Assembly (NCBI GenBank): GCA_018716725.1
Contig: DVJP01000010.1
Coordinates: 1-64,000, forward strand
DNA from: Candidatus Merdivicinus excrementipullorum
GTDB lineage: Bacteria; Bacillota; Clostridia; Oscillospirales; Ruminococcaceae
Reading direction: 5' to 3'
DNA: 64,000 bases
Part shown: piece after piece, positions 1 through 64,000 of the stretch
How the letters are laid out: each line of letters begins with the position of its first letter
Position numbering within the stretch: position 1 is the first letter of the stretch
Made by a program: the position numbers and the translations under genes
Notes under the pieces: generated by a model
Database searches by the model: none
What the model was told of the DNA's origin: nothing
What the model saw: only the letters and a program-made list of their open reading frames with translations

Positions 1-394
1 AAAAAAGCGGGTCCGCAGACCCGCCGCGGATGACCCCGCGCCGTCATTTTGCTTGCAAAATGACGGGTTAGAATTTTCCAAGCTTTTATCCACAGCTCAT
101 TTGCGTCAGCAAACAACACCTCTTTGTGCAATTTGCTAGGCCATACTCTCTTTTTCGACAGGCTGAATACACTTGTTTTCCAGCAAGTGTGTTTTTTTGC
201 CCCTTCTCGAATAACTTTCTTTGTGCTCTGCTCCAACAATCTGGACTGGATAATTTTTAGTCGGAATGGCGCTGGAAGGAGGGCGGCTCGCCAGGCAAAA
301 CCTGCGCCTCTTTTGCAGGTATTCTTTCCTAAACGAATAGTTGTAATTTATGAGGGGATAAGGCAATAAGCAGCCGGCATAGCGGCGCCCTCCC
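1..394. other. Intergenic stretch with hairpins, no supported gene
   Basis: No reading frame here looks like a protein gene. A perfect 7-bp hairpin at 7-24 is preceded by six A residues at 1-6, so on the minus strand it reads as a rho-independent terminator (GC stem then T6). A second near-perfect palindrome lies at 41-66 (12-base arms around TT). Both lie downstream of the minus-strand operon that ends at 437 and may mark the end of another transcription unit or a mobile-element boundary. Nothing else could be assigned. Confidence 0.45.
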
Positions 395-449
395 AATAAA
401 AATGCAGAGCTGATAACCGCATTTTTATCTTGCGCGTTATCGGCTCTGC
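395..449 (-). terminator. Rho-independent terminator of the tetR-ABC-KTR operon
   Basis: Arms at 404-417 and 436-449 form a 14-bp stem with one wobble pair. On the minus strand it is followed by the T-rich run at 395-403. It overlaps the stop codon of the KTR gene and closes the minus-strand operon. Confidence 0.75.
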
Positions 450-625
450 GTCTGTGCGTCCGGCTCTTTGATAACGGATATATTCAGTTTGTTTACATTG
501 ATCAGCATTTCCCGCCTGCACTTGGGACAGTAGAGAGGGAAGTTTTCAAGCGCTGTATCTTCCCGCAGCTTGATCCGCGTCTTGCCTTTGCAAACCGGGC
601 ATAACAGCCAATGGGTATTCCTCAT
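437..625 (-). CDS. Small cysteine-rich KTR-type zinc-ribbon-like protein
   Basis: A 62-residue protein with two CxxC pairs (C9/C12 and C33/C36), the lysine-threonine-arginine motif (KTR at 15-17) right after the first pair, and a PDAQTQSR tail. These match the cysteine-rich KTR family, small proteins common in integrative and conjugative elements of Clostridia; their function is unknown. The cysteines suggest a zinc ribbon (inference). Its ATG overlaps the stop of the preceding ABC gene by four bases (ATGA), so translation is probably coupled. It is the last gene of the tetR-ABC-ABC operon. Its presence suggests this operon was, or is, cargo of a mobile element, but no recombinase or relaxase is in the window. 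Confidence 0.8.
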   Translation of the reverse strand: MRNTHWLLCPVCKGKTRIKLREDTALENFPLYCPKCRREMLINVNKLNISVIKEPDAQTQSR

Positions 626-2352
626 ATCTCCCAGCTCCCACTCATTAATTGCAGCTGCATCATGCGGGGGTAAATCTTTCCGGAACGCATCAGTTCCTCC
701 GGCGATCCCTGCTCGGCGACAGTTCCGTCCGAGAGTACAACTACTTTATCCGCGCCGCTTACGGTACGCATGCGATGGGCGATGACCAGCACGGTCTTGT
801 TTTTTATCAGCCGTGATAAAGCGGCCTGTATGAGGGTTTCATTTTCCACATCCAGGCTTGCCGTGGCTTCATCCAGCAAAATAATCGGGGCGTTTTTGAG
901 GAAAGCCCGGGCAATGGAAATGCGCTGCCTCTCGCCGCCGGAAAGCTCGCAGCCGTTTTCGCCGATCATACTGTTATAGCCGTCCGGGAGCTTTAAAGCG
1001 AATTCCTCGCAGTTTGCAAGCCTTGCCGCCTGGATTACTTCTTCATCGGCGGCGTCCTTTCTGCCGATCCGGATATTTTCCAAAATGGTATTGTTAAACA
1101 GCGTGACGTCTTGGAATACGATGGAGTACAGGGACAACAAGGTTTCCGGCTCTATTTGTGAAACATCCATTCCCCCAACGGTAATTTTTCCCTTGCCGAT
1201 GTCCCAAAAACGCGCGGCAAGGCGGGAAACGGTTGTTTTCCCTCCGCCGGACGGTCCCACCAAAGCAGTCACTTCCCCCTGCTTTGCTGTAAAAGACACG
1301 TCTTTCAATACGGTTTCCCCGGTATGATAGGCAAACCCCACATGGTCGAAAACAATATCGTACCCTTTGTTCGTCAGCTGCTGGCTTCCCGTTTGAATGG
1401 GATGGTCCAGGATTTCGTTCATGCGGTCGATATTGGTTTTGGTTGAAATAACCGCCGCCAGGTTTTGCAAAGCCCCTTCCAGCGGGGCGTATAGCCTGGA
1501 AGCCGCCAGCAGAAACAGGAAAAACAATGGGATTTCGATTTCCCCTCGCACCAGCAGCACAGAGCCTGCAAGCGCCACCGTAGCGATTCCGAATTTCAGG
1601 ATCAATGTGGAGGAAACAACGAAAAGGGCGGTGCCCAGCTCTGTAATGATATGCCGTTTCTCCGCATAATCGATTTTCTGATCCAGCCCCTTCAAATAGG
1701 CATCTTCCGCGTTATTGGCCTTTAAGTCCTGCAAGCATTCGATGCATTCCTGCACGCCGCTTTCCAGGGCGACATTGGCCGCTACGGATTTCCGGTTGAA
1801 ATATTCCTGGATGCGGGCCGAGAAAAACGTGATGACAAAGGCCACCGGCAAAACCCAGACCGCCGCCAGGGCCATACGCCAATCATAGGCAAAAAGGCAG
1901 ATTGAAATCAGGGTTGTGGAAATCAGGGAGCCTGCCAAAGCGGGCACATAATGGGAAAACGCCGTTTCCAGCGTGGCGCAGTCGCTCATGATGGAATTTG
2001 TCAAATCGGCAAGGTCCTTTTTGCCGAAAAAGGACAGCGGGATTTTGCGAAGCTGTTCCGCTAAGGAAATGCGCCTGACCCCGCTTTCTACATAAGTCGC
2101 CAGATAAGTGGCGTTGTACTGAAAATAGGCTGCAATGAAAATTAAGCATAAACAGGCCAGAACGCCCGCCCCATAAAAAACGATCCGGCTCCCGTTTACG
2201 CCCCCGTTCATCATATCCATGACGAAGGTATAAAGAAGCCCCACGGGAATCATAAAAGAAATATCCTGCGCAACGCAGGCGATGCAGCCTTTGATTAAAT
2301 CCACAGCCCCTTGCCGCGACAGGGCAAAGCGCCTTTGCAGTGTTTTTATCAT
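622..2352 (-). CDS. ABC transporter half-subunit (membrane plus ATPase), partner 2
   Basis: About 576 residues: an N-terminal six-helix ABC transmembrane domain (roughly 1-310) and a C-terminal nucleotide-binding domain with Walker A GPSGGGKTT, signature LSGGERQR, Walker B ILLLDEATASLD and a switch histidine in IAHRMRT. The start chosen is the ATG at 2352, which overlaps the stop of the upstream ABC gene as ATGA and has AGGAGG seven bases upstream; an ATG further upstream would overlap the neighbour by more and lacks a good site. It should form a heterodimer with the adjacent subunit. Sequence style resembles the YbtP/YbtQ-IrtAB group of exporter-fold transporters, some of which import siderophores; direction and substrate here are unknown. 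Confidence 0.9.
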   Translation of the reverse strand: MIKTLQRRFALSRQGAVDLIKGCIACVAQDISFMIPVGLLYTFVMDMMNGGVNGSRIVFYGAGVLACLCLIFIAAYFQYNATYLATYVESGVRRISLAEQLRKIPLSFFGKKDLADLTNSIMSDCATLETAFSHYVPALAGSLISTTLISICLFAYDWRMALAAVWVLPVAFVITFFSARIQEYFNRKSVAANVALESGVQECIECLQDLKANNAEDAYLKGLDQKIDYAEKRHIITELGTALFVVSSTLILKFGIATVALAGSVLLVRGEIEIPLFFLFLLAASRLYAPLEGALQNLAAVISTKTNIDRMNEILDHPIQTGSQQLTNKGYDIVFDHVGFAYHTGETVLKDVSFTAKQGEVTALVGPSGGGKTTVSRLAARFWDIGKGKITVGGMDVSQIEPETLLSLYSIVFQDVTLFNNTILENIRIGRKDAADEEVIQAARLANCEEFALKLPDGYNSMIGENGCELSGGERQRISIARAFLKNAPIILLDEATASLDVENETLIQAALSRLIKNKTVLVIAHRMRTVSGADKVVVLSDGTVAEQGSPEELMRSGKIYPRMMQLQLMSGSWEI

Positions 2353-4124
2353 GCTTTTGCCTCCTTTGCAATTTTCCATTCCGCCGCTTCGGAATAATTT
2401 TTCCACATCCGGGCAAATACGCCGTTTTGCGCTATCAGCCCGCTGTGAGCGCCCCTTTCGATGATCTCGCCGTCCTGCAACACGTAAATGCAGTCCGCAC
2501 CCGTAATAGAAGACAGCCTGTGGGCGATCATAATTACGGTTTTCCCCTTTGACAGCGCGGATAGGGCCTGCTGCACCCGCACTTCATTGTCCGGGTCGGC
2601 GAAGGCTGTGGCCTCATCCAGGATTAGGATCGGCGCATTTTTCAAAATTGCCCGGGCAATGGCGATTCTCTGCTGTTCGCCGCCGGACAGGTACACGCCG
2701 TCCCCGCCGACTACTGTATCGACGCCGTTCGGCAGCTTTTCAATAATATCCATGCACTGCGCGGCTTCCAGCGCGTCCATGATTTGGCTGCGCGCTGCGG
2801 CGGGGTTGCCCATACGCACATTTTCCAGGATGGATGTTTTAAGCAGGCGGCTGTTTTGAAAAACAAAGGACACCTTGTTCATCAGCGTTTCTTTGGGGAT
2901 GTGGCGGATGTCGGTATTTCCAATCAAAACGCGCCCTTTTTGCGGGTCAAAAAACCTTGTGATAAGGTTGGCAAGGGTGGTCTTGCCGCCGCCGGATGGG
3001 CCTACAAGGGCGACGGTCTGCCCCGGCTGAATCGTCAGCGACACATCGTTTAGCGCATTTTTCTTCCCATCGTAGCTGTAGCTTACATGTTCCAATTGGA
3101 CCCCGTTGTCCTTAGGTTCCTGGTTCACCGGGCTTTCGGGCAGCGGCTTTTCCGCCAGCACCTGGTCAATCCTGCTGATGGCGTCGCTTACGATCATGGC
3201 GTCCTCGCTCATAAACATGATTTTTGTAAGGGTCGTACCGATAACAGGCGTAATGACAATGTAAAAAATCAGGTTCAGCAGCAGCTCGCCGGTCGCGCCG
3301 CCCCTTGACAACAGGATCCCCCCGGCAATCAGAAAAGCGAACACCCCGTTGATTGCCGTCGTATAAAACATCATCGGCAGGCGCAGCGCTTTTGTATAGG
3401 CGATGACCCATTTCTCATAATTATCAATGGCAGCTTTGAAGCGTTTGAAAGAGAATATGGTTTGCCCGAACGTTTTCACTACAGGGATCCCTCTCACATA
3501 TTCGACAGCCTCATTGGACATATCGGAAAGGGAGTTTTGATATTCCCGCATTTTCTGCTCCATTCCCGCGCCTGTCATTTTCATCATAATGAGAAATCCA
3601 AGGGCAACGGGAACCAGGCTCAGCAGCCCCAGCCGCCAATCAAAGGCAAGGAGCAAAACCAGCAGGCCTGTGGGCGTTGCAATCGCCCCCGCTTTGTCCG
3701 GCAGCCTGTGGGCCAGATAGTTTTCCGTCGCTGTGCTGGACGTATTGACAATTCTCCGAAGGCTCCCGCTTCCATACTTTTCTGTTACTCCAAGGGGCAG
3801 GGATGCAATATGCCGCATAAGCTCTTTGCGGATATTGGAAGCAACCCGGAAAGCGCTCAGGTGGGAGCACATCAGGGCGGCTATGTATAGAACAATGGAA
3901 ATCACTGCAAACAATACGGCAAACCAGCCGTAACCCGCAATATTACCCGCCTGTGCAAAATCCGGGGCGGCGGCCAGAACATCCCGGACGATCCGCCATA
4001 TGTACCAAAACGGCACAAGAGCGACCAGGGCGCTTATGACCGACAATCCCCATGACAGATAGGTTAATATCCTGTGTTTGCCGGCATAGCCCATCAGCTT
4101 TGATAAATTTGACTGCTTTTTCAC
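2349..4124 (-). CDS. ABC transporter half-subunit (membrane plus ATPase), partner 1
   Basis: About 591 residues, transmembrane domain then ATPase domain: Walker A GPSGGGKTT, signature LSGGEQQR, Walker B ILILDEATAFADPDNE, switch motif IAHRLSS. The DEATAFADPDNE form of Walker B and D-loop is typical of the YbtP/YbtQ-like group. The GTG at 4124 is preferred because AGGAGG sits seven bases upstream; the ATG at 4157 has no such site. With the next gene it makes a heterodimeric transporter, under the TetR gene just upstream. A drug exporter or metal-chelate transporter are both possible; the sequence does not decide. Confidence 0.9.
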   Translation of the reverse strand: MKKQSNLSKLMGYAGKHRILTYLSWGLSVISALVALVPFWYIWRIVRDVLAAAPDFAQAGNIAGYGWFAVLFAVISIVLYIAALMCSHLSAFRVASNIRKELMRHIASLPLGVTEKYGSGSLRRIVNTSSTATENYLAHRLPDKAGAIATPTGLLVLLLAFDWRLGLLSLVPVALGFLIMMKMTGAGMEQKMREYQNSLSDMSNEAVEYVRGIPVVKTFGQTIFSFKRFKAAIDNYEKWVIAYTKALRLPMMFYTTAINGVFAFLIAGGILLSRGGATGELLLNLIFYIVITPVIGTTLTKIMFMSEDAMIVSDAISRIDQVLAEKPLPESPVNQEPKDNGVQLEHVSYSYDGKKNALNDVSLTIQPGQTVALVGPSGGGKTTLANLITRFFDPQKGRVLIGNTDIRHIPKETLMNKVSFVFQNSRLLKTSILENVRMGNPAAARSQIMDALEAAQCMDIIEKLPNGVDTVVGGDGVYLSGGEQQRIAIARAILKNAPILILDEATAFADPDNEVRVQQALSALSKGKTVIMIAHRLSSITGADCIYVLQDGEIIERGAHSGLIAQNGVFARMWKNYSEAAEWKIAKEAKA

Positions 4125-4225
4125 ACAAAAACCTCCTTGAAAAATGGATTCTATCATAAGGAAACACAGCGTTTCCGAATATTAAAAATTAGCTCATGCT
4201 AACTACAGGGCAAAAATTACAGGGC

Positions 4226-4843
4226 TTATTGCCCCATAATTTTCATCCATCCGGCGGTATAAAATACCCGCATTTCTTTTAAGTAATGCTGGGCTTTTTC
4301 AAGCGGCATTTCATGGATAATCAATTCAAAAAATGTGTTAAACATGCCGGTAATCAATACGTGCTCCAAATGCTGGTCAATGGGCGGCGACGGCCTGCCT
4401 ATTTTTTCCAGAACCGCTAAATAATCGTGGGTCCCTTTGATTTCTATTTCCACCATTTCGTCAATCAGTTTGGAAAAGCGCGTCCCTTCAGAATGGCAAA
4501 GGATGAGCTTAAACACATTTAAATGCTGATAGGCATACAAGAGCATTTCCTCCATACATGCTCCGGATATATCGCCCAATTGCTTGGGCTGCTCCTCTTC
4601 CGGAATATTGGCAAAATCCTGCTGCGCTTTCTGAAAAAGCTCCATAAAATGATTGTATTGCTTGCAAACCAGCGCCTCAAACAGGCTTTCTTTGCTGCTG
4701 TAATAGCCGTAGAACGCGCCTGTCGTAACGCCCGCCTTTTTTACAATATTCCGTAAGGAAGCAGATTGAAAATCCTTTTCCAGAAATTCCTGCATAGCCG
4801 CCCAATGGATTAAGCGCAAAGTGGTTGTCTCTGCTTCGCCCAT
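4226..4843 (-). CDS. TetR/AcrR family transcriptional regulator
   Basis: About 205 residues with an N-terminal TetR helix-turn-helix (roughly residues 10-55; ITGAFYGYY-like recognition helix seen as TTGAFYGYYSSKESLF) and a helical C-terminal ligand-binding domain of no recognisable subfamily. The ATG at 4843 has AAAGGA nine bases upstream; the ATG at 4861 has no ribosome-binding site and lies inside a palindrome, so the shorter start is used. First gene of the operon with the two ABC half-transporters. Palindromes overlapping its own promoter suggest it represses itself and the transporter until a ligand, perhaps the transported compound, binds (inference). Confidence 0.88.
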   Translation of the reverse strand: MGEAETTTLRLIHWAAMQEFLEKDFQSASLRNIVKKAGVTTGAFYGYYSSKESLFEALVCKQYNHFMELFQKAQQDFANIPEEEQPKQLGDISGACMEEMLLYAYQHLNVFKLILCHSEGTRFSKLIDEMVEIEIKGTHDYLAVLEKIGRPSPPIDQHLEHVLITGMFNTFFELIIHEMPLEKAQHYLKEMRVFYTAGWMKIMGQ

Positions 4844-4859
4844 GCACAACCGTCCTTTC

Positions 4860-4887
4860 ATATAACGCCGTTATATAACACTGTTAT
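4860..4887. promoter_or_regulatory. Two adjacent palindromes, candidate TetR operators
   Basis: A perfect palindrome with 8-base arms around a single C at 4860-4876 (ATATAACG-C-CGTTATAT), and a second at 4875-4887 (ATAACA-C-TGTTAT). Both lie over the start point and -10 region of the promoter of the adjacent tetR gene. Size and symmetry fit TetR-family operators. Binding is inferred. Confidence 0.7.
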
Positions 4888-4914
4888 TATAATGCGTAAA
4901 GAGGGATTTGTCAA
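4886..4914 (-). promoter_or_regulatory. Consensus sigma-A promoter of the tetR-ABC operon
   Basis: On the minus strand TTGACA (4909-4914) and TATAAT (4886-4891) are separated by exactly 17 bases, a full consensus match. The candidate TetR operators overlap the -10 element and start point. Confidence 0.85.
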
Positions 4915-5262
4915 GGGACGCCGGGACAAAATTTTGTTCAAAAGGAGGCTGTCCGTCCGGGAAAATTTCCCTTTAACCGGATGGGGATGCGAAGGAATAC
5001 GTAAATAAGCCGCCTGGCGCGCCTGCAAAAGACGGCGCAGGGAGTAAGGAAGGTTGAAAATGGCCGATGAAATAGACGGGACCTGCCAAAATAACAAAAG
5101 CTTCCGACGCCATAAAAGGGCGAGGGCTGCTGAGAGCAATCAAAATCGGGGCTGAATTCCCGCCAAAAATAAAAAATGACAACAATCTAAATTATCGCAC
5201 ATTGAAAAAAGAAAGGAAGGGTGGTAGGATAAGGATAAATTTTGGAATTAGGAGAAATTTTT
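4915..5262. other. Intergenic region between divergent units
   Basis: No convincing gene on either strand. The right end is A-rich and carries AGGAG just upstream of the ATG at 5263. I see no strong promoter for locus A here and no structured RNA. Confidence 0.4.
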
Positions 5263-7482
5263 ATGAATCACACAGGCTATCTTGAATATTTGCAAAATTT
5301 ATCTGGAATTTATCAGGCGCCTCCCAGCAATTTTGAATCCGAGTGGCACGACCGAAGCTGTACGCCCAATGGGCCGTTTATGGGAAATGGCGATATGCAC
5401 GTTGTTTTGCTGGGAGATCTGAAGAATCAGGAATTCCACATCAGCAAAAGCGATATGTGGACGGATGAGGACAGCGGAAGAAATGTACGGGCGGTGACAA
5501 CGGGCGGCGTCACTATACGGCCCCAGGAGGAACCGCCCTGTACGGAAAAGCTTTGGAAACAGGAGCAGAGGTTTTGGGACGCTAAGGTATCCGCGTCCTC
5601 CGCCGCAGGTTTTGTTACAGAGGCTTTTGTAGCGGCAGACGAAAATATCCTCTTTTTGGAAATTCAAAATTCTCTGGAAAATCCCCTGCATCTGAACGTT
5701 GACCTTTGGGCCAAGGAAGATGATCCCACCATGCCCGCGCAGTCTGGATGGGACGGCAGTATCCTATGGGCGTCTCGGGAAACCAGCAGCGGTCCCCGGG
5801 GAAATGGCGCGCCGGCCCGCTGGGTGTCCCGGAATTGCCTGGCGGCAGCGCCTTTGGTTGGGAAATGGGAAGTTTCTCGTATTTCCGATGGTAGGGTTTC
5901 GGCGGGGATCACATTGGAGCCTGGACGGAAATGCTGCTTAGGAATTATTCTTTGCGGAGGGAAAGATGCCTGGGATGCGCCGGAACGTGCGGTAAAACGT
6001 GCCGCCTTGCTGGATATTCCGCAAATTGAGCGGCTGGAAAAGGCGCATAAGCAGTGGTGGCACGATTTTTGGGAAAAATCTTACATTTGGGTTCCGGATC
6101 AGGAACTGGAGAATTTCTATATTGGCGCTTTGTATCTTTTCGCTTGCGTCAACCGGGCAGAGTTTGTACCGGCCGGGCAGTACCCTTTCTGCCGTTCAGA
6201 TGATCCGGCCTGGGCAGGGGATTACCATATGGATCAGGAATATCTGGGCCAGAACGAAGGCTTTTTTTCCGCAAACCGTCCGGAACTGTCTGACGGAGTT
6301 TTTAGGCCCCTGCAGGATTTTATGGAAACCGGGCGGCAGTACGCCCAAACCAAGATGACGGTGGTGCATCCTTCTTTCCAGGAGCCGCGGGAAGGGGTCC
6401 TCTATCCGGTCGGACTTGGCCCATGGGGAGTGGACTCCACCGTTCATGACAACGATGGGGAACCCTGGCTTGGGAATATGGTTTCCGATGCCTCATACAC
6501 AGGAATGCTGTTTATCTGGCAGTATGAGTATTACCAGGATAAAGAGTGGCTGCGGGAGGTTGGATACCCCTTTATCCGGGAACTGGCCATGTTCTGGAAC
6601 AGCCATATCCGCTTGATTGGGGAAAAGGATTCTCATGGGAACTTCTGCACCTATGGCGCTACCTATGAGGAAGCCTTTGGGCGAAACCCTGTTTCGGATT
6701 TGGGACTTATCCGGAAAATTCTGGAATCCGCCGTCCAATACAGCCGGATATTGTCCGTCGATTCCGATCAGCGCAGAGATTGGCAGGAGATTTTGGAACA
6801 TCTTCCTCCTTTCCCAACGATTTTCCACCATGGGAAAGAAGTCTTTGCTGAATATGAAAACGCCCCGGCTTTCCGCGGCGGCTGCGAACTCACCGCTATT
6901 TTCCCGGCGGAAACGGTTTCACCCCTCCGGACGCCGGAATGGATCCCCATTGCGCACCATTCTCTGGATATTGAAATGGAAATGCTGACAAAGCCCTTCC
7001 ATTCGGCTGTTTCCGCAGCCCGGGTCGGATACCCGATAGAAAAAATCGTCAAAGCGCTGAAAGAGAAAATGCTCAATGTCCCCATAACGGCCTGGATGGG
7101 GCTGCGGGAAAACTTTACCATTGGCGGCCTGCATTACAACGGGGAATTTATCGAATGGATGAATTCCTCCCTCCTGCAAAGCCAGGATGGCGTCATTCAG
7201 CTTTTCCCCAACTGGTACCGGGACAGGCCGGCGGAATTTCACCGGCTGCGCGCCAAGGGGGCCTTTCTGGTTTCAGCCAAACAGGATTCCAGCGGGAAGG
7301 TGACCGAAGCGTCTATTTTCAGTGAAAAGGGGCTGGTTTGCACTGTAAAAGCGCCTGCATCGGCTGCGGTTTTGGAAAACGGGACTCCGGTCCCGGCGGA
7401 GCACAGTGTTCTTCCCAACGGTTGGAGCGTTTGCAGATTCAAAACGGAAGTTGGAGGAACTTATCAAATTCGATGGAATTGA
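5263..7482 (+). CDS. Large (alpha/alpha)6-barrel glycoside hydrolase-like protein (GH95/DUF5703-like)
   Basis: About 739 residues without a signal peptide, so probably cytoplasmic. The N-terminal beta-sandwich contains a GNGDMHVVLLGD stretch like the GNG loop of GH95/GH65-type enzymes, followed by an (alpha/alpha)6 barrel with WAGDYHMDQEYLGQN and N-R-P-E-L segments typical of the GH95-like clan, and a short beta C-terminal domain. Acidic candidates are in the GDYHMD and NDGEPW regions, but I cannot name the catalytic pair. Start at 5263 is set by AGGAG seven bases upstream; an upstream in-frame start lacks this. It precedes an importer and probably trims the imported oligosaccharide. Specific CAZy family and substrate are not determinable by eye. 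Confidence 0.75.
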   Translation: MNHTGYLEYLQNLSGIYQAPPSNFESEWHDRSCTPNGPFMGNGDMHVVLLGDLKNQEFHISKSDMWTDEDSGRNVRAVTTGGVTIRPQEEPPCTEKLWKQEQRFWDAKVSASSAAGFVTEAFVAADENILFLEIQNSLENPLHLNVDLWAKEDDPTMPAQSGWDGSILWASRETSSGPRGNGAPARWVSRNCLAAAPLVGKWEVSRISDGRVSAGITLEPGRKCCLGIILCGGKDAWDAPERAVKRAALLDIPQIERLEKAHKQWWHDFWEKSYIWVPDQELENFYIGALYLFACVNRAEFVPAGQYPFCRSDDPAWAGDYHMDQEYLGQNEGFFSANRPELSDGVFRPLQDFMETGRQYAQTKMTVVHPSFQEPREGVLYPVGLGPWGVDSTVHDNDGEPWLGNMVSDASYTGMLFIWQYEYYQDKEWLREVGYPFIRELAMFWNSHIRLIGEKDSHGNFCTYGATYEEAFGRNPVSDLGLIRKILESAVQYSRILSVDSDQRRDWQEILEHLPPFPTIFHHGKEVFAEYENAPAFRGGCELTAIFPAETVSPLRTPEWIPIAHHSLDIEMEMLTKPFHSAVSAARVGYPIEKIVKALKEKMLNVPITAWMGLRENFTIGGLHYNGEFIEWMNSSLLQSQDGVIQLFPNWYRDRPAEFHRLRAKGAFLVSAKQDSSGKVTEASIFSEKGLVCTVKAPASAAVLENGTPVPAEHSVLPNGWSVCRFKTEVGGTYQIRWN

Positions 7483-7594
7483 TTTCGTGAAATTAGCATG
7501 ATTTTTTGACGTTTTTCAGATTTCATCCTTTTTCCATTTTTTATTCATATCCAAAATGAGAATAAAAAATGAAAAAATTGCAAAGAAATGCCGC

Positions 7595-7623
7595 TTGCGG
7601 ATGTGCTCCGGCTTGTGTAATAT
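7595..7623 (+). promoter_or_regulatory. Possible promoter of importer A
   Basis: TTGCGG (7595-7600) and TAATAT (7618-7623) with a 17-base spacer, about 40 bases before the GTG of the first permease. Moderate match only. Confidence 0.45.
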
Positions 7624-7665
7624 AAAACTATCAAAAATCCAAGTTGCAAGAGATGGGGGATTGTA

Positions 7666-8604
7666 GTGAAAACAAAAGCGCCAAATGCTTATGGCAAAAG
7701 CGGGACCAGTTTCTGGAAAAGATGCCTGTCCCAAAAGGCCCTGATTTCCATGATTATACCGGGTGTGTTGATTGTATTTATTTTCAATTACATACCAATG
7801 TACGGAATCTTGATGGCCTTCCAGAAATACAACGTTGCAGAAGGCATTATGGGCAGCGAATGGGTTGGGCTTAAATACTTCCAAATGTTTTTTGAAAACC
7901 CGTTTGCCTGGCGGTTAATCAAGAATACGCTGCTGCTGGGTATTTACTCCCTGCTTTGGAATTTCCCTTTTCCAATTATTCTGGCTCTGCTGCTGGACCA
8001 GCTGCCCAGCCAGAAGTTTAAAAGAGTAGTGCAGACCGTTTCCTATTTTCCCTACTTTATTTCCATGGTAGTGGTTGTGGGTATTTTGCAGGAGTTCTTT
8101 GCTTCAGATGGCGTTATCAACGAAATCCGGGCCATGCTGGGCGCGTCGGAAATTCCCTTCCTTGTAGACCCCCGGTATTTCCGCAGCCTTTATATCGGAA
8201 GCGGGCTTTGGCAGGGCGTCGGCTGGGGCAGCATCATTTATCTGGCCGCCCTTTCCAACGTGGACCCGCAGCTTCATGAAGCTGCTATTATTGACGGGGC
8301 CAACCGCTGGCAGCGGGTGCGGTACATTTCCTGGCCCACTATCGTCCCCACTACGACTGTTATGCTGATTTTTGCGGTCAGCGGCATCCTGGGCAACGAT
8401 TACCAGAAGATCCTGCTTCTGTACAATGAGTCCACTTACGAGGTGGCGGACGTTATCAACACCTATGTGTACCGGGAAGGTATCGCGGGAGGAAGAATTG
8501 AATACACCACGGCAATCGGTCTTATGATGAATATTGTTTCTTTCGTTCTTTTGGTCCTCACCAACCAAATCAGCAAGACCGTAAGCGAAAACAGTCTGTG
8601 GTAA
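7666..8604 (+). CDS. Sugar ABC transporter permease 1 (LplB type), importer A
   Basis: 312 residues with six predicted membrane helices and the permease EAA-type loop (HEAAIIDGANRWQRVRYI). The opening MYGILMAFQKYN and the ending TNQISKTVSENSLW are typical of LplB/YtcP-class permeases of CUT1-like oligosaccharide importers. GTG start at 7666 with a GGGGGA site. Forms the inner-membrane channel with the next gene. No ATPase gene is linked; members of this class usually share an MsmK/MsmX-type ATPase encoded elsewhere (family knowledge). Confidence 0.93.
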   Translation: MKTKAPNAYGKSGTSFWKRCLSQKALISMIIPGVLIVFIFNYIPMYGILMAFQKYNVAEGIMGSEWVGLKYFQMFFENPFAWRLIKNTLLLGIYSLLWNFPFPIILALLLDQLPSQKFKRVVQTVSYFPYFISMVVVVGILQEFFASDGVINEIRAMLGASEIPFLVDPRYFRSLYIGSGLWQGVGWGSIIYLAALSNVDPQLHEAAIIDGANRWQRVRYISWPTIVPTTTVMLIFAVSGILGNDYQKILLLYNESTYEVADVINTYVYREGIAGGRIEYTTAIGLMMNIVSFVLLVLTNQISKTVSENSLW

Positions 8605-8620
8605 AGGGGGAAGGAATACT

Positions 8621-9514
8621 ATGCGGAAGAATAAGATTCACACCGGCAGCGCAGTTTTTGACACATGTAACGTCGTCCTTATGTGCGTGTTTATGCTGAT
8701 TATGCTGGTACCGGTCCTTCATGTATTGTTCGTTTCAGTCAGCGACCCGCAGGAGGTCATTAAAGGCGGTCTGTTCCTGTATCCAAAAGGGTTCAACGTC
8801 AAAGGGTATGAGGCGGTTTTCCAAAACCCGCGGATTATCACATCCTACGGCAACACCATCCTGTACGCCGTCTGCGGCACCTTGGCCACCCTGTTTTTCA
8901 CAGCATTGACCGCGTACCCGCTTTCTATTTCCAATTTCGCCTTGAAAAAGCCGGTTACGGTCTACCTGACGATCACCATGTTCTTTGGCGGCGGTATGAT
9001 CCCCACCTATATGCTGATGCGGAACCTGCACCTGATTGACAGCCGGCTGGTTATGATCATTCCCTTCTGCGTCGGCGCTTATAACGTTATCCTGTTCCGC
9101 ACCTTTTTCCAGGGGATTCCGGCATCCCTGCGGGAAGCGGCTCTGATCGACGGGGCCGGGGAATACCGGATCCTGTTCCAGATCATCCTGCCCCTTTCCA
9201 AAGCGATCCTGGCAACCATCGGCCTTTTCACCATCGTTGGAAAATGGAACGAATGGTTCAGCGCCCTGATCTACCTGACTGACGACAACAAGATGCCTGT
9301 CCAGATGATCCTGCGGCAGATGCTCTTTAACAGCCAGGCCCTGGGCACCAACGCGGATCCCGTTACCAAAGCCCTGATGCGGGAGCAGGCGGTTGTGCCG
9401 GAGAACATCAAGTATGCGGCCATCATCATTACCATGCTTCCCATTATGTGCATCTACCCTTTCCTGCAAAAATATTTTGCCAAAGGCGTTTTTGTAGGAA
9501 CCATTAAAGGTTAA
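8621..9514 (+). CDS. Sugar ABC transporter permease 2 (LplC/YtcP type), importer A
   Basis: 297 residues, six membrane helices, EAA loop REAALIDGAGEYRILFQI, and the GGGMIPTYMLMRNLHLIDS and C-terminal PFLQKYFAKGVFVGTIKG segments characteristic of the second permease of this importer class. Starts 16 bases after the first permease with GGGGGAAGG upstream. Partner of the 7666-8604 permease and the lipoprotein that follows. Confidence 0.93.
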   Translation: MRKNKIHTGSAVFDTCNVVLMCVFMLIMLVPVLHVLFVSVSDPQEVIKGGLFLYPKGFNVKGYEAVFQNPRIITSYGNTILYAVCGTLATLFFTALTAYPLSISNFALKKPVTVYLTITMFFGGGMIPTYMLMRNLHLIDSRLVMIIPFCVGAYNVILFRTFFQGIPASLREAALIDGAGEYRILFQIILPLSKAILATIGLFTIVGKWNEWFSALIYLTDDNKMPVQMILRQMLFNSQALGTNADPVTKALMREQAVVPENIKYAAIIITMLPIMCIYPFLQKYFAKGVFVGTIKG

Positions 9515-9575
9515 TCCCAAGTTGTTTAGGCCGGAGAGCCTTCGATAAAATTGTTTGAACAAAGGAGAATGAACG

Positions 9576-11171
9576 ATGAAAAGCAGAAAAATGTTGCGGT
9601 ATGTTGCTGCCGGCACGGCGGCTTTGGTAGCCCTTTCCCTGGCAGGATGCGGCGGAGACGCCGGCTCCTCCGGCGCGGACGCAGGCAGCACGGCAGATAA
9701 CGGCGGCAGCGAAAGCAAGGTAATTACCTACAGCAGTTTGAATTATACGGCGGACACTACCGGAAACGCACCCCAAACCACCAAAGTTGAGGAACGGTTT
9801 GCAGAAATTGTAAAGGAAAAGCTGGGCTATGAAATTAAAGAGGAAAAACAGCTGGTTCACATGGGCGACTACGCGGAAAAGCTGAAGGTGCTCTTTGCCG
9901 GCGGCGACCTTCCCGATGTGATCCACTGCGGCTGGTTCGGCCTTGCGGATTTGAACAAATACGGCGACCAGGGCTTGGTGGTGAACTTTGCGGAATACAA
10001 GGAACAGATGCCCAATATGTTCAGCATGATCGAGGGGGATTCCACCTTTGCGGACCGGGGTTACACTCCCGAGGGCAACCTCTATATTGCGCCTGACATT
10101 CAGTTAACCCCTGATGGCAACTATGATACTACCGCTAACTGCGCCTTCCGCAAGGACGTCCTGGACGAGGTCGGCGTGAAAGTCCCGGAAACCCTGGATG
10201 AGCTTTACGACGCGGCCGTTGCCCTGAAAGCGGCTTATCCGGACGTTTACCCCATCATGACCTTTGAGGAATGGGAGCCTTTGACCCTGGGCATTTTCAA
10301 CGCCTATAATATCCCCTCGCAGAGTGTATTCTGCAACGGCGAAGAATTCGTATTTGCCCCCTTTGTTGATGGCTATAAAGAGAGTGTAGAGTTCCTCCAC
10401 AAACTGTACGAAGAAGAGCTGATTGCCCCGGACTACGAGGTCCACACCAGCGAGCAGGGCAACGCGGCCATTGCTAATGGGGAAGCATTCCTGCTTCCTA
10501 AGGCATGGAACGGTTACCCCGCCCAGTGGAACGAAGAGTATCCCGACCAGGAATGGGTGTATGTGCCCGGCCTGCGCAGCAGCGATGAACCGGTAAAATT
10601 TGTGTACCATGCTTCTGATGATAAAATAGTCGCTAACAGCAGCTATTATACGGTCATTTCTAGCAACTCCAAAGTGAAGGATGAGCTGATGCAGATTTAT
10701 GACCTGAAGTACACGGAAGATATGCAGATCCTGTTCAGCTGGGGTATTGAAGGCGAAACCTACACCGTGGATGAAAACGGCGAACGCCAGGTTATTGAGG
10801 AGAACTTCACCGATTCTTCTTACGGCGCCAACGCCCCCGGAGACATCAGCATCGACGGCCGCGCCCGCGCCAAAAACGCCATCATCCTCTACAACGGCGA
10901 AACCATTGAGCAGCCCCTCTACACCTTCATGCGGGAGGTTGCCACCCCGGAAATCGAAAACGCCTTCTACAAGGACGTTACCCTTTCCACTGATGAAAAC
11001 GAAGAGTACGCCAACATCATGACCGCCGTCATCACCTACGCAGAGGAACAGACCGCCAAATTTATTTCCGGCGCGCGTTCCCTGGACGAGTGGGACGCCT
11101 TTATTGAAGAACTGCAGGATATGGGCGATATCCAGAAGGCGCTGGATATTAAAAATTCCAAGCTGCAGTAA
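9576..11171 (+). CDS. Sugar-binding lipoprotein of importer A
   Basis: 531 residues. A signal peptide ends in a lipobox with Cys25 (LSLAGC), then a Gly/Ser/Ala-rich linker and a two-lobed solute-binding domain of the extracellular family 1/LplA type. It should be tethered to the outer face of the membrane and hand oligosaccharide to the two permeases. Strong ribosome-binding site (AAAGGAG). A good terminator follows at 11184-11214. Confidence 0.92.
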   Translation: MKSRKMLRYVAAGTAALVALSLAGCGGDAGSSGADAGSTADNGGSESKVITYSSLNYTADTTGNAPQTTKVEERFAEIVKEKLGYEIKEEKQLVHMGDYAEKLKVLFAGGDLPDVIHCGWFGLADLNKYGDQGLVVNFAEYKEQMPNMFSMIEGDSTFADRGYTPEGNLYIAPDIQLTPDGNYDTTANCAFRKDVLDEVGVKVPETLDELYDAAVALKAAYPDVYPIMTFEEWEPLTLGIFNAYNIPSQSVFCNGEEFVFAPFVDGYKESVEFLHKLYEEELIAPDYEVHTSEQGNAAIANGEAFLLPKAWNGYPAQWNEEYPDQEWVYVPGLRSSDEPVKFVYHASDDKIVANSSYYTVISSNSKVKDELMQIYDLKYTEDMQILFSWGIEGETYTVDENGERQVIEENFTDSSYGANAPGDISIDGRARAKNAIILYNGETIEQPLYTFMREVATPEIENAFYKDVTLSTDENEEYANIMTAVITYAEEQTAKFISGARSLDEWDAFIEELQDMGDIQKALDIKNSKLQ

Positions 11172-11183
11172 CCTTGCCCTTGT

Positions 11184-11214
11184 GCGGAAGGGGAATTCCC
11201 CTTCCGCTTTTTTT
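11184..11214 (+). terminator. Rho-independent terminator after importer A
   Basis: A perfect 12-bp self-complementary stem (11184-11207) followed by seven T residues (11208-11214), 13 bases after the lipoprotein stop. Confidence 0.88.
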
Positions 11215-11218
11215 GTTG

Positions 11219-11247
11219 TTGACGAATTGTCCAATTTTTGCTATAAT
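11219..11247 (+). promoter_or_regulatory. Sigma-A promoter of the AraC-type regulator
   Basis: TTGACG (11219-11224), 17-base spacer, TATAAT (11242-11247); the coding start follows about 40 bases later. Confidence 0.8.
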
Positions 11248-11287
11248 ATTATACATATAAATTGATATTATGAATGGGGCGGAATTC

Positions 11288-12304
11288 GTGAAGTTGTTTA
11301 AACCGATAAAAAATCATGTACTAACTATAAATTTTGTGTTGCTTCTTCTGATTTTGGGGATCATGCTGGGAAATTCCATGTTCTTATTAAGCACGGTCCG
11401 CCAAAACAGCAAGGACGACACACAAAATTGGGTAGCGGTCATGGCGGATACTTTTGAAAATGAATATTTCCGCTTAAACTCGCTGATGACTTTGTGCAAT
11501 GATGATCCGGATCTAATTTTGGCCTTGCATTCTTCCTCGGAAGATCCCCGCTTTATGGACAACCTGCTGGCCGCGCAGGAAAAGATTTCTTTGATAAAAG
11601 CCTCTATGCCCTATGCCCAGGACGTATTCGCCTACCGGAGTACCGACAACACTATCCTTACAATTGACAAAGGGATTATTGCAGCGGACAGTTTCTGGGG
11701 GCGGTACACCATGGGTGATTTGACAGAGGAATTAATGTCCGCGTCCAACGTGCTGACTTCCATTGGCGGCGGGCTGTATTTCATCTGCCCGATTCAGGGT
11801 TACGGAAGCATTATTATTGATATTGACGTATCCGCTTTCCTGGACATGATGAAAGTGCATACCGTGGGGCCGGAAACCTATGTGCTGATTACGGACAACA
11901 AAGGCCAGACGATCCTGCAGAATAACCCGCCTTTGGATTTGCCTGCCTTTGAAATCCTTCCTGCAAACGGCGAAATAGTTCCCATAAATGACGCTTCTTA
12001 TTATATGTATTCCCAGGACATCCCCTCTATCGGATACCGCTGTACGGTTTTGAATTCGGTAAACGTGGTGGAAATCAACCTCCGTTCCGTAAACGCCATC
12101 TGTATCCTGATGCTGGCGGCCGTAACCATCTTCAGCATTCTGCTGTTTGTGTTCAATAGGCGGACTTACCTGCCCGTGCAGAAGCTCATCGCCGCTTTCG
12201 GCCCGGAAAACGGGGAAGGGGATCAGCTGGCCTATATCACCAAGCGTTTTACGGAATTGACGGAAAAGGAACGGACTATGGAGGGATACCCCGGGGGGGG
12301 TTAG
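11288..12304 (+). CDS. N-terminal half of a frameshifted YesN-type membrane AraC regulator
   Basis: About 338 residues: membrane helix at about 12-35, an extracellular sensor domain, a second helix near 270-295 (ILMLAAVTIFSILLFVF), then a HAMP-like linker ending abruptly at a CCCC-G8 run (12289-12300) and a stop. The frame immediately downstream continues with the rest of the same protein (12367-13371 and the open bases just before it). One extra G, or two fewer, in the G8 run would join them into a single regulator of about 700 residues, the usual size of YesN-like sensor-regulators. GTG at 11288 has a GGGGCGG site; the ATG at 11270 has none. Either a real frameshift, a phase-variable tract, or a base-calling error. 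Confidence 0.7.
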   Translation: MKLFKPIKNHVLTINFVLLLLILGIMLGNSMFLLSTVRQNSKDDTQNWVAVMADTFENEYFRLNSLMTLCNDDPDLILALHSSSEDPRFMDNLLAAQEKISLIKASMPYAQDVFAYRSTDNTILTIDKGIIAADSFWGRYTMGDLTEELMSASNVLTSIGGGLYFICPIQGYGSIIIDIDVSAFLDMMKVHTVGPETYVLITDNKGQTILQNNPPLDLPAFEILPANGEIVPINDASYYMYSQDIPSIGYRCTVLNSVNVVEINLRSVNAICILMLAAVTIFSILLFVFNRRTYLPVQKLIAAFGPENGEGDQLAYITKRFTELTEKERTMEGYPGGG

Positions 12305-12366
12305 ATCTGGATGTATCCCTTTACTATCTGTTTTATAATGAAAAGGATGACGGGAGCCTGGATTCC

Positions 12367-13371
12367 ATGGCGAGCCGGTTTTATAATGGTTCCTATTTGG
12401 CGCTGCTGGCCTGTCAGGATTTAAGCGGGCAGCCCGACCGGCAGCTGGCCGCCGATTTGGAAGAAGAATTCCCCGATGTTGTCACTGTCCCCTGCGATTC
12501 CTTTATGACCGCTTTTATTCTGCCGGACGGCGTAAAGGAGGAGGATTTCCTGGGCTATTTGCGGAACAGGCTGGCTTCTCATTCCAACCTTAAGGCGTTT
12601 GTTTCCTTCAGCGCTCCGTTTACCGGGGAATACTCCATGAAAGAGGGCTTTGAGAACGCTCTTCACGCTTTGGAGTCCACGGTGATTGAGTCGGATGAAC
12701 CGCTGACTGTTTCCAGCCCTGAGAATTTCCAAAAACAAATCCGTTATATCAAGCTGGAAATCCAGCAGCAGATCGTAAATTGTGTGCTTCATTCGGACAT
12801 AGACGTCATCCACGAGGTTTTCGATTTCCTTCTGAAAGGAAAAAGCAGCCTTTCGGAATACCGTTCCATCTGCAAAACCATTTCGTCCCTGCTGGATTAC
12901 ATGGTAAATACCCTGTCCATTGATTTACAGGGGGAGCCATTGACGCAGCCTAACTATGACCGGATGTACAACCCTCTTTATATGACCAATACGCTGCTTC
13001 AATATTTCCGCCGGATCAGCGAAGCGTACCAGCAGGGGACCCACAATAATCTGCGCGGGCAGATTTTGGAATATCTGGGGCAAAACTATGCGGAGCCTTT
13101 AAGCCTGGATTCCATCTCCGACCATTTTCATATTACGCCGGCCTATTTGTCCAGCTTTTTCAAAAAGGAAACCGGCGAGAATATCTCGTCCTATTTGGCT
13201 AAATTACGCATTAGCGAGGCCAAACGGCTTTTGGAAAACACGGACTTAAAAGTCAGCGAAATTTCCGAAAAAGTCGGGATTCCCAGCCAGACAACTTTTA
13301 TCCGGCTGTTTAAAAAATACTGCGGGATGCCGCCCAATGAATATCGAAAACTGCATGGCCCTCATCAATAA
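12367..13371 (+). CDS. C-terminal half of the frameshifted AraC regulator (DNA-binding domain)
   Basis: About 334 residues from the first in-frame ATG; the frame is open back to the G8 run. The last 100 residues are an AraC/XylS double helix-turn-helix (segments LSLDSISDHFHITPAYLSSFFKK and VSEISEKVGIPSQTTFIRLFKK, ending FKKYCGMPPNEYRK). The preceding region matches the linker of YesN-type regulators. There is no ribosome-binding site at 12367, so it is unlikely to be translated alone. Placed between importer A and the 13402 hydrolase, it probably controls this locus in response to an external sugar. Confidence 0.75.
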   Translation: MASRFYNGSYLALLACQDLSGQPDRQLAADLEEEFPDVVTVPCDSFMTAFILPDGVKEEDFLGYLRNRLASHSNLKAFVSFSAPFTGEYSMKEGFENALHALESTVIESDEPLTVSSPENFQKQIRYIKLEIQQQIVNCVLHSDIDVIHEVFDFLLKGKSSLSEYRSICKTISSLLDYMVNTLSIDLQGEPLTQPNYDRMYNPLYMTNTLLQYFRRISEAYQQGTHNNLRGQILEYLGQNYAEPLSLDSISDHFHITPAYLSSFFKKETGENISSYLAKLRISEAKRLLENTDLKVSEISEKVGIPSQTTFIRLFKKYCGMPPNEYRKLHGPHQ

Positions 13372-13401
13372 AAAGCCATGCCGGAACAGGAGGGGCAGAA
13401 T

Positions 13402-16400
13402 ATGGCCCAAAAACGAAACGTTGATTATCAAAGCCTGGTTTCCCAGGCGGATATTTATTACAGCGCGCCGGTTTTTGAAAACTATAAGGGGATGCCGGTG
13501 GGAAACGGCGTCACCGGCTCCATTGTGTGGATGGAACCGGACCGGCTGAAATTCCAAATCAACCGCGTCGACGTGTTTGCCGCCAACGGCGCCACCACCG
13601 CCGGGGAACCGGATATGACGTCCCCTGACTATCTGGGGCATCAAGAATACTGCGGCGGCTGCGCTTTTTTGGACATCTCCTTTGGAAGGGATGTTTTTAC
13701 GGAAACAGATACAGTCCAGCACCTGCGCATGTATGACGCGGAACTGGGGCTTGAAGGCCGGAACCTGCAGGCCAGCCTGCGGGTGTGGGCAGAACGGGAT
13801 GTATTCTGCCTGGATGTGAAGGATTTAAGCGGAAAGCCGGAGCCGGTTTCCATCACATTGTCCATGCTCCGGCCGGCCCATGTAGTTCGGAAAAACCACA
13901 CGGCGGATTCCCGGGTATTTTCCCGGGAGGGCATGGCTGGGCTTACCCAGGCGTTCTCGGAGACTTGCGATACCGGCGTCGAGGGAAACGACCATTTCTG
14001 CGCTTCCGCAGTGCTGGCTTCGGCCAAGGGCTGCACAATCGCGGAAACAAAACTGGATTCGGAGCGGTGCGTAACTTTGACCCTTCTGCCCGAAACCTCC
14101 CAGTATTCCCTGTATATTGCCAGCGGCGCTTCCTTCCAAAGCCTGGAGCAGGCGGAAAAGGACGCCCAATCGGCCATGTTCGCGGCCTTCAGCGCCGGCA
14201 AGGAGCAAATTGAAAACTCGCACCGGGACTGGTGGCATGACTACTGGAGCCGCTCCTATATTGACACATCCTTTGACCGGCGGTACTCCCTTTACTGGTA
14301 TACCTACCTATATTTTATCGGCTCCACCATGCGGGGCGGCTATCCGGCGAAATTTAACGGCCTTCTCTTTAACGCGGACGGCGATTTCCGGATGTGGGGC
14401 GGGCAATATTGGTGGTATAACCAGAGCCGCTCTCATTACGGACTGGATACCGCGAACCATGGAGACCGAAACGCCCCGCTGTTTGGGATGCTTCTGCGGG
14501 CGATGCCCAAGTATCAGAAAGCCTGTGAGCAAATTTGGGGAGGGCACGGCGGTATTATCCTGCCGGAAACAGAAGGATTCTCCGGCCCTGAAATCCTCCC
14601 GGATGACATTGCGGAGGATTTAAAAGCGGTTCTGCTGGATGAAAAACCCATAAGCCCCCGGCTGCTGGCCTTTATGGAAAACCGCAGCGGCCTGAATTCC
14701 CGCTGGGCCATCTTTGCCGGAGGCGAAGAACAGAAAAAACAGGACGCCTCTTTCCGCTGGCACTCTAATTTGTGCTATAACGCAGGCGACGCCGCCAATT
14801 CCATGTGGAACCACTACCTATATACGGGGGATTTGGAGTTTTTAAAGAAAATCTATCCCTGGCTGAAAGGCGTTGCGGAATTTTACCGTTTTTATCCCCG
14901 GAAGGAAATGGGGGAGGACGGCTGCTGGCATTTCCATCACCTGGGCTGGGCGGAATCTATCACCTGGGCCGACGACGTTATCGACGACTTGGTGATGATG
15001 CGGGGAATTTATAAAACCGTTGTCGCTGCTTCGGAAATATTGGGCGTGGATGCGGATTTGCGGGACGCTTGGGACGAAATGTACCGCCGTCTCCCGCCCT
15101 ATCCCACCAGCGAAATGGAGGACGCCGTCTCCGTCCACAGCCATCCGGACGGTTTCGTGACTTATGCCGTTTGCCGCAAGCCCTGTCACCTGGAATGGAT
15201 CGGCAATACAAATGACTGCCGTCTGCGGATGCTCCACAATTTTGATTTGGTAAACCTGGAAACGAAAAAGACCGACCCGGAAGGATTTGAACTGGCGAAC
15301 CGTTCCTATGAGGCCACGGAAGTGGGCCGGAAGCTGATGCACGGCAAGTGCCCGGACTTTATGGGGGGAGGTTTTGCCCTGAATTTCGGTTTGGTGGAAG
15401 CGGCGCGCCTGGGGCGGACAGATATTGTCCGGACAGGGCTTCCCGCCCTGCTCACCCAGTTCACCGCCAACCAGTACCAGGGAGCCAACCGGTTGGCCTG
15501 GTATGCCAGCCGGGAAGCTTGCTCCATCCAGGAATTGGGGGTGTACTCGGACGGGCTTCAGGAACCGTTATTGCAAAGCATCGCCAATGGCGCCGGAAAT
15601 ATGGAACCAGTGATTTACGTCTTCCCGGCGTGGCCCATGGAATGGGACGCTTCCTTTGAACTGTTGGCAAAAGGCGCGTTTCTGGTACATTCCAAGGTGG
15701 AAAAAGGGAAAATCCCCTATGTGCGGATTTGTTCCCAGAAGGGCGGCGTTTGCCGGCTGCATAACCCCTGGCCGGGCCGTGCGGCAACGGTTTCTTCGGA
15801 ACAGGGCAAAGTGTCTGCGGCGGCGTGTGAAACCATTACCTTCGATACCTCAGCGGGTCAGGAGTATTGGATCTCGCCGGAACCGGAGATTTGCCCTGCG
15901 GAAGTGGCGGCCCCATGCCGGATTCTGCTGGATGATTTCTGGCTCCAATACCCCTATAAGGACGGCATGGCCAGGATCCGGCCCGGTTTCAGCAGCCGTT
16001 TGCGCCTCAACCGGGAAGGAACTGTGGAATTTCGCAGCGACAGGGAAGACATTCTGCGGGTGGACGGGGATGTCATAACTGGCGTACAGGTTGGTGAAAC
16101 AGTCATCCGCGCCTGGATAGATGGGGCGGAGGTTGCGTCCCGGAAGATTATCGTTTGCCACCGGGTAATCAACGACCATGAAAAATGCATCCGGTATCAG
16201 GGAAAGTGGAGAAAATCTGCGTCAACGGATCCGGGCGTATATTTTTACGACTGCCACCGCTCAGAAAACCCGGGCGACTGGCTGGAACTTGATTTTAGCG
16301 GGTATGGTTTTGAAATCCATGGCGCGAAAGATTTCAACGCCTCCTCTGTGGAATTGTATCTGGACGGGGAAAAGCTGGCAGATGTTTGCTGCAAAGCCAA

Positions 16401-16524
16401 TGAGCGTTTAGAGTCTCAATTGCTGTATAGCGTCAAGTCTCTGAAGCCGGGTTTCCACACGTTACGGATAGTAAATGCGGATGGGAAGGTTTTTGCCTTG
16501 GATTACTTCCGTATTTTCTCCTAA
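13402..16524 (+). CDS. Very large barrel glycoside hydrolase-like protein (DUF5703/GH95-like) with C-terminal Ig-like and sandwich domains
   Basis: About 1040 residues, no signal peptide. N-terminal beta-sandwich with a GMPVGNGVTGSIVW loop, central (alpha/alpha)6 barrel with a PAKFNGLLFN plus W-W-Y-N-Q-S block as seen in DUF5703/GH95-like proteins, then an Ig-like domain (about 835-920; ends GETVIRAWIDG) and a galactose-binding-like beta-sandwich (about 930-1040; GVYFYDCHRSENPGDWLELDF). The start is set by AGGAGG eight bases before the ATG at 13402; the ATG at 13378 has no site. Clearly in the same clan as the 5263 protein but a different subfamily. Acts probably on oligosaccharides from importer A; carbohydrate-binding modules on an apparently cytoplasmic enzyme are unusual. 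Confidence 0.72.
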   Translation: MAQKRNVDYQSLVSQADIYYSAPVFENYKGMPVGNGVTGSIVWMEPDRLKFQINRVDVFAANGATTAGEPDMTSPDYLGHQEYCGGCAFLDISFGRDVFTETDTVQHLRMYDAELGLEGRNLQASLRVWAERDVFCLDVKDLSGKPEPVSITLSMLRPAHVVRKNHTADSRVFSREGMAGLTQAFSETCDTGVEGNDHFCASAVLASAKGCTIAETKLDSERCVTLTLLPETSQYSLYIASGASFQSLEQAEKDAQSAMFAAFSAGKEQIENSHRDWWHDYWSRSYIDTSFDRRYSLYWYTYLYFIGSTMRGGYPAKFNGLLFNADGDFRMWGGQYWWYNQSRSHYGLDTANHGDRNAPLFGMLLRAMPKYQKACEQIWGGHGGIILPETEGFSGPEILPDDIAEDLKAVLLDEKPISPRLLAFMENRSGLNSRWAIFAGGEEQKKQDASFRWHSNLCYNAGDAANSMWNHYLYTGDLEFLKKIYPWLKGVAEFYRFYPRKEMGEDGCWHFHHLGWAESITWADDVIDDLVMMRGIYKTVVAASEILGVDADLRDAWDEMYRRLPPYPTSEMEDAVSVHSHPDGFVTYAVCRKPCHLEWIGNTNDCRLRMLHNFDLVNLETKKTDPEGFELANRSYEATEVGRKLMHGKCPDFMGGGFALNFGLVEAARLGRTDIVRTGLPALLTQFTANQYQGANRLAWYASREACSIQELGVYSDGLQEPLLQSIANGAGNMEPVIYVFPAWPMEWDASFELLAKGAFLVHSKVEKGKIPYVRICSQKGGVCRLHNPWPGRAATVSSEQGKVSAAACETITFDTSAGQEYWISPEPEICPAEVAAPCRILLDDFWLQYPYKDGMARIRPGFSSRLRLNREGTVEFRSDREDILRVDGDVITGVQVGETVIRAWIDGAEVASRKIIVCHRVINDHEKCIRYQGKWRKSASTDPGVYFYDCHRSENPGDWLELDFSGYGFEIHGAKDFNASSVELYLDGEKLADVCCKANERLESQLLYSVKSLKPGFHTLRIVNADGKVFALDYFRIFS

Positions 16525-16592
16525 ATTGTACTTTGGGCAGCAACGGCAGGTTCCAGGTATTCATAAGGGCCGCCAATCATAGAGCGGATAGA

Positions 16593-16625
16593 GGACAGTT
16601 TCTTGAAAAAGAAGCTGTCCTTTTT
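16593..16625 (+). terminator. Rho-independent terminator after the 13402 hydrolase
   Basis: A 12-bp stem with one wobble pair (arms 16593-16604 and 16609-16620) followed by T5. Confidence 0.8.
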
Positions 16626-16883
16626 GTGTTCAAAAATCAGGAGGGAGGAAAATGGGCTGAATAAAAAGTAAAATCCGGCAGGAGTACGCTAATGCGGACG
16701 AGAGGGAGAAATTGTGCAGCAGCAACTTCCACTCCCAAGCAAAGACGGCCTTTATTCAAGTCCAGACAGTAAATAGCGTGTGGCTGTGCGCCTGGACTTG
16801 CGCGTCTTATTCCCGGATCCTGCACATCTCTTATGGATGATCCCAGGCCGGCCGCCCACCCTGACTGGCTGAAGGAATTATTG

Positions 16884-16912
16884 TTGATTTTTGACGAAAA
16901 TTATAGTATAAT
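16884..16912 (+). promoter_or_regulatory. Promoter of the ECF-S-like diguanylate cyclase
   Basis: TTGATT (16884-16889), 17-base spacer, TATAAT (16907-16912). The transcript carries a small GC hairpin with T4 at 16939-16962 before the start codon, possibly an attenuator. Confidence 0.65.
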
Positions 16913-16989
16913 GATTCTGTAAAATAATTGTAAAAAAGCGGCGAAAGAGAAATCGCCGTTTTATGTTATAACGCTAGGGGGATACGAAG

Positions 16990-18414
16990 ATGGCATCTAA
17001 GTCATATGAAAGGAATACACGGCTCTACCTGCTGGGAATCTTAACGGCGGTGGAGCTGCTGATGTCCTTTTCTTTTCTGGGATACCTGCATGTCGAACCT
17101 ATTTCCATCACCATTGCCTATATTCCCGTTCTGCTGGCAGGCGCCTTAGTAGGCCTGCCGGAGGCCGTGATCCTGGGGACAGTGTTTGGCCTGGCCAGTA
17201 TGTGGAAAGCCGGCGCCAGCTATGTAATGCCTACCGACCAGCTGTTTTCCCCTTTTATGAGCGGACGCCCGATGGAGAGCGTCTTGCTGAGCGTAGGCGC
17301 TCGTATGCTTTTTGGATTGCTGACCGGTCTTTTATACCTGGCAGCCAAGCGCCTGCCGTATACAGGGGCGTGGCTTTGCGTTGTTTCCTTTTTTGGAAAA
17401 TTTCTTCATTCTCTGCTGGTATACAGCGCTATGGGGCTCTTTTTTCCGGAAGCGGGCTACAGCGTACGCAATGCGCTGGACTCCTTTGTCAGCTTGAACG
17501 ACGTCGTTACCAATTTGGTTACTGCCGGGATTGTCTTTCTGTTTTGGAAATTGGAAAAGTCCCGTTTTTGGCAGGAGTACCGAATCCGGATGGAAAAGGC
17601 GCAAAAATTGCAGATAGAGGGGCATTATCACCGGCTGTCGATGGCAGCGATCCTTCTGCTGACCGTCGGCCTGACCCTGGCCATAGCCGTCTATTTTGTC
17701 CACCGGATGGATTATGCCCTGGAAGCGGGCGGGGTTGTTTTGAGCGATACGAACTATTCCGATTTAGTACACCTGCAGATTCAGTTTGTCATCGGCGCCC
17801 TCTCCATGATGGCGCTGGTTATCGTGTTTCTGATATTTAACCGCCGAAACTCCGTCTACATGTATTACGAAGCAAAAATTGACGCCCTCACCGGCCTGAC
17901 AACTAGGAAGGCTTTTTTCGAGGCTTGCACCAAGGTTTTGCAGAACAGCCGGACCGGCAGGGAGGAATGCGGCTATTTTATCATGGTGGATGTAGACCGG
18001 TTTAAGGAGATAAACGACCAGTACGGGCATCCCGAGGGCGACCGGATTCTGCGGGAAGCGGCCAGCGCCCTGCAGGAAACTTTTGGCCGGGAAGGCTTAG
18101 TAGGCCGGGTTGGCGGCGACGAGTTTGCAGTGCTGTTGGATATGTCCGTCTCCCGGGAACGCCTAGAGGCAATTTTCTCGCTTTTTTTAAAACGGATTCA
18201 TAAAATCGAGATTGAGGACAGCCAGATCTCGTGCAGTATAGGGGCTGTTCCTCTTCACGCCGATAAGCCCGTAGACGCCCTTTACCGGGAGGCCGACCGA
18301 ATGCTGTACAGCGCAAAACGGCAGGGACGCGACCGGTTTGTATTGCTGGATCACTCCGGCGAGATGGCCATTATTGAAGGGGAGCATGTTCAGCGGGAAA
18401 AACTGAAAGGCTGA
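16990..18414 (+). CDS. Membrane diguanylate cyclase with ECF-S-like sensor domain
   Basis: 474 residues. The first 190 are about six membrane helices whose sequence (for example TIAYIPVLLAGALVGLP) resembles the substrate-binding S component of ECF vitamin transporters; another helix pair spans about 215-300. A GGDEF domain follows (about 305-460) with intact GGDEF at 375-379, so it should condense two GTP into c-di-GMP. No RxxD inhibitory site is present at the usual position. The fusion suggests the enzyme is controlled by a small ligand bound in the membrane (inference). Own promoter; precedes the second cyclase and the polysaccharide operon. Confidence 0.88.
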   Translation: MASKSYERNTRLYLLGILTAVELLMSFSFLGYLHVEPISITIAYIPVLLAGALVGLPEAVILGTVFGLASMWKAGASYVMPTDQLFSPFMSGRPMESVLLSVGARMLFGLLTGLLYLAAKRLPYTGAWLCVVSFFGKFLHSLLVYSAMGLFFPEAGYSVRNALDSFVSLNDVVTNLVTAGIVFLFWKLEKSRFWQEYRIRMEKAQKLQIEGHYHRLSMAAILLLTVGLTLAIAVYFVHRMDYALEAGGVVLSDTNYSDLVHLQIQFVIGALSMMALVIVFLIFNRRNSVYMYYEAKIDALTGLTTRKAFFEACTKVLQNSRTGREECGYFIMVDVDRFKEINDQYGHPEGDRILREAASALQETFGREGLVGRVGGDEFAVLLDMSVSRERLEAIFSLFLKRIHKIEIEDSQISCSIGAVPLHADKPVDALYREADRMLYSAKRQGRDRFVLLDHSGEMAIIEGEHVQREKLKG

Positions 18415-18489
18415 TTATGACGCCTGCTTCCGTTTTTTACCGGTCCAATCCACACGCTGCTTTTGGCAAAAAAATCCCTGGAATGTATA

Positions 18490-18518
18490 TTGCAATATAA
18501 GCAGTTCCATGGTATAAT
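18490..18518 (+). promoter_or_regulatory. Promoter of the PAS-GGDEF gene
   Basis: TTGCAA (18490-18495), 17-base spacer, TATAAT (18513-18518). Confidence 0.75.
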
Positions 18519-18545
18519 TACTATGAAATTAATTGTGAAAAGGGG

Positions 18546-18647
18546 TGACAAGAGTTTTTCTTTGTCAACTGGCAAAACTTATAGACATATCATAAACGGC
18601 AGATATGCTTTCCCCATTTTATGGGAAAGGCGTATTTATTCATGTCT
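18546..18647 (+). ncRNA. Candidate structured 5' leader RNA
   Basis: A hairpin at 18546-18567 is followed by a two-level structure: an outer 6-bp stem (18583-18588/18642-18647) enclosing a long hairpin of two 6-bp segments (18603-18608/18630-18635 and 18609-18614/18623-18628). The joining segment between the outer and inner stems (18589-18602) is unpaired and AT-rich. No known riboswitch consensus was recognised. It sits in the mRNA of a diguanylate cyclase. Pairing is seen by eye only. Confidence 0.3.
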
Positions 18648-18748
18648 TTATGGCGTAATTATTATATTGCGCATAAACGCGCTCCTCCTGCCGTAAATTG
18701 CAGACGATTCAATCGATAAGTTATCAATGAGAGGTTCTATTAAGAAGT

Positions 18749-20296
18749 GTGATGATAAAGTTTAATATAAAAAAGGATTTGTTAAACACAAATTTTGTGG
18801 AGAAATCCGTTTCCATCAATCGAATAGTTTTGCGTGCCGCAGCGGTTTTTACAGTAATCGTGGAACTGATCAATATGGCCCGCGTTCTCCTGCTGTCAAA
18901 TTCAGGGTTGGGGACGCTTAATAACCGCATTTATTTCAGTTTCTACCTTGTATATTTTATAACAAGTGCGGCGTTCCTTTTGATCGATTTCTGCCTGAAG
19001 CTTTCCAGCAGAATAAGGTATTATATCTATTTGATAAGCGCAGGCGTAATACTGCTGTGGCATACGCTTTTTAATATGTACGATATCCACCGGTCAGATG
19101 CGGTGGGGAATTTTACAATTATTACGGCGATGGCAGTCTTTTGTTCCCTTTTTGTCATGAAACCGGGTTATGCATTGGCTGCCATGGGCGGCAGTTATAT
19201 CCTGTTTGTTTTGTTTTTGGGAATGAACTTCAGCTCCGGAGAGGTAATCAATTTTACGATTACAGCTTCGCTCTGCTTGCTTGTTTACTTTGTGCGCTAT
19301 AAACATTTATATATCGAGCTGACCCAGGCAAAATTACTTAACGATATCCGGCAGGAATTGTCGGAAACGCAGCGGAATTTTCGGCTGTCCATAGAGCAAT
19401 ATGAACTGATCCGGGAAAGAGACAATTATGTGACCTTTGAATGGGATGTAAATGCCGACAGAATCCGTTTTTCAGAAGAGTGGAACGAGTGGTTTAACGA
19501 GCCGAAAGATATTCCGCACTTTAAAAAGTTTATCCGCGAAATTAAAACGGTGAAGCCGGAGCAAAAAGAAATCCTGTTAAAGTGCTTGGAAGGCATAAAA
19601 AATGGAATCCCTTTTCAGAAAACCGAATTGCAGCTGCCGCTGAAAACCGGTGAAAAGGCCTGGTTCGAGCTGCGGGTGATTACTCAGACAAACGATCAGA
19701 ATAAACCGGTATTCGGTATCGGTATGCTTTCAGATATTACCGATCAGAAAGAGAAAATTTTCCAGCTGGAACAGGAAATACAAATAGACCTTTTTACCGG
19801 CCTGTTGAATAAAGCCGCTATTGAGCATTATGGGGAAAGAACGCTGGCAAAACTGCAAAAAGGGGAAATCCTGGCCGCATTAATTCTGGATATGGACGAT
19901 TTCAAGGATATCAACGACCGCTTTGGGCATCCGGCAGGGGACTATGTTTTGAAAGAAGTCGCCGATATTATACAGCGGAAAGCGCCTGTGGGGGCGAAAG
20001 TGGGGCGTATAGGCGGAGATGAATTTATGGTTCTGCTGTTGACGGACAGTTTGACCCCCTTGAGAGATTATGCAGGCGAATTGATACAGGAGGTATCCCG
20101 TATCCGATGGAAAGGGAAAGATGTGGGAGTTAGCTGCAGCATAGGCATATCGGCGGAGGATTCCAGCCAACGGACGTATCCAGAGCTGTATAAGGCTGCG
20201 GACGACGCTTTGTATCAGGCCAAGCGCAGGGGGAAAAACCAGGCTTGGTGTCAAGGGAAACATTGTCAGGAAAAAATTTACCTTGACAAGAAATAA
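18749..20296 (+). CDS. Membrane diguanylate cyclase with PAS and GGDEF domains
   Basis: 515 residues from GTG 18749 (ATG three bases later is equally possible; the ribosome-binding site is weak). About six helices in residues 25-190, a short coiled linker, a PAS-like domain (about 225-335, ending FGIGMLSDITDQKEK) and a GGDEF domain with intact motif at 422-426 (RIGGDEF) and D-M-D-D-F-K-D-I-N upstream. Should make c-di-GMP. No RxxD inhibitory site at the usual position. Its stop is 11 bases from the c-di-GMP riboswitch that controls the next operon, so the signal maker and the RNA sensor are physically adjacent and may share a transcript. Confidence 0.9.
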   Translation: MMIKFNIKKDLLNTNFVEKSVSINRIVLRAAAVFTVIVELINMARVLLLSNSGLGTLNNRIYFSFYLVYFITSAAFLLIDFCLKLSSRIRYYIYLISAGVILLWHTLFNMYDIHRSDAVGNFTIITAMAVFCSLFVMKPGYALAAMGGSYILFVLFLGMNFSSGEVINFTITASLCLLVYFVRYKHLYIELTQAKLLNDIRQELSETQRNFRLSIEQYELIRERDNYVTFEWDVNADRIRFSEEWNEWFNEPKDIPHFKKFIREIKTVKPEQKEILLKCLEGIKNGIPFQKTELQLPLKTGEKAWFELRVITQTNDQNKPVFGIGMLSDITDQKEKIFQLEQEIQIDLFTGLLNKAAIEHYGERTLAKLQKGEILAALILDMDDFKDINDRFGHPAGDYVLKEVADIIQRKAPVGAKVGRIGGDEFMVLLLTDSLTPLRDYAGELIQEVSRIRWKGKDVGVSCSIGISAEDSSQRTYPELYKAADDALYQAKRRGKNQAWCQGKHCQEKIYLDKK

Positions 20297-20307
20297 TTTT
20301 GTAAGAA

Positions 20308-20377
20308 CATATTTAGAGGCAAAGCCGTTGAAAGACGGCGACGCAAAGCTGTGAGTCTACGGCAGAAAACTGCTATG
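20308..20377 (+). ncRNA. c-di-GMP class I riboswitch (GEMM-I) aptamer
   Basis: Carries the family hallmarks: AGGCAAA (20317-20323), hairpin GCCGT-TGAAAG-ACGGC (20324-20339) with a GAAA-type loop, the invariant GACGCAAAGC (20340-20349), and a second hairpin GCAG-AAAA-CTGC (20362-20373). A short closing pair CATA/TATG (20308-20311/20374-20377) can be drawn, and 20282-20287 can also pair with 20381-20386. A rho-independent terminator follows at 20384-20437. It precedes a ten-gene exopolysaccharide-type operon, so c-di-GMP level should set whether RNA polymerase reads through. Whether ligand turns it on or off cannot be read reliably. Confidence 0.88.
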
Positions 20378-20383
20378 ATCGTC

Positions 20384-20437
20384 AAGCTGCAAAGACCTTC
20401 CGTGTAAACCGCACGAAAGATTTTTGCAGCTTTTTTT
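20384..20437 (+). terminator. Riboswitch-controlled intrinsic terminator
   Basis: Perfect 10-bp stem (20384-20393 with 20423-20432) and a T-run from 20431 to 20437, directly after the aptamer and 15 bases before the first gene of the operon. Confidence 0.85.
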
Positions 20438-20452
20438 ATTAGGGGTGTTGAA

Positions 20453-21148
20453 GTGAACGAGGTATATCGGCAGGAAAAAAAGTATTTTATGACCTTGGTA
20501 AATATGCGGAATCTTTCCGGCCTGCTGGAACCGGTTATGATTCCGGACGCGCACAACGGTTCGCAGGGATACCGCATCCGTTCCCTGTATTTTGATACGA
20601 TTCACGAAAAGGACTACGAGGACAAAATAGACGGGCTGGAAATCCGGCGCAAAATCCGCCTGCGTATTTACGATCCGGCCGCCGATTTCGCCATGTTGGA
20701 GATGAAGCAAAAAGAGGGCGGTTATCAGAAAAAGCGTTCTCTCCGTTTAAGCAGGCGGGATGCGCAGCAGATTGTGCAGGGGCGTTATGACAGCCTTTTA
20801 CAATACAACGACCCATTTGCAGCAGAGTGCTGTGGGCTAATGCACTGGCAGTGTTACCGTCCAAAGACGATTGTGGAATATAACCGCCAGGCATATATCG
20901 CCAAGGAAAACAAGATACGGGTTACTTTGGATTATGAAATCCGGGCAACGGAAACGAATCTGGATTTGTTTTGCCCCGTGTTGAATCTGTACCCTGTGCT
21001 GGATCCTTTCAACGGCGTCCTGGAGGTCAAATATAACGGCTTTTTACTCAGCTATATCAAAAATCTTGTAAATGCGGCGAATCGTTCGGAATTGTCTGTC
21101 AGCAAATACTGCCTGGCGAGGAGCGCAAGTATGAAATTCGGATTCTGA
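20453..21148 (+). CDS. VTC-domain (polyphosphate polymerase-like) protein
   Basis: 231 residues, GTG start with AGGGG upstream. Shows the VTC/triphosphate-tunnel features: an N-terminal E-K-K-Y, R-S-L-Y-F-D-T, K-I-R-L-R-I-Y, E-M-K-Q-K and K-Y-C pattern of basic and acidic strands lining a tunnel. Family members bind or make polyphosphate, but bacterial stand-alone forms next to DUF4956 and CotH-like genes are not clearly characterised to my knowledge. First gene after the riboswitch. Could supply a phosphate-rich cofactor or modify the polymer; this is inference. Assignment to the superfamily is firm, activity is not. Confidence 0.85.
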   Translation: MNEVYRQEKKYFMTLVNMRNLSGLLEPVMIPDAHNGSQGYRIRSLYFDTIHEKDYEDKIDGLEIRRKIRLRIYDPAADFAMLEMKQKEGGYQKKRSLRLSRRDAQQIVQGRYDSLLQYNDPFAAECCGLMHWQCYRPKTIVEYNRQAYIAKENKIRVTLDYEIRATETNLDLFCPVLNLYPVLDPFNGVLEVKYNGFLLSYIKNLVNAANRSELSVSKYCLARSASMKFGF

Positions 21149-21163
21149 AAGGAGTATTTGAAA

Positions 21164-21859
21164 ATGAGAAGATTGTTGTTGGAGATGTTTGAGAGCACAG
21201 GCCAGCTGGATCCTCAGACGATTGTCCTGCGAATGATTGTAGCAACGATTATTGCGTTTTTCATTTACCTATCGTATAAGCTGTCTCATGAGGGCAGCAT
21301 TTACAGTAAAAAATTTAATGTGTCGTTGATGGCGCTGACGGTGATTACAACTGCGGTAATGATTGTAATCGGAAATAACATCGCGTTGTCTCTCGGCATG
21401 GTGGGCGCGCTGTCTATTGTCCGTTTCCGGACGGCGATTAAGGATTCGCGGGATACGATTTACATCTTCTGGACGATTGTAGCGGGTATTTGCTGCGGAG
21501 CCGGCGATTTTTTGGTTGCTGCCGTCGGCAGCGCGTTTGCTTTTTTGGTCCTGCTGATATTTGGGCGGATTAAAAATGATAACCGCATGCTGCTGATTAT
21601 ACGGGCCGCCAGGATAAACGAAGAAAAAATTGAAGCGCTGATCTTCCAGCGTTTTTCGCGCAAGGCCAATTTGAGAGTGAAAAATACCACCGACACCAGC
21701 GTGGAATTTATTTATGAAATCAGCAAACACCTGCTGGAACGCGCGGAAAAATCGAAAAAAGGAATCGTTCAATCAAAAAGCGTTACCGATGCCCTGTATG
21801 AAATCGGCAGCGTCGAGTACTGCAACCTAGTTATGCAGAATGATGAAATCAGCAGTTGA
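21164..21859 (+). CDS. DUF4956 membrane protein
   Basis: About 231 residues with four membrane helices in the first 135 (helices near 25-42, 58-78, 82-100 and 105-130), including a conserved-looking S-L-G-M-V-G-A-L-S-I-V-R-F-R-T loop, and a soluble C-terminal half. Matches DUF4956, a family routinely found beside VTC and CotH-like genes. Function unknown. ATG at 21164 with GGAG ten bases upstream is preferred over the in-frame TTG at 21158. Possibly a channel or scaffold for the VTC-like partner. Confidence 0.85.
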   Translation: MRRLLLEMFESTGQLDPQTIVLRMIVATIIAFFIYLSYKLSHEGSIYSKKFNVSLMALTVITTAVMIVIGNNIALSLGMVGALSIVRFRTAIKDSRDTIYIFWTIVAGICCGAGDFLVAAVGSAFAFLVLLIFGRIKNDNRMLLIIRAARINEEKIEALIFQRFSRKANLRVKNTTDTSVEFIYEISKHLLERAEKSKKGIVQSKSVTDALYEIGSVEYCNLVMQNDEISS

Positions 21860-21887
21860 TTTTGCCGTATAAAAGGAGGCGGATGGG

Positions 21888-23387
21888 ATGAAATACCGGC
21901 TGATAGGGATTGTTGCAACGTTCTTTTTGCTGGCTGCTGCATTTGTTGCCACCGCATTTGATAACGAAAATCCCAATAACCGCGTTCACCAGCACTTGAC
22001 CGCCCGCCAGCCGGACGCGGGATGTTCGTGCGATGGCGAAGAGCTGTGCACACATCTTCCCCTTGTAGTGATTGAAACGGACGGGCAGGTAATACCTGGC
22101 GAGCCTCTGTCGGCGGACGGCACGTTTCTGGAACAAAACGAGTCCGTAGATTATGAATATGAAAATGTGACGTTAGCAGAAGACGGCAGTACGACCATTG
22201 CGTGCCAAGTGCGGATTATGGACTCTGAAAGCGCCAACCATCATCTAACAGACCAGCCGTCTTTGGAGCTGAATGCGCGCATCCGGATCCGCGGCAATAC
22301 CTCCCGGCTGTTTGATAAAAAAGGCTATCTTTTAAAGATAACAGAAGAAGACGGCGTTACCAATAAAGATGTTGGAATCATGGGGATGAGCGCGCATCAT
22401 GAATGGGCGCTCCATGGCCCGTATCTGGATAAGTCGCTGATTAGGAACTACATGTGGTACAATATTGCCGGGGAAATTATGGATTACGCTCCCAATGTGC
22501 GTTTTTGCGAAATTGTAATCAATGGCGAATATCAAGGGCTTTATGTGATGACTGAAACCATCACCAACGGGGAGAATGCCAGGCTAAAAATGAGTATGCC
22601 GGAAGACGGCCAAAGTGCGGTGAGTTACGTTATCCGTCTGGACCGGGGCAGCTCGAATCCCATTAAAAATATTGAAACTTTTACGATGTACGCGCTGCGG
22701 AACAAATGGATTATTGACATTGCCTATCCCGGCACAGACAACTTGATCCAGGACCGCATTGACTATATTTCCCAAGAATTTTCAGATTTTGAAAAGAGCC
22801 TATATTCCTACGATTATGATACGGAACCTTACGCGTGGTGGAACCATGCGGATATAGATTCTTTTGCGGATTACTTTATTATTAATGAATTTACCTGCAA
22901 TTATGACGTAGGCGCTCGTTCCACATACATCTATAAAGATATCCGGGGAAAATATCAAATGTGTATTTGGGATATGAACTCCTCGTGCGACAATTTCCAT
23001 TTTAGTCAAATTGAGCCGCAGAGGTTCCAAATGCAGTATATTACCTGGTTTTATATGCTGATGAAGGACGAAAATTTTACTCAGCATGTCATTGACCGCT
23101 ACCGGGGACTTCGGGAAAGTTATCTCAGCGAAGAATACCTCCTTTCCTACATCGACGATGTAGTGGAGTACCTTGGCCCGGCTATTGAACGGAATTTCCA
23201 GGTATGGGGATATTCATTTGACGATTATGTCCCCCTTTCCCCGGCGGAGCGGAACCCTGAAAACCATGAGGCAGCCGTGGCGCAGCTCAAAGACTTTATC
23301 AAAGTGCGCGGCGAATGGATGGACGAACACATCGAGATTCTGCGGCAGTACAGCCATGAATCGAAAAACAAGAAATTTAACCATTGA
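21888..23387 (+). CDS. Secreted CotH-like protein kinase
   Basis: 499 residues with an N-terminal hydrophobic signal (residues 3-24). Contains CotH-fold landmarks: R-I-R-G-N-T-S-R (133-140), a lysine pair at 145-146 and K150, S-L-I-R-N-Y-M-W-Y-N, Y-Q-G-L-Y-V-M-T-E, F-I-I-N-E-F-T-C-N-Y-D (330-340) and I-W-D-M-N (360-364). Spore-coat CotH uses ATP to phosphorylate proteins; the second Asp of the usual WDxD motif is Asn here (N364), which may lower or change activity. Acts outside the membrane if the signal is used. Strong AAGGAGG site. Part of the polysaccharide operon. Confidence 0.85.
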   Translation: MKYRLIGIVATFFLLAAAFVATAFDNENPNNRVHQHLTARQPDAGCSCDGEELCTHLPLVVIETDGQVIPGEPLSADGTFLEQNESVDYEYENVTLAEDGSTTIACQVRIMDSESANHHLTDQPSLELNARIRIRGNTSRLFDKKGYLLKITEEDGVTNKDVGIMGMSAHHEWALHGPYLDKSLIRNYMWYNIAGEIMDYAPNVRFCEIVINGEYQGLYVMTETITNGENARLKMSMPEDGQSAVSYVIRLDRGSSNPIKNIETFTMYALRNKWIIDIAYPGTDNLIQDRIDYISQEFSDFEKSLYSYDYDTEPYAWWNHADIDSFADYFIINEFTCNYDVGARSTYIYKDIRGKYQMCIWDMNSSCDNFHFSQIEPQRFQMQYITWFYMLMKDENFTQHVIDRYRGLRESYLSEEYLLSYIDDVVEYLGPAIERNFQVWGYSFDDYVPLSPAERNPENHEAAVAQLKDFIKVRGEWMDEHIEILRQYSHESKNKKFNH

Positions 23388-23408
23388 TAGGCAAAGGGGT
23401 TATGTACC

Positions 23409-25547
23409 ATGAAAAAATTTATCATCGCCGCTTGTATTGTGGTACTGCTCATTTTTGCATGGAATTTTTCCTATTATAATCTGGGCATTTATATTGACCT
23501 GCACCCCGACGCGCCTGTTACCGCCTTTATGACGACCGATCAAGACACGATCTATATGGAAAAGGACGGGAAAACCGTACCTTTTGAAATCCGCGGCGTG
23601 AACATGGGAGTCGGCCTTCCGGGAGAATGGGCGACTGATTATGCAATAGATAAAGAAACCTATCTGCGGTGGTTTGCCTGGATTCAGGAAATGGGCGCCA
23701 ATACCATCCGCGTGTATACCATCCTGCACGATGATTTTTACAATGCATTTTACGAATACAATCAAGGCCGTGAAGACCCGCTCTATCTGATCCACGGGGT
23801 ATGGGTCAACGACTATGTGCAAAACTCCCACCGGGATGCTTACGACGATGATTTCCGGCAGACGCTTTTGGATGACTGCCGGACAGTAGTGGATATCCTG
23901 CACGGCCAAAAGAATTTGTCACTGGGATACGGGCTGGGTTCGGGGTCGTACCGAAAGGATGTTTCCCAATGGGTGATCGGCTATATCCTGGGCGTGGAAT
24001 GGGAGGACGTCACCGTTACTTATACCGACCACAAATATCCGGAGCGCAGCTCCTATCAGGGAACTTACATGTATACCACGGAAGATGCTTCTCCTTTTGA
24101 AGCCATGCTGTGCGAAGTCGGCGATAAAATCATCGAGTATGAGTCAAAGCGGTATAAACAGCAGCGGCTGGTGGCTTTTTCCAACTGGCCCACCACCGAC
24201 CCCTTCGACTATCCGGAGGATATTACCCGGTTTTTTATGAAGTGCGCCAAGGTGGATGTAGAGCATATCCGCACAACCGACGCCTTTTTGTCCGGGCATT
24301 TTGCCTCCTACCATGTATACCCGTATTATCCCGACTATCTGAACTATGTGAGCGATAAAAGCGGATTCGTGACAACAGAGGACGGCAAAGTCAATACCTA
24401 TCAGACTTACCTGAAACGTTTGACCGAGTATCATACCATTCCGGTTGTCATTTCTGAATACGGCGTGTCTACCGGCCGGGGTATGGCGCAGAGAGACTAT
24501 AATACCGGGCGAAACCAGGGGAACATGTCGGAAAGCGAACAGGGGCAGGCGATTATCCAATGCTATGAGGATATCATGGCGGCAGGATGCGCCGGGAGCT
24601 GCGTATTCACTTGGCAGGATGAATGGTTCAAACGCACATGGAACACCATGCATGCTGTCGACCTTGAAAATACGCCCTACTGGAGCGACTATCAGACCAA
24701 TGAACAATATTTTGGCTTGCTGGCCTTTGACCCGGGCAAAGAAAAGAGCGTCAGCTATACGGACGGGGACCTTTCTGAATGGAAGGAAAACGATCTTGTC
24801 ATTCAAAGCCGGGAGATGTCGGTTTCCATGAAATATGACGAAAAATTCCTGTATTTTCTGATCTATAAGGAAGGGTTTAACTCGGAATCCGATACGCTGT
24901 ATCTTCCCATTGACACGACCCCTAAAACCGGAAGCACCTATTGCGAAAATCTGAAGCTTTCCTTTGAACGCGCAAGTGATTTCTTAATTGTAATCGACGG
25001 CCAGGAAAACAGCCGCGTGCTGGTGCAGGAACGTTATGAAGTGCTGCGGGCAATGTATTTGCATGAAACGGAAGACAGGGACGCCTACATTGAGCCGGTG
25101 GAAAAGGATACGCCGGCGTTTAAGCCGATTCACCTTATGTTACAGACCGCTACGCCGCTGCTGACAGGGAACTGGCAGGCCACCAGCGAAACTTATGAAA
25201 CCGGCAAGCTCACCTACGGGAATGCCAACCCGGAAGCAGAGGAATTTAGCTCCCTGGCGGATTTTATCTTTTCAGGCGACTATATTGAACTGAAAATTCC
25301 GTGGCAGCTTCTCAACTTTGCAAACCCCTCGGAAATGAAAATCCACGACGATTATTATGAAAATTACGGGGTGGAATATATACAGATCGATGAGATGCAT
25401 ATTGGAATCGCGGACGAAAAAAGCGCGGCATACCGCATCCCGATGGAGGCTTTTTCCCTGGAGGGCTGGGGAAAAACGGTGACCTACCATGAACGGCTGA
25501 AAGAGTCCTATTACATGCTGAAAGACTACTGGGCGAAAGCAGAATAG
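23409..25547 (+). CDS. Membrane-anchored (beta/alpha)8 glycosidase with C-terminal CBM9/DOMON-like domain
   Basis: 712 residues. One N-terminal helix (4-21) anchors it outside the cell. Residues about 50-430 form a TIM-barrel enzyme related to GH2/GH5-type clans, with acidic candidates in G-V-E-W-E near 197 and in V-I-S-E-Y-G near 352. The C-terminal region from about 455 (D-G-D-L-S-E-W) is a beta-sandwich resembling CBM9/DOMON. In a polymer-export operon such an enzyme often trims or releases the nascent chain (as cellulase BcsZ does for cellulose; established for that system). Its specific linkage is unknown. Confidence 0.75.
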   Translation: MKKFIIAACIVVLLIFAWNFSYYNLGIYIDLHPDAPVTAFMTTDQDTIYMEKDGKTVPFEIRGVNMGVGLPGEWATDYAIDKETYLRWFAWIQEMGANTIRVYTILHDDFYNAFYEYNQGREDPLYLIHGVWVNDYVQNSHRDAYDDDFRQTLLDDCRTVVDILHGQKNLSLGYGLGSGSYRKDVSQWVIGYILGVEWEDVTVTYTDHKYPERSSYQGTYMYTTEDASPFEAMLCEVGDKIIEYESKRYKQQRLVAFSNWPTTDPFDYPEDITRFFMKCAKVDVEHIRTTDAFLSGHFASYHVYPYYPDYLNYVSDKSGFVTTEDGKVNTYQTYLKRLTEYHTIPVVISEYGVSTGRGMAQRDYNTGRNQGNMSESEQGQAIIQCYEDIMAAGCAGSCVFTWQDEWFKRTWNTMHAVDLENTPYWSDYQTNEQYFGLLAFDPGKEKSVSYTDGDLSEWKENDLVIQSREMSVSMKYDEKFLYFLIYKEGFNSESDTLYLPIDTTPKTGSTYCENLKLSFERASDFLIVIDGQENSRVLVQERYEVLRAMYLHETEDRDAYIEPVEKDTPAFKPIHLMLQTATPLLTGNWQATSETYETGKLTYGNANPEAEEFSSLADFIFSGDYIELKIPWQLLNFANPSEMKIHDDYYENYGVEYIQIDEMHIGIADEKSAAYRIPMEAFSLEGWGKTVTYHERLKESYYMLKDYWAKAE

Positions 25548-25578
25548 CACGCTGGCGCCAGCGGAAAGGAGGATGGCT

Positions 25579-26688
25579 GTGAGAATAGAAATCATGATCT
25601 ATATTTACGGCGCGGTATGTCTGAGCATGATTGGGTTTAATATCCTATACAATCTGCTTTTAAAACGCCGTGAACCGCGGCTGGAAAGGCGGCGCCGGAA
25701 AATCAAAAGGCAGGTGAAGGCGCAGCTTGACGCCATCCGGGATGGCAAATCCGTTGATCCGAAACATCTGCGCTACTTGCGGAACAGTCTGCGCCGCCTT
25801 AACAACCTTATCGCTTTTGACCGGGTTTTAAAGCCGCTTTGCGAGGGTACCTATGACGATGCCGCTGCCAAATATTTTCTTCAGATTCAGCCGGTTATTT
25901 TGTATCTGGCGGTCTTATATGATCATCGCAATACCATGCAGGCGGCGTATTTTTCCTTTTTCCTTTCCCGGTATATGGCCAAAAGGCAGCGGCCCATTGA
26001 TTCCATACAGGAGATTCTGCTGGGCTATGTCAAAAAAGAAAACCTGTACTGCTGCGTGAACGCATTGCAGGCGCTGTGCGCTTTTGGCAGCGCCGAACAC
26101 ATTATAAAGGCGTTAAAAATACAGGATCAAAGCAAGGTATTTGTGCATGAAAAAATACTGACGGAAAGCCTGCTTTCTTTTTCAGGGAATCACGACGGCC
26201 TCATACGGCGTTTATGGGAGAATATCGATTCCTATTCAGAACACACGCAGCTGGCAATTCTAAATTATATCCGTTTTCAATCAGACGGCTATCAGGAAGA
26301 GATGTTTGCGGTAATGCAGGATACTAAAAAAGGAAAGGAGCTGAGGCTTGCGGCTATCCGGTATTTTGGAAGGTATTTTTATGCGCCGGCCCTGGAACCG
26401 CTGCTGGCTTTTGCATTAGATAAAGACCTTTCCAATTGGGAATACGCTACGGTCAGCGTCTCCTCGCTGGCACGGTATCCCGGCGGAAGGGTAGTCGATG
26501 CGTTAAAGGAAGCTCTGCACAGCTCTAACTGGTATATCCGCCGGTCCGCATCAATCAGCCTTGAAGCCCACGGAGAAAATTACGGCAGCCTGACGGACGT
26601 TATCGTGGGAAACGACCGGTATGCGCGGGAGATGATGACGTATCGTCTGGAATCCCAAAGGCTGCAGAAAGCAGGTGGAGAATCATGA
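25579..26688 (+). CDS. Membrane-tethered HEAT-repeat protein
   Basis: About 369 residues: one helix (about 5-25), a very basic stretch, then tandem helical pairs of HEAT type (clear repeats around 225-355, for example the R-L-A-A-I-R-Y-F-G and W-Y-I-R-R-S-A-S-I-S-L-E-A-H-G segments). GTG at 25579 is preferred since AAAGGAGG abuts the ATG at 25573, leaving no spacing. It overlaps the GT2 synthase start by four bases (ATGA), so the two are made together. Likely a cytoplasmic scaffold for the synthase (inference). Confidence 0.75.
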   Translation: MRIEIMIYIYGAVCLSMIGFNILYNLLLKRREPRLERRRRKIKRQVKAQLDAIRDGKSVDPKHLRYLRNSLRRLNNLIAFDRVLKPLCEGTYDDAAAKYFLQIQPVILYLAVLYDHRNTMQAAYFSFFLSRYMAKRQRPIDSIQEILLGYVKKENLYCCVNALQALCAFGSAEHIIKALKIQDQSKVFVHEKILTESLLSFSGNHDGLIRRLWENIDSYSEHTQLAILNYIRFQSDGYQEEMFAVMQDTKKGKELRLAAIRYFGRYFYAPALEPLLAFALDKDLSNWEYATVSVSSLARYPGGRVVDALKEALHSSNWYIRRSASISLEAHGENYGSLTDVIVGNDRYAREMMTYRLESQRLQKAGGES

Positions 26689-27854
26689 TGGACGCCTTTA
26701 AGATATTTTTTGACTATGTAGGCGTTTTTTTCATTATCTACATGATCGGTTATGCCAGTTTCCTTTTCCTGTCGGTCACCGTCGGGTCTTCGACGCTCTA
26801 TCAGGTAAAGCGCCGCAACCAGCTGAAAAATGAACTTTTGGGGAAGTATTATGTTCCGGTTACGATTATCGTTCCAGCATATAACGAGGAAGTGACCATT
26901 CAGAGCAGCATCCTCTCCCTGCTGGCGTTGGAATACCCCTTATACGAAATTATTGTTGTGGACGATGGTTCCAGCGACGCCACCTCCCAAATTCTGCGGG
27001 AGGCTTTCCATATGCAGCAGGTAAACTGTCCGATTCAGCGGAAGATACCCTGCCAGCCGGAAGAAGCCATTTTTGAAACCCATGAATTCAAGGTGCCGAT
27101 TACGCTGATCCGAAAGAAAAACGGCGGAAAGGCTGATTCCCTGAACATGGGGATCAACGCGGCCAAATACCCCTATTTTATCTGCATGGACGCGGATTCC
27201 GTTTTGCAGTATAATTCCCTGGAAAAGATTGTGCGGCCGGTGCTTGAAGAGGGAGATGTTGTTGCGGTGGGCGGTGCTGTGCGCCCATGCAACGGCGCGG
27301 AAATTCAAAACGGAAGGGTCGTTTCTTACCATATGCCCAATAAAATCCTTCCCTGTATGCAGGTTCTGGAATATGACCGTTCTTTTCTTGCGGCGAGAAT
27401 CCTATTTGATAAATTTAACGGGAGCCTGATTATTTCCGGGGCGTTTGGGCTTTTTAAAAAGAGCGTCGTCATTGATGCGGGAGGATACGACCCTACTACA
27501 ATGGGCGAGGATATGGAACTGGTGGTTAAGCTGCATGTGTTCTGCCGGGAACACGGCGTCCCCTACCGCATCCGTTATGCGACAGACGCCGTCTGCTGGA
27601 CGCAGGCCCCCGAAAAGCTGAAGGATTTGTGCAAGCAGCGGCAGCGCTGGCACATTGGGTTGTTTCAAACTATGAAGCGGCACCGGAGGATGCTGGCCAA
27701 CCCTAAATATGGATTGGTAGGATTGGTCGCCTATTTATATTTTTTAATCTACGAGCTGCTTTCCCCTTACATTGAGCTATTCGGACTTATAACCGTTGTG
27801 CTGGCCTTTATGGTTGACCTAATCAATGTGCCGTTTATGGTTTTATTTTCCTGA
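26685..27854 (+). CDS. Processive family 2 glycosyltransferase (polysaccharide synthase), frameshifted near the C-terminus
   Basis: 389 residues as read. A membrane helix (about 12-35), GT-A catalytic domain with D-D (93-94), D-A-D (169-171), G-E-D (274-276) and Q-R-Q-R-W (318-322), then membrane helices. These motifs define processive inverting synthases such as those for poly-N-acetylglucosamine, cellulose or hyaluronan; a PilZ domain is absent. The frame stops at 27854, while the -1 frame encodes the expected last membrane helices (27860-28087). One additional T in the T4 run at 27845-27848 would fuse them. Translationally coupled to the HEAT protein. Central enzyme of the operon; product unknown. 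Confidence 0.88.
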   Translation: MMDAFKIFFDYVGVFFIIYMIGYASFLFLSVTVGSSTLYQVKRRNQLKNELLGKYYVPVTIIVPAYNEEVTIQSSILSLLALEYPLYEIIVVDDGSSDATSQILREAFHMQQVNCPIQRKIPCQPEEAIFETHEFKVPITLIRKKNGGKADSLNMGINAAKYPYFICMDADSVLQYNSLEKIVRPVLEEGDVVAVGGAVRPCNGAEIQNGRVVSYHMPNKILPCMQVLEYDRSFLAARILFDKFNGSLIISGAFGLFKKSVVIDAGGYDPTTMGEDMELVVKLHVFCREHGVPYRIRYATDAVCWTQAPEKLKDLCKQRQRWHIGLFQTMKRHRRMLANPKYGLVGLVAYLYFLIYELLSPYIELFGLITVVLAFMVDLINVPFMVLFS

Positions 27855-27859
27855 TTTAT

Positions 27860-28087
27860 GTGGTGTATTCCGCGATTTTATCCTTAACGGCTTTTTTTGC
27901 GCGTATTCATACTGTTGATTTAAACCTGACGGCAGCGGACGTCCTCAAAGCAGTCGGCCTTTGCGTGTTGGAAGTATCCTGCCTGCGCCTGGTCTTAGCT
28001 TTTGTGAGAGCCACCGCGCTAATTGGCTACAGCAAGAAAAAACACGCTTGGGGGAAAATTGAAAGGAAAAAAATCAAATTCAAATAA
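27860..28087 (+). CDS. C-terminal membrane segment of the GT2 synthase (out of frame)
   Basis: 75 residues from the first start codon; the frame is open upstream across the GT2 stop and reads F-L-I-Y-V-V-Y-S-A-I-L. It has two hydrophobic helices and a basic tail with the W-G-K-I-E-R pattern found at the end of IcaA-like synthases. It has no ribosome-binding site of its own. Best explained as the end of the 26685 gene displaced by a one-base deletion or a sequencing error in a T-run. Confidence 0.7.
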   Translation: MVYSAILSLTAFFARIHTVDLNLTAADVLKAVGLCVLEVSCLRLVLAFVRATALIGYSKKKHAWGKIERKKIKFK

Positions 28088-28101
28088 TCGGAGGGTATGT
28101 T

Positions 28102-28614
28102 ATGGAATCAAAAAATTTAAAAAAAGGGTTGTTCGGTTTTCAGCAGGCCAGCGTTTTTCAATACATTTCGGATATTGAAGAAACATTCTCGGCCAAACTC
28201 ATGGAAAAGGATGCGCAGGCCCAAAAAAATGAAGAACAATATCTTTTGAAAATACGGCGGTTAGAGGAAGAACTGAGCGATGTCAGGGAGCAGTTCGAAA
28301 AACAGAAAAACCAGCAGGTGATGATTGCCAACACGCTCCTTGACGCACAGCGCTATGCCGAAACCTTAAAAAAGGAAACGGAAGAAAAAGAGCAGGAAGC
28401 GCGGAGAAAATTGACGGAGCAAATCGAAAGAAAACAGCAGGAAATCAATGCGTACCAGATGCAGATTCAGCAGATTCGGGAGATGTTCCACGCTCTCTTG
28501 AGCAAAATGGATGGGGAAACCCAGGAGCTGGAACAGGATGCGCAAACAGTAAAGGACAATTGCCCCGGCCAGAACATGTCTTTGTTCCTGCGGAGAAACG
28601 AATCGGCAGAATAA
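28102..28614 (+). CDS. Coiled-coil protein, DivIVA-like start
   Basis: 170 residues, cytoplasmic. The opening K-K-G-L-F-G-F-Q-Q-A-S-V-F-Q-Y-I resembles the membrane-binding start of DivIVA/GpsB proteins, and residues about 25-145 are a nearly continuous charged heptad coiled coil. Good GGAGG site. DivIVA-type proteins mark poles or septa, so it might position the synthase; this is inference. Could also simply be a filament-forming accessory protein. Confidence 0.7.
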   Translation: MESKNLKKGLFGFQQASVFQYISDIEETFSAKLMEKDAQAQKNEEQYLLKIRRLEEELSDVREQFEKQKNQQVMIANTLLDAQRYAETLKKETEEKEQEARRKLTEQIERKQQEINAYQMQIQQIREMFHALLSKMDGETQELEQDAQTVKDNCPGQNMSLFLRRNESAE

Positions 28615-28630
28615 AGCGGAAGGAGAAATC

Positions 28631-30439
28631 GTGGAAGAGAAAATACTTATTTATGCCGCTGGAAATCCGGACGCTTATCCCCTTGAATATTATGATGCGG
28701 ATTCGCAGGCCTACCAGGGGATAATCCCGGAATTGTTCCGTGAGTTTTCAGCGCAAAGCCGGTATGAAATCGTTTATTATCAGGCGGGAAAAACGGATCG
28801 CCGGGAACATCTTGCTAAGAATCTGCAGGTGGATATCGTGTCAGGCTACACGGAGGGCGGCGCCATCCCCCCCGGCGTTCAGGCGCTCACGATATTTCAC
28901 ACCACCCAGGCCGGCGAGGACGTCGCTTATCAGCTTTGTTTTACCCAAATAGCCCCGGAAAGCCTGCAGTCCGATTTCAGCAAATTTGTGGAGTCCGTGT
29001 CACAGGAAAAGATAAGCGGCCTTTTAATTACGTCGGCAGAACCGCCGCAAAGTCCGGCCGGTTTTTATTGGGGGATGGGCGCGCTGTCCCTGGCTGTGAT
29101 TGCGCTGCTGTCCGCGATCATCCTGCTTGCCAGACATGATCGAAAGAAGCTGAACAAGGCGCGGCGGGATCTCGAAATCGATGAGACGACAGGGCTTGGC
29201 AATTTTGACTGCCTGGTACGGTATTACAGCCAGTTTATTAACGACAAGAACCGAATCCTTTACAGCCTCGTGTATTTCTATGTGGATACCGACCGGCTGC
29301 GCCGGCTTAGCAGCAGCGAAGAAACGGATGATTTCCTTCGTTACTGTGCGGCGGTATTGCAGGAATATACGGCGGATACCGATATTCTGGCCAAAGTGTC
29401 CGATCATGGCTTCGTCCTGATGAAGCTGACCAGCAATTTGCAGAAGCTGGACGAATGGTTTACGCCGCTTTTTTATCGCATCCGCTCTTATACGGAAAAA
29501 TACGCCAAGCCTTTTGAGGCGGGCGTGACGGCCGGCGTTTATCCGCTGAAAGCGGGGGATAGGGATCTGAACGAAATGATTTTGAGCGCCAGCCAGGCGG
29601 CTTATATGGCTGCGCGGCAGCATGAGGATTATGTGCTTTGCTCCGACCAGATGCTTCAAAAACTTACGGAAGAAAAGCAGCTTCATCTGGATCTTGAACA
29701 GGCCTTTGCCAAAAGCGAATTCCAGCTTTATATCCAGTTTTATGTAGACGCTCATTCCTTCCAAACGGTAGGGGGAGAGGCGCTTTCCCGCTGGAACCAT
29801 CCCCAAAAAGGGGTGTTGACGCCGAATCTTTTTGTCCCTTTGCTGGAACGGGAAAAAATGATCGGCAAACTGGATTATTATTGTCTGAGAAAAGTGTGTG
29901 AGTTTTTGGAAGACCTTGTCAGAAACAAGGTGGAAACGTTCTTTATATCCTGTAATTTTTCCCGCGAAACATTGGCCGCGGCAGATTTTGTAGATAGGTG
30001 TCAAGAAATCATGAACGCGTACCATTTTCCTAGGGAACTGCTGATTTTCGAAATTACAGAAAGCGTTCCGGAAAAAAATATTACGCAGATTAAACGAAAT
30101 CTCATTGCGCTGAAAAAATACGGCGTCCGGATTGTTTTGGATGATTTTGGAGAAGGCTTTACCTCCTTGTATGATTTGCAGAAATATTCGGTGGATGGAA
30201 TCAAGCTGGATAAGGGGCTTATTGAGAATGTTACGGCCGAAAGCGGGAAGGCTATCCTAAAAGCGATGATTCAAGTGGGACATGAGCTTGGCGTTACCAT
30301 TCTGGCCGAGGGCGTTGAAACCGATGAACAGGTACAGGCGTTGCAGGAACTGCGCTGCGACGTTATTCAGGGGTTCCGTTTCTGCCTTCCCTTGCCAGAA
30401 AGGGAGGCGAAAAATAAGGTTTTGGAACAGTTTTTATAG
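28631..30439 (+). CDS. c-di-GMP phosphodiesterase with degenerate GGDEF and intact EAL domains
   Basis: 602 residues from GTG 28631 (GGAAGGAG site). Residues 1-140 look like a shortened family 3 solute-binding sensor without a signal peptide; one helix at 148-167; degenerate GGDEF (S-D-H-G-F at 257-261); EAL domain from about 350. Catalytic residues of active EAL enzymes are all visible: E383 (EAL), N442, E474, D504-D505, K525, E560 and Q580. It should hydrolyse c-di-GMP to pGpG. Encoded under the c-di-GMP riboswitch, so its product would feed back on the signal that controls it. Confidence 0.9.
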   Translation: MEEKILIYAAGNPDAYPLEYYDADSQAYQGIIPELFREFSAQSRYEIVYYQAGKTDRREHLAKNLQVDIVSGYTEGGAIPPGVQALTIFHTTQAGEDVAYQLCFTQIAPESLQSDFSKFVESVSQEKISGLLITSAEPPQSPAGFYWGMGALSLAVIALLSAIILLARHDRKKLNKARRDLEIDETTGLGNFDCLVRYYSQFINDKNRILYSLVYFYVDTDRLRRLSSSEETDDFLRYCAAVLQEYTADTDILAKVSDHGFVLMKLTSNLQKLDEWFTPLFYRIRSYTEKYAKPFEAGVTAGVYPLKAGDRDLNEMILSASQAAYMAARQHEDYVLCSDQMLQKLTEEKQLHLDLEQAFAKSEFQLYIQFYVDAHSFQTVGGEALSRWNHPQKGVLTPNLFVPLLEREKMIGKLDYYCLRKVCEFLEDLVRNKVETFFISCNFSRETLAAADFVDRCQEIMNAYHFPRELLIFEITESVPEKNITQIKRNLIALKKYGVRIVLDDFGEGFTSLYDLQKYSVDGIKLDKGLIENVTAESGKAILKAMIQVGHELGVTILAEGVETDEQVQALQELRCDVIQGFRFCLPLPEREAKNKVLEQFL

Positions 30440-30452
30440 AATGGGGCTTTTT

Positions 30453-30472
30453 GGCGCGGCCCGGTCCGCGCC
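30453..30472 (+). repeat. GC-rich intercistronic hairpin
   Basis: Perfect 7-bp stem (30453-30459 with 30466-30472) in the 112-base gap after the EAL gene. No T-run follows, so it is more likely an mRNA-stability or processing element than a terminator. Confidence 0.5.
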
Positions 30473-30551
30473 TCAACAGCGATTGTTTCTGCCGTTCGTC
30501 TGCTTCTTTGGAAAGGAAAGAAAATGCTTCTGCGGAAGGTGGGGAAAACGC

Positions 30552-31199
30552 GTGATATTTAGAGGGAAAAAGGGTACGGCCAGCTTCAACGATTTGTCCC
30601 TTTACCATCGTCCGGCTTCCCGGGGGAATAAAGGCGGCTTGTTTTTTGGATATTATACCGACACGGATGGCCTGTATGAAAAATTACTCCCGGCGGCGCT
30701 GGATGTCATGGCGGAATTGTCGGAAGGGCGCGCTGTTTTTACGCACATTTACCCACAGAAGATTTTCTTGCGGGAAAAGAACGGATACCGAAAACAGGAG
30801 CTTTCGCCTGGGGCTTTTGATTTTATAAAACTGCCTGTTTTTCAAAAAAACCATTGTGTTTCGGATTCTTCCGGCTCCGTCATAGTACAAAGTCTAGGGA
30901 TAGACGCCGGCCTTTTGCGTGCATTTTACCTGTGGCCCCGGCACATAGCTTTTGAAAATGATGTATACGTGTTCCCGGAGGCCCCTTTTAGGGCAGGTCT
31001 TTCCTATGGAAAACTAGCGGCGGAGTTGAAAAACAGCTGCCCGCGGTTCGTGTTTTCTTATAATGAGTTTCATGTGGGATTGGATATTCAAATCGCTGGT
31101 CGGACACAGTGGGAAGACAGGGCAGTTTCGGTTATACAAAGGACCTGTGAGAAATACTGTTTTCCTCTTGATGTAAATTTATTTCCAGAAGAAGGATAA
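30552..31199 (+). CDS. Protein of unknown function, last gene of the polysaccharide operon
   Basis: About 215 residues, no membrane helix, no signal, no domain I recognise. Contains F-F-G-Y-Y-T-D-T-D-G-L-Y-E and alternating hydrophobic strands. GTG at 30552 is chosen for the AAGGTGGGG just upstream. A 12-codon frame with its own good site (ATG 30524, stop 30560-30562) overlaps this start, so either translation is coupled or another single-base slip separates the true N-terminus. Same strand and operon as the genes above. Confidence 0.6.
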   Translation: MIFRGKKGTASFNDLSLYHRPASRGNKGGLFFGYYTDTDGLYEKLLPAALDVMAELSEGRAVFTHIYPQKIFLREKNGYRKQELSPGAFDFIKLPVFQKNHCVSDSSGSVIVQSLGIDAGLLRAFYLWPRHIAFENDVYVFPEAPFRAGLSYGKLAAELKNSCPRFVFSYNEFHVGLDIQIAGRTQWEDRAVSVIQRTCEKYCFPLDVNLFPEEG

Positions 31200-31386
31200 A
31201 AATGTTCCGAGCAAAGAAAGCAACCTGCTAACCGGGATTACTGGCTGTATGGAGGTAAAGGAGAAATCAAAAATGCGGTTTCATAATGAAGAAATCCCTT
31301 CTTGACGTTTAAAAGGCTCTGTGCTGTAATTTAGATAAATAGTTTCAGGGTCAAACACCAGATGACCACTGTATCAAGTATTTCAA

Positions 31387-31425
31387 AGTGTCAGTTCGCA
31401 TGTTAGTGTGGATTGGCACTTTTTT
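31387..31425 (+). terminator. Likely terminator of the polysaccharide operon
   Basis: 7-bp stem with one wobble (31387-31393 with 31414-31420) and T5 after it; the loop is long (20 bases). Confidence 0.5.
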
Positions 31426-31440
31426 GTCGTTTTTAGCATG

Positions 31441-31463
31441 AAAAAGCCCCGGTTCTACCGGGG
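31441..31463 (-). terminator. Terminator of the UroD-like/propeller operon
   Basis: Perfect 7-bp GC stem (31447-31453/31457-31463) followed on the minus strand by CTTTTT. Confidence 0.8.
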
Positions 31464-31568
31464 TGGGTAAAAAGCCTTGGCAAAGACAAAATAAATTATT
31501 GTAAGCCTTACGCAAACAAGTAATAACTGGTTTACCAGTGGTTATGATTGTCAGCGGCGGGATAAATT

Positions 31569-33383
31569 TTACTTGCAGGAAGTCCGTTCTTCCAGCCAGA
31601 TGGTATGCTGGGATTTCCAGTGCTGGCCGTTTCGCACCAATTCCCGGGAGCGGCGGATTTCAAACTGCACCTGTTCCGGAATCCATTGGCGAATCCGTTC
31701 CAGCAAGCCCTCCGGGAGGGATAGCGAAGGCTCCGTGAGAAAGCCGCTGTATGTTTCAAGGGGCAGGATGGGCTGGGAACTGCGGTAATAGACCCGTTCC
31801 GGGTCATCTTCGTCCAGTACCAGGACGCCAATCCCCATTTCCGTATGCTGTTTGCCGCATTCCTCAAACCAGCGCAGTCCCCGGTAAAGCAGGCAGTAGC
31901 CCAATTCACAATGGAGTACGATGCTTTTCCCGTCAAAAATCATCAGATCCGCGTCAAAATATCCGGGCCGGCAGTAAATTGGACGCACTGCGCGGTCGAT
32001 GCCCTGGGGGAATGAAAAAGAACGTTCGATTGCAATGCAGCGTTTGAAAGGGTCATTTCGAATAAGCCAGTCCCATCCGGCGGGATGCTCGGCCAAAGCC
32101 GCTGCAGCCGCCGGGATTGATACCGGAATGCAAAGGTGGGCGTCATGGGCGGCAATATCCGTGATGACCTTTTCAGGCAGCAAATCCCGTAGGGTAAATT
32201 CACCCCGGCTGATTGCCGTGTCGCCAACGCCGGTGTAAAAGGTGAACAGGTCGTCCACCCCGTTTTGCTCTGGACAAACCGGCGTCTGGCCGCCTGCGAA
32301 AGTGATATAGGAGTGAGTCAATGCTTGAATCCAGCGGCCGTGCTGGCTGTACTCGCTCCAAATAGGGGATTGATCGTCCAGGATCGGATCTTCGCTGTAA
32401 TACAAAAGGTCGCCGTTTTTGGCGTCCTTTACCCGGAAAAAGGGACTGTACCGCATTTTCCAGTAGAAATCCCCTTCTTCGGACAGGGCCGGATTATAAA
32501 CGCCGTGGGTAATGTCGATATACACTTCTTTCCCCAAAATATTGGCAAGGGTGGGCGCGGCGGCGTTGGGGCCAATGTGAGAGTTGTCATAGCGCCCGGG
32601 CCGGACGTTTTGTTCTAAAACCCCGTAATCCTGATGCCCGTCAATGGTCTTTTTGCCGCAAAGGGTGTCGTCGGTATCCAGAACTGCAATGTCGGGAATC
32701 GGGCGGCGCATCATTTGGATACGGCCGTTGTCCAGCTTAAAATAGGCGATATCCGTTTTGGTGGAGGTTTCGCCGTTCACCCTTGGAAAAAGGAGGGTGC
32801 CCTCTTCGCAGCCGGCGTCCTCCCAGCTGCTGTCCGGCCAAATGCGGTCCCAGGCTTCCTTTATGTCCGCTTCCGCTTTTTCCATCAGGTCAATGCTGCG
32901 GTTTACACGGTTTAAGAAGTCCGCCACGGGCATTTTGCGGATTCGGTCAAATGCAGTTGTAATCGTGCCGTCATGATAAATGCAGTAAAGATACCCTTGG
33001 TGTTCATAAAACCGGAAATCGTGCATAACGGAAATCTCGGAACCATGCAGCTTCAGATACTCCGGGTATTCTTCCGGGGACTGGGGCAGGCTGGTTTTCC
33101 GCCGGATTCTCATAATTGGCAGGGGAAAGCGGTGCATTACGGCGGTGGCGGTTTCATTGAGAACGGCCAGGCCCAGGGAACTGCTGTAGACGTCCGTTTG
33201 ATCGATGCAGTAATGGTCGCGGTCGCCGCCTGCCCGGTACCCCAAAAAGGCGCGTTTGTCGCCGGAAAGCCGGATTAAAGCGGGATTGGTGACATGGTGG
33301 GACTGCCAGGTCAGCCCGTCTTTGTCAAATAAGGGTTCCAGAGCATAACCGTTTATCCGCCGGGCCAAATATTTTTTCTCCAT
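31569..33383 (-). CDS. Predicted beta-propeller glycosidase-like protein, unassigned family
   Basis: 604 residues, no signal peptide. Repeated short blocks such as N-P-A-L-I-R-L (32-38) and Y-N-P-A-L-S near the middle, with S-H-I-G-P-N-A-A-A-P and W-S-E-Y-S-Q-H-G-R-W, resemble blades of GH130/GH43-like propellers, but the canonical GH130 E-D-P-R motif is not evident and the protein is nearly twice the family size. Good site (AAGGAGG) before the ATG. Lies 13 bases after the UroD-like gene and is co-transcribed with it. Probably acts in mannoside or related glycan breakdown; uncertain. Confidence 0.5.
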   Translation of the reverse strand: MEKKYLARRINGYALEPLFDKDGLTWQSHHVTNPALIRLSGDKRAFLGYRAGGDRDHYCIDQTDVYSSSLGLAVLNETATAVMHRFPLPIMRIRRKTSLPQSPEEYPEYLKLHGSEISVMHDFRFYEHQGYLYCIYHDGTITTAFDRIRKMPVADFLNRVNRSIDLMEKAEADIKEAWDRIWPDSSWEDAGCEEGTLLFPRVNGETSTKTDIAYFKLDNGRIQMMRRPIPDIAVLDTDDTLCGKKTIDGHQDYGVLEQNVRPGRYDNSHIGPNAAAPTLANILGKEVYIDITHGVYNPALSEEGDFYWKMRYSPFFRVKDAKNGDLLYYSEDPILDDQSPIWSEYSQHGRWIQALTHSYITFAGGQTPVCPEQNGVDDLFTFYTGVGDTAISRGEFTLRDLLPEKVITDIAAHDAHLCIPVSIPAAAAALAEHPAGWDWLIRNDPFKRCIAIERSFSFPQGIDRAVRPIYCRPGYFDADLMIFDGKSIVLHCELGYCLLYRGLRWFEECGKQHTEMGIGVLVLDEDDPERVYYRSSQPILPLETYSGFLTEPSLSLPEGLLERIRQWIPEQVQFEIRRSRELVRNGQHWKSQHTIWLEERTSCK

Positions 33384-33396
33384 AGAGATCCTCCTT

Positions 33397-34476
33397 TTAT
33401 CGGAACAGGTAGTCTGTTACACAGTATTTTTCCATGGCGGCAAAGGCCGCGTCCATGTTTTCCGGAGGTGTGGGCGGCCAAGGCTGGTAGGCCAGGGAAA
33501 GCCCTCCTTCCGGCGAACCCAATTTGGATACGCATTCCCGGATGTGGTCGTCAACGTCTTTGGGGGAACCAAAAACCGTAATATTTTGCCGGTCAATGTC
33601 CAGGTCAATGGCAATTCTGCCCTTTACATAACGTTCCATGGAATCAATGCCGTTTACCAGATCCTGCATATTGATAACCGTCCCGCCGGTGCGGATGATG
33701 TCGTCGATTAAATCCATAAGATACCCGTCGGAATGCTCGTGGACAATGATGCCGGCTTCCTTAACCGGCCGGGTCATCCGTTCATAACGGGGCGCAATGT
33801 ACCGGCGGAATTGCTCTACCGACAGCATGGGGGAATTTTGCATCCCTAAGTCCTCCGGTATGGAGATGCAGTCCGGTTTATAGGAAAGGAACCGGGTGAT
33901 GAGCTTGACGTTAAAATCGCAGACTATGTCCAGAAGCTTGTCAATGCGGGGGTCCTCGTCGGCCATATCGCAGAGAAAATTCACGTATCCCCGCAGGTCC
34001 TGCACCCGCAGAAAGGTGTGGCCATGGGGAAGCCCCAGCCCGAAGAAAAATTGATCCCGGTGGGGGGAAGCGGCGGCCTTTTGATACCCTTCCCAGTCGA
34101 TTTTCCGCATCCCATCGTTATCATCCGGGTCAGGGGCGCGGAAATTCTCAAAATTTTCCCAATCTTCCAAGGCGTGATGGGTTACGGTCCCCACCATCCC
34201 GGTAATTTTGGTTTCCCACACAGACCCCCAGTAGTCTGTGTAGGGCTTGCCCGCCACTAAATCGGGAAATTGGGCGTACACCATTTCATGATTGCGCTTT
34301 AGCGTCCCATCTTGGAAATTAGGGAACAAAACCGGGTGCCTTTGGCAGATCCTCTCCAGCTCCTTTTCCTCATAGCCCTGGGCTGTCCAATCCAAATAAG
34401 GCAGGCCGGCCTGGATCGGGATCCATTCCGGTTTTTGCCGGGTCCATGCGCGGATCTGGTTTTCTCTTGCATTCAT
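33397..34476 (-). CDS. Uroporphyrinogen decarboxylase-like (URO-D superfamily) protein
   Basis: 359 residues with the URO-D fold signatures (F-F-F-G-L-G-L-P-H-G, S-I-P-E-D-L-G-M-Q, R-R-Y-I-A-P-R-Y, H-S-D-G-Y). Catabolic clusters often hold such proteins, related to corrinoid methyltransferases as well as true heme enzymes; no heme genes are nearby, so a role in heme synthesis is unlikely. GAGGAGAG site before the ATG. Transcribed from the promoter at 34521-34549 with the 31569 gene. Substrate unknown. Confidence 0.8.
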   Translation of the reverse strand: MNARENQIRAWTRQKPEWIPIQAGLPYLDWTAQGYEEKELERICQRHPVLFPNFQDGTLKRNHEMVYAQFPDLVAGKPYTDYWGSVWETKITGMVGTVTHHALEDWENFENFRAPDPDDNDGMRKIDWEGYQKAAASPHRDQFFFGLGLPHGHTFLRVQDLRGYVNFLCDMADEDPRIDKLLDIVCDFNVKLITRFLSYKPDCISIPEDLGMQNSPMLSVEQFRRYIAPRYERMTRPVKEAGIIVHEHSDGYLMDLIDDIIRTGGTVINMQDLVNGIDSMERYVKGRIAIDLDIDRQNITVFGSPKDVDDHIRECVSKLGSPEGGLSLAYQPWPPTPPENMDAAFAAMEKYCVTDYLFR

Positions 34477-34520
34477 ACGCTCTCCTCCGTTCCAGCTGAT
34501 TGGTTTTCCGTGATGGCATC

Positions 34521-34549
34521 ATTGTAGCACAGGAGAGTGGTTCCGGCAA
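34521..34549 (-). promoter_or_regulatory. Promoter of the UroD-like operon
   Basis: TTGCCG (34544-34549) and TACAAT (34521-34526), 17-base spacer on the minus strand, with TGTGC just before the -10. Confidence 0.7.
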
Positions 34550-34567
34550 TACACCGGATGCCGCCAG

Positions 34568-35461
34568 TCATTTTGTGCTACCGGATTTCCTTATTTTTGA
34601 CCGGTAGTCGGACGGCGTTTCATAAACGTACTTTTTGAATATCCTGGTGAAATAGGCGGGACTTTGGAATTCCAGCTGCTCCGCAATTTGGGCAAAGCTT
34701 GCGTCTGTTTCCCGGATCAGGCGCTTGGCCAGTTCAATCCGGCGCCGGCACTGATATTCCAACACGGGAATCCCCACTTGTTCCTTAAACTTCTGCCGGA
34801 ACCGGGATTCCGAAAGGCCCGCGGAGCGGGCCAGGTTTTGGATGGGAACCGTTTCCGGGCAGGCTGCGTCCATCAGTTCCAAAGCGGAAAGAATATCAGC
34901 GGTCAAACGGCGCTCATTTTTTTCCTCTACACAGCGCAGCGCCTCCATTAGAAAGTTCAGAGCCATCAGCTGAATTTTGCTGCGCCGCAGCGGATGCCGG
35001 AGAAGCCCGGCCTGGACGGCCTCTTCCAGAAAAAAAGCCATTCGCGGAGATCCGGGCGCAACCGTCAGGGGCATCCGGCTGAAGGCTTCCCAGATTTCCT
35101 CGGACATAGGCTCTGAAAGCCCCAGAAAGTTTTTCCGGCGGCTTAAGTCAATATGTATCCAAACAAAGCTGGATTTCTCTTCCGGTTCGCCGCCGGTGCT
35201 GTGGATAATATTGGGCGGCATAATAAAAAGATTTCCCCCATACAGGCGGTATTCCTTTCCCTGCGCACAGTAAAGCTGGCGCCCCCGGTGCAGATAAACA
35301 ATTTCCAAGATCCCGGCGTGCTGATGCGGCGCTAACTGCTCCGTGGACTGCCGGTGATTCCCTACGCCGATTAGGGGAATGGACCAAAGGCCCATTTGCC
35401 GGGGGAAAATCACGCGGGAATTTTGACTGACTAAATATTCCTGTTCCGGATAATCTGGCAT
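34568..35461 (-). CDS. AraC family regulator with cupin-like sensor
   Basis: 297 residues. The first 160 form a cupin-type sugar-sensing domain (H-Q-H-A-G-I-L-E-I-V-Y-L-H-R-G at about 45-60); the last 100 are an AraC double helix-turn-helix (P-I-Q-N-L-A-R-S-A-G-L-S-E-S-R-F and S-F-A-Q-I-A-E-Q-L-E-F-Q-S-P-A-Y-F). Strong AAAGGAGGAGG site. Divergent from the GH130 importer operon at 35833 and upstream of the UroD-like operon, so it probably regulates both in response to an oligosaccharide. Confidence 0.9.
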   Translation of the reverse strand: MPDYPEQEYLVSQNSRVIFPRQMGLWSIPLIGVGNHRQSTEQLAPHQHAGILEIVYLHRGRQLYCAQGKEYRLYGGNLFIMPPNIIHSTGGEPEEKSSFVWIHIDLSRRKNFLGLSEPMSEEIWEAFSRMPLTVAPGSPRMAFFLEEAVQAGLLRHPLRRSKIQLMALNFLMEALRCVEEKNERRLTADILSALELMDAACPETVPIQNLARSAGLSESRFRQKFKEQVGIPVLEYQCRRRIELAKRLIRETDASFAQIAEQLEFQSPAYFTRIFKKYVYETPSDYRSKIRKSGSTK

Positions 35462-35767
35462 GCCAACCTCCTCCTTTCTCTAAGGCCTTGTTTTTATTGT
35501 AACAAAAAAGCCGGTATATTACAAGTAATGCCGGCTGAAGTATAGAAAATAATATCCTGGGGACAAAATAATATTACTTTACAAATTGCGGCGCTGAAAT
35601 TGGACGCAAGATTTTTCGACCGAATTTATTCCATTTGTTTTTCCAAATAATCCGAAAAAGAAGGGCTTCGCTCTCTTCGAAAGAGGAAAAATAATGTTTT
35701 TGAATTTCAATATTGCAAAAAACGAAGAGAAAATTGAAATTTTTTCATACAAATAGCGATGAAAATG
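35462..35767. other. Divergent control region between AraC gene and GH130 operon
   Basis: Holds a minus-strand hairpin with T-run (35503-35536; arms 35509-35514/35531-35536) that overlaps a possible minus-strand promoter (TTGTAA 35519-35524, 17 bases, TACAAT 35496-35501). Only one of the two is likely to be the main element. Around 35660-35692 is an imperfect palindrome centred on TTCGAA that could bind a regulator. No gene supported. Confidence 0.4.
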
Positions 35768-35796
35768 TTGACAAAAGCTTTTTATAGAGTTATAAT
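35768..35796 (+). promoter_or_regulatory. Consensus promoter of the GH130-importer operon
   Basis: TTGACA (35768-35773), 17-base spacer, TATAAT (35791-35796): a full consensus match, 36 bases before the chosen start codon. Confidence 0.88.
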
Positions 35797-35832
35797 ATGG
35801 TATGTAAAGTAAAAAATGGAGGTAATAAAGTA

Positions 35833-36879
35833 ATGGTTGCACGACATAGCCAGAATCCTATCATCACAATCTCCGATATAAAGCCATCCCGTCCGGATTT
35901 TGAAATCCTGGGTGTTTTTAACGCGGGAACCGCTACATATAAAGGCAAAAGAATCCTGTTGGTTCGTGTTGCGGAAAAGCCTGTTCAGTCCGATCCGCAG
36001 AAAGTACCGGTTCCAATTTTCAATCCCATTCGAAAAAAAACCGAGATCCTTTTCTTGGATCAAAACGATTCCAGTTACAATTTTTCCGACCCGCGGGTGA
36101 TTCATTGCAAACAGGGCCAGAATTATTTGACCTCCATTTCCCATATCCGGTACGCGGAAAGCGAGGATGGGATTCATTTCCGTGTGGCGGATGAACCTTT
36201 AATTGCCGCCTTTGATGAATATACCGCCTTTGGGGTGGAGGACGCGCGGATTACCCAGATGGGGGACGATTATTATGTCAATTTCAGCGCCGCCTCTGAA
36301 TACGGAATCGTAACCCGGCTGCTCCGCACAAAAGATTTTGCGTCGTTCCAGGATCTGGGCAATATTTTCCATCCGGATAATAAAGATGTGACAATTTTTC
36401 CGGAAAAAATCAACGGGCTTTATTACGCGCTCCACCGCCCCAGCACCTCAGAATACGGGGCGCCCAACCTTTGGATTGCCGATTCCCCGGATCTTGTCCA
36501 CTGGGGGAATAACCGTGTGGCCGCAACAGTGCGCCCGAATCAGTGGGACAACGGGCGGATTGGCGCAAGCTGCGTGCCGTTTCTGACAGAAAAAGGCTGG
36601 CTGGAAATTTATCACGGCGCTACAAAGGAAAACCGCTACTGCCTGGGGGCCATGCTGCTGAAGGCGGACGAGCCTTGGAAGGTGCTGGCCCGCAGTGAAC
36701 GGCCGGTTTTGGAGCCGGAAATGCCCTATGAACTAAACGGATTTTTTGGAAATGTGGTGTTTTCCTGCGGACTCCTTGCCAACGGCCGGCAGTTGGACAT
36801 TTATTACGGGGCAAGCGACGACAGTGTATGCCTGGCGTCGGTTCCGGTACAGGAAATTTGGGATTTGCTTGGCGTATAG
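35833..36879 (+). CDS. GH130-type mannoside phosphorylase/hydrolase
   Basis: About 348 residues, five-bladed beta-propeller. Family landmarks: N-A-G-T-A-T-Y-K-G-K-R-I-L-L-V-R-V early, Y-T-A-F-G-V-E-D-A-R-I-T in the middle (the EDxR block), F-P-E-K-I-N-G-L-Y-Y-A-L-H-R-P and L-E-I-Y-H-G-A late. GH130 enzymes split or phosphorolyse beta-mannosides (family knowledge); which is not determinable here. ATG at 35833 is set by GGAGG nine bases upstream. No signal peptide: cytoplasmic. First gene of the operon with importer B. Confidence 0.85.
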   Translation: MVARHSQNPIITISDIKPSRPDFEILGVFNAGTATYKGKRILLVRVAEKPVQSDPQKVPVPIFNPIRKKTEILFLDQNDSSYNFSDPRVIHCKQGQNYLTSISHIRYAESEDGIHFRVADEPLIAAFDEYTAFGVEDARITQMGDDYYVNFSAASEYGIVTRLLRTKDFASFQDLGNIFHPDNKDVTIFPEKINGLYYALHRPSTSEYGAPNLWIADSPDLVHWGNNRVAATVRPNQWDNGRIGASCVPFLTEKGWLEIYHGATKENRYCLGAMLLKADEPWKVLARSERPVLEPEMPYELNGFFGNVVFSCGLLANGRQLDIYYGASDDSVCLASVPVQEIWDLLGV

Positions 36880-36898
36880 GAAAAAGAGGGGGATTGCT

Positions 36899-37849
36899 AT
36901 GAAAAATGAGGCCGTTCCGGTAATGCGAAAGAAAAAAACAGGCTTTTTTGGAGAAATGCGCCAAAATTTTTGGCTGTACATGCTGATCGTGCCCTGTATT
37001 CTTTTTGCCATTATTTTCAAATATCTGCCGATGGTGGGAATCGTCATTGCATTTCAGGATTATAACCCCATTAAAGGGATGTTTGGCAGCGAGTTTGTGG
37101 GGCTTGACAATTTTAAATACTTTTTCCGCGGTTCCCAGTGGCTGCAAATTACATTTAATACCTTATATTTAAACGTTTTGTTCATTGTAACCGGCACCAT
37201 CGCGTCCATAGCCATTGCGATTATGATTACGGAACTGGGAAAAAACTGGTTTGTCCGGCTTAATCAATCGGTGATGATCTTTCCGAACTTCATTTCCTAT
37301 GCGGTTGTGGCTATGTTTGCGCAGGCTTTCATCGGCAGCGACGACGGGTATGTGAACCAGTGGATTGAAATGTTCGGCGGAACGCCCATCAGCTTTTATT
37401 CAGAACCAGGTGTTTGGCCGCTGATTTTGGTAATTATCCGGATATGGAAAGGCGCCGGATACGGTGCAATTGTTTATATGGCGGCAATCGTCGGAATTGA
37501 CAACGGCGTTTATGAGGCCGCCCGGATCGACGGCGCGTCCCGTATGCAGACGATTTTCCGAATTACGCTGCCGATGCTGAAGGACACGGTTATTTTGCTG
37601 ACGCTGCTCAGCGTGGGAAATATCTTTTACGGCGATTTCGGCATGATTTACACCTTGGTGGGCGACAACTCCATGCTGTTTGAAACCACCGATGTTATTG
37701 ACACCTATGTATTCCGCTCCATTCGGACGTCCGGGTCAATGGGCATGAGCGCGGCGGTCGGATTATACCAGTCGCTGATCGGGTTCTTCCTAGTGATCGG
37801 TGTGAATGCCTTGGCCAAGAAGTTCAGCCCGGAATCCGCAATCTTTTAA
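36899..37849 (+). CDS. Sugar ABC transporter permease 1 (LplB type), importer B
   Basis: About 316 residues, six membrane helices, EAA loop Y-E-A-A-R-I-D-G-A-S-R-M-Q-T-I-F. ATG at 36899 with GAGGGGG upstream. Start of P-M-V-G-I-V-I-A-F-Q-D-Y-N-P segment is typical of the LplB class. Pairs with the next permease; no linked ATPase. Confidence 0.93.
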   Translation: MKNEAVPVMRKKKTGFFGEMRQNFWLYMLIVPCILFAIIFKYLPMVGIVIAFQDYNPIKGMFGSEFVGLDNFKYFFRGSQWLQITFNTLYLNVLFIVTGTIASIAIAIMITELGKNWFVRLNQSVMIFPNFISYAVVAMFAQAFIGSDDGYVNQWIEMFGGTPISFYSEPGVWPLILVIIRIWKGAGYGAIVYMAAIVGIDNGVYEAARIDGASRMQTIFRITLPMLKDTVILLTLLSVGNIFYGDFGMIYTLVGDNSMLFETTDVIDTYVFRSIRTSGSMGMSAAVGLYQSLIGFFLVIGVNALAKKFSPESAIF

Positions 37850-37867
37850 GGAAAGGAGCAGATAAAA

Positions 37868-38800
37868 ATGGCCAAAAAAGAAAAGGAATCCCAGACCTTA
37901 CGAACAACCCAGCCTTTTCATTTGATGTCCCGCGGCGATAAAATGGTGACCATCGTGTTTGGTACGGTCATCACACTGTTTTCGGTTGCCTGCCTGATGC
38001 CGTTTATCTTGGTTGTTATTGCTTCGTTTACGGACGAAGCCACCCTGGTCCGGGAAGGATACCGGTTTATCCCCTCCCAATGGTCAATCGAGGCATACAA
38101 AGCGATTTTCCGGTCCGACACCATTCCCAGAGCGTATGCCATCAGTATTTTTGTCACGGTTGTCGGCACTGTGATGAGTTTGATCATTACCGCCATGGGC
38201 GCTTATACCCTTAGCTGCACACAGGTAAAGTACCGGAACAAAATCGCGTTTTTCTTCTATTTTACCATGCTGTTTAACGGCGGAATGGTGCCTACCTATA
38301 TCTTAATCAGCAAATATCTGAACTTACGGGATTCCATCTGGGTCTATATTATTCCCGCCCTTCTGAACCCTTGGAACATGTTTATGCTCCGCAACTTTTT
38401 CAACGATATTCCAGAGGCGCTGAAAGAATCCGCACGTCTGGAAGGAGCCCACGAATGGCTGATCCTCTTCCGGATCATACTTCCGCTGTCGCTTCCGGCG
38501 CTGGCCACCATCGGCTTATTCTATGCCCTGAACTACTGGAACGCATGGATGGAAGCGATGCTCTATATCGATGATGAAAAACTTTATACTTTGCAGTATA
38601 TCATTATGAAGATCATACGGAATATCAATTCCGCAACCCAAATAGCGGGCGAAGGAGCGGCAGCCGGAACAGTCGTGCCGCCGTCGTATACAATCCGGCT
38701 GGCAACCGCTATCGTAACAATTGGGCCTATCGTATTCCTTTATCCGTTCTTACAGAAATATTTTGTAGGCGGCTTGAAGGTCGGCGGCGTAAAAGGTTAA
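37868..38800 (+). CDS. Sugar ABC transporter permease 2 (LplC/YtcP type), importer B
   Basis: 310 residues, six helices, loop K-E-S-A-R-L-E-G-A-H-E-W, G-G-M-V-P-T-Y-I-L-I-S-K segment and C-terminal P-F-L-Q-K-Y-F-V-G-G-L-K-V-G-G-V-K-G. AAAGGAG site. Channel partner of the 36899 product. Confidence 0.93.
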   Translation: MAKKEKESQTLRTTQPFHLMSRGDKMVTIVFGTVITLFSVACLMPFILVVIASFTDEATLVREGYRFIPSQWSIEAYKAIFRSDTIPRAYAISIFVTVVGTVMSLIITAMGAYTLSCTQVKYRNKIAFFFYFTMLFNGGMVPTYILISKYLNLRDSIWVYIIPALLNPWNMFMLRNFFNDIPEALKESARLEGAHEWLILFRIILPLSLPALATIGLFYALNYWNAWMEAMLYIDDEKLYTLQYIIMKIIRNINSATQIAGEGAAAGTVVPPSYTIRLATAIVTIGPIVFLYPFLQKYFVGGLKVGGVKG

Positions 38801-38802
38801 TC

Positions 38803-38824
38803 AAATATTGAAAAATCAATATTT
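38803..38824 (+). repeat. AT-rich intercistronic hairpin before lipoprotein B
   Basis: Perfect 9-bp stem (38803-38811/38816-38824) with AAAA loop, between the second permease and the binding-protein gene. May slow decay of the more abundant lipoprotein mRNA. Confidence 0.5.
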
Positions 38825-38841
38825 TAGGAGGTTTATTGATT

Positions 38842-40578
38842 ATGAACAAAAAGATTTTCAATCGTTTTGGCGCGGCTGCCCTGGCAGCGATTATGGCGGC
38901 TTCCGTTTTAAGCGGGTGCGGCGGCGACGATTCTTCCAGCACTGCTTCTTCGGGAGGAACAGACGCGGCGTCCGGGAAAGAGCATCTGGACATTACCTGC
39001 TACTTATTCGGGGATAAGCCCAACCAGATTGACGACGTCCTGGCGGAGTTTGAAAAGCGCACGGCCGACGAACTGAATATGAGTCTGGAATTTAACTGGG
39101 CGCCTCAGTCGGACTACACCAACAATATCAAACTGAAGCTGTCCGCCGGTGAAGAAGTGGATATGTGCTTTGACGCCCCCTGGATGAATATGAACACCTT
39201 CATCATGCAGGGCAACTACCAGGATTTAACCAGCTATTTCCATAATCCGGAATATCCCGGCCTGGAAGCTGCGTTCAGCGAAGAGTTTATGTCCAACAAC
39301 CTGATGGGCGAGAACGGCGACACCGTTTACGGCATCCCGCTGACCCAGTCTTTCGGTGAAGGCGGCATGGTCTTTATCCGCGGCGACCTGCGGAAGAAAT
39401 ACGGCCTGGACCCTGTTACCGATTTGGAAAGCTATGAAGCATACTTGCAGGCAATTGTGGACAACGAGCCTTCTATGATCCCCTTTGTCATGAAGAAGAA
39501 CGGCTCTTACGGCGCGGCCAGCATTATCGACGTCCAGGATCCTGCGAAGGGCATTGCCAAGCTTGAGGCCGGCCTGTGGGATGTGAAACTGGCTGCCGGC
39601 ATTGTAGCGACACTGTATATTCAGGATTACAAAGTAATCGACTGCGTAATTTCCGGCGAGCCTTCTTCCGCTTACGCCAATTTCCCCGCGCCTTATAACC
39701 AGACGGATCTTACCACTCAGAAAAAGATTCGCGAATGGTACGAAAAAGGCTACATTGAAAAAGACGTAATCACCCGTGAGGATGCGCAGGCCACCTTTAC
39801 TTCCGGAAAAGGCGCGTCCTTTATGTGGGGCGCCCCCCAGTATAACTCTGTCCTGTCTGCCCTTACCCAGTCCGTAGAGGGCGCAGAGCTGGAAGTTTAT
39901 AACTACGATCCCCTTACCGCTCAGGATATTACGGGAATGAAGAAGGGCGCGTATACCGCCTGGAACTTTATCTGCATCCCGGTTACCACCTCGGAAGAGA
40001 AAACGGACCGCATTATGGAATTCTTTGACTGGATCTTCTCTTCCTCTGAAAACCACGACCTGTTTGAGTGGGGCATTGAAGGCAAAAACTTTGTGGCCGT
40101 TGGAGAGGATCAGTACGAGTATCCGGAAGGGCTGGACCTGACTACCAACTATAATTTCCCCGGATACGAGCTGACCTGGAACCCCAACTTCATCCGCTAC
40201 CCTGTGGGATACCCGGACGATGTGCTTCAGATCATGAAAAACGCAAACAACCCCGATGTTTATTATGACCCGCTGCTTTCCGGTTTCCGCTTTAACGGCG
40301 ACCCGGTTAAAAACCAGCTGGCCAATCCGGACTTTGCCACTGCTAAAACCCGCCGTGACAATTTGAGCCTTGGTATTTTTGAGGATGTAGAAGCGGAGAG
40401 CGCCGCCATTGACGAAGAAGTGGCCAACAACAAGACCCTTCAGGAAGATATTGCGGCGATCAAAGAAGAAGTAATCAAACAGGCGGAAGTATATTTGGAA
40501 AAGAGAAAAGCCCAGGACGAAGCAAACGGGACAACATATCCGACCGTTGCAGACCTGGAAGCACAGCTTAACTCTTAA
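38842..40578 (+). CDS. Sugar-binding lipoprotein of importer B
   Basis: About 578 residues. Signal peptide with lipobox Cys26 (SVLSGC), a short Ser/Gly linker, then a two-lobed solute-binding domain of the LplA class. ATG at 38842 with AGGAGG ten bases upstream; the in-frame TTG at 38836 is not needed. Captures the external oligosaccharide for permeases 36899 and 37868. Confidence 0.92.
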   Translation: MNKKIFNRFGAAALAAIMAASVLSGCGGDDSSSTASSGGTDAASGKEHLDITCYLFGDKPNQIDDVLAEFEKRTADELNMSLEFNWAPQSDYTNNIKLKLSAGEEVDMCFDAPWMNMNTFIMQGNYQDLTSYFHNPEYPGLEAAFSEEFMSNNLMGENGDTVYGIPLTQSFGEGGMVFIRGDLRKKYGLDPVTDLESYEAYLQAIVDNEPSMIPFVMKKNGSYGAASIIDVQDPAKGIAKLEAGLWDVKLAAGIVATLYIQDYKVIDCVISGEPSSAYANFPAPYNQTDLTTQKKIREWYEKGYIEKDVITREDAQATFTSGKGASFMWGAPQYNSVLSALTQSVEGAELEVYNYDPLTAQDITGMKKGAYTAWNFICIPVTTSEEKTDRIMEFFDWIFSSSENHDLFEWGIEGKNFVAVGEDQYEYPEGLDLTTNYNFPGYELTWNPNFIRYPVGYPDDVLQIMKNANNPDVYYDPLLSGFRFNGDPVKNQLANPDFATAKTRRDNLSLGIFEDVEAESAAIDEEVANNKTLQEDIAAIKEEVIKQAEVYLEKRKAQDEANGTTYPTVADLEAQLNS

Positions 40579-40597
40579 TCAGCCATAAAATTTTTTC

Positions 40598-40641
40598 GGG
40601 ATCAGCCCTCAATGGTGATGAAACGATTGGGGGCTGATCCC
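40598..40641 (+). repeat. Long intercistronic hairpin after lipoprotein B
   Basis: A 16-bp stem with one wobble pair (40598-40613/40626-40641), 12-base loop, no T-run. It separates the importer from the glycyl radical genes and probably shields the 3' end of the importer mRNA or partly attenuates. Confidence 0.65.
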
Positions 40642-40690
40642 ATTCATCAAGGGCATTTATATGGATTTTTTGGAAATTCGAGGTGATACA

Positions 40691-41521
40691 GTGGATGGCA
40701 TGATAACCGAGATCCAGCGGGGCAGCCTTCATGACGGGCCGGGAATCCGAACCGTTGTGTTTTTGAAAGGCTGCAACCTTCGCTGCGCCTGGTGCCACAA
40801 TCCGGAAACGATTTATCCGGACGAGGAGACTTTGGTTTCTCCGGATAAATGCATTGGATGCGGCCAGTGTGAACAAGGCTGCTTTTCTGGAGCCCGGACA
40901 AAATGCGGGAGCCGGATGACATCCGAGGAGATTTTGCAGGTAATTTTAGAGGACCGGCCGTATTATGGCCCGGATGGGGGCGTTACCATTTCGGGGGGAG
41001 AACCGGTTTTGCAAAGCGATTTTGCGGTGGAACTGCTGGAGGGCTGCCGCCGGCACCATATTCATACGGCCATTGAAACCAATCTCAGCCTGCCGGAACC
41101 CCTTGTGCGGAAGGTTTGCGGGCTGTGCGGCCTGATTATGTGCGATTTAAAAGCCATGGACGAGGGCGTGCACCGGAAATTTACCGGGGCCGGCAACCGG
41201 CAAATCCTTTCTAATCTGAAGAGCGTCAGCCAGCTTGGCATCCCCATGCTGGTGAGGACGCCGGTAGTTTCAGGCATCAATGACAGCCTGGAAGAAATTT
41301 CCGCCATAGCGGAATTTTTGTCATCGCTTTCCAATGTGCAGTACTATGAACTGCTTACATACCATCCTTTGGGGTTATCTAAGCCTGTTTCGGAGCACTT
41401 TCAGCCCCAAGCCTTTGAAAAGCCTTCCAAAGAAAAAATGAGGGCGCTGGCAGCCGCAGCCGCAAGTTTCCATATCCCGGTGAGAATTGATAACGTTGTT
41501 TTTCAGGAGGCGTCAACATGA
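40691..41521 (+). CDS. Glycyl radical enzyme activase (radical SAM)
   Basis: About 276 residues. Early G-S-L-H-D-G-P-G-I-R signature, radical SAM C28-x3-C32-x2-C35 (from the GTG start), and an inserted ferredoxin-like cluster site C-I-G-C-G-Q-C-E-Q-G-C. It uses S-adenosylmethionine to place the radical on the glycine of the partner enzyme encoded next (stop and start overlap as ATGA). GTG at 40691 has GAGGTGAT upstream; an ATG at 40661 is an alternative with a weaker AAGGG site. Only one extra Fe-S cluster motif is seen, fewer than in two-cluster activases. Confidence 0.92.
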   Translation: MDGMITEIQRGSLHDGPGIRTVVFLKGCNLRCAWCHNPETIYPDEETLVSPDKCIGCGQCEQGCFSGARTKCGSRMTSEEILQVILEDRPYYGPDGGVTISGGEPVLQSDFAVELLEGCRRHHIHTAIETNLSLPEPLVRKVCGLCGLIMCDLKAMDEGVHRKFTGAGNRQILSNLKSVSQLGIPMLVRTPVVSGINDSLEEISAIAEFLSSLSNVQYYELLTYHPLGLSKPVSEHFQPQAFEKPSKEKMRALAAAAASFHIPVRIDNVVFQEAST

Positions 41522-43671
41522 AACCCATCACTTATCAGGAACGCATTCAGTTACTGCGCGAAAAAAAGATCCAGCACACCCTGGAAAAAACCAAAAAGGA
41601 AGGGTATATGGATGGGGATGACTACGGCACGGTCCCTCTGCCGGAGGATTACCATTTTAATCCGCCCTATGCGCCGGGACGGGATTACCTGTTGGGCGCT
41701 ATGGACAACGCCCGGGCCTTTGTGGCGTTTTTAAAAAACCATCCGCTCTATGTGGACCCCCTGGAAATCCTGGCGGGGCGCTGGGCGGATATGCTGCCCC
41801 ACTACCGCCGGGCGGACCGGGCTTATCAGGCCAATTTCCCTTATGAGGAATTAAAAGACGGCCAGGAATTTTATAACATCAACACCGGAATTGGGGCGGA
41901 TGCCCACTGTGCCTGCGATTACCATATCGGGCTTCAGCTGGGGTTTGGCGGAATGTTGGAAAAAATCCGGAAATACCGGGAAGAACACGGCCCGGAAAAG
42001 CGGGAATTTTATGATGCGGAAGAAATGGTGGTTCTCGCTATCCAGGATTTTATAAAGCGGCACATTGACCTTGCGGAAACGCTTTTCCAAAAGGAAGAGG
42101 ACCCGGAGCTGCGCCGCACCCTCTCGCTTATGATCCAAACCAACCGCAGGATCCTGTCCCATAAGCCTGAAACCTTTCTGGAAGCCTGCCAGTGGATTGC
42201 CTGGTTTAACACCTGCTCCCGGATGTACGACCGCGACGGGGCCGGCTGCTGTCTGGACGACATCCTTTATCCCTATTATCAGGCGGATTTGGATGCCGGA
42301 CGCATTACTAAGGAAGACGCCTTATTTATTTTAGCAAACCTTTTGCTGAACGATACCCATTATTATCAGCTTTCCGGAGCGGATGAAAATGATAACGACC
42401 TTACAAACCCTCTGTCCTATTTGATTTTGGATGCGGCCCATGCTTTGAATGTTTCCGCCAATCTGACGGTCCGCGTCCATGACCATATTGACCCGGCGTT
42501 TATGAAAAAGGCGGTCTGGTGCCTTTTCCACGACCGGAACGGCTGGCCGCGCTTTTCCGGGGACCGGGGCCTGATGAACTATATGAAAAACGAGGGCGTT
42601 TCCAAGGCGGATGCAAGGAGCCGGATTGCCGTTGGATGCAACTGGATGGCTGTGCCTGGTCTGGAATATCCCCTTAACGACTGCATCAAAATCAATGTGG
42701 CCCGGGTTTTTGAGGCCGCCATGCAGGAAATGGAGCAGGAGGGGGATTGTTCCGTAAACCGGCTGTTCTCGCTCTTTGAGTCCCATCTGGATCGGGCTAT
42801 TGACATTACGGCCCGGGGAGTCCAGCATCACTTAAACCATCAGCATGAAGTGATGCCGGAATTGGTGATGAACCTGATGATGCAGAACACCTTGGAGCGG
42901 GGCGAGGACATTTCCGTTTGCGCCAAGTACCTGACTATGGGCGTAGACGGCGTGGGGTTAGGTACCGTTGCGGACTCCTTTGCCGCTTTGGAACAGCGCG
43001 TCGAAACGGATAAAATTTTGGGATGGAACGAGATGTTCGATGCCCTGCGTTCCGATTATGCCGGGGCCGCCGGGGAACGGATACGGCTGATGCTGAAATC
43101 TTCACCCCGCTATTGCCAGGGAAATTCCCGGGGCGATTTTTGGGCGCAGAAGATCAGCGCGTTATTTGCGAAAAAAGTTCACGAATACCCCATGCCCGGC
43201 CGCAGCCAGCTGGTTCCCGGCTGGTTTTCCTGGTCAAGCACCATTGCCTTTGGAAAAGCAGTGGGCGCCACGCCGGATGGGCGCCATGCTCACGCCCCGG
43301 TAACCCATGGGGCAAACCCCAATCCCGGGTTCCGGAAAGATGGGGCGGCAACGGCTATGGCAACCGGTATCGCAAAGATACAGACTGCCTACGGCAACAC
43401 CTGCCCGCTGCAGCTGGAGATGGACCCCAAAATTTCCGCAGATGACGGCGGGCTGGAAAATGTGGAACGCCTTTTGTGCACCCATATTGAAATGGGAGGC
43501 ACGCTGATCAATATCAATATCCTGGACCGGGATAAATTGATGGCCGCCCATAAGGATCCCATGCTTTATCCTGATCTGGTTGTGCGCGTCACCGGGTTTA
43601 CGGCATATTTTGCCACCTTGTCCCCCGAATTCCGGCAGCTAGTCGTGGACCGTTTTGTAGACGGCTTTTAA
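41518..43671 (+). CDS. Glycyl radical enzyme of unknown specificity
   Basis: 717 residues, PFL-like family. The C-terminal glycine radical motif R-V-T-G-F-T-A-Y-F places the radical on G693. The catalytic-cysteine loop reads G-C-N-W-M-A-V-P (C374); the usual G-C-x-E of dehydratases, choline lyase and isethionate lyase is missing its glutamate. The enzyme is therefore oxygen-sensitive and probably not a standard diol dehydratase; the substrate is unknown. Other polar loops, such as G-A-D-A-H-C-A-C-D-Y-H, may bind it. Translationally coupled to its activase and set in a glycan-import operon, so a sugar-derived substrate is plausible but unproven. Confidence 0.88.
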   Translation: MKPITYQERIQLLREKKIQHTLEKTKKEGYMDGDDYGTVPLPEDYHFNPPYAPGRDYLLGAMDNARAFVAFLKNHPLYVDPLEILAGRWADMLPHYRRADRAYQANFPYEELKDGQEFYNINTGIGADAHCACDYHIGLQLGFGGMLEKIRKYREEHGPEKREFYDAEEMVVLAIQDFIKRHIDLAETLFQKEEDPELRRTLSLMIQTNRRILSHKPETFLEACQWIAWFNTCSRMYDRDGAGCCLDDILYPYYQADLDAGRITKEDALFILANLLLNDTHYYQLSGADENDNDLTNPLSYLILDAAHALNVSANLTVRVHDHIDPAFMKKAVWCLFHDRNGWPRFSGDRGLMNYMKNEGVSKADARSRIAVGCNWMAVPGLEYPLNDCIKINVARVFEAAMQEMEQEGDCSVNRLFSLFESHLDRAIDITARGVQHHLNHQHEVMPELVMNLMMQNTLERGEDISVCAKYLTMGVDGVGLGTVADSFAALEQRVETDKILGWNEMFDALRSDYAGAAGERIRLMLKSSPRYCQGNSRGDFWAQKISALFAKKVHEYPMPGRSQLVPGWFSWSSTIAFGKAVGATPDGRHAHAPVTHGANPNPGFRKDGAATAMATGIAKIQTAYGNTCPLQLEMDPKISADDGGLENVERLLCTHIEMGGTLININILDRDKLMAAHKDPMLYPDLVVRVTGFTAYFATLSPEFRQLVVDRFVDGF

Positions 43672-43680
43672 CAGACGCAG

Positions 43681-43715
43681 AAAAACCCGGTACGGCTTAA
43701 ATGTACCGGGTTTTT
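43681..43715. terminator. Bidirectional terminator between GRE and GH130-like genes
   Basis: A 13-bp stem (43681-43693/43703-43715) with A5 on one side and T5 on the other, so it works on both strands between convergent genes. Confidence 0.9.
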
Positions 43716-43740
43716 GCCGCTTTAGAGCATGGCGGACCGC

Positions 43741-44799
43741 TTATTTTTCCTCTTGATAAAAATAAATGCGCTGTTCGCCCTTGGGAGCGTCCCAGCCCTG
43801 TGCCACCAGGTATTTGCCTTTCCAGCGGGTTAGCCCGCCCCATGCCAAACAGCCGCCCTGGCCTAATTCCAGCTGCTGAAAGGGGGCGTCTTTCTGGTAA
43901 TGCGCTTGGCCCGCATGGAAAACGCCGTCGTTGTCCCGGTAAAAGAAATCCAGCACCATATCCGGGGAATCCTGTTCCGTGATGCAGCAGGCAACCTCAC
44001 ATATTTCCCCCATTTCTTGGGGAAGGGACAAATAATTTTGCTCCCGGAACTCCCAATGCTCCATATCCTCGGAATATCCCACCTGCTGGCGGCCGGCGCA
44101 GCCCTCGCTGACAAACATCAGGAATTTCCCGTGAATTTTCACAGGGCATCCGTTTCCGTCCCTTGGGATCACGGCCCCTTTGCACCAGCCACGGCTGATT
44201 TCGTAGGGCAAAACCAGCCCCTTTTTTTCCCAATGCAGCAAGTCGTTGGAGACTGCCAGCCGCGTAACGCAGCTAACCTCCCAGTTTTCGGGGGTATCGC
44301 CCAGTATCCGCTGGCGTTCCTCGCCTTCCGGCTGCCACACGCTTTGGTAAAACATATAATACCGGCCGTTCCAGAAGTAAACCTTAGGGTCTTCCACGCC
44401 GTGGGTTTCCCCGTCCTCCGTTGGATAAAGAATAGGCGGCCCCGATAAATCTTCCCATCCTTTGCCCTCCTGGTATACCGCTAACCCGATGCGGGAACTC
44501 AGCGATTCTTTTTGCGGGGCGGCGCGGTAAAACAAATATAGCTGATCGTCCTTTACAATTAGGCTGGGATTAAAAATAAAATGGGATTCCCAGCCAATCC
44601 CTGTGGGATCTTCAAAAGGACGTTCTTTTGCAAAAGTCATATCCGGGAGAATTTGAAACGGTCCAACCCGCCATGGGGCCGGATTCTCTCCGTAATCGCG
44701 GCAGAATTTTGTTTCGGAAATTCCGCCATAATCCCCGGGGGTAATATTTTTGGCGTAATCATACACTTCTTTCATGATTGTGCGGCTCTTTTTTTGCAT
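43741..44799 (-). CDS. GH130-like beta-propeller enzyme
   Basis: 352 residues, no signal. Landmarks: F-I-F-N-P-S-L-I-V-K-D-D-Q-L-Y-L-F-Y-R-A-A, H-G-V-E-D-P-K-V-Y (EDP block), H-W-E-K-K-G, and A-G-R-Q-Q-V-G-Y-S. These match GH130-type mannoside-active propellers. ATG at 44799 has AAAGGAGGTCG upstream. Driven by its own promoter (44825-44853), divergent from the 45175 operon. Confidence 0.75.
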   Translation of the reverse strand: MQKKSRTIMKEVYDYAKNITPGDYGGISETKFCRDYGENPAPWRVGPFQILPDMTFAKERPFEDPTGIGWESHFIFNPSLIVKDDQLYLFYRAAPQKESLSSRIGLAVYQEGKGWEDLSGPPILYPTEDGETHGVEDPKVYFWNGRYYMFYQSVWQPEGEERQRILGDTPENWEVSCVTRLAVSNDLLHWEKKGLVLPYEISRGWCKGAVIPRDGNGCPVKIHGKFLMFVSEGCAGRQQVGYSEDMEHWEFREQNYLSLPQEMGEICEVACCITEQDSPDMVLDFFYRDNDGVFHAGQAHYQKDAPFQQLELGQGGCLAWGGLTRWKGKYLVAQGWDAPKGEQRIYFYQEEK

Positions 44800-44824
44800 A
44801 ATTTTCGACCTCCTTTATGGAGAC

Positions 44825-44853
44825 ATTGTAGCACAAACAAGAAAATTCGTCAA
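44825..44853 (-). promoter_or_regulatory. Promoter of the 43741 GH130-like gene
   Basis: TTGACG (44848-44853) and TACAAT (44825-44830), 17-base spacer on the minus strand, with TGTGC before the -10 as in the UroD-like operon promoter. Confidence 0.78.
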
Positions 44854-45010
44854 CGATTTTTAAGTTATCAATTTATTTTTTATCTAAAAGTTTCTTGAAT
44901 AATAGAAATGGAGACATTTTTTGTTTTCATTTTTTCTTTGATTCTATGTGTAAATCATACAAAGAATACAATTTTTATTTTGACAATCAAACAATTTAAG
45001 CCGAATTACC

Positions 45011-45039
45011 TTGATTTTTGAAATAGAATTGATTACAAT
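45011..45039 (+). promoter_or_regulatory. Possible promoter of the 45175 operon
   Basis: TTGATT (45011-45016), 17-base spacer, TACAAT (45034-45039). Confidence 0.5.
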
Positions 45040-45174
45040 TTAAATAACGAAAAAGATTATTTTAAGTTACAAAAACAAAGGAACCTTCCCGCTGAAGAGC
45101 AATTAATGTTTAAAGTTTTAAAGTAAGTGCTGACTGAACCGTTACGTTTCAAATTCATTGTGTGAGGTGTTCAT

Positions 45175-46752
45175 ATGAAAAACATGATCCGCAAAGTCCA
45201 GCAAATGCCCAATCTGCCGCAGCCGTATTCGATGCGCGATTGGAGAAAAGTCGCGTTAGATTATGACCGGCTGGTGTTCGATTTCCATGCACAGGGCGAT
45301 TTTCTTCCTCTTCCCTGGATGGATGATTCCCATATTAATACGGAAAAGGACGTCATCGGCCTCCCTTCTTACATCAATTCCAAAAAGTGCAGGCAAAACG
45401 GCCGGCAGGAAGGGATTAATATTATGGCGGCTGTTTTGGGCGCTTCCGCCTGCGGCGTTGACAAATCCCATCAGAATGGTTTGGATTTTGTGGATATGCT
45501 GGAGAATTTCTTCTCGCCCAGAGAAGGGGAGCAGGTATTTCTCAATACCTTTACCAACCAGAGCGGGCATACCTTTTGGTACGAAACATACCCCAATCTG
45601 CTGATGGCCGCCATTTCCCACTTTTATCATGTGGACTGGCTGGAAGAAAAGCTGCGCCTGGCTGCGGACCGCTATGTGGCCGCTGTGGAAGCCATGGGCG
45701 GAGAAAAGGCGGATTTTTGGCATACGGCCTTCTCGTTTTCCAAAATGGAAACAACGGATAACGGGGTCTGGTGCGAGCCGGAAGCTGCCGCCGGGTACGC
45801 CTTTGTACTGTACAGCGCCTATCGCAAATTCGGAAAGGAATCTTACTTGGACGCCTGCAAAAAATCCATGGATTTTTTAGCCCGGTGTGAGAAAAATCCC
45901 TATTATGAATTGCTCCTTCCCTACGGCGTCTATGTTGCCGCCAGATTAAACCGGGAGCACGGATGCCATTATCCCATTGAAAAAATTGCAAACTGGTGCT
46001 TTGACGGCGACAGTGACTGCCGGTTTGGATGGGGCGTTATTGCAGAGCGCTGGGGAGACTATGACTGCCATGGCTTATGCGGCAGTTTGACCGACTGGGG
46101 CCAGCGCTGGGATCTGATAAACGACGCCAACAGCAGCCGGGAAGTGGATCCCGTAAAGAGCGGGTATGCCTTTGCCGGAAATACTTTTTCCATGGCTGCG
46201 GGAATCCTCTCCGCCGTCCGCTATGACCCGCGCCTTGCCCACGATGCAGGGAAGTGGTTTTTAAATGCGGCCAATGCTTCCCGGCTGTTTTATCAGAACG
46301 CGCACGGCCCCAAATCCCAATCCTGCGCCTTTTTTACGGACGACCCGGATTACTGCATCGCGTATGAGGGGCTGCGGAAATACTGGGACGGCATGAGCCC
46401 TTACGCCACAGGCGATCCGATTCGGTACAGCTGGGGCAGCATCGATTTGGGGTTATACGGTTCTTCCCACGTGGGAATGTTCGGCGCAGTCTATGGGTCC
46501 ACCGATGTGGAAGGTATTTTGTGTTTAAACTGCGGCGCCGTTGATTTTATTGATTCGGATTGCGGGGAAACCCGTTTGCTCTACAACCCTTACCCGGAAG
46601 CCAAAACGGTTCATTTAAACGGGCTGCCGCAGGGATGCTGGACAGATGCGGTTTCCGGTAAGAAGTTAGGCTGCACGCAGGATGGACAGCTTTCCGTCTC
46701 CATTCCGGAGGATGGGGCGGTGCTGGCTGTATTGGAAAAGGAGAATCCCTGA
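45175..46752 (+). CDS. Six-hairpin (alpha/alpha) barrel protein, putative glycan-degrading enzyme
   Basis: 525 residues, no signal peptide. Many aromatic and Trp-rich helical segments (for example H-T-F-W-Y-E-T-Y-P-N-L-L-M-A, G-V-W-C-E-P-E-A-A-A-G-Y-A-F, W-G-S-I-D-L-G-L-Y-G-S) suggest a six-hairpin glycosidase-like barrel, followed by a short beta C-terminal domain. I cannot assign it to a known family. Start set by GAGGTG ten bases before the ATG. It is translationally coupled to the next GH130-like gene (TGATG), which ties it to the same substrate. Confidence 0.6.
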   Translation: MKNMIRKVQQMPNLPQPYSMRDWRKVALDYDRLVFDFHAQGDFLPLPWMDDSHINTEKDVIGLPSYINSKKCRQNGRQEGINIMAAVLGASACGVDKSHQNGLDFVDMLENFFSPREGEQVFLNTFTNQSGHTFWYETYPNLLMAAISHFYHVDWLEEKLRLAADRYVAAVEAMGGEKADFWHTAFSFSKMETTDNGVWCEPEAAAGYAFVLYSAYRKFGKESYLDACKKSMDFLARCEKNPYYELLLPYGVYVAARLNREHGCHYPIEKIANWCFDGDSDCRFGWGVIAERWGDYDCHGLCGSLTDWGQRWDLINDANSSREVDPVKSGYAFAGNTFSMAAGILSAVRYDPRLAHDAGKWFLNAANASRLFYQNAHGPKSQSCAFFTDDPDYCIAYEGLRKYWDGMSPYATGDPIRYSWGSIDLGLYGSSHVGMFGAVYGSTDVEGILCLNCGAVDFIDSDCGETRLLYNPYPEAKTVHLNGLPQGCWTDAVSGKKLGCTQDGQLSVSIPEDGAVLAVLEKENP

Positions 46753-47837
46753 TGGAAATGAAACGGTTATTTAACGGCGCGCCGCTTTTTCCTTCCGGCG
46801 CAGCATGGGAAACCCGCAGCACAGCCAATTCCGGCTGCTGCCTGATCCCTCGGGGATCCCCCAGCGAGCCGGCAATTGCGGCGCTGATTGGGGAGGAGCG
46901 GCTGAACCAGCCTGATTTGGCCGGCGGCGTGGTTGTCATGCTTACCAGCGCCGCCGGAGCTTGGCCGCCTTATGAACATGCCACCTTCCGCGGCCTTTGT
47001 ATTCTGACGCCCCGGATGGAATTTGTTTGGAAAAAGGACTCCCCTGTGCTGCTCCCAACAGACGGCACGATTGATGAAAAAGGCGTGGAAGACGCGCGGC
47101 TGACCTGGGAAAATGGGATCTTTTATGCCTGGTACTGCGGGTATAACGGGAAAAACGGCCGGGCTTGCCTTGCGGTATCGGAGGATTTGATTCATTGGGA
47201 AAAGCACGCCCCATTGCCGGGCAGCATCAATTGCTGCGATAACAAGGACCATACGGCTTTCCCGGAAAAAGTCGGCGAGTATTATTACCTGCTTCACCGG
47301 CCTTGGGGGACGCCGGAGTTTCAGGAACACTATAATATGCCCATCCGGCTGGCAAGGGCCAAATCCCTTTTAGGGCCTTGGGAGGATTTAGGGGTTTTGC
47401 TGTCTCCCAGGGAAAACCCGGAACATGCCCACGATTGGCTGGGGGCCGGCGCGCCGCCTATCTCTTTGGGGGACGGCCGGTTTTTGGAACTCTATCATGC
47501 GGCCTGTTATTTGCAGGACGGATACCGGGTTTACAACTGCGCCGCGGCGATATTGGATTTGAACCGGCTGGATCCGGCCAATCCGGCGACTGCGGTGACC
47601 CACCGGCTGGAACCTCTGGCGGTTCCTTCGCCTCAATTCCCAAATGAATGCAATGAAAAATTGAGATTAGACAACTTTTTCCCCATGGGCGCTTATCGTT
47701 ACGGCGAGAATTTATATCTTGCGTATGGCGCGGGGGACAAAGTTTCCTGCGGCGCTGCGTGCAATTTTGCGGAGCTGCTGGAAGAAGTGGAAAAACACCC
47801 TGTCTGTGAAAGGAAGCAGCATGATGAAATATCCTGA
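46752..47837 (+). CDS. GH130-like beta-propeller enzyme
   Basis: 361 residues. K-G-V-E-D-A-R-L-T-W (EDxR block), H-T-A-F-P-E-K-V-G-E-Y-Y-Y-L-L-H-R-P and L-E-L-Y-H-A-A fit GH130. Its start overlaps the previous stop (TGATG) and its end overlaps the next GH130-like gene by 17 bases, so three enzymes are made as one set. Specificity not readable. Confidence 0.75.
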   Translation: MEMKRLFNGAPLFPSGAAWETRSTANSGCCLIPRGSPSEPAIAALIGEERLNQPDLAGGVVVMLTSAAGAWPPYEHATFRGLCILTPRMEFVWKKDSPVLLPTDGTIDEKGVEDARLTWENGIFYAWYCGYNGKNGRACLAVSEDLIHWEKHAPLPGSINCCDNKDHTAFPEKVGEYYYLLHRPWGTPEFQEHYNMPIRLARAKSLLGPWEDLGVLLSPRENPEHAHDWLGAGAPPISLGDGRFLELYHAACYLQDGYRVYNCAAAILDLNRLDPANPATAVTHRLEPLAVPSPQFPNECNEKLRLDNFFPMGAYRYGENLYLAYGAGDKVSCGAACNFAELLEEVEKHPVCERKQHDEIS

Positions 47838-48786
47838 CTGGGCCATCGGCCCTTTTACAAAACCCGTCGCGGAGCCAGTTCTGACCGCATCCCCCGAAGG
47901 GTTTGATTCTTGGGCGGTTTATAATCCTGCCGTTGTTTTTTGGCGGGGAAAATACTGGATGTTCTACCGTGCGGAAAGCCGTCAGGAAGCGGACACTCCC
48001 TATATGGGAACTTCCCGCATCGGGCTGGCAACCAGCATCGACGGCGTTCATTTTGAAAAATATTCCGACCATCCGGTTCTGGACGCCACCCTTCCGCTGG
48101 AACTTCCCGGCGGCTGCGAAGACCCTCGGATTTGCTTTGCCGAGGGGAAATGGCACATGCTGTACAGCGCCTATCATTATCCGGAAAACGTCTACATTTT
48201 CCATGCGGTATCCGGCGACTTGATCCATTGGGAGAAAAAGGGGAGTCTCTTAAAAAATCCGGACGGAAGCCCTCTTGCCACCAAATCTGCCGCCATTGTC
48301 TGCCGGCCCGATGGAACGGCAGCAAAAATCAAGGGAAAATACTGGCTTTACACCAATTCCCATTTGGCCTGGTCCGCTGACTTTGTAAACTGGGAAACCA
48401 AAGAACTGGACGCGGTAGGGTTTACCGGTTCTTTGAATGAGGTGTGCGTCGCGCTGACGGACTACAAAACTCCGGGACAGGATCAGATTCTTCTGTTTTT
48501 TGCCGGAAACCTGTCCAAAATTCAGAACCAGGATTATTTTTATGCCATTGGGGAAGCGCTCTTTTCTCGGGAAGATCCGGAAAAGCTGCTGGATGTCCTT
48601 CCATTCCCGGTAATCGAGGCTACACTGCCCTTTGAAAAAACAGTGGACCGGTTAGCCTGTGTGGAAGAATCCTACAAGGGAACTATTTTTTTGGATTCCG
48701 TTTTTCAAAAAGATGGGACCTGGTACGCTTATTACGGATGCGCGGATCAGTTTGTGGGTTTATCCGTTTGTGAAACAAAAGAATAA
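47821..48786 (+). CDS. GH130-like beta-propeller enzyme
   Basis: About 321 residues. V-Y-N-P-A-V-V-F-W-R-G-K-Y-W-M-F-Y-R-A, G-G-C-E-D-P-R-I-C (EDPR) and L-L-F-F-A-G-N-L are GH130-like. ATG at 47821 (followed directly by a second ATG) has AAAGGA upstream and lies inside the previous gene. Last gene before the terminator at 48824-48862. Confidence 0.78.
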   Translation: MMKYPDWAIGPFTKPVAEPVLTASPEGFDSWAVYNPAVVFWRGKYWMFYRAESRQEADTPYMGTSRIGLATSIDGVHFEKYSDHPVLDATLPLELPGGCEDPRICFAEGKWHMLYSAYHYPENVYIFHAVSGDLIHWEKKGSLLKNPDGSPLATKSAAIVCRPDGTAAKIKGKYWLYTNSHLAWSADFVNWETKELDAVGFTGSLNEVCVALTDYKTPGQDQILLFFAGNLSKIQNQDYFYAIGEALFSREDPEKLLDVLPFPVIEATLPFEKTVDRLACVEESYKGTIFLDSVFQKDGTWYAYYGCADQFVGLSVCETKE

Positions 48787-48823
48787 AGATCCGGCGCTCT
48801 TACAGGTAAGGAAATAAAGAAAG

Positions 48824-48862
48824 GCCTCTTATGACAGAACGCGCCGTTCTGCCGTAAGAGGC
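48824..48862. terminator. Bidirectional terminator between convergent operons
   Basis: A long stem starting with GCCTCTTA (48824-48831) and closing with TAAGAGGC (48855-48862), with a further paired GAACG/CGTTC core at 48836-48848. T-rich on both strands. Ends the GH130 operon and probably the LacI gene. Confidence 0.75.
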
Positions 48863-49047
48863 TTTGTTTGGTTTTGCCTTATTATGTAGAGCTGAACGCA
48901 AGATGCCAGAAGCTCAGAACTGCAAAAAGACCGCCCCTTACGCTTCTCTATCCTGGCCCAATACGGCATTTTCAGCGGGCTGCCGTCTGTTGGAAATATA
49001 AATTTGATCTTGGATGTTTCAGATGAGCGTTTCGGTATCACCGGCGG

Positions 49048-50073
49048 TCATTCCCTTAGCGTATATGGACAGACGCTGCTTCGTTCTACAATGTCTCCAT
49101 GAGGAACCAAAAGGTGTTCTGGCAGTTTATTTTTTCCAGAAATCCTGTCCAGCAAAAGCGCCATGCTTGCTTGAGCCAAGTTTTGGTTGTTGATATGAAC
49201 TGTTGTCAGTCCCGGCGTCACATATTCCGAAATCAGCATGTCGTCAATGCTGATTAAAGAAATATCTCTTGGAATATCGAACCCTTTATGCTGAAAGTAT
49301 CGCATACAGCCGATGGCGATAAGGTCGCCTGTGCAAAAAATGGCAGAGGGAAGCTTTCCGGTTTGCTCCCAACGCCGGCTGCGCTCATAGGAGATTTTAT
49401 CACTGTTAGGGGAAGACAGCATCCATTCCGGATGATACAGGCATCCGCCATCCCGCAGTGCTGATTGAAACCCCCATAAAGTCGTTTCTAGGTATTTTGG
49501 ACTGTCATATCCTAAATAGCCAATATCACGATGCCCATTATCAATCAGATATTTTGTGGCAACATATGCTGCCTGATTATAATCTGTATAGACTGATGGG
49601 ATATCTGTTTGTAACACATGTGCATCCGAGATTACAAAAGGAATATCATAGGAGGTCATCGTTTGTTGTACCGGCATAGGCGGATCACCTAAGAAAATTA
49701 CCCCGCCGGTATCGCGATGTTCAATAATCGGAGGCATCACACTTTCGTTATTGGCTGTTAAATCATAAAAGGCATATACCAGGTTATAACCGATTTTGCT
49801 GCATTCTGAAACAATTTCGTTGTTAAGTTCGACATAAAACTGACTGTGCAATTCTCCTTGGTTTTTGTTTAGCAGAACTGTAATATTATCTGATTTGTTG
49901 AATAGCAGTCTGCGGGAATTGGGGTTTGGAACATAATGATTCGCTTGGATAATCTGCCGAACCTTTTCGCGCGTGCTCTCGCTGACACCCGGACGATCGT
50001 TTAAAACGATGGATACCGTTGAAGGAGAAACACCTGCCATTTGCGCAATGGTTTTAATAGTCACTTTAGGCAT
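49048..50073 (-). CDS. LacI family transcriptional regulator of locus C
   Basis: 341 residues: N-terminal LacI helix-turn-helix (residues 4-26, T-I-K-T-I-A-Q-M-A-G-V-S-P-S-T-V-S) and a periplasmic-binding-like ligand domain. AGGAGG site before the ATG. Divergent from the dehydratase-aldolase-importer operon, which it most likely represses until the inducing sugar appears. A candidate operator overlaps its own -35 region, suggesting autoregulation. Confidence 0.92.
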   Translation of the reverse strand: MPKVTIKTIAQMAGVSPSTVSIVLNDRPGVSESTREKVRQIIQANHYVPNPNSRRLLFNKSDNITVLLNKNQGELHSQFYVELNNEIVSECSKIGYNLVYAFYDLTANNESVMPPIIEHRDTGGVIFLGDPPMPVQQTMTSYDIPFVISDAHVLQTDIPSVYTDYNQAAYVATKYLIDNGHRDIGYLGYDSPKYLETTLWGFQSALRDGGCLYHPEWMLSSPNSDKISYERSRRWEQTGKLPSAIFCTGDLIAIGCMRYFQHKGFDIPRDISLISIDDMLISEYVTPGLTTVHINNQNLAQASMALLLDRISGKNKLPEHLLVPHGDIVERSSVCPYTLRE

Positions 50074-50119
50074 AAATTTCCTCCTTATTCTTAAGAACGT
50101 ACTAAAAGCATATATTTTT

Positions 50120-50147
50120 ATTATAACTATATCGATTGAAAAATCAA
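50120..50147 (-). promoter_or_regulatory. Promoter of the lacI-type gene
   Basis: On the minus strand TTGATT (50142-50147), 16-base spacer, TATAAT (50120-50125). The -35 overlaps the first operator-like repeat. Confidence 0.65.
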
Positions 50148-50196
50148 TAGTTATTCAAAAAAATATATTTTTTTAAAATCACTATTGATATTTCAA
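50135..50196. promoter_or_regulatory. Pair of TTGA-N4-TCAA operator-like sites
   Basis: Two imperfect palindromes of the same form, TTGA-AAAA-TCAA at 50136-50147 and TTGA-TATT-TCAA at 50185-50196, each preceded by CTA on one strand and in opposite orientation. Centres are 49 bases apart. They are the best candidates for binding by the adjacent LacI-type regulator. Confidence 0.5.
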
Positions 50197-50424
50197 AATA
50201 TGTGTAGTATATTTGAAATAACAATTTAAGTAGTTTGTATAATTTTTATTCTCGCCGCTGAAATATTTTATAATTATAATGGTGCGTCTTAAAATTAAAA
50301 GCTTTTAATAATTTCTTTTAAAAGGCATTCTAACAATATGATCATTGCATTTTACCTTATCAATTTTTACAGTCCGCAACGAAAGTTAATTTATAGGACC
50401 AATTTCATAAAAAGGATGATGATC

Positions 50425-51549
50425 ATGAAAATTGTAGATGTAAGGTCGGTTATTTTAAGGCAGCCAACAGTTGAGATGATTGGTGATGGCAGTCAAGATA
50501 CCATCGTTATATTAATCGACACAGACGAAGGCATCACGGGAATTGGAGAGGTTGATTCCGCTCCGGATGTGGTAAAAAGCATAATTAATATGCCTGCTTC
50601 GCATATGGCGTGTATGGGGCTAAAAGAGCTTTTGATTGGTGAAGACCCTTTGGATGTAGAGCGGCTTTGGCGAAAAATGTATAGTAAAAGCATTTACTAT
50701 GGACGACGGAGCGCAGCGATTCATGCAATGAGCGGCATTGATCTGGCTCTTTGGGATATCATCGGGAAAAAGCTGGGAATACCGGTGGGCAAGGCCCTTG
50801 GCGGGACTTATCGCAATCGTATTCAAGCTTACTGCAGCGTATTGATGCCAGGTACGGAAGCTGAAATTGAAGAATTGGTATCAAAGCATATGAGCAAAGG
50901 CTACCAAGGAATAAAACTTGGTTGGGGCGCTCTCGGCGAAAGTTTTGAAAAGGATATACGGCTGGTAAAAGCCGCTCGAAAAGCATTGGGGCCTAATAAA
51001 AAGTTAATGATTGACATTGGTATGCGCTGGACAGACGTCAAAGGAGCGATGCGGGTCCTGCAAGCATTTGAAGAGCAGGATGTGTATTGGGTAGAGGAAC
51101 CCTTCCATCCCGATAATTTGGACGGATACGCACGTTTAAGAGCTTCTACTAACGTACATATTTCGGGAGGAGAAGAAGTCGGCACCCTCCATGAATACCG
51201 CGAATTATTGAGCAGGGGATGTGTTGACATCGTGCAGCCGGACTTAAGTCGCTGCGGAGGGCTTACAGTGGCGCGGAAATTGATCGATCTGGCGGAAGAA
51301 TACAATGCTGTTATAATCCCGCATGCATTTAAGACGAATATCCTGATGGCGGCAACGCTTCAATATATTTCTGCATTGCCAAATGCATGGTATCTCGAAT
51401 TCTGCGAGCAGGATACTATTTTACGGCAAACGTTAACTACCCCTTTATTTTCCATTGATAAGGAAGGATTTGTGGACATTCCGCAGAAATGCGGGCTGGG
51501 CGTTGAAATCAATATGGATACCGTGAGGAAATACCAGGTGGTGGGATAA
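50425..51549 (+). CDS. Enolase-superfamily sugar-acid dehydratase (mandelate racemase/MLE type)
   Basis: About 374 residues. Lys164 in G-I-K-L-G-W-G, metal ligands D197, E224 and E250, D273 in V-Q-P-D-L-S-R-C-G, and H300 in I-P-H-A-F-K-T-N are the catalytic set of sugar-acid dehydratases of this superfamily, which remove water from an aldonate to give a 2-keto-3-deoxy acid. ATG at 50425 with AAGGATGATGATC upstream; a longer start at 50338 would add a non-conserved tail. First gene of the operon; its product fits the next enzyme. Exact sugar acid unknown. Confidence 0.88.
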   Translation: MKIVDVRSVILRQPTVEMIGDGSQDTIVILIDTDEGITGIGEVDSAPDVVKSIINMPASHMACMGLKELLIGEDPLDVERLWRKMYSKSIYYGRRSAAIHAMSGIDLALWDIIGKKLGIPVGKALGGTYRNRIQAYCSVLMPGTEAEIEELVSKHMSKGYQGIKLGWGALGESFEKDIRLVKAARKALGPNKKLMIDIGMRWTDVKGAMRVLQAFEEQDVYWVEEPFHPDNLDGYARLRASTNVHISGGEEVGTLHEYRELLSRGCVDIVQPDLSRCGGLTVARKLIDLAEEYNAVIIPHAFKTNILMAATLQYISALPNAWYLEFCEQDTILRQTLTTPLFSIDKEGFVDIPQKCGLGVEINMDTVRKYQVVG

Positions 51550-52455
51550 ATGAAGCAGCCTTGCAATCTTGTGGCAGTTACGGTAACGCCTTTTAAGCAG
51601 GCATGCCACCCGGACTTCGAATTGATTGCCGGCCAGACGGAAAAATTAAGCCGGAAGGATATTGACGCAATCTTTCCCTGCGCTTCAACTGGGGAATTTG
51701 TTCGCATAAGCGCAGAGGAAAAAATTGAGATTTTGCGGACGGTTTCACAGTGCAATATCGGCCAAAAGCGATTGATTGCCGGCGCCTGCGATGCTTCTGA
51801 AGATGGAGTAATCCAATTCCTTAAGGCGGCAAAACGATATGCGTACAAAGCTTGTGTGGTTTGCCCTCCATATTATTATGGGCTTTCACAAGACGACGTG
51901 CTGCGATTTTATCAACTTGTTTGTGAGGCGGCGGAAGGAATGCCGATTATCGCCTATCATGTCCCATTTTTTACGACGGGTATCGAGCTGGACACCCTAT
52001 GCAGGTTACTTGAAATCCACAACCTGGTTGGGATTAAAGATTCTTCCGCAAATATGAAACGGATTGCGCATACCTGCAATATTGTTAGACAGGAACGGCC
52101 TGCGTTTGCAGTTTATACAGGGACGGATGATTGTCTGCTGCCGGCGCTCTGCGCAGGATGCACAGGGAGTATGACAGCCTTGGGCGCAAGTATGCCGGAT
52201 ATAATACGGGCAATTTATCAGGCGTTTTATCGGAAAGACCTGGACTGCGCCATGTCTCTGCAACAACTAATTCTGCCAATTCTGCGGGAAGCAGACCGCT
52301 TTCCATTTCCTATGGGATATAAACTGCTGGCTGAAGCTGTGGGCTGGGAGGTCGGAAATATTGAATGGGAAAAATATTCCGGCGCCCAAGATACGCTGGA
52401 AAGAATGAAAAAACTCTTACAAATCATGAAGGATGAAACTTTCTACAAGGGATGA
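51550..52455 (+). CDS. DapA/NanA-family aldolase
   Basis: 301 residues, class I aldolase TIM barrel. Schiff-base Lys163 (V-G-I-K-D-S-S), catalytic Tyr136 (I-A-Y-H-V-P), and A-S-T-G-E (46-50) in place of the usual G-T-T/S-G-E. Such enzymes cleave 2-keto-3-deoxy sugar acids or N-acetylneuraminate to pyruvate plus an aldehyde. Begins immediately after the dehydratase stop, so the two are coupled and probably sequential. Confidence 0.87.
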   Translation: MKQPCNLVAVTVTPFKQACHPDFELIAGQTEKLSRKDIDAIFPCASTGEFVRISAEEKIEILRTVSQCNIGQKRLIAGACDASEDGVIQFLKAAKRYAYKACVVCPPYYYGLSQDDVLRFYQLVCEAAEGMPIIAYHVPFFTTGIELDTLCRLLEIHNLVGIKDSSANMKRIAHTCNIVRQERPAFAVYTGTDDCLLPALCAGCTGSMTALGASMPDIIRAIYQAFYRKDLDCAMSLQQLILPILREADRFPFPMGYKLLAEAVGWEVGNIEWEKYSGAQDTLERMKKLLQIMKDETFYKG

Positions 52456-52483
52456 TTCTTGAATTGCAAAAAGGAATGACGTT

Positions 52484-53515
52484 ATGATGAAAGCTGTGGT
52501 TTGGAAAGGACCGGATCAGGTGGAATATACCGATATCCCAGAACCTGAGTGTATTCCGGGATGGGTAAAAATTCGTGTAATGGCTGTGGGACTCTGCGTA
52601 ACAGAAACCCATGTTATTGCGGGAACGTTTCATGCAGGAAATCCTCCGCATATTCTTGGGCATGAAATTTGCGGGGATGTTGTAGAACTTGGGATAGGAT
52701 GCAGACCAGAATTACTGGGGAAACGTGTGGTAGTGGAAACTTATGTGGGATGCGGGAAATGTATCTATTGCCGAACCGGCAGAAAACATCTGTGCAGTGC
52801 CGGAGAAATAGGATATCCCCCTCATGCCGGCGGAGACGCACAATTTGTGATTGTTCCAGAAACCAGCGTTCATTTTATACCGGATCAAATTTCTTATGAC
52901 GAAGGCGGTATTATGGAAGCTGCTGTTTGCCCCTTTGGCGCTCTGATGAGCGCAGGATTTACAATGGGGCAGACAATTCTGGTTCAAGGCACTGGTGTTG
53001 GAGGATTATCTTTTATTCAAGCAGCTCGAGTTGCGGGGGCAAAGAAAATTATCTGCGCCGTCCGAAATGAAGAAAAAGCGAAACAGGCGTATTTTTTCGG
53101 CGCGGATATTGTCATAGATCTTCGGACAGAAGATCTTCAAAAAAGAGTTATGAGGGAAACCGATTCTTTGGGAGTTGACGTATCCGTTGACGCCGCAGGA
53201 GCACCCGAAACAATCGAAAACGCAATTCACACTGCGGCCAATGGCGGAAAGGTAATTTTGTACGGTATCCCAGATGAGCGTTTGACCGTTTCGATTCCCA
53301 TATCTGAAGTAATTTTGCGCCAGATAACGCTGTGTGGCTATACGGGGAATGAATTTGCATGGGAGCCTTTAATTACAGCTGTTTCCAAGGGGAGCTTCAA
53401 ATTAAAGGAAATGGTTTCTCAAACATTTCCGCTCAGTAAATTTGATGAGGCGCTGTCGTTATTAAAAAATAGGCCGGTAGGTTTCATTAAAGTAGTGTTA
53501 CACCCATGGGAGTAA
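52484..53515 (+). CDS. Zinc-dependent medium-chain alcohol/sugar dehydrogenase
   Basis: 343 residues. Catalytic zinc ligands C38 and H60-E61, structural zinc C90, C93, C96, C104 (G-C-G-K-C-I-Y-C), and a Rossmann G-T-G-V-G-G-L-S. Family of sorbitol/threonine/galactitol dehydrogenases using NAD(P). May oxidise the sugar to the acid used by the dehydratase or reduce the aldehyde product. Confidence 0.9.
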   Translation: MMKAVVWKGPDQVEYTDIPEPECIPGWVKIRVMAVGLCVTETHVIAGTFHAGNPPHILGHEICGDVVELGIGCRPELLGKRVVVETYVGCGKCIYCRTGRKHLCSAGEIGYPPHAGGDAQFVIVPETSVHFIPDQISYDEGGIMEAAVCPFGALMSAGFTMGQTILVQGTGVGGLSFIQAARVAGAKKIICAVRNEEKAKQAYFFGADIVIDLRTEDLQKRVMRETDSLGVDVSVDAAGAPETIENAIHTAANGGKVILYGIPDERLTVSIPISEVILRQITLCGYTGNEFAWEPLITAVSKGSFKLKEMVSQTFPLSKFDEALSLLKNRPVGFIKVVLHPWE

Positions 53516-53586
53516 AAACAAAAAGCTTTTATTAGATTTTTTACCAAAAATATTGAAACTAATTTGTACAAGGAGGCTGTTAGCGC

Positions 53587-54291
53587 ATGAATGTACTTGC
53601 TTTTGCCGCACATCCGGACGATGTAGAAGAAATGTGTTTTGGAACTCTAATGAAATATCGGGACAAAGGCGCCAATATATTTATTGCACTGTCTACTAGT
53701 GGGAATATCGGCTCCAACCACCATGCTTCGAAAGCGGAAATTTCTGCTATTCGGGAGAAAGAGCAGTTAGAAGCAGCAAAGTTTTACGATGCGAAAGTAA
53801 AATTTCTTCGCTTCGATGATGAAGAACTGCATGATACTCCTGAAACAAGAAATGCGTTTTTAAATGCAATCCGGTGGGCAAATCCGGATGTAATCCTGAC
53901 CCATAGCCCCAAAGATACCAGCACAGACCATGCGATGACTTCCAAACTTATCACGGAAGTGCTTCTGATTGTAGGGGCGAAGCTGGTGGAAACGGAAGAA
54001 AAACCAATAGCCAAAACACCGTCTGTATTTTTCTGGGATATTCCGGGAGGCTTTTGCTTTGAACCTGAAATTTATGTAGATATCAGCGGCTATATTGAGG
54101 AAAAAATACAGGCAATTCGCTGCCACCAAAGCCAGCTTTCCTGGATGGAAAATTTTTTGTCCGATGATTACCTGGAATCAATGCGCTTACAGTCCCGTTT
54201 TCGCGGTTATCAGATTGGGTGCAAATATGCGGAAGGCTTTATCGCCTATCGCATACAGGGATTTGTAGCGGATTACCGGCTGCTTCCTTAA
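53587..54291 (+). CDS. PIG-L family zinc deacetylase
   Basis: 234 residues. A-A-H-P-D-D-V-E-E (H9, D11-D12) and a later T-H-S-P-K-D-T-S-T-D-H provide the zinc and catalytic residues of LmbE/PIG-L enzymes, which remove N-acetyl groups from GlcNAc-type sugars. Strong AAGGAGG site. In this operon it suggests the imported glycan or its breakdown product carries an N-acetyl group. Confidence 0.9.
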   Translation: MNVLAFAAHPDDVEEMCFGTLMKYRDKGANIFIALSTSGNIGSNHHASKAEISAIREKEQLEAAKFYDAKVKFLRFDDEELHDTPETRNAFLNAIRWANPDVILTHSPKDTSTDHAMTSKLITEVLLIVGAKLVETEEKPIAKTPSVFFWDIPGGFCFEPEIYVDISGYIEEKIQAIRCHQSQLSWMENFLSDDYLESMRLQSRFRGYQIGCKYAEGFIAYRIQGFVADYRLLP

Positions 54292-54341
54292 GCTGTGAAA
54301 GGGCTGCCTGGTCATTTTGTACGGAAAGAGGACAAAAAACT

Positions 54342-55091
54342 ATGGATATGTTATGGTTTGCCGGCCAAAGTAATATGGAGGGACAAACAGAAGGGACGCC
54401 TGCTGATTGTTCTCCGGTAGAGGGCGTTCAGGAGTATAAATATCAAACGCGGTCTTTTGTTTCGTTACATCATCCTGCTGGAGAAGATGTTCCGCCCAAC
54501 TTATTCGGTGCAAATGATGGATATGGTTCACTGCTGCCGGATTTTTGCCGCTCTTACCGGAAAGTCCGACAGGTGCCGGTAATCGCCGTTCATACCGCAA
54601 AAGGGGCCACGACAATTGACGATTGGGAGCCGGCAGGACAGCTTTATCAGGCGGCCGTTTCCAAATTGAAAGCAGCGCTGGAAGACGCCAGTGAAAAGCC
54701 GGAACATCTTTATTTTATTTGGCTTCAGGGAGAATCTGACGCTGTCCGGGGCCTTTCGGAAGAGGAGTATTATCAGAAGCTGATGGCATTTAAAAATGCG
54801 TTAAAATCGGAATGCGGAGTTGAACGATTCGGGATCATTCGTGTGGGCTACTTTACTTGTGACGGAAAAGATGAGCCGATTATTGCTGCGCAGGAAAAGC
54901 TTGTTCAGGATGACAGTGATTTCTTAATGCTGACAAGAGTTACCGGGCGGCTTTCCCGCAATCCGGCCTATTTGAATCCGACGGCGGCTGGACATTACAA
55001 TAATGCGGCTATGACGATTATCGGAACAGAAGCAGGCGCAATGCTGGGAAATTATTGTGCTGCTGCATCGAAAGACCGCAAGAACATCTGA
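54342..55091 (+). CDS. SASA-type carbohydrate acetylesterase
   Basis: About 249 residues, no signal. Ser10 in G-Q-S-N-M-E-G, I-W-L-Q-G-E-S-D-A, and a C-terminal P-T-A-A-G-H-Y fit the sialate O-acetylesterase/CE6-like SGNH fold. Should strip O-acetyl groups from sugars. ATG at 54342 with AAAGAGGA upstream; longer in-frame extension runs inside the PIG-L gene and is not used. Confidence 0.85.
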   Translation: MDMLWFAGQSNMEGQTEGTPADCSPVEGVQEYKYQTRSFVSLHHPAGEDVPPNLFGANDGYGSLLPDFCRSYRKVRQVPVIAVHTAKGATTIDDWEPAGQLYQAAVSKLKAALEDASEKPEHLYFIWLQGESDAVRGLSEEEYYQKLMAFKNALKSECGVERFGIIRVGYFTCDGKDEPIIAAQEKLVQDDSDFLMLTRVTGRLSRNPAYLNPTAAGHYNNAAMTIIGTEAGAMLGNYCAAASKDRKNI

Positions 55092-55107
55092 AAGGAGGTA
55101 TGATAAT

Positions 55108-56052
55108 ATGAATCAAGCCAAAAGCAAAACGAAAGTCAAAAAAAGGAACGTTATACGGACATTCTGGAACCAGCGATACCTGATGCTGTTAGTATTGCCT
55201 GGGATTGTTTGGCTCATTATTTTCTGCTATGTCCCAATGTACGGCGTCCTGATTGCATTTAAAGATTACAATGTTGGTTTGGGCATTATGCAAAGCCCTT
55301 GGGTGGGGTTAACCTATTTTCGCGAAATGTTTTCAGACCCATGGTTCTTTAAATCTCTTCGAAATACCATCATATTCAGCCTTCTGGATCTTATTGTAAA
55401 TTTTCCGTTTCCCATTATCTTTGCATTACTGATTAATGAGCTTACAGGCATGAAATTATATAAGCGCGTTATACAGACGGTAAGTTATTTGCCGCATTTT
55501 TTATCATGGGCCTTTGTGGCAAGCTTCTTGTTTACATTTACAAGCGACAACGGGGCTCTTAATTCAATGATTTACGCTTTAGGATATACTGGAGAACCGA
55601 TAGCATTCATGACGGATATTCGATCCTTTGCAGCGATCATTGTACTTTCCAGCCTTTGGAAAAGCTTTGGATACAGTTCCATTATTTATCTTGCCGCCAT
55701 GACCTCTATTGACCAGGAAATGTACGAAGCAGCTACTATTGATGGGGCGAAAAAGCTTCAGCGAATCTGGTATATCACCTTACCAAGTATCAAGCCGACG
55801 ATTTCCGTACTGTTGATTCTTTCTGTAAGCAGTATTATCGGGTCCAACTTTGAGCAATTCTATCTGCTGCAAAACTCCTTTGTATCGGATTGGGCAAAGG
55901 TGCTCAGCGTTTACACCTATGAAATCGGATTTCAAAAAGGCCGTTTCTCTTATGGTACAGCCGTGGGTTTATTTACATCCCTGGTTTCGTTTATTCTCAT
56001 TGTTGTTTCCAACCAAATTTCTAAGAAGGTATCCGGAGAGGGGATCTATTAG
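55108..56052 (+). CDS. Sugar ABC transporter permease 1 (LplB type), importer C
   Basis: About 314 residues, six helices, loop Y-E-A-A-T-I-D-G-A-K-K-L-Q-R-I-W, ends S-N-Q-I-S-K-K-V. ATG at 55108 with AAAGGAGGT. Closely similar in layout to importer A's first permease, so importers A and C may share ancestry. No linked ATPase. Confidence 0.93.
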   Translation: MNQAKSKTKVKKRNVIRTFWNQRYLMLLVLPGIVWLIIFCYVPMYGVLIAFKDYNVGLGIMQSPWVGLTYFREMFSDPWFFKSLRNTIIFSLLDLIVNFPFPIIFALLINELTGMKLYKRVIQTVSYLPHFLSWAFVASFLFTFTSDNGALNSMIYALGYTGEPIAFMTDIRSFAAIIVLSSLWKSFGYSSIIYLAAMTSIDQEMYEAATIDGAKKLQRIWYITLPSIKPTISVLLILSVSSIIGSNFEQFYLLQNSFVSDWAKVLSVYTYEIGFQKGRFSYGTAVGLFTSLVSFILIVVSNQISKKVSGEGIY

Positions 56053-56079
56053 CATTTTTATAGAAAGGAGAAGGAGTCT

Positions 56080-56985
56080 ATGGCTGTAAAAACCTCAAAA
56101 TTAAGAAGAAAAACTCTGTTTGATTATGTAGACATTATCATTTTGCTAATTTTAGGCTTTATTACCTTTTATCCCTTTTGGAACATCCTGATGATCTCTT
56201 TCAATGATCCTACGGATACGCTATTAGGGGGAATCACCTTATATGTCCGCAAATTTACCCTTGATAACTACCAATATTTTTTCCGGAACGATTCTTTTAT
56301 TAACGCTTTTTGGGTATCGGTAAGCCGAACTGTAATAGGCTCTCTGACCAGCGTCATATTTACAGCGGCTTTTGCCTATGGAATGTCAAAAAAATGGCTG
56401 TTGGGGCAAAAATTCTTTTTGATATTAATGATAATCCCCATGTATATCAGCGGCGGCATGATTCCTACCTTTTTATTGATCCGGGATTTAGGGCTTTATC
56501 AAAATTTTCTGGTTTATATCATCCCCTGTTTACTCAGCACCTATAACGTGATCATTATGATGACGTCATTCCGCGCTATTCCACCGGAATTAGAAGAATC
56601 GGTCAGGATTGACGGAGGCAACGATTTAGTCATTTTTTTCCGCATTATTATCCCTGTATCTATGCCCATGATGGCGACAATCATACTATTCAACGCAGTT
56701 GGTCAATGGAACTCTTGGATGGATACCATGCTTTATGGCGACAGGAAGATCATGACGCTGCAAATGAAACTGGTTGAGCTTTTGAAAGATGCGGATCAGG
56801 TAAGAAAACTGATGCAAAGCGGAAACGCCGCCGCTGGTCAGGTTCTTTTAAAAAACTATAAACCAAACGTTGAGTCATTAAAAGCAACGGCAATGGCTAT
56901 TACAGCCATTCCAATTGTACTGGTTTACCCGTTCCTGCAAAAATATTTTGTCAAAGGCATTATGATCGGCTCCCTAAAAGGCTGA
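56080..56985 (+). CDS. Sugar ABC transporter permease 2 (LplC/YtcP type), importer C
   Basis: 301 residues, six helices, loop E-E-S-V-R-I-D-G-G-N-D-L-V-I-F-F, S-G-G-M-I-P-T-F-L-L-I-R-D and C-terminal P-F-L-Q-K-Y-F-V-K-G-I-M-I-G-S-L-K-G. GAAAGGAGAAGGAG site. Partner of the 55108 permease. Confidence 0.93.
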   Translation: MAVKTSKLRRKTLFDYVDIIILLILGFITFYPFWNILMISFNDPTDTLLGGITLYVRKFTLDNYQYFFRNDSFINAFWVSVSRTVIGSLTSVIFTAAFAYGMSKKWLLGQKFFLILMIIPMYISGGMIPTFLLIRDLGLYQNFLVYIIPCLLSTYNVIIMMTSFRAIPPELEESVRIDGGNDLVIFFRIIIPVSMPMMATIILFNAVGQWNSWMDTMLYGDRKIMTLQMKLVELLKDADQVRKLMQSGNAAAGQVLLKNYKPNVESLKATAMAITAIPIVLVYPFLQKYFVKGIMIGSLKG

Positions 56986-57002
56986 TCCTAAAAATCTATA
57001 GG

Positions 57003-57025
57003 TAACGTATGCAGGCCATACGTTA
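57003..57025 (+). repeat. Intercistronic hairpin before lipoprotein C
   Basis: Perfect 9-bp stem (57003-57011/57017-57025), 5-base loop, no T-run, just before the binding-protein gene. Similar in place to the hairpin at 38803-38824. Confidence 0.6.
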
Positions 57026-57056
57026 ATAATAAGTAAATGTATAAGGAGGCAAATCA

Positions 57057-58802
57057 ATGAAAAAGTCAAGAAAAATACTGACGGGGATTCTTGTTGCGGC
57101 AATGCTTGTTTCTAGTTTGGGAGGCTGCAGTAACTCCGCAGAGAGCAGTTCATCTGAATCTACCGTAAATAACACGTCCTCGGATAACAGCTCGTCCGCC
57201 AGCAGCGCCGAATGGGAATATCAAGAAGATACTTCCCCTTATGAATTCACTGTTTGGTGGCCCAGCGTATGGATGGGGAAAGATTCAATCGAAGCCGGTT
57301 ACGAGGATTCTGACGTTTGCCAATATATTAAGGAGCAAACCGGCGTTACCATGTATGTTGAATGTCCTGCGGGAGATGAAAACGAATTGGCCAGCGTTAT
57401 GATTGCGGCCGGCACTTTCCCGGAAGCCGTTGTGTTTAGTACGTATAACAGCGTTTATCTCCAGCAAATGATTGACGCTGGTCAGGTTTTGGCATTCAGC
57501 GACCTTATGGATCAGTATTGCCCCAAAATGTGGGAATTAATACCGGATTCCGTCAAAGCATATCATACCAGTGACGACGGGAAGATGTGGGCGTTTACTG
57601 GGTTTACTTATGATAGTAGTTGGGGAGACCGCGCAAAAGAGCTGGGCGCTAGTTACGTAGAATTGGCTCCCGGGACCAATGTCATGTATATTCGGCAGGA
57701 CCTTTTAACTGCGTATGGCAAGGATGATATTACGGATTTGGATGAATATACCGAGTTCCTCCATTGGGTTAAGGATAATTATCCAGATTTAGACCCTGTT
57801 CAGTCGGTTAGCGGTAATCCTCGAGGAGGCAGCCTTTTCTCACATTTCAAATCCACTTTTGGCTGCCATCTGTCCGATACATATCCTCAGGAAGATGGTT
57901 CTGTTAAGTACTATATGTATGATCCCCATTATGTAGATTACCTGAAATGGATGAACGGCCTCTATCGGGACGGCATCATTACCAAGAACATGCTCACTGA
58001 GAATCAAAGTTCCATTGATACCAAAACTTATTCTGCATCCTATGGCTCTATGATCAATGCTATTTGGAATGTGGAAGGTACGCTTGGACAAAGCATTAAG
58101 AGCGCCTATGGCGAGGATACGGATAAAATATATGTAGACTGCGGGCCGATCCAGAAGGAAGGAATAGAATGGAAAGTTCAGATGACGGTGGACAAAGGCG
58201 GCCAGACAACTGCTATTACCACCAATGCGGAAAAGCCAGACCGCATTATTAAATATTTTGAATTTCTGTTCACAGAGCAGGGTCAGCTTACCATGATGGC
58301 AGGTGTTGAAGGAAAAACTTGGAATAGAGAGGAAGACGGCACCATTTCGTATTCACAAGAGATTATGGATGCTCGGAATACAAGTTTTGAAGAATTAACC
58401 AACACTTATAAAGTCGTAGGTCTGTGGTCTCCTTGGCTTACCCTTGGAGGCACTTGGGAAGGTGTGCTGGGAGGTATGGCTGGATCTTCCGAGGATACGG
58501 AGGCTTTGGCAGAAAAAACAGACAAACGTTTAAACGATTGGCTTGTTAATATTTGGGATCAAGGTTTCTCCAATATCTATGAATGCATTGAAACCGGCAG
58601 CGATCTGGACGTTCTTCGGACTAAAATTGATGAAGTTTGCAATCAAGCCGGCATGGAAATGATTACTGCCGAGGACGACGCCACCTTTGAGAAACTTTAT
58701 CAGGATTGTCTGGCTGAAATTGAAGGCATGGGTATTTCGCAAATTGAAGACGCTTATACGGCGGAACACAAAGCCCAATGCGAGGCCTTGGGCATCAGCT
58801 GA
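57057..58802 (+). CDS. Sugar-binding lipoprotein of importer C
   Basis: 581 residues. Signal peptide with lipobox Cys24 (S-L-G-G-C), Ser-rich linker to about residue 55, then a solute-binding domain of the LplA class containing W-W-P-S-V-W near its start. AAGGAGG site. Delivers an oligosaccharide to permeases 55108 and 56080. Confidence 0.92.
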   Translation: MKKSRKILTGILVAAMLVSSLGGCSNSAESSSSESTVNNTSSDNSSSASSAEWEYQEDTSPYEFTVWWPSVWMGKDSIEAGYEDSDVCQYIKEQTGVTMYVECPAGDENELASVMIAAGTFPEAVVFSTYNSVYLQQMIDAGQVLAFSDLMDQYCPKMWELIPDSVKAYHTSDDGKMWAFTGFTYDSSWGDRAKELGASYVELAPGTNVMYIRQDLLTAYGKDDITDLDEYTEFLHWVKDNYPDLDPVQSVSGNPRGGSLFSHFKSTFGCHLSDTYPQEDGSVKYYMYDPHYVDYLKWMNGLYRDGIITKNMLTENQSSIDTKTYSASYGSMINAIWNVEGTLGQSIKSAYGEDTDKIYVDCGPIQKEGIEWKVQMTVDKGGQTTAITTNAEKPDRIIKYFEFLFTEQGQLTMMAGVEGKTWNREEDGTISYSQEIMDARNTSFEELTNTYKVVGLWSPWLTLGGTWEGVLGGMAGSSEDTEALAEKTDKRLNDWLVNIWDQGFSNIYECIETGSDLDVLRTKIDEVCNQAGMEMITAEDDATFEKLYQDCLAEIEGMGISQIEDAYTAEHKAQCEALGIS

Positions 58803-58844
58803 TGAAGTTTGCGTAACAGCAGCATACATTTTAGGTGCACAGAT

Positions 58845-58872
58845 GGCAGGTAGGTTGTCCAATCTGCCTGCC
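58845..58872 (+). repeat. Intercistronic hairpin after lipoprotein C
   Basis: A 13-bp stem (58845-58857/58860-58872, with wobble pairs) and TTCTTT after it. May attenuate transcription into the hydrolase gene or protect the lipoprotein mRNA. Confidence 0.6.
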
Positions 58873-58900
58873 TTCTTTGGGACTTGGGAAAGGAATTATC

Positions 58901-61561
58901 ATGAAAAATATCCGAATTCTTTGGAACAATGGAAAGCATAAGGGGACAATTAGGGCCAGCCATGCAGAGATTGTACAGCCCACAGGCGTATTTGAATCAC
59001 AAGAACTGGAATTGTGCTTTGACAGGGAAACAACCGGCCTGGGGGCAAACACTACTTTGGTGAACGTATGCACGGATCGTGATCCGTTCAGTTTTTTGCT
59101 GCGTGATGTTCATAGGGAAAACCCCATATATCTTCCCAAATACAGTGTAGTCGTTACAGATGCTGACGACCGCAGAAGCTATGAGCAAATTGTAGCGGGC
59201 ATTACTTCTAAGGGACGCAAGACGAAACTCCAGCAGATGGAAGCGGAAGAAGAATATAGTTATGAAAAAGCCGCAAAGGAAACCAGAGATCTCCCCGGAC
59301 CGGCATGGCTGGGTATCTCTAAGGATATGCGGTTTTTTGAAGTGGGATTACGATCGAAATCCTGCGGGAACGATCAGGAGAGTTATGACTATGTCACTCC
59401 TCGGTTTTTCGATTCACAGGCAATCAAAACTCAAGATCCTGACATTTGGTCCAAAAAGCTTGAATGTCCGGAGATGAATGGCAGTTCAAATTTAAAATTC
59501 AGTATGATGGCGGGACGTGGAATTGGCTGCCGCCATGAGGTTACGCGGCGTTTGGAAGATGGATACCTTCCCATTTTGAACGCGTGGAATGAAGATGAAG
59601 GCATTCGTTACACCATGCAGTTTTTTGCCACGCTGGAATCCAGCCCTTTTACGAATTCCGCTATTCGAGGCACCGATATGTATGCGGCGCACGCGATGGG
59701 GCAGGGGCATATGCTGACTGACGAGCAGCGGCAGCACACCAAATCAATTCTCGACGAGGAATTAGTGCGGGAAGAAGAAACCGTTATGTACGTCCGTGTT
59801 ATCGCGGAAAATCATACAGATGCGCCCGTTTATAGCTTTATCGCAGCTCCGGATCCTATTCCTGGGTGGGACTGGTCGTATCCGGTTCCGGATCTTCGCT
59901 ATGATGCAGAAAATGGATATCTTTATTCTCCTATAACTGGAAAGGTTTTATGTATCTACACGGTGGATGGGCAGCCAATGCCGCAGATAGAAATGTCCGC
60001 GCTTTTATCTCCAGGGCAGAAGATGGTATTTGAATACAAGATCCCCCATCGTCCTATTTCTCAGGAGCGGGCATTCCAGTTAAAACGGCTGTCTTATGAT
60101 GAAAAATTTGCAGAGGCTAAGGTATTCTGGGAAAACGAGTTGAAGGGCAGCGCCAAAATTTCACTTCCTGAAAAGCGGATTGAGGAAATGATTAAAGCCG
60201 GACTGCTGCACATGGATATCGGCTACTTTGGTAAAAATCCGGATAAACCAGTGGTACCCATTGTGGGCGTCTATACCGGTATTGGTTCCGAAAGTTCCCC
60301 AGGCATTCAGTTTTTGGACACAGTAGGTTTGCACGATCTGGCCAAACGGGCCTTGCAGTTCTTTTTAGAATTACAGCGGGAAGATGGGTTTATCCAAAAC
60401 CACGGCGGATATATGCTGGAAACCGGATGTGTGCTGTGGACCATGGGAGAGCACTACCGGATGACTCGTGATAGAGAATGGCTGCTGTCTGTGAAGGATA
60501 ACGTGGTCCGGGCTTGTGATTATCTGCTTCGTTGGCGGGAAGAGAATCTTGGGGATGAGCTAAAGCATGGAAACGGATACGGTATGATCAGCGGCCGGGT
60601 TTCGGACCCTATGGATTTTTTCCGTTCTTTTATGTTAAACGCTGGAACTTATGAGGGATTAGCTCGCGCATCGGAGATGTTGGCGGATTGCGACCCGATG
60701 AATGCCGAGCGTATCCATTTAGCAGCCGCAGAATTGAAAGAAAATATCCTGGAATCCTTCCGTGCGAATCTGGCAAAATCTCCTGTTCTTCCGGCAGGTG
60801 ATGGAACATGGTATCAAGCTTCAGCCCCCTGGACGGAATACGCCGGTCCGCTGACTTTGTATTCAGAAGGAGGAAGATGGTTTACCCATGGCGCGTTTAC
60901 CTGCCGCGACCAGGAAAGCTCTATGTATCTGGTTCTTCATGAGGTGATCGACGCCGCTGATCCGCTTTGTGATGACATTGTAAAATTCTATACAGAGTAT
61001 TTGATGATTAATAATACCGGATTTTCACAATCTTATTATAGTCCGCATCCTTATGCCCACGCTTTGCGCGGAGAAGCAAAACCGTTCTTAAAAGAATTTT
61101 ACTCTGGGTTTGCCTCTCTGGCGGATCGGGAAACTTACAGCTTCTGGGAACATTACTTTCATGCAAGCCAGCACAAACTACACGAAGAAACTTGGTTTCT
61201 CATGCGATGCCGCTGGATGTTGTGCATAGAAGAATATCAAAAGAAAACCCTAAAACTGATGAACGTTGTCCCAAGGAAATGGCTGACGGATGGAGAGACG
61301 ATTGAGGTACTGGGGTTAAACAGCTATTTTGGAAAAGTAAGTTACCGTGTGGAATCCAAGGTGGGAGTTGGACGCATCAAAGTTTGGATTAATATAAACA
61401 GCGATGGATTTCCAAAGGTAAAAACTCTTACAATTCGACTGCCGCATCCGGAAGAAAATAAAAAGGCCCGTTTTACAACAGCAGGCGCCTACTGTGCTGC
61501 AACAGAAACTGTAACGCTGGAAGATTTTGACGGATTTGCAGAATTTGAGTTGATTTTCTAG
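58901..61561 (+). CDS. Large (alpha/alpha)6-barrel glycan-degrading protein, unassigned family
   Basis: About 886 residues, no signal. N-terminal beta-sandwich (1-390), helical barrel (about 400-790) with S-S-P-G-I-Q-F-L-D-T-V-G-L-H-D and H-G-N-G-Y-G-M-I-S-G-R-V-S-D-P, then a beta C-terminal domain. Similar architecture to GH95/GH65-type phosphorylases and hydrolases, but no catalytic motif I can name. ATG at 58901 has GGAAAGGA upstream; the GTG further upstream overlaps the hairpin. Last gene of locus C and likely its main glycan cutter. Confidence 0.65.
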   Translation: MKNIRILWNNGKHKGTIRASHAEIVQPTGVFESQELELCFDRETTGLGANTTLVNVCTDRDPFSFLLRDVHRENPIYLPKYSVVVTDADDRRSYEQIVAGITSKGRKTKLQQMEAEEEYSYEKAAKETRDLPGPAWLGISKDMRFFEVGLRSKSCGNDQESYDYVTPRFFDSQAIKTQDPDIWSKKLECPEMNGSSNLKFSMMAGRGIGCRHEVTRRLEDGYLPILNAWNEDEGIRYTMQFFATLESSPFTNSAIRGTDMYAAHAMGQGHMLTDEQRQHTKSILDEELVREEETVMYVRVIAENHTDAPVYSFIAAPDPIPGWDWSYPVPDLRYDAENGYLYSPITGKVLCIYTVDGQPMPQIEMSALLSPGQKMVFEYKIPHRPISQERAFQLKRLSYDEKFAEAKVFWENELKGSAKISLPEKRIEEMIKAGLLHMDIGYFGKNPDKPVVPIVGVYTGIGSESSPGIQFLDTVGLHDLAKRALQFFLELQREDGFIQNHGGYMLETGCVLWTMGEHYRMTRDREWLLSVKDNVVRACDYLLRWREENLGDELKHGNGYGMISGRVSDPMDFFRSFMLNAGTYEGLARASEMLADCDPMNAERIHLAAAELKENILESFRANLAKSPVLPAGDGTWYQASAPWTEYAGPLTLYSEGGRWFTHGAFTCRDQESSMYLVLHEVIDAADPLCDDIVKFYTEYLMINNTGFSQSYYSPHPYAHALRGEAKPFLKEFYSGFASLADRETYSFWEHYFHASQHKLHEETWFLMRCRWMLCIEEYQKKTLKLMNVVPRKWLTDGETIEVLGLNSYFGKVSYRVESKVGVGRIKVWININSDGFPKVKTLTIRLPHPEENKKARFTTAGAYCAATETVTLEDFDGFAEFELIF

Positions 61562-61599
61562 CAGGTTTGTATTACTGTAAATTGTGCTGATTTTTTAAG

Positions 61600-61676
61600 G
61601 GCGGAACGGTTGTAGACCTGGATTTAATATCCGATAGGCCGGCGCAAGGGTTTAAATCCCCTTCTCTCCGCCGCCA
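61600..61676 (+). tRNA. tRNA-like sequence, probably degenerate or atypical
   Basis: 73 bases plus discriminator G and encoded CCA (61674-61676). The ends pair as a 6-bp acceptor stem (GGCGGA/TCCGCC), a GGGTTTAAATCCC block looks like a T arm, GGAT-TTAAT-ATCC like a shortened anticodon arm, and GGT-TGTAG-ACC like a reduced D arm. Stems are too short and the anticodon loop too small for a standard tRNA, so it may be a decayed tRNA, an integration remnant or a chance fold. Followed by a terminator. Confidence 0.3.
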
Positions 61677-61691
61677 GGCTTATCCCAAGGC

Positions 61692-61726
61692 AAAACGCAC
61701 ACTCACATTTGTGGGTGTGCGTTTTT
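61692..61726. terminator. Strong terminator after the tRNA-like sequence
   Basis: A stem of about 11-12 bp with one mismatch (arms around 61696-61707 and 61711-61721) flanked by A4 and T5, so it can act on both strands. Confidence 0.8.
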
Positions 61727-61812
61727 ATAATAAAACGCATTCCGAATCGGAATGCGAGGATACCTACAAATAGCTTGCGGGCCGCATGCGCTTGGGGCGC
61801 GAGAAATAGACT

Positions 61813-61842
61813 GATGGCATGGCCTAAAAAGGCCATGCCATC
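61813..61842 (-). terminator. Long perfect hairpin downstream of the ferredoxin gene
   Basis: A perfect 13-bp stem (61813-61825/61830-61842) with an A4 loop. No clear T-run follows on the minus strand, so it may be a processing or stability element at the 3' end of the minus-strand operon, or a weak terminator. Confidence 0.5.
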
Positions 61843-61874
61843 AATCAAAGCTGTGAGAGGTACCGCAAAGGGCC

Positions 61875-62117
61875 TCAATTTAACTTGGCAAGAACTTCCT
61901 TGCGGAACAGCTCCTCTGTGGTTTCCGGAGTGAAGGTGAACAGCGTGCCGTCAATTGTCACACAGACGCCTTTTTCACAGTTCCCCGTGCAGAAGGAGGC
62001 GGCCAGCGTGATCTTGTCCTCCAGATTATTCTCCTGAATCAGACGCTGGATGGTTTCCAGGACCTGATGAGAACCCCGAACATGGCAGGAGCTGCCAAGA
62101 CAAACGGTAAGTTTCAT
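61875..62117 (-). CDS. Thioredoxin-like [2Fe-2S] ferredoxin
   Basis: 80 residues with C6, C11, C43 and C47 (plus C52): the spacing of the NuoE/HydN-type thioredoxin-fold [2Fe-2S] proteins. AAGGAGG site. Carries one electron at a time, presumably to or from the flavoprotein encoded upstream in the same operon. Confidence 0.85.
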   Translation of the reverse strand: MKLTVCLGSSCHVRGSHQVLETIQRLIQENNLEDKITLAASFCTGNCEKGVCVTIDGTLFTFTPETTEELFRKEVLAKLN

Positions 62118-62132
62118 ATTGAAATTACCTCC

Positions 62133-62438
62133 TTAGTTCTTGCGGTCAGCGATCGCATCCAGCCGTTTATTGCGGAAATACAGGATGATATCGACGGTAA
62201 CGAAGATGATATTCGGCCAGTACATGATAAAGGCCAGGTTGTAAGGCTCAATCTGCCCCTGAGAGATCAGGATGATTTTGGAGATAATGCCGCAGACATA
62301 GCCCAGTGCGATGCAGATGGTGAAGGTAACCGAACTGCCTTTTGCCGTTCTGGATTTGAAGGAACGGTAGCATTTCAGCGGCCAGGAAATGCCGAAGGAC
62401 AGGATCATTAAAAATTCAAGTACTTCTGGAATGGACAT
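62133..62438 (-). CDS. Small PQ-loop/SemiSWEET-like membrane protein
   Basis: 101 residues with three hydrophobic helices and an S-W-P-L-K-C-Y-R-S-F-K-S-R-T-A-K-G-S-S segment that resembles the PQ-loop of SemiSWEET proteins. Such proteins form small sugar or solute pores as dimers. AGGAGGA site. Its role between two redox genes is unclear. Confidence 0.65.
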   Translation of the reverse strand: MSIPEVLEFLMILSFGISWPLKCYRSFKSRTAKGSSVTFTICIALGYVCGIISKIILISQGQIEPYNLAFIMYWPNIIFVTVDIILYFRNKRLDAIADRKN

Positions 62439-62470
62439 GAGGATTCCTCCTGCTTTTATTTTTTCGGGAA

Positions 62471-64000
62471 TTATTTATGCCGTCTGTAATCAGGCAGCAG
62501 TTTGGGAGAGACAATATCCGAATGGATACCGGCTTCTTCCATCTCTTTTTTGAAAGCGTCCACATGCGCCAGAGTCAATTCGCTGACCTGAACATCCTTG
62601 GATTTCTCCGCGGCGTTGCGGCCGGCGTTGCGGCCGAAAACAATGATGTCCAGCAGAGAGTTGCCCATCAGACGGTTGCGGCCGTGGATGCCTCCGACAG
62701 CTTCGCCGGCAACAAAGAGGTTTTCCACGTTGCTCTGGCCGTTGCTGGCGATGTCGATGCCGCCGTTTTGATAATGCAGGGTGGGGTAAACCAGAATGGG
62801 TTCTTTACGGATGTCAATATCATATTTGCCGAACATCCGCAGCATGGCGGGGATGCGTTTTTCGATAGTGCCTTCGCCGCCCTTCAGCTCGATCATCGGG
62901 GTGTCCAGCCAAACGCCGACGCCCTCGGGGGTCGTAACGCCCTTGCCCCGGTCGGAGCACTCCCGGATGATGGACGCGGCGGAAACGTCGCGGGTTTCCA
63001 GGGGATGCATGAACACTTCGCCGTCAACGTTAATGAGCTTCGCGCCCAAAGAACGGACCTTCTCGGTGACCAGCGCGCCGAAAATCTGCTCGGGGTAAGC
63101 CGCGCCGGTGGGATGGTACTGGAGGGTGTCGGGGTAGAGCAGCTTCGCGCCGGCCCGGTAAGCGAGGATCAGGCCGTCGGCGGTAGCGCCGTAATGGTTG
63201 GAGGTGGGGAAGCCCTGGTAGTGGAGGCGTCCTGCGCCGCCGGTGGCGATAATCACGGTTTTAGCCCGTGCAATGAGGATTTCCTGGGTTTCCATGTTTA
63301 AAAGGACCGCGCCGGCCGCGTTGCCGTTCTTGTCCAGAATCAGCTCAATGGCGGCGGTGAAATCCACCACCGGGATACCCCGGTTGAGAACCTCGTCCCG
63401 GAGGGTGCGCATGATCTCCGCGCCGGAATAGTCCTTGGCCGCATGCATACGCTTGCGGGAGGTGCCGCCGCCGTGGGTGGTAATCATGGTGCCGTCGGGG
63501 GCCTTGTCGAACTCTACGCCCAGGTTGTTGAGCCACTGGATCGCCTCGGGGGCTTCGCTGACCAGCTTATAGAGCAGTTCCGGCTTGGCAGCGAAATGGC
63601 CGCCGCCGAAAGCGTCCAGGTAATGAATGGCGGGGCTGTCGTTGGGCTTGTCCGCCGCCTGGATGCCGCCTTCCGCCATCATGGTGTTGGCGTCGCCGAT
63701 GCGCAGCTTGGTGACGATCATGGCCTTAGCGCCGGCATTGTCCGCCTCAATAGCAGCGGAAGCGCCCGCGCCGCCGCCGCCGATGATGAGCACGTCCACA
63801 TCGTAGTCCACATGGCTTAAATCGATCTTGGCGGGGTCAATGCGGCTGTTGGCCTGAAGCAGGGCCGCCAGCTCTTTGGGAACCTTCTCGCCCTTGTTGG
63901 GACCTACCGCCAGCACGTCGAATTCTTCCTGACGGTAGTCGGGGTGATAGGTTTTCAGGAGGGTATCCTTCTCTTCCGCGGTCATTCTTCTGGGTTCCAT
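62471..64000 (-). CDS. Fumarate reductase/succinate dehydrogenase-like flavoprotein (possibly cut at window end)
   Basis: At least 509 residues. FAD-binding G-G-G-G-A-G near residue 75, H-G-G-G-T, Q-Y-H-P-T-G, E-T-R-D-V-S-A and L-H-Y-Q-N-G-G-I-D provide the flavin and dicarboxylate-binding residues of the FrdA/SdhA family. A 65-residue N-terminal extension precedes the FAD domain and the C-terminal cap is short. The first ATG coincides with the last bases of the window, so a further upstream start is possible. Heads an operon with the PQ-loop protein and the ferredoxin; probably reduces fumarate or an unsaturated acid. Confidence 0.85.
   Translation of the reverse strand: MEPRRMTAEEKDTLLKTYHPDYRQEEFDVLAVGPNKGEKVPKELAALLQANSRIDPAKIDLSHVDYDVDVLIIGGGGAGASAAIEADNAGAKAMIVTKLRIGDANTMMAEGGIQAADKPNDSPAIHYLDAFGGGHFAAKPELLYKLVSEAPEAIQWLNNLGVEFDKAPDGTMITTHGGGTSRKRMHAAKDYSGAEIMRTLRDEVLNRGIPVVDFTAAIELILDKNGNAAGAVLLNMETQEILIARAKTVIIATGGAGRLHYQGFPTSNHYGATADGLILAYRAGAKLLYPDTLQYHPTGAAYPEQIFGALVTEKVRSLGAKLINVDGEVFMHPLETRDVSAASIIRECSDRGKGVTTPEGVGVWLDTPMIELKGGEGTIEKRIPAMLRMFGKYDIDIRKEPILVYPTLHYQNGGIDIASNGQSNVENLFVAGEAVGGIHGRNRLMGNSLLDIIVFGRNAGRNAAEKSKDVQVSELTLAHVDAFKKEMEEAGIHSDIVSPKLLPDYRRHK

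Follow-up and report, generated by a model that had tools for sequence, protein, structure and literature searches.

Gene sets resembling the one described here have been reported before, most closely as NELoc-2 of necrotic-enteritis Clostridium perfringens, for which a gene table has been published (Lepp et al. 2010; PMC2879425). That locus has the order VTC, a gene at the DUF4956 position, CotH (497 aa), a 685-aa hypothetical protein, HEAT (377 aa), and GT2 (466 aa) (PMC2879425), and the operon analysed here agrees with Table 4 of that paper in a comparison of gene order and lengths. The published annotations are tubulin/FtsZ for the DUF4956 position, spore coat, and "chitin synthase" for the GT2 (PMC2879425), and a polysaccharide deacetylase is found in most Quebec strains (PMC2879425; PMC11677781). 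Unlike the present locus, NELoc-2 starts with a sigma/anti-sigma pair and has a duplicated VTC/DUF4956 unit and a resolvase, and no riboswitch, cyclase, or EAL gene has been reported in it (PMC2879425).

The trio of VTC, DUF4956, and CotH genes (cotH-PPP-DUF4956) also accompanies Pel clusters of Gram-positive bacteria (PMC7112168, PMC12345266), and in S. intermedius, deletions of the DUF4956 and CotH genes altered Pel amount and aggregation (PMC12345266). As here, the trio then stands beside a polysaccharide synthase, and bifidobacterial versions add a cyclase/phosphodiesterase protein; the present locus, however, has a PgaC/HAS-like GT2 and no Pel protein. In a 2025 study, the trio was not encountered away from Pel loci (PMC12345266). 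Judged by gene content, the loci described here are a counterexample to that claim, and our literature search gave no earlier account of the trio beside a synthase of a non-Pel kind.

Three further kinds of system are comparable in part. The PNAG systems (Pga/Ica) are similar in that the GT2 here is nearest to PgaC/IcaA, with a deacetylase in some relatives and a surface glycosidase in all, but no match to PgaB, PgaD, or IcaD was found here, and the GH and HEAT proteins are unrelated. The clostridial cellulose synthase CcsA (PMC7710045) and Bcs share with this locus a membrane GT2, a cognate glycosidase, and what would be c-di-GMP control, whereas the PilZ domain carried by CcsA (PMC7710045) is present neither here nor elsewhere in the genome. 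Synthase systems have been reviewed as being regulated by direct binding of c-di-GMP to proteins (PMC8461298). The third kind consists of adhesins under riboswitch control. One such c-di-GMP riboswitch-controlled adhesin is C. difficile CD2831. For the B. thuringiensis gene cap (PMC4933901), as here, a c-di-GMP riboswitch stands before a surface or biofilm gene; here, unlike in the adhesin switches, it would gate a whole polysaccharide operon including a phosphodiesterase. Our literature search found neither a link of this gene set to c-di-GMP riboswitches nor a description of an exchange of switch classes.

We analysed a window of 64,000 nt from Candidatus Merdivicinus excrementipullorum (contig DVJP01000010.1, positions 1 to 64,000). 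We consider, with a probability of roughly 0.75, that it encodes a c-di-GMP-gated, self-limiting exopolysaccharide operon. The gene set itself was already known, from the order of NELoc-2 and from the trio in Gram-positive Pel clusters, and the view of the initial annotation that it was uncharacterised holds for its function but not for its description as a sequence. What is new here is the predicted gating by RNA, together with the exchange of riboswitch class, the near one-locus c-di-GMP signalling, and the trio outside Pel.

RESULTS

Table 1. Features of the locus, with positions in the 64,000-nt window
Feature	Position	Strand	Evidence
DGC1, membrane diguanylate cyclase	16990..18414	+	Pfam GGDEF 123.9 bits; intact GGDEF, position 375
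Promoter-like site upstream of DGC2	18490..18518	+	TTGCAA-17-TATAAT with TG; consensus scan 10/12, weak
DGC2, membrane PAS-GGDEF diguanylate cyclase	18749..20296	+	Pfam GGDEF 116.3 bits; intact GGDEF, position 422
c-di-GMP-I (GEMM-I) riboswitch aptamer	20308..20394	+	RF01051, 77.9 bits, E 1.3e-13
Intrinsic terminator	20384..20437	+	5' arm 20384-20393 = aptamer 3' strand; 3' arm 20423-20432; T7 tract
VTC-domain (polyphosphate-polymerase-like) protein	20453..21148	+	PF09359 140.9 bits
DUF4956 (MgtC-like) membrane protein	21158..21859	+	PF16316 51 bits
Secreted CotH-like kinase	21888..23387	+	PF08757 195.9 bits
Membrane-anchored TIM-barrel glycosidase with C-terminal beta-rich domain	23409..25547	+	Alignment, low-confidence fold model
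Membrane-anchored HEAT-repeat protein	25573..26688	+	PF13646 (HEAT_2) 33.2 bits
GT2 processive-type synthase, catalytic part, 389 aa	26685..27854	+	GT2 103.3 bits; early stop by frameshift
Frameshift, one T missing from a run compared with relatives, creating TGA	27843..27854	+	Comparison with relatives
Out-of-frame synthase C-terminal 78 residues	27851..28084	+	77-78% identity to relatives
DivIVA-like coiled-coil protein	28102..28614	+	PF05103 sub-threshold; positional homologues
Membrane GGDEF (degenerate, SDHGF)-EAL phosphodiesterase	28631..30439	+	PF00563 199.4 bits
Unconserved ORF, best start	30552..31199	+	No relative, no family

The genes from VTC to GT2 are separated by -4 to 28 nt, and 16 nt precede the EAL gene (Table 1). 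These gaps and the family matches bear out the operon of the initial annotation from VTC through EAL but not its ninth gene, a reading frame that has no relative in any other locus and no Pfam or NCBIfam match and that probably does not belong to the system. The VTC protein is, judged by its Pfam match, a putative polyphosphate polymerase, and the CotH-like kinase weakly matches the solved CotH structure 5jd9. The match of the glycosidase to GH72 is sub-threshold (24.5 versus 25.9), and its poor model (pLDDT 60) is a clan-A-like barrel that matches GH157, Gel4 (GH72), and GH50; its candidate catalytic acids are the invariant E197 and, near residue 350, the glutamate of an ISEYG motif. Neither the glycosidase profile nor VTC gave a match when solved structures were searched by sequence.

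Both the GEMM-I riboswitch and the terminator named in the initial annotation are present. The aptamer matches the covariance model over its full length (model positions 1-87) and far above the RF01051 gathering score of 35, it is the only RF01051 copy in the whole genome, and the VTC gene begins 58 nt past its end. Folded without constraint, the leader forms a 12-bp terminator ending in T7 (-43.6 kcal/mol), and with the aptamer enforced (-38.8 kcal/mol), the hairpin loses its base and stops 4 nt from the U tract; in these predictions the two folds are mutually exclusive. Across the family, the aptamer 3' strand pairs with a downstream hairpin in 41 of 41 leaders, and a strict terminator rule holds for 34 of the 41, compared with 131 of 820 controls (16%) in which the downstream sequence was shuffled. 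Because the aptamer 3' strand doubles as the 5' arm of the terminator, the predicted layout is that of an ON switch, and c-di-GMP should turn the operon on; the terminator borrows this strand in both riboswitch classes, GEMM-I and GEMM-II. GEMM-I riboswitches of both polarities exist, which would allow for an OFF switch in which c-di-GMP halts transcription of the operon, as for the flagellar genes of C. difficile. This is very improbable here, since in both classes the terminator is intact only when the aptamer is broken. On a separate point, which counts against a gated operon, the 12-bp terminator might still form cotranscriptionally.

As stated in the initial annotation, the two cyclases have intact GGDEF motifs, although DGC1 lies ahead of position 18490, where that annotation had its locus begin. 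An I-site lets many cyclases shut themselves off. DGC1 has no RxxD I-site (GREGLVGRV precedes its GGDEF), DGC2 has none either (PVGAKVGRI), and the same holds for the listed same-strand, operon-adjacent cyclases of relatives. The stop codon of DGC2 lies 11 nt before the aptamer, and DGC2 orthologues have the same place in related loci L044, L045, L046, L051, L053, and L065, where the distance from cyclase stop to aptamer ranges from -1 (an overlap of 1 nt) to 41 nt. Genes related to DGC1 stand immediately before VTC in L060 (56% identity) and L081 (50%), and in L084 and L086, a cyclase gene directly before VTC takes the place of the riboswitch; adjacent cyclases recur in a subset of relatives only. 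The little room for a promoter in several loci suggests that the riboswitch is a gate inside a single transcript. Cotranscription of cyclase and operon is not general, however, because L053 and L065 have promoter-like sequence directly ahead of the aptamer. The promoter-like site upstream of DGC2 is itself weak, as a consensus scan of the region gave 9 sites where 6.5 were expected.

The phosphodiesterase lies behind the switch, as first proposed, and its EAL catalytic set (ERNEDDKEQ) is complete, with E383, N442, E477, D504, D505, K525, E560, and Q580, while its degenerate GGDEF domain is a weak match (31.6 bits). The EAL residues are intact in 34 of the 35 riboswitch operons scored, and in one riboswitch-less clade, the EAL domain is decayed or missing. 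This association of riboswitch and EAL activity (Fisher P = 7.6e-5) is only a hint, since it comes mainly from that one clade and is not significant on independent pairs. Trigger phosphodiesterases are a known kind, and the EAL protein could mainly be such a receptor, sensing c-di-GMP at the membrane and contacting the synthase complex, so that control would be dual, by RNA and protein. A degenerate GGDEF and an EAL domain on a membrane anchor, encoded beside the synthase in nearly all loci, would suit this role, and L091, L095, L097, and L111 of the riboswitch-less clade keep the protein despite a decayed EAL site. We nevertheless think it unlikely to be its main role, as the retention of the catalytic residues in riboswitch operons suggests selection for hydrolysis.

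The genome-wide inventory consists of family searches for GGDEF, EAL, HD-GYP, and PilZ proteins and for GEMM-I. Five GGDEF matches resulted: the two cyclases DGC1 and DGC2, the degenerate domain in the EAL protein, a protein of REC-PAS-GGDEF type on contig 1 that carries an RxxD I-site, and GdpP, a c-di-AMP enzyme. Two of the three catalytic GGDEF proteins in the genome are thus at this locus, as is its one EAL protein, and its one HD-GYP protein (REC-HD-GYP) is encoded elsewhere. The family search found no PilZ domain in the GT2, in line with the initial annotation, or anywhere else in the genome. The confinement of c-di-GMP signalling to one locus is near-complete, and the initial idea of a self-contained circuit is nearly right at the scale of the genome: the sole EAL, the sole GEMM-I, and most catalytic GGDEF proteins are here, but REC-HD-GYP and REC-GGDEF are not. 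That these two proteins can also change c-di-GMP is an observation against the gated-operon reading.

Searching genome contigs with a glycosidase profile gave at least 500 related loci. Almost all of the best 80 of these come from Clostridia, for the most part in gut samples, and almost all have the order VTC-DUF4956-CotH-GH-HEAT-GT2 with EAL behind, so that the synteny proposed as a check in the initial annotation is indeed kept, in some 80 clostridial loci. When the class was sampled evenly, the glycosidase was present in 27 of 391 genomes and 21 of 223 genera. A plasmid search found the same six genes on a Planococcus plasmid, all annotated except the glycosidase, which is called hypothetical. 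Six further, congeneric genomes gave no match to the CotH gene, and the locus is therefore accessory.

Among the 76 operons with at least 300 nt of upstream sequence, 42 have a riboswitch shortly before VTC (GEMM-I in 38, GEMM-II in 4), and cyclases accompany a subset. The ground for refutation named in the initial annotation, that homologous clusters would have neither riboswitch nor cyclases, therefore does not apply. Neither riboswitch class was recognised in the other 34; no other Rfam element was found upstream of the 13 of these scanned, and inspection of the upstream regions by eye gave no shared motif and no sigma/anti-sigma pair. Control by c-di-GMP is unproven for these 34 operons, which counts against reading the operon as gated. 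In 50 operon genomes, 27 of the 36 GEMM-I copies sit at this operon, and a GEMM-I copy is found at all in only 40 of 149 relatives. In the glycosidase tree, GEMM-I is scattered across deep branches and GEMM-II requires at least three changes, in two places (L114; L056/L066/L067). Since GEMM-I and GEMM-II occupy the same position, two unrelated folds for one ligand, this comparison of sequences argues for selection on c-di-GMP-ON control.

The GT2 gene proposed in the initial annotation has its motifs, but a frameshift that costs it 78 conserved C-terminal residues had been overlooked. The T run is shortened near 27843-27850, and the complete C-terminal transmembrane part is absent here and present in relatives, whose GT2 proteins have 465-475 aa. 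Anaerotignum lactatifermentans An390, which carries locus L045, is one relative whose copy is intact. The motifs that we used to recognise a membrane GT2 synthase (DD, DxD, (T/G)ED, and QxxRW) are all found and, in the window copy, all lie before the frameshift; in relatives, they are the invariant D93 D94, D169-A-D171, G274-E-D276, and Q318-R-x-R321-W322. As the lost frame still resembles its relatives at the identity given in Table 1 and its codon changes are mostly synonymous, the frameshift is either recent or a one-base sequence error. The synthase of this genome may be inactive. It could further be argued that the whole locus has become an accessory island, decaying or inactive, whose circuit no longer drives a polymer, given that all other assembled GT2 genes of the set are unbroken within their contigs and that the congeneric genomes have no CotH match. 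We find this doubtful, because every other gene is intact and the conserved lost frame points to a recent event or an error in one base.

The nearest NCBIfam family of the GT2 is PgaC_IcaA, but its 146 bits are below the equivalog cut-off of 422, and a true PNAG synthase is unsupported on that ground. Hyaluronan, chitin, and cellulose synthases are the structural matches of the GT2 model (pLDDT 65), and 13 related loci encode a secreted PF01522 polysaccharide deacetylase. The product would be a beta-linked polysaccharide, possibly of N-acetylhexosamine, and an N-acetylhexosamine-containing glycan is favoured with modest confidence because of the GT2 motifs, the proximity to PgaC/IcaA, the model matches, and the deacetylase of relatives. 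A cellulose/Ccs identity was rejected for want of PilZ in the GT2 or the genome, and a Pel identity was rejected because the ten locus proteins scanned contain no PelF, PelG, PelD, or PelA domains. The main product might not be a free polysaccharide at all, if a surface protein or wall polymer is where the trio makes or attaches phosphate or polyphosphate, with the GT2 building the carrier glycan. Three genes of predicted phosphate chemistry directly behind the switch, and the company of the same trio with Pel (PMC7112168, PMC12345266), would agree with this, whereas the processive-synthase motif set and fold of the GT2 and the secreted deacetylase in the operon of the 13 relatives speak for a polysaccharide and make it rather unlikely.

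DISCUSSION

We find that the locus first noticed in the initial annotation is real and that its interpretation was largely right, with the broken synthase frame, the spurious last gene, and the prior descriptions as caveats. In the gated, self-limiting operon that we favour, c-di-GMP would be made by DGC2 and probably DGC1, neither of which has an I-site to restrain it. Since the end of the DGC2 gene abuts the riboswitch, the most likely role of the switch is that of a gate within a single transcript or directly ahead of it, a cyclase preceding the gate and all of the machinery following it. When c-di-GMP is absent, the nascent RNA would form the 12-bp terminator from the aptamer 3' strand, and transcription would stop; when it is bound, the aptamer would hold that strand, leaving the hairpin 4 nt short of the U tract, and the polymerase would read on. 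The operon would then yield a processive GT2 synthase of the PgaC/hyaluronan/chitin synthase type and a surface glycosidase, with the secreted CotH kinase working together with its VTC and DUF4956 partners and the HEAT and DivIVA-like proteins serving in assembly or placement. Finally, the EAL phosphodiesterase, the only one of the genome, would bring c-di-GMP down again, and polymer synthesis should therefore be a bounded pulse. The switching direction in vivo, the cotranscription, and the feedback are what we infer from this arrangement.

A broader reading joins these elements into a system widespread among gut Clostridia, where c-di-GMP influences synthesis through the RNA gate only and by no PilZ-type site on a protein, one locus works as a pulse generator, and the trio is a portable phosphate module that gives a new phosphorylated surface polymer. 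We put this combination forward tentatively and regard it as rather unlikely to hold as a whole. If it were true, the trio would modify the glycans of unrelated synthases, those of Pel and of the GT2 described here.

The VTC-DUF4956-CotH trio is not restricted to Pel, and NELoc-2 gains a likely function and a regulatory hypothesis. The conserved operon, which extends across a class of gut bacteria, would be gated by RNA, in contrast to the direct binding to proteins that has been described for synthase systems (PMC8461298). The use of two structurally unrelated riboswitch classes at one position is strong natural evidence that c-di-GMP-ON control has been selected, and with so few other c-di-GMP parts in its genome, the organism offers a minimal, testable signalling circuit.

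Variation of the operon among related loci

In 13 related loci (among them L059, L072, L094, L096, L098, L105, L107, L109, L113 and L148), an additional secreted polysaccharide deacetylase (PF01522) is encoded within or adjoining the operon, mostly between the DUF4956 and CotH genes, and this enzyme is a clue to the chemistry of the polymer. The more distant variants L138, L139, L140, L141 and L143 retain the glycosidase, HEAT and GT2 genes and lack VTC, DUF4956 and CotH; L140 and L141 carry at least two tandem glycosidases and have GEMM-I riboswitches close by.

In the EAL protein of the window, a solute-binding-like domain lies at the N terminus and a single membrane segment is predicted, with no visible signal peptide. 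A comparison of the related loci L088, L090, L092, L146 and L147 with L091, L095, L097, L100 and L111 revealed that EAL or its catalytic residues are gone in one clade without the riboswitch, which may mean that the protein turned from a phosphodiesterase into a receptor or that c-di-GMP control was lost.

The six-gene core is also borne by a Planococcus maritimus plasmid (L153), a few kilobases away from a Qat anti-phage system. A copy of the operon in a Candidatus Aveggerthella bin (L122, an actinobacterial metagenome-assembled genome) is due either to horizontal transfer or to a binning error.

Genomic context and c-di-GMP signaling

A glycyl-radical enzyme and its activating enzyme, assigned from sequence alone, are surrounded by sugar utilization genes in the window. 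The only catalytic c-di-GMP proteins found elsewhere in the source genome, REC-PAS-GGDEF and REC-HD-GYP, could be a stray response-regulator pair. In two relatives of the same genus, GEMM-I lies upstream of large repetitive secreted proteins, and therefore the same signal may control adhesins there in place of the operon.

Coordinates of features in the window, the source genome and its relatives
Feature	Location	Context
N-terminal part, EAL protein	28631-29100	window
Glycyl-radical enzyme and activating enzyme	40661-43671	window
REC-PAS-GGDEF with I-site	L136:1548-3047	source genome, contig 1
REC-HD-GYP	L152	source genome, contig 30
GEMM-I	L150:4182-4268	same genus, operon absent
GEMM-I	L151:3557-3643	same genus, operon absent
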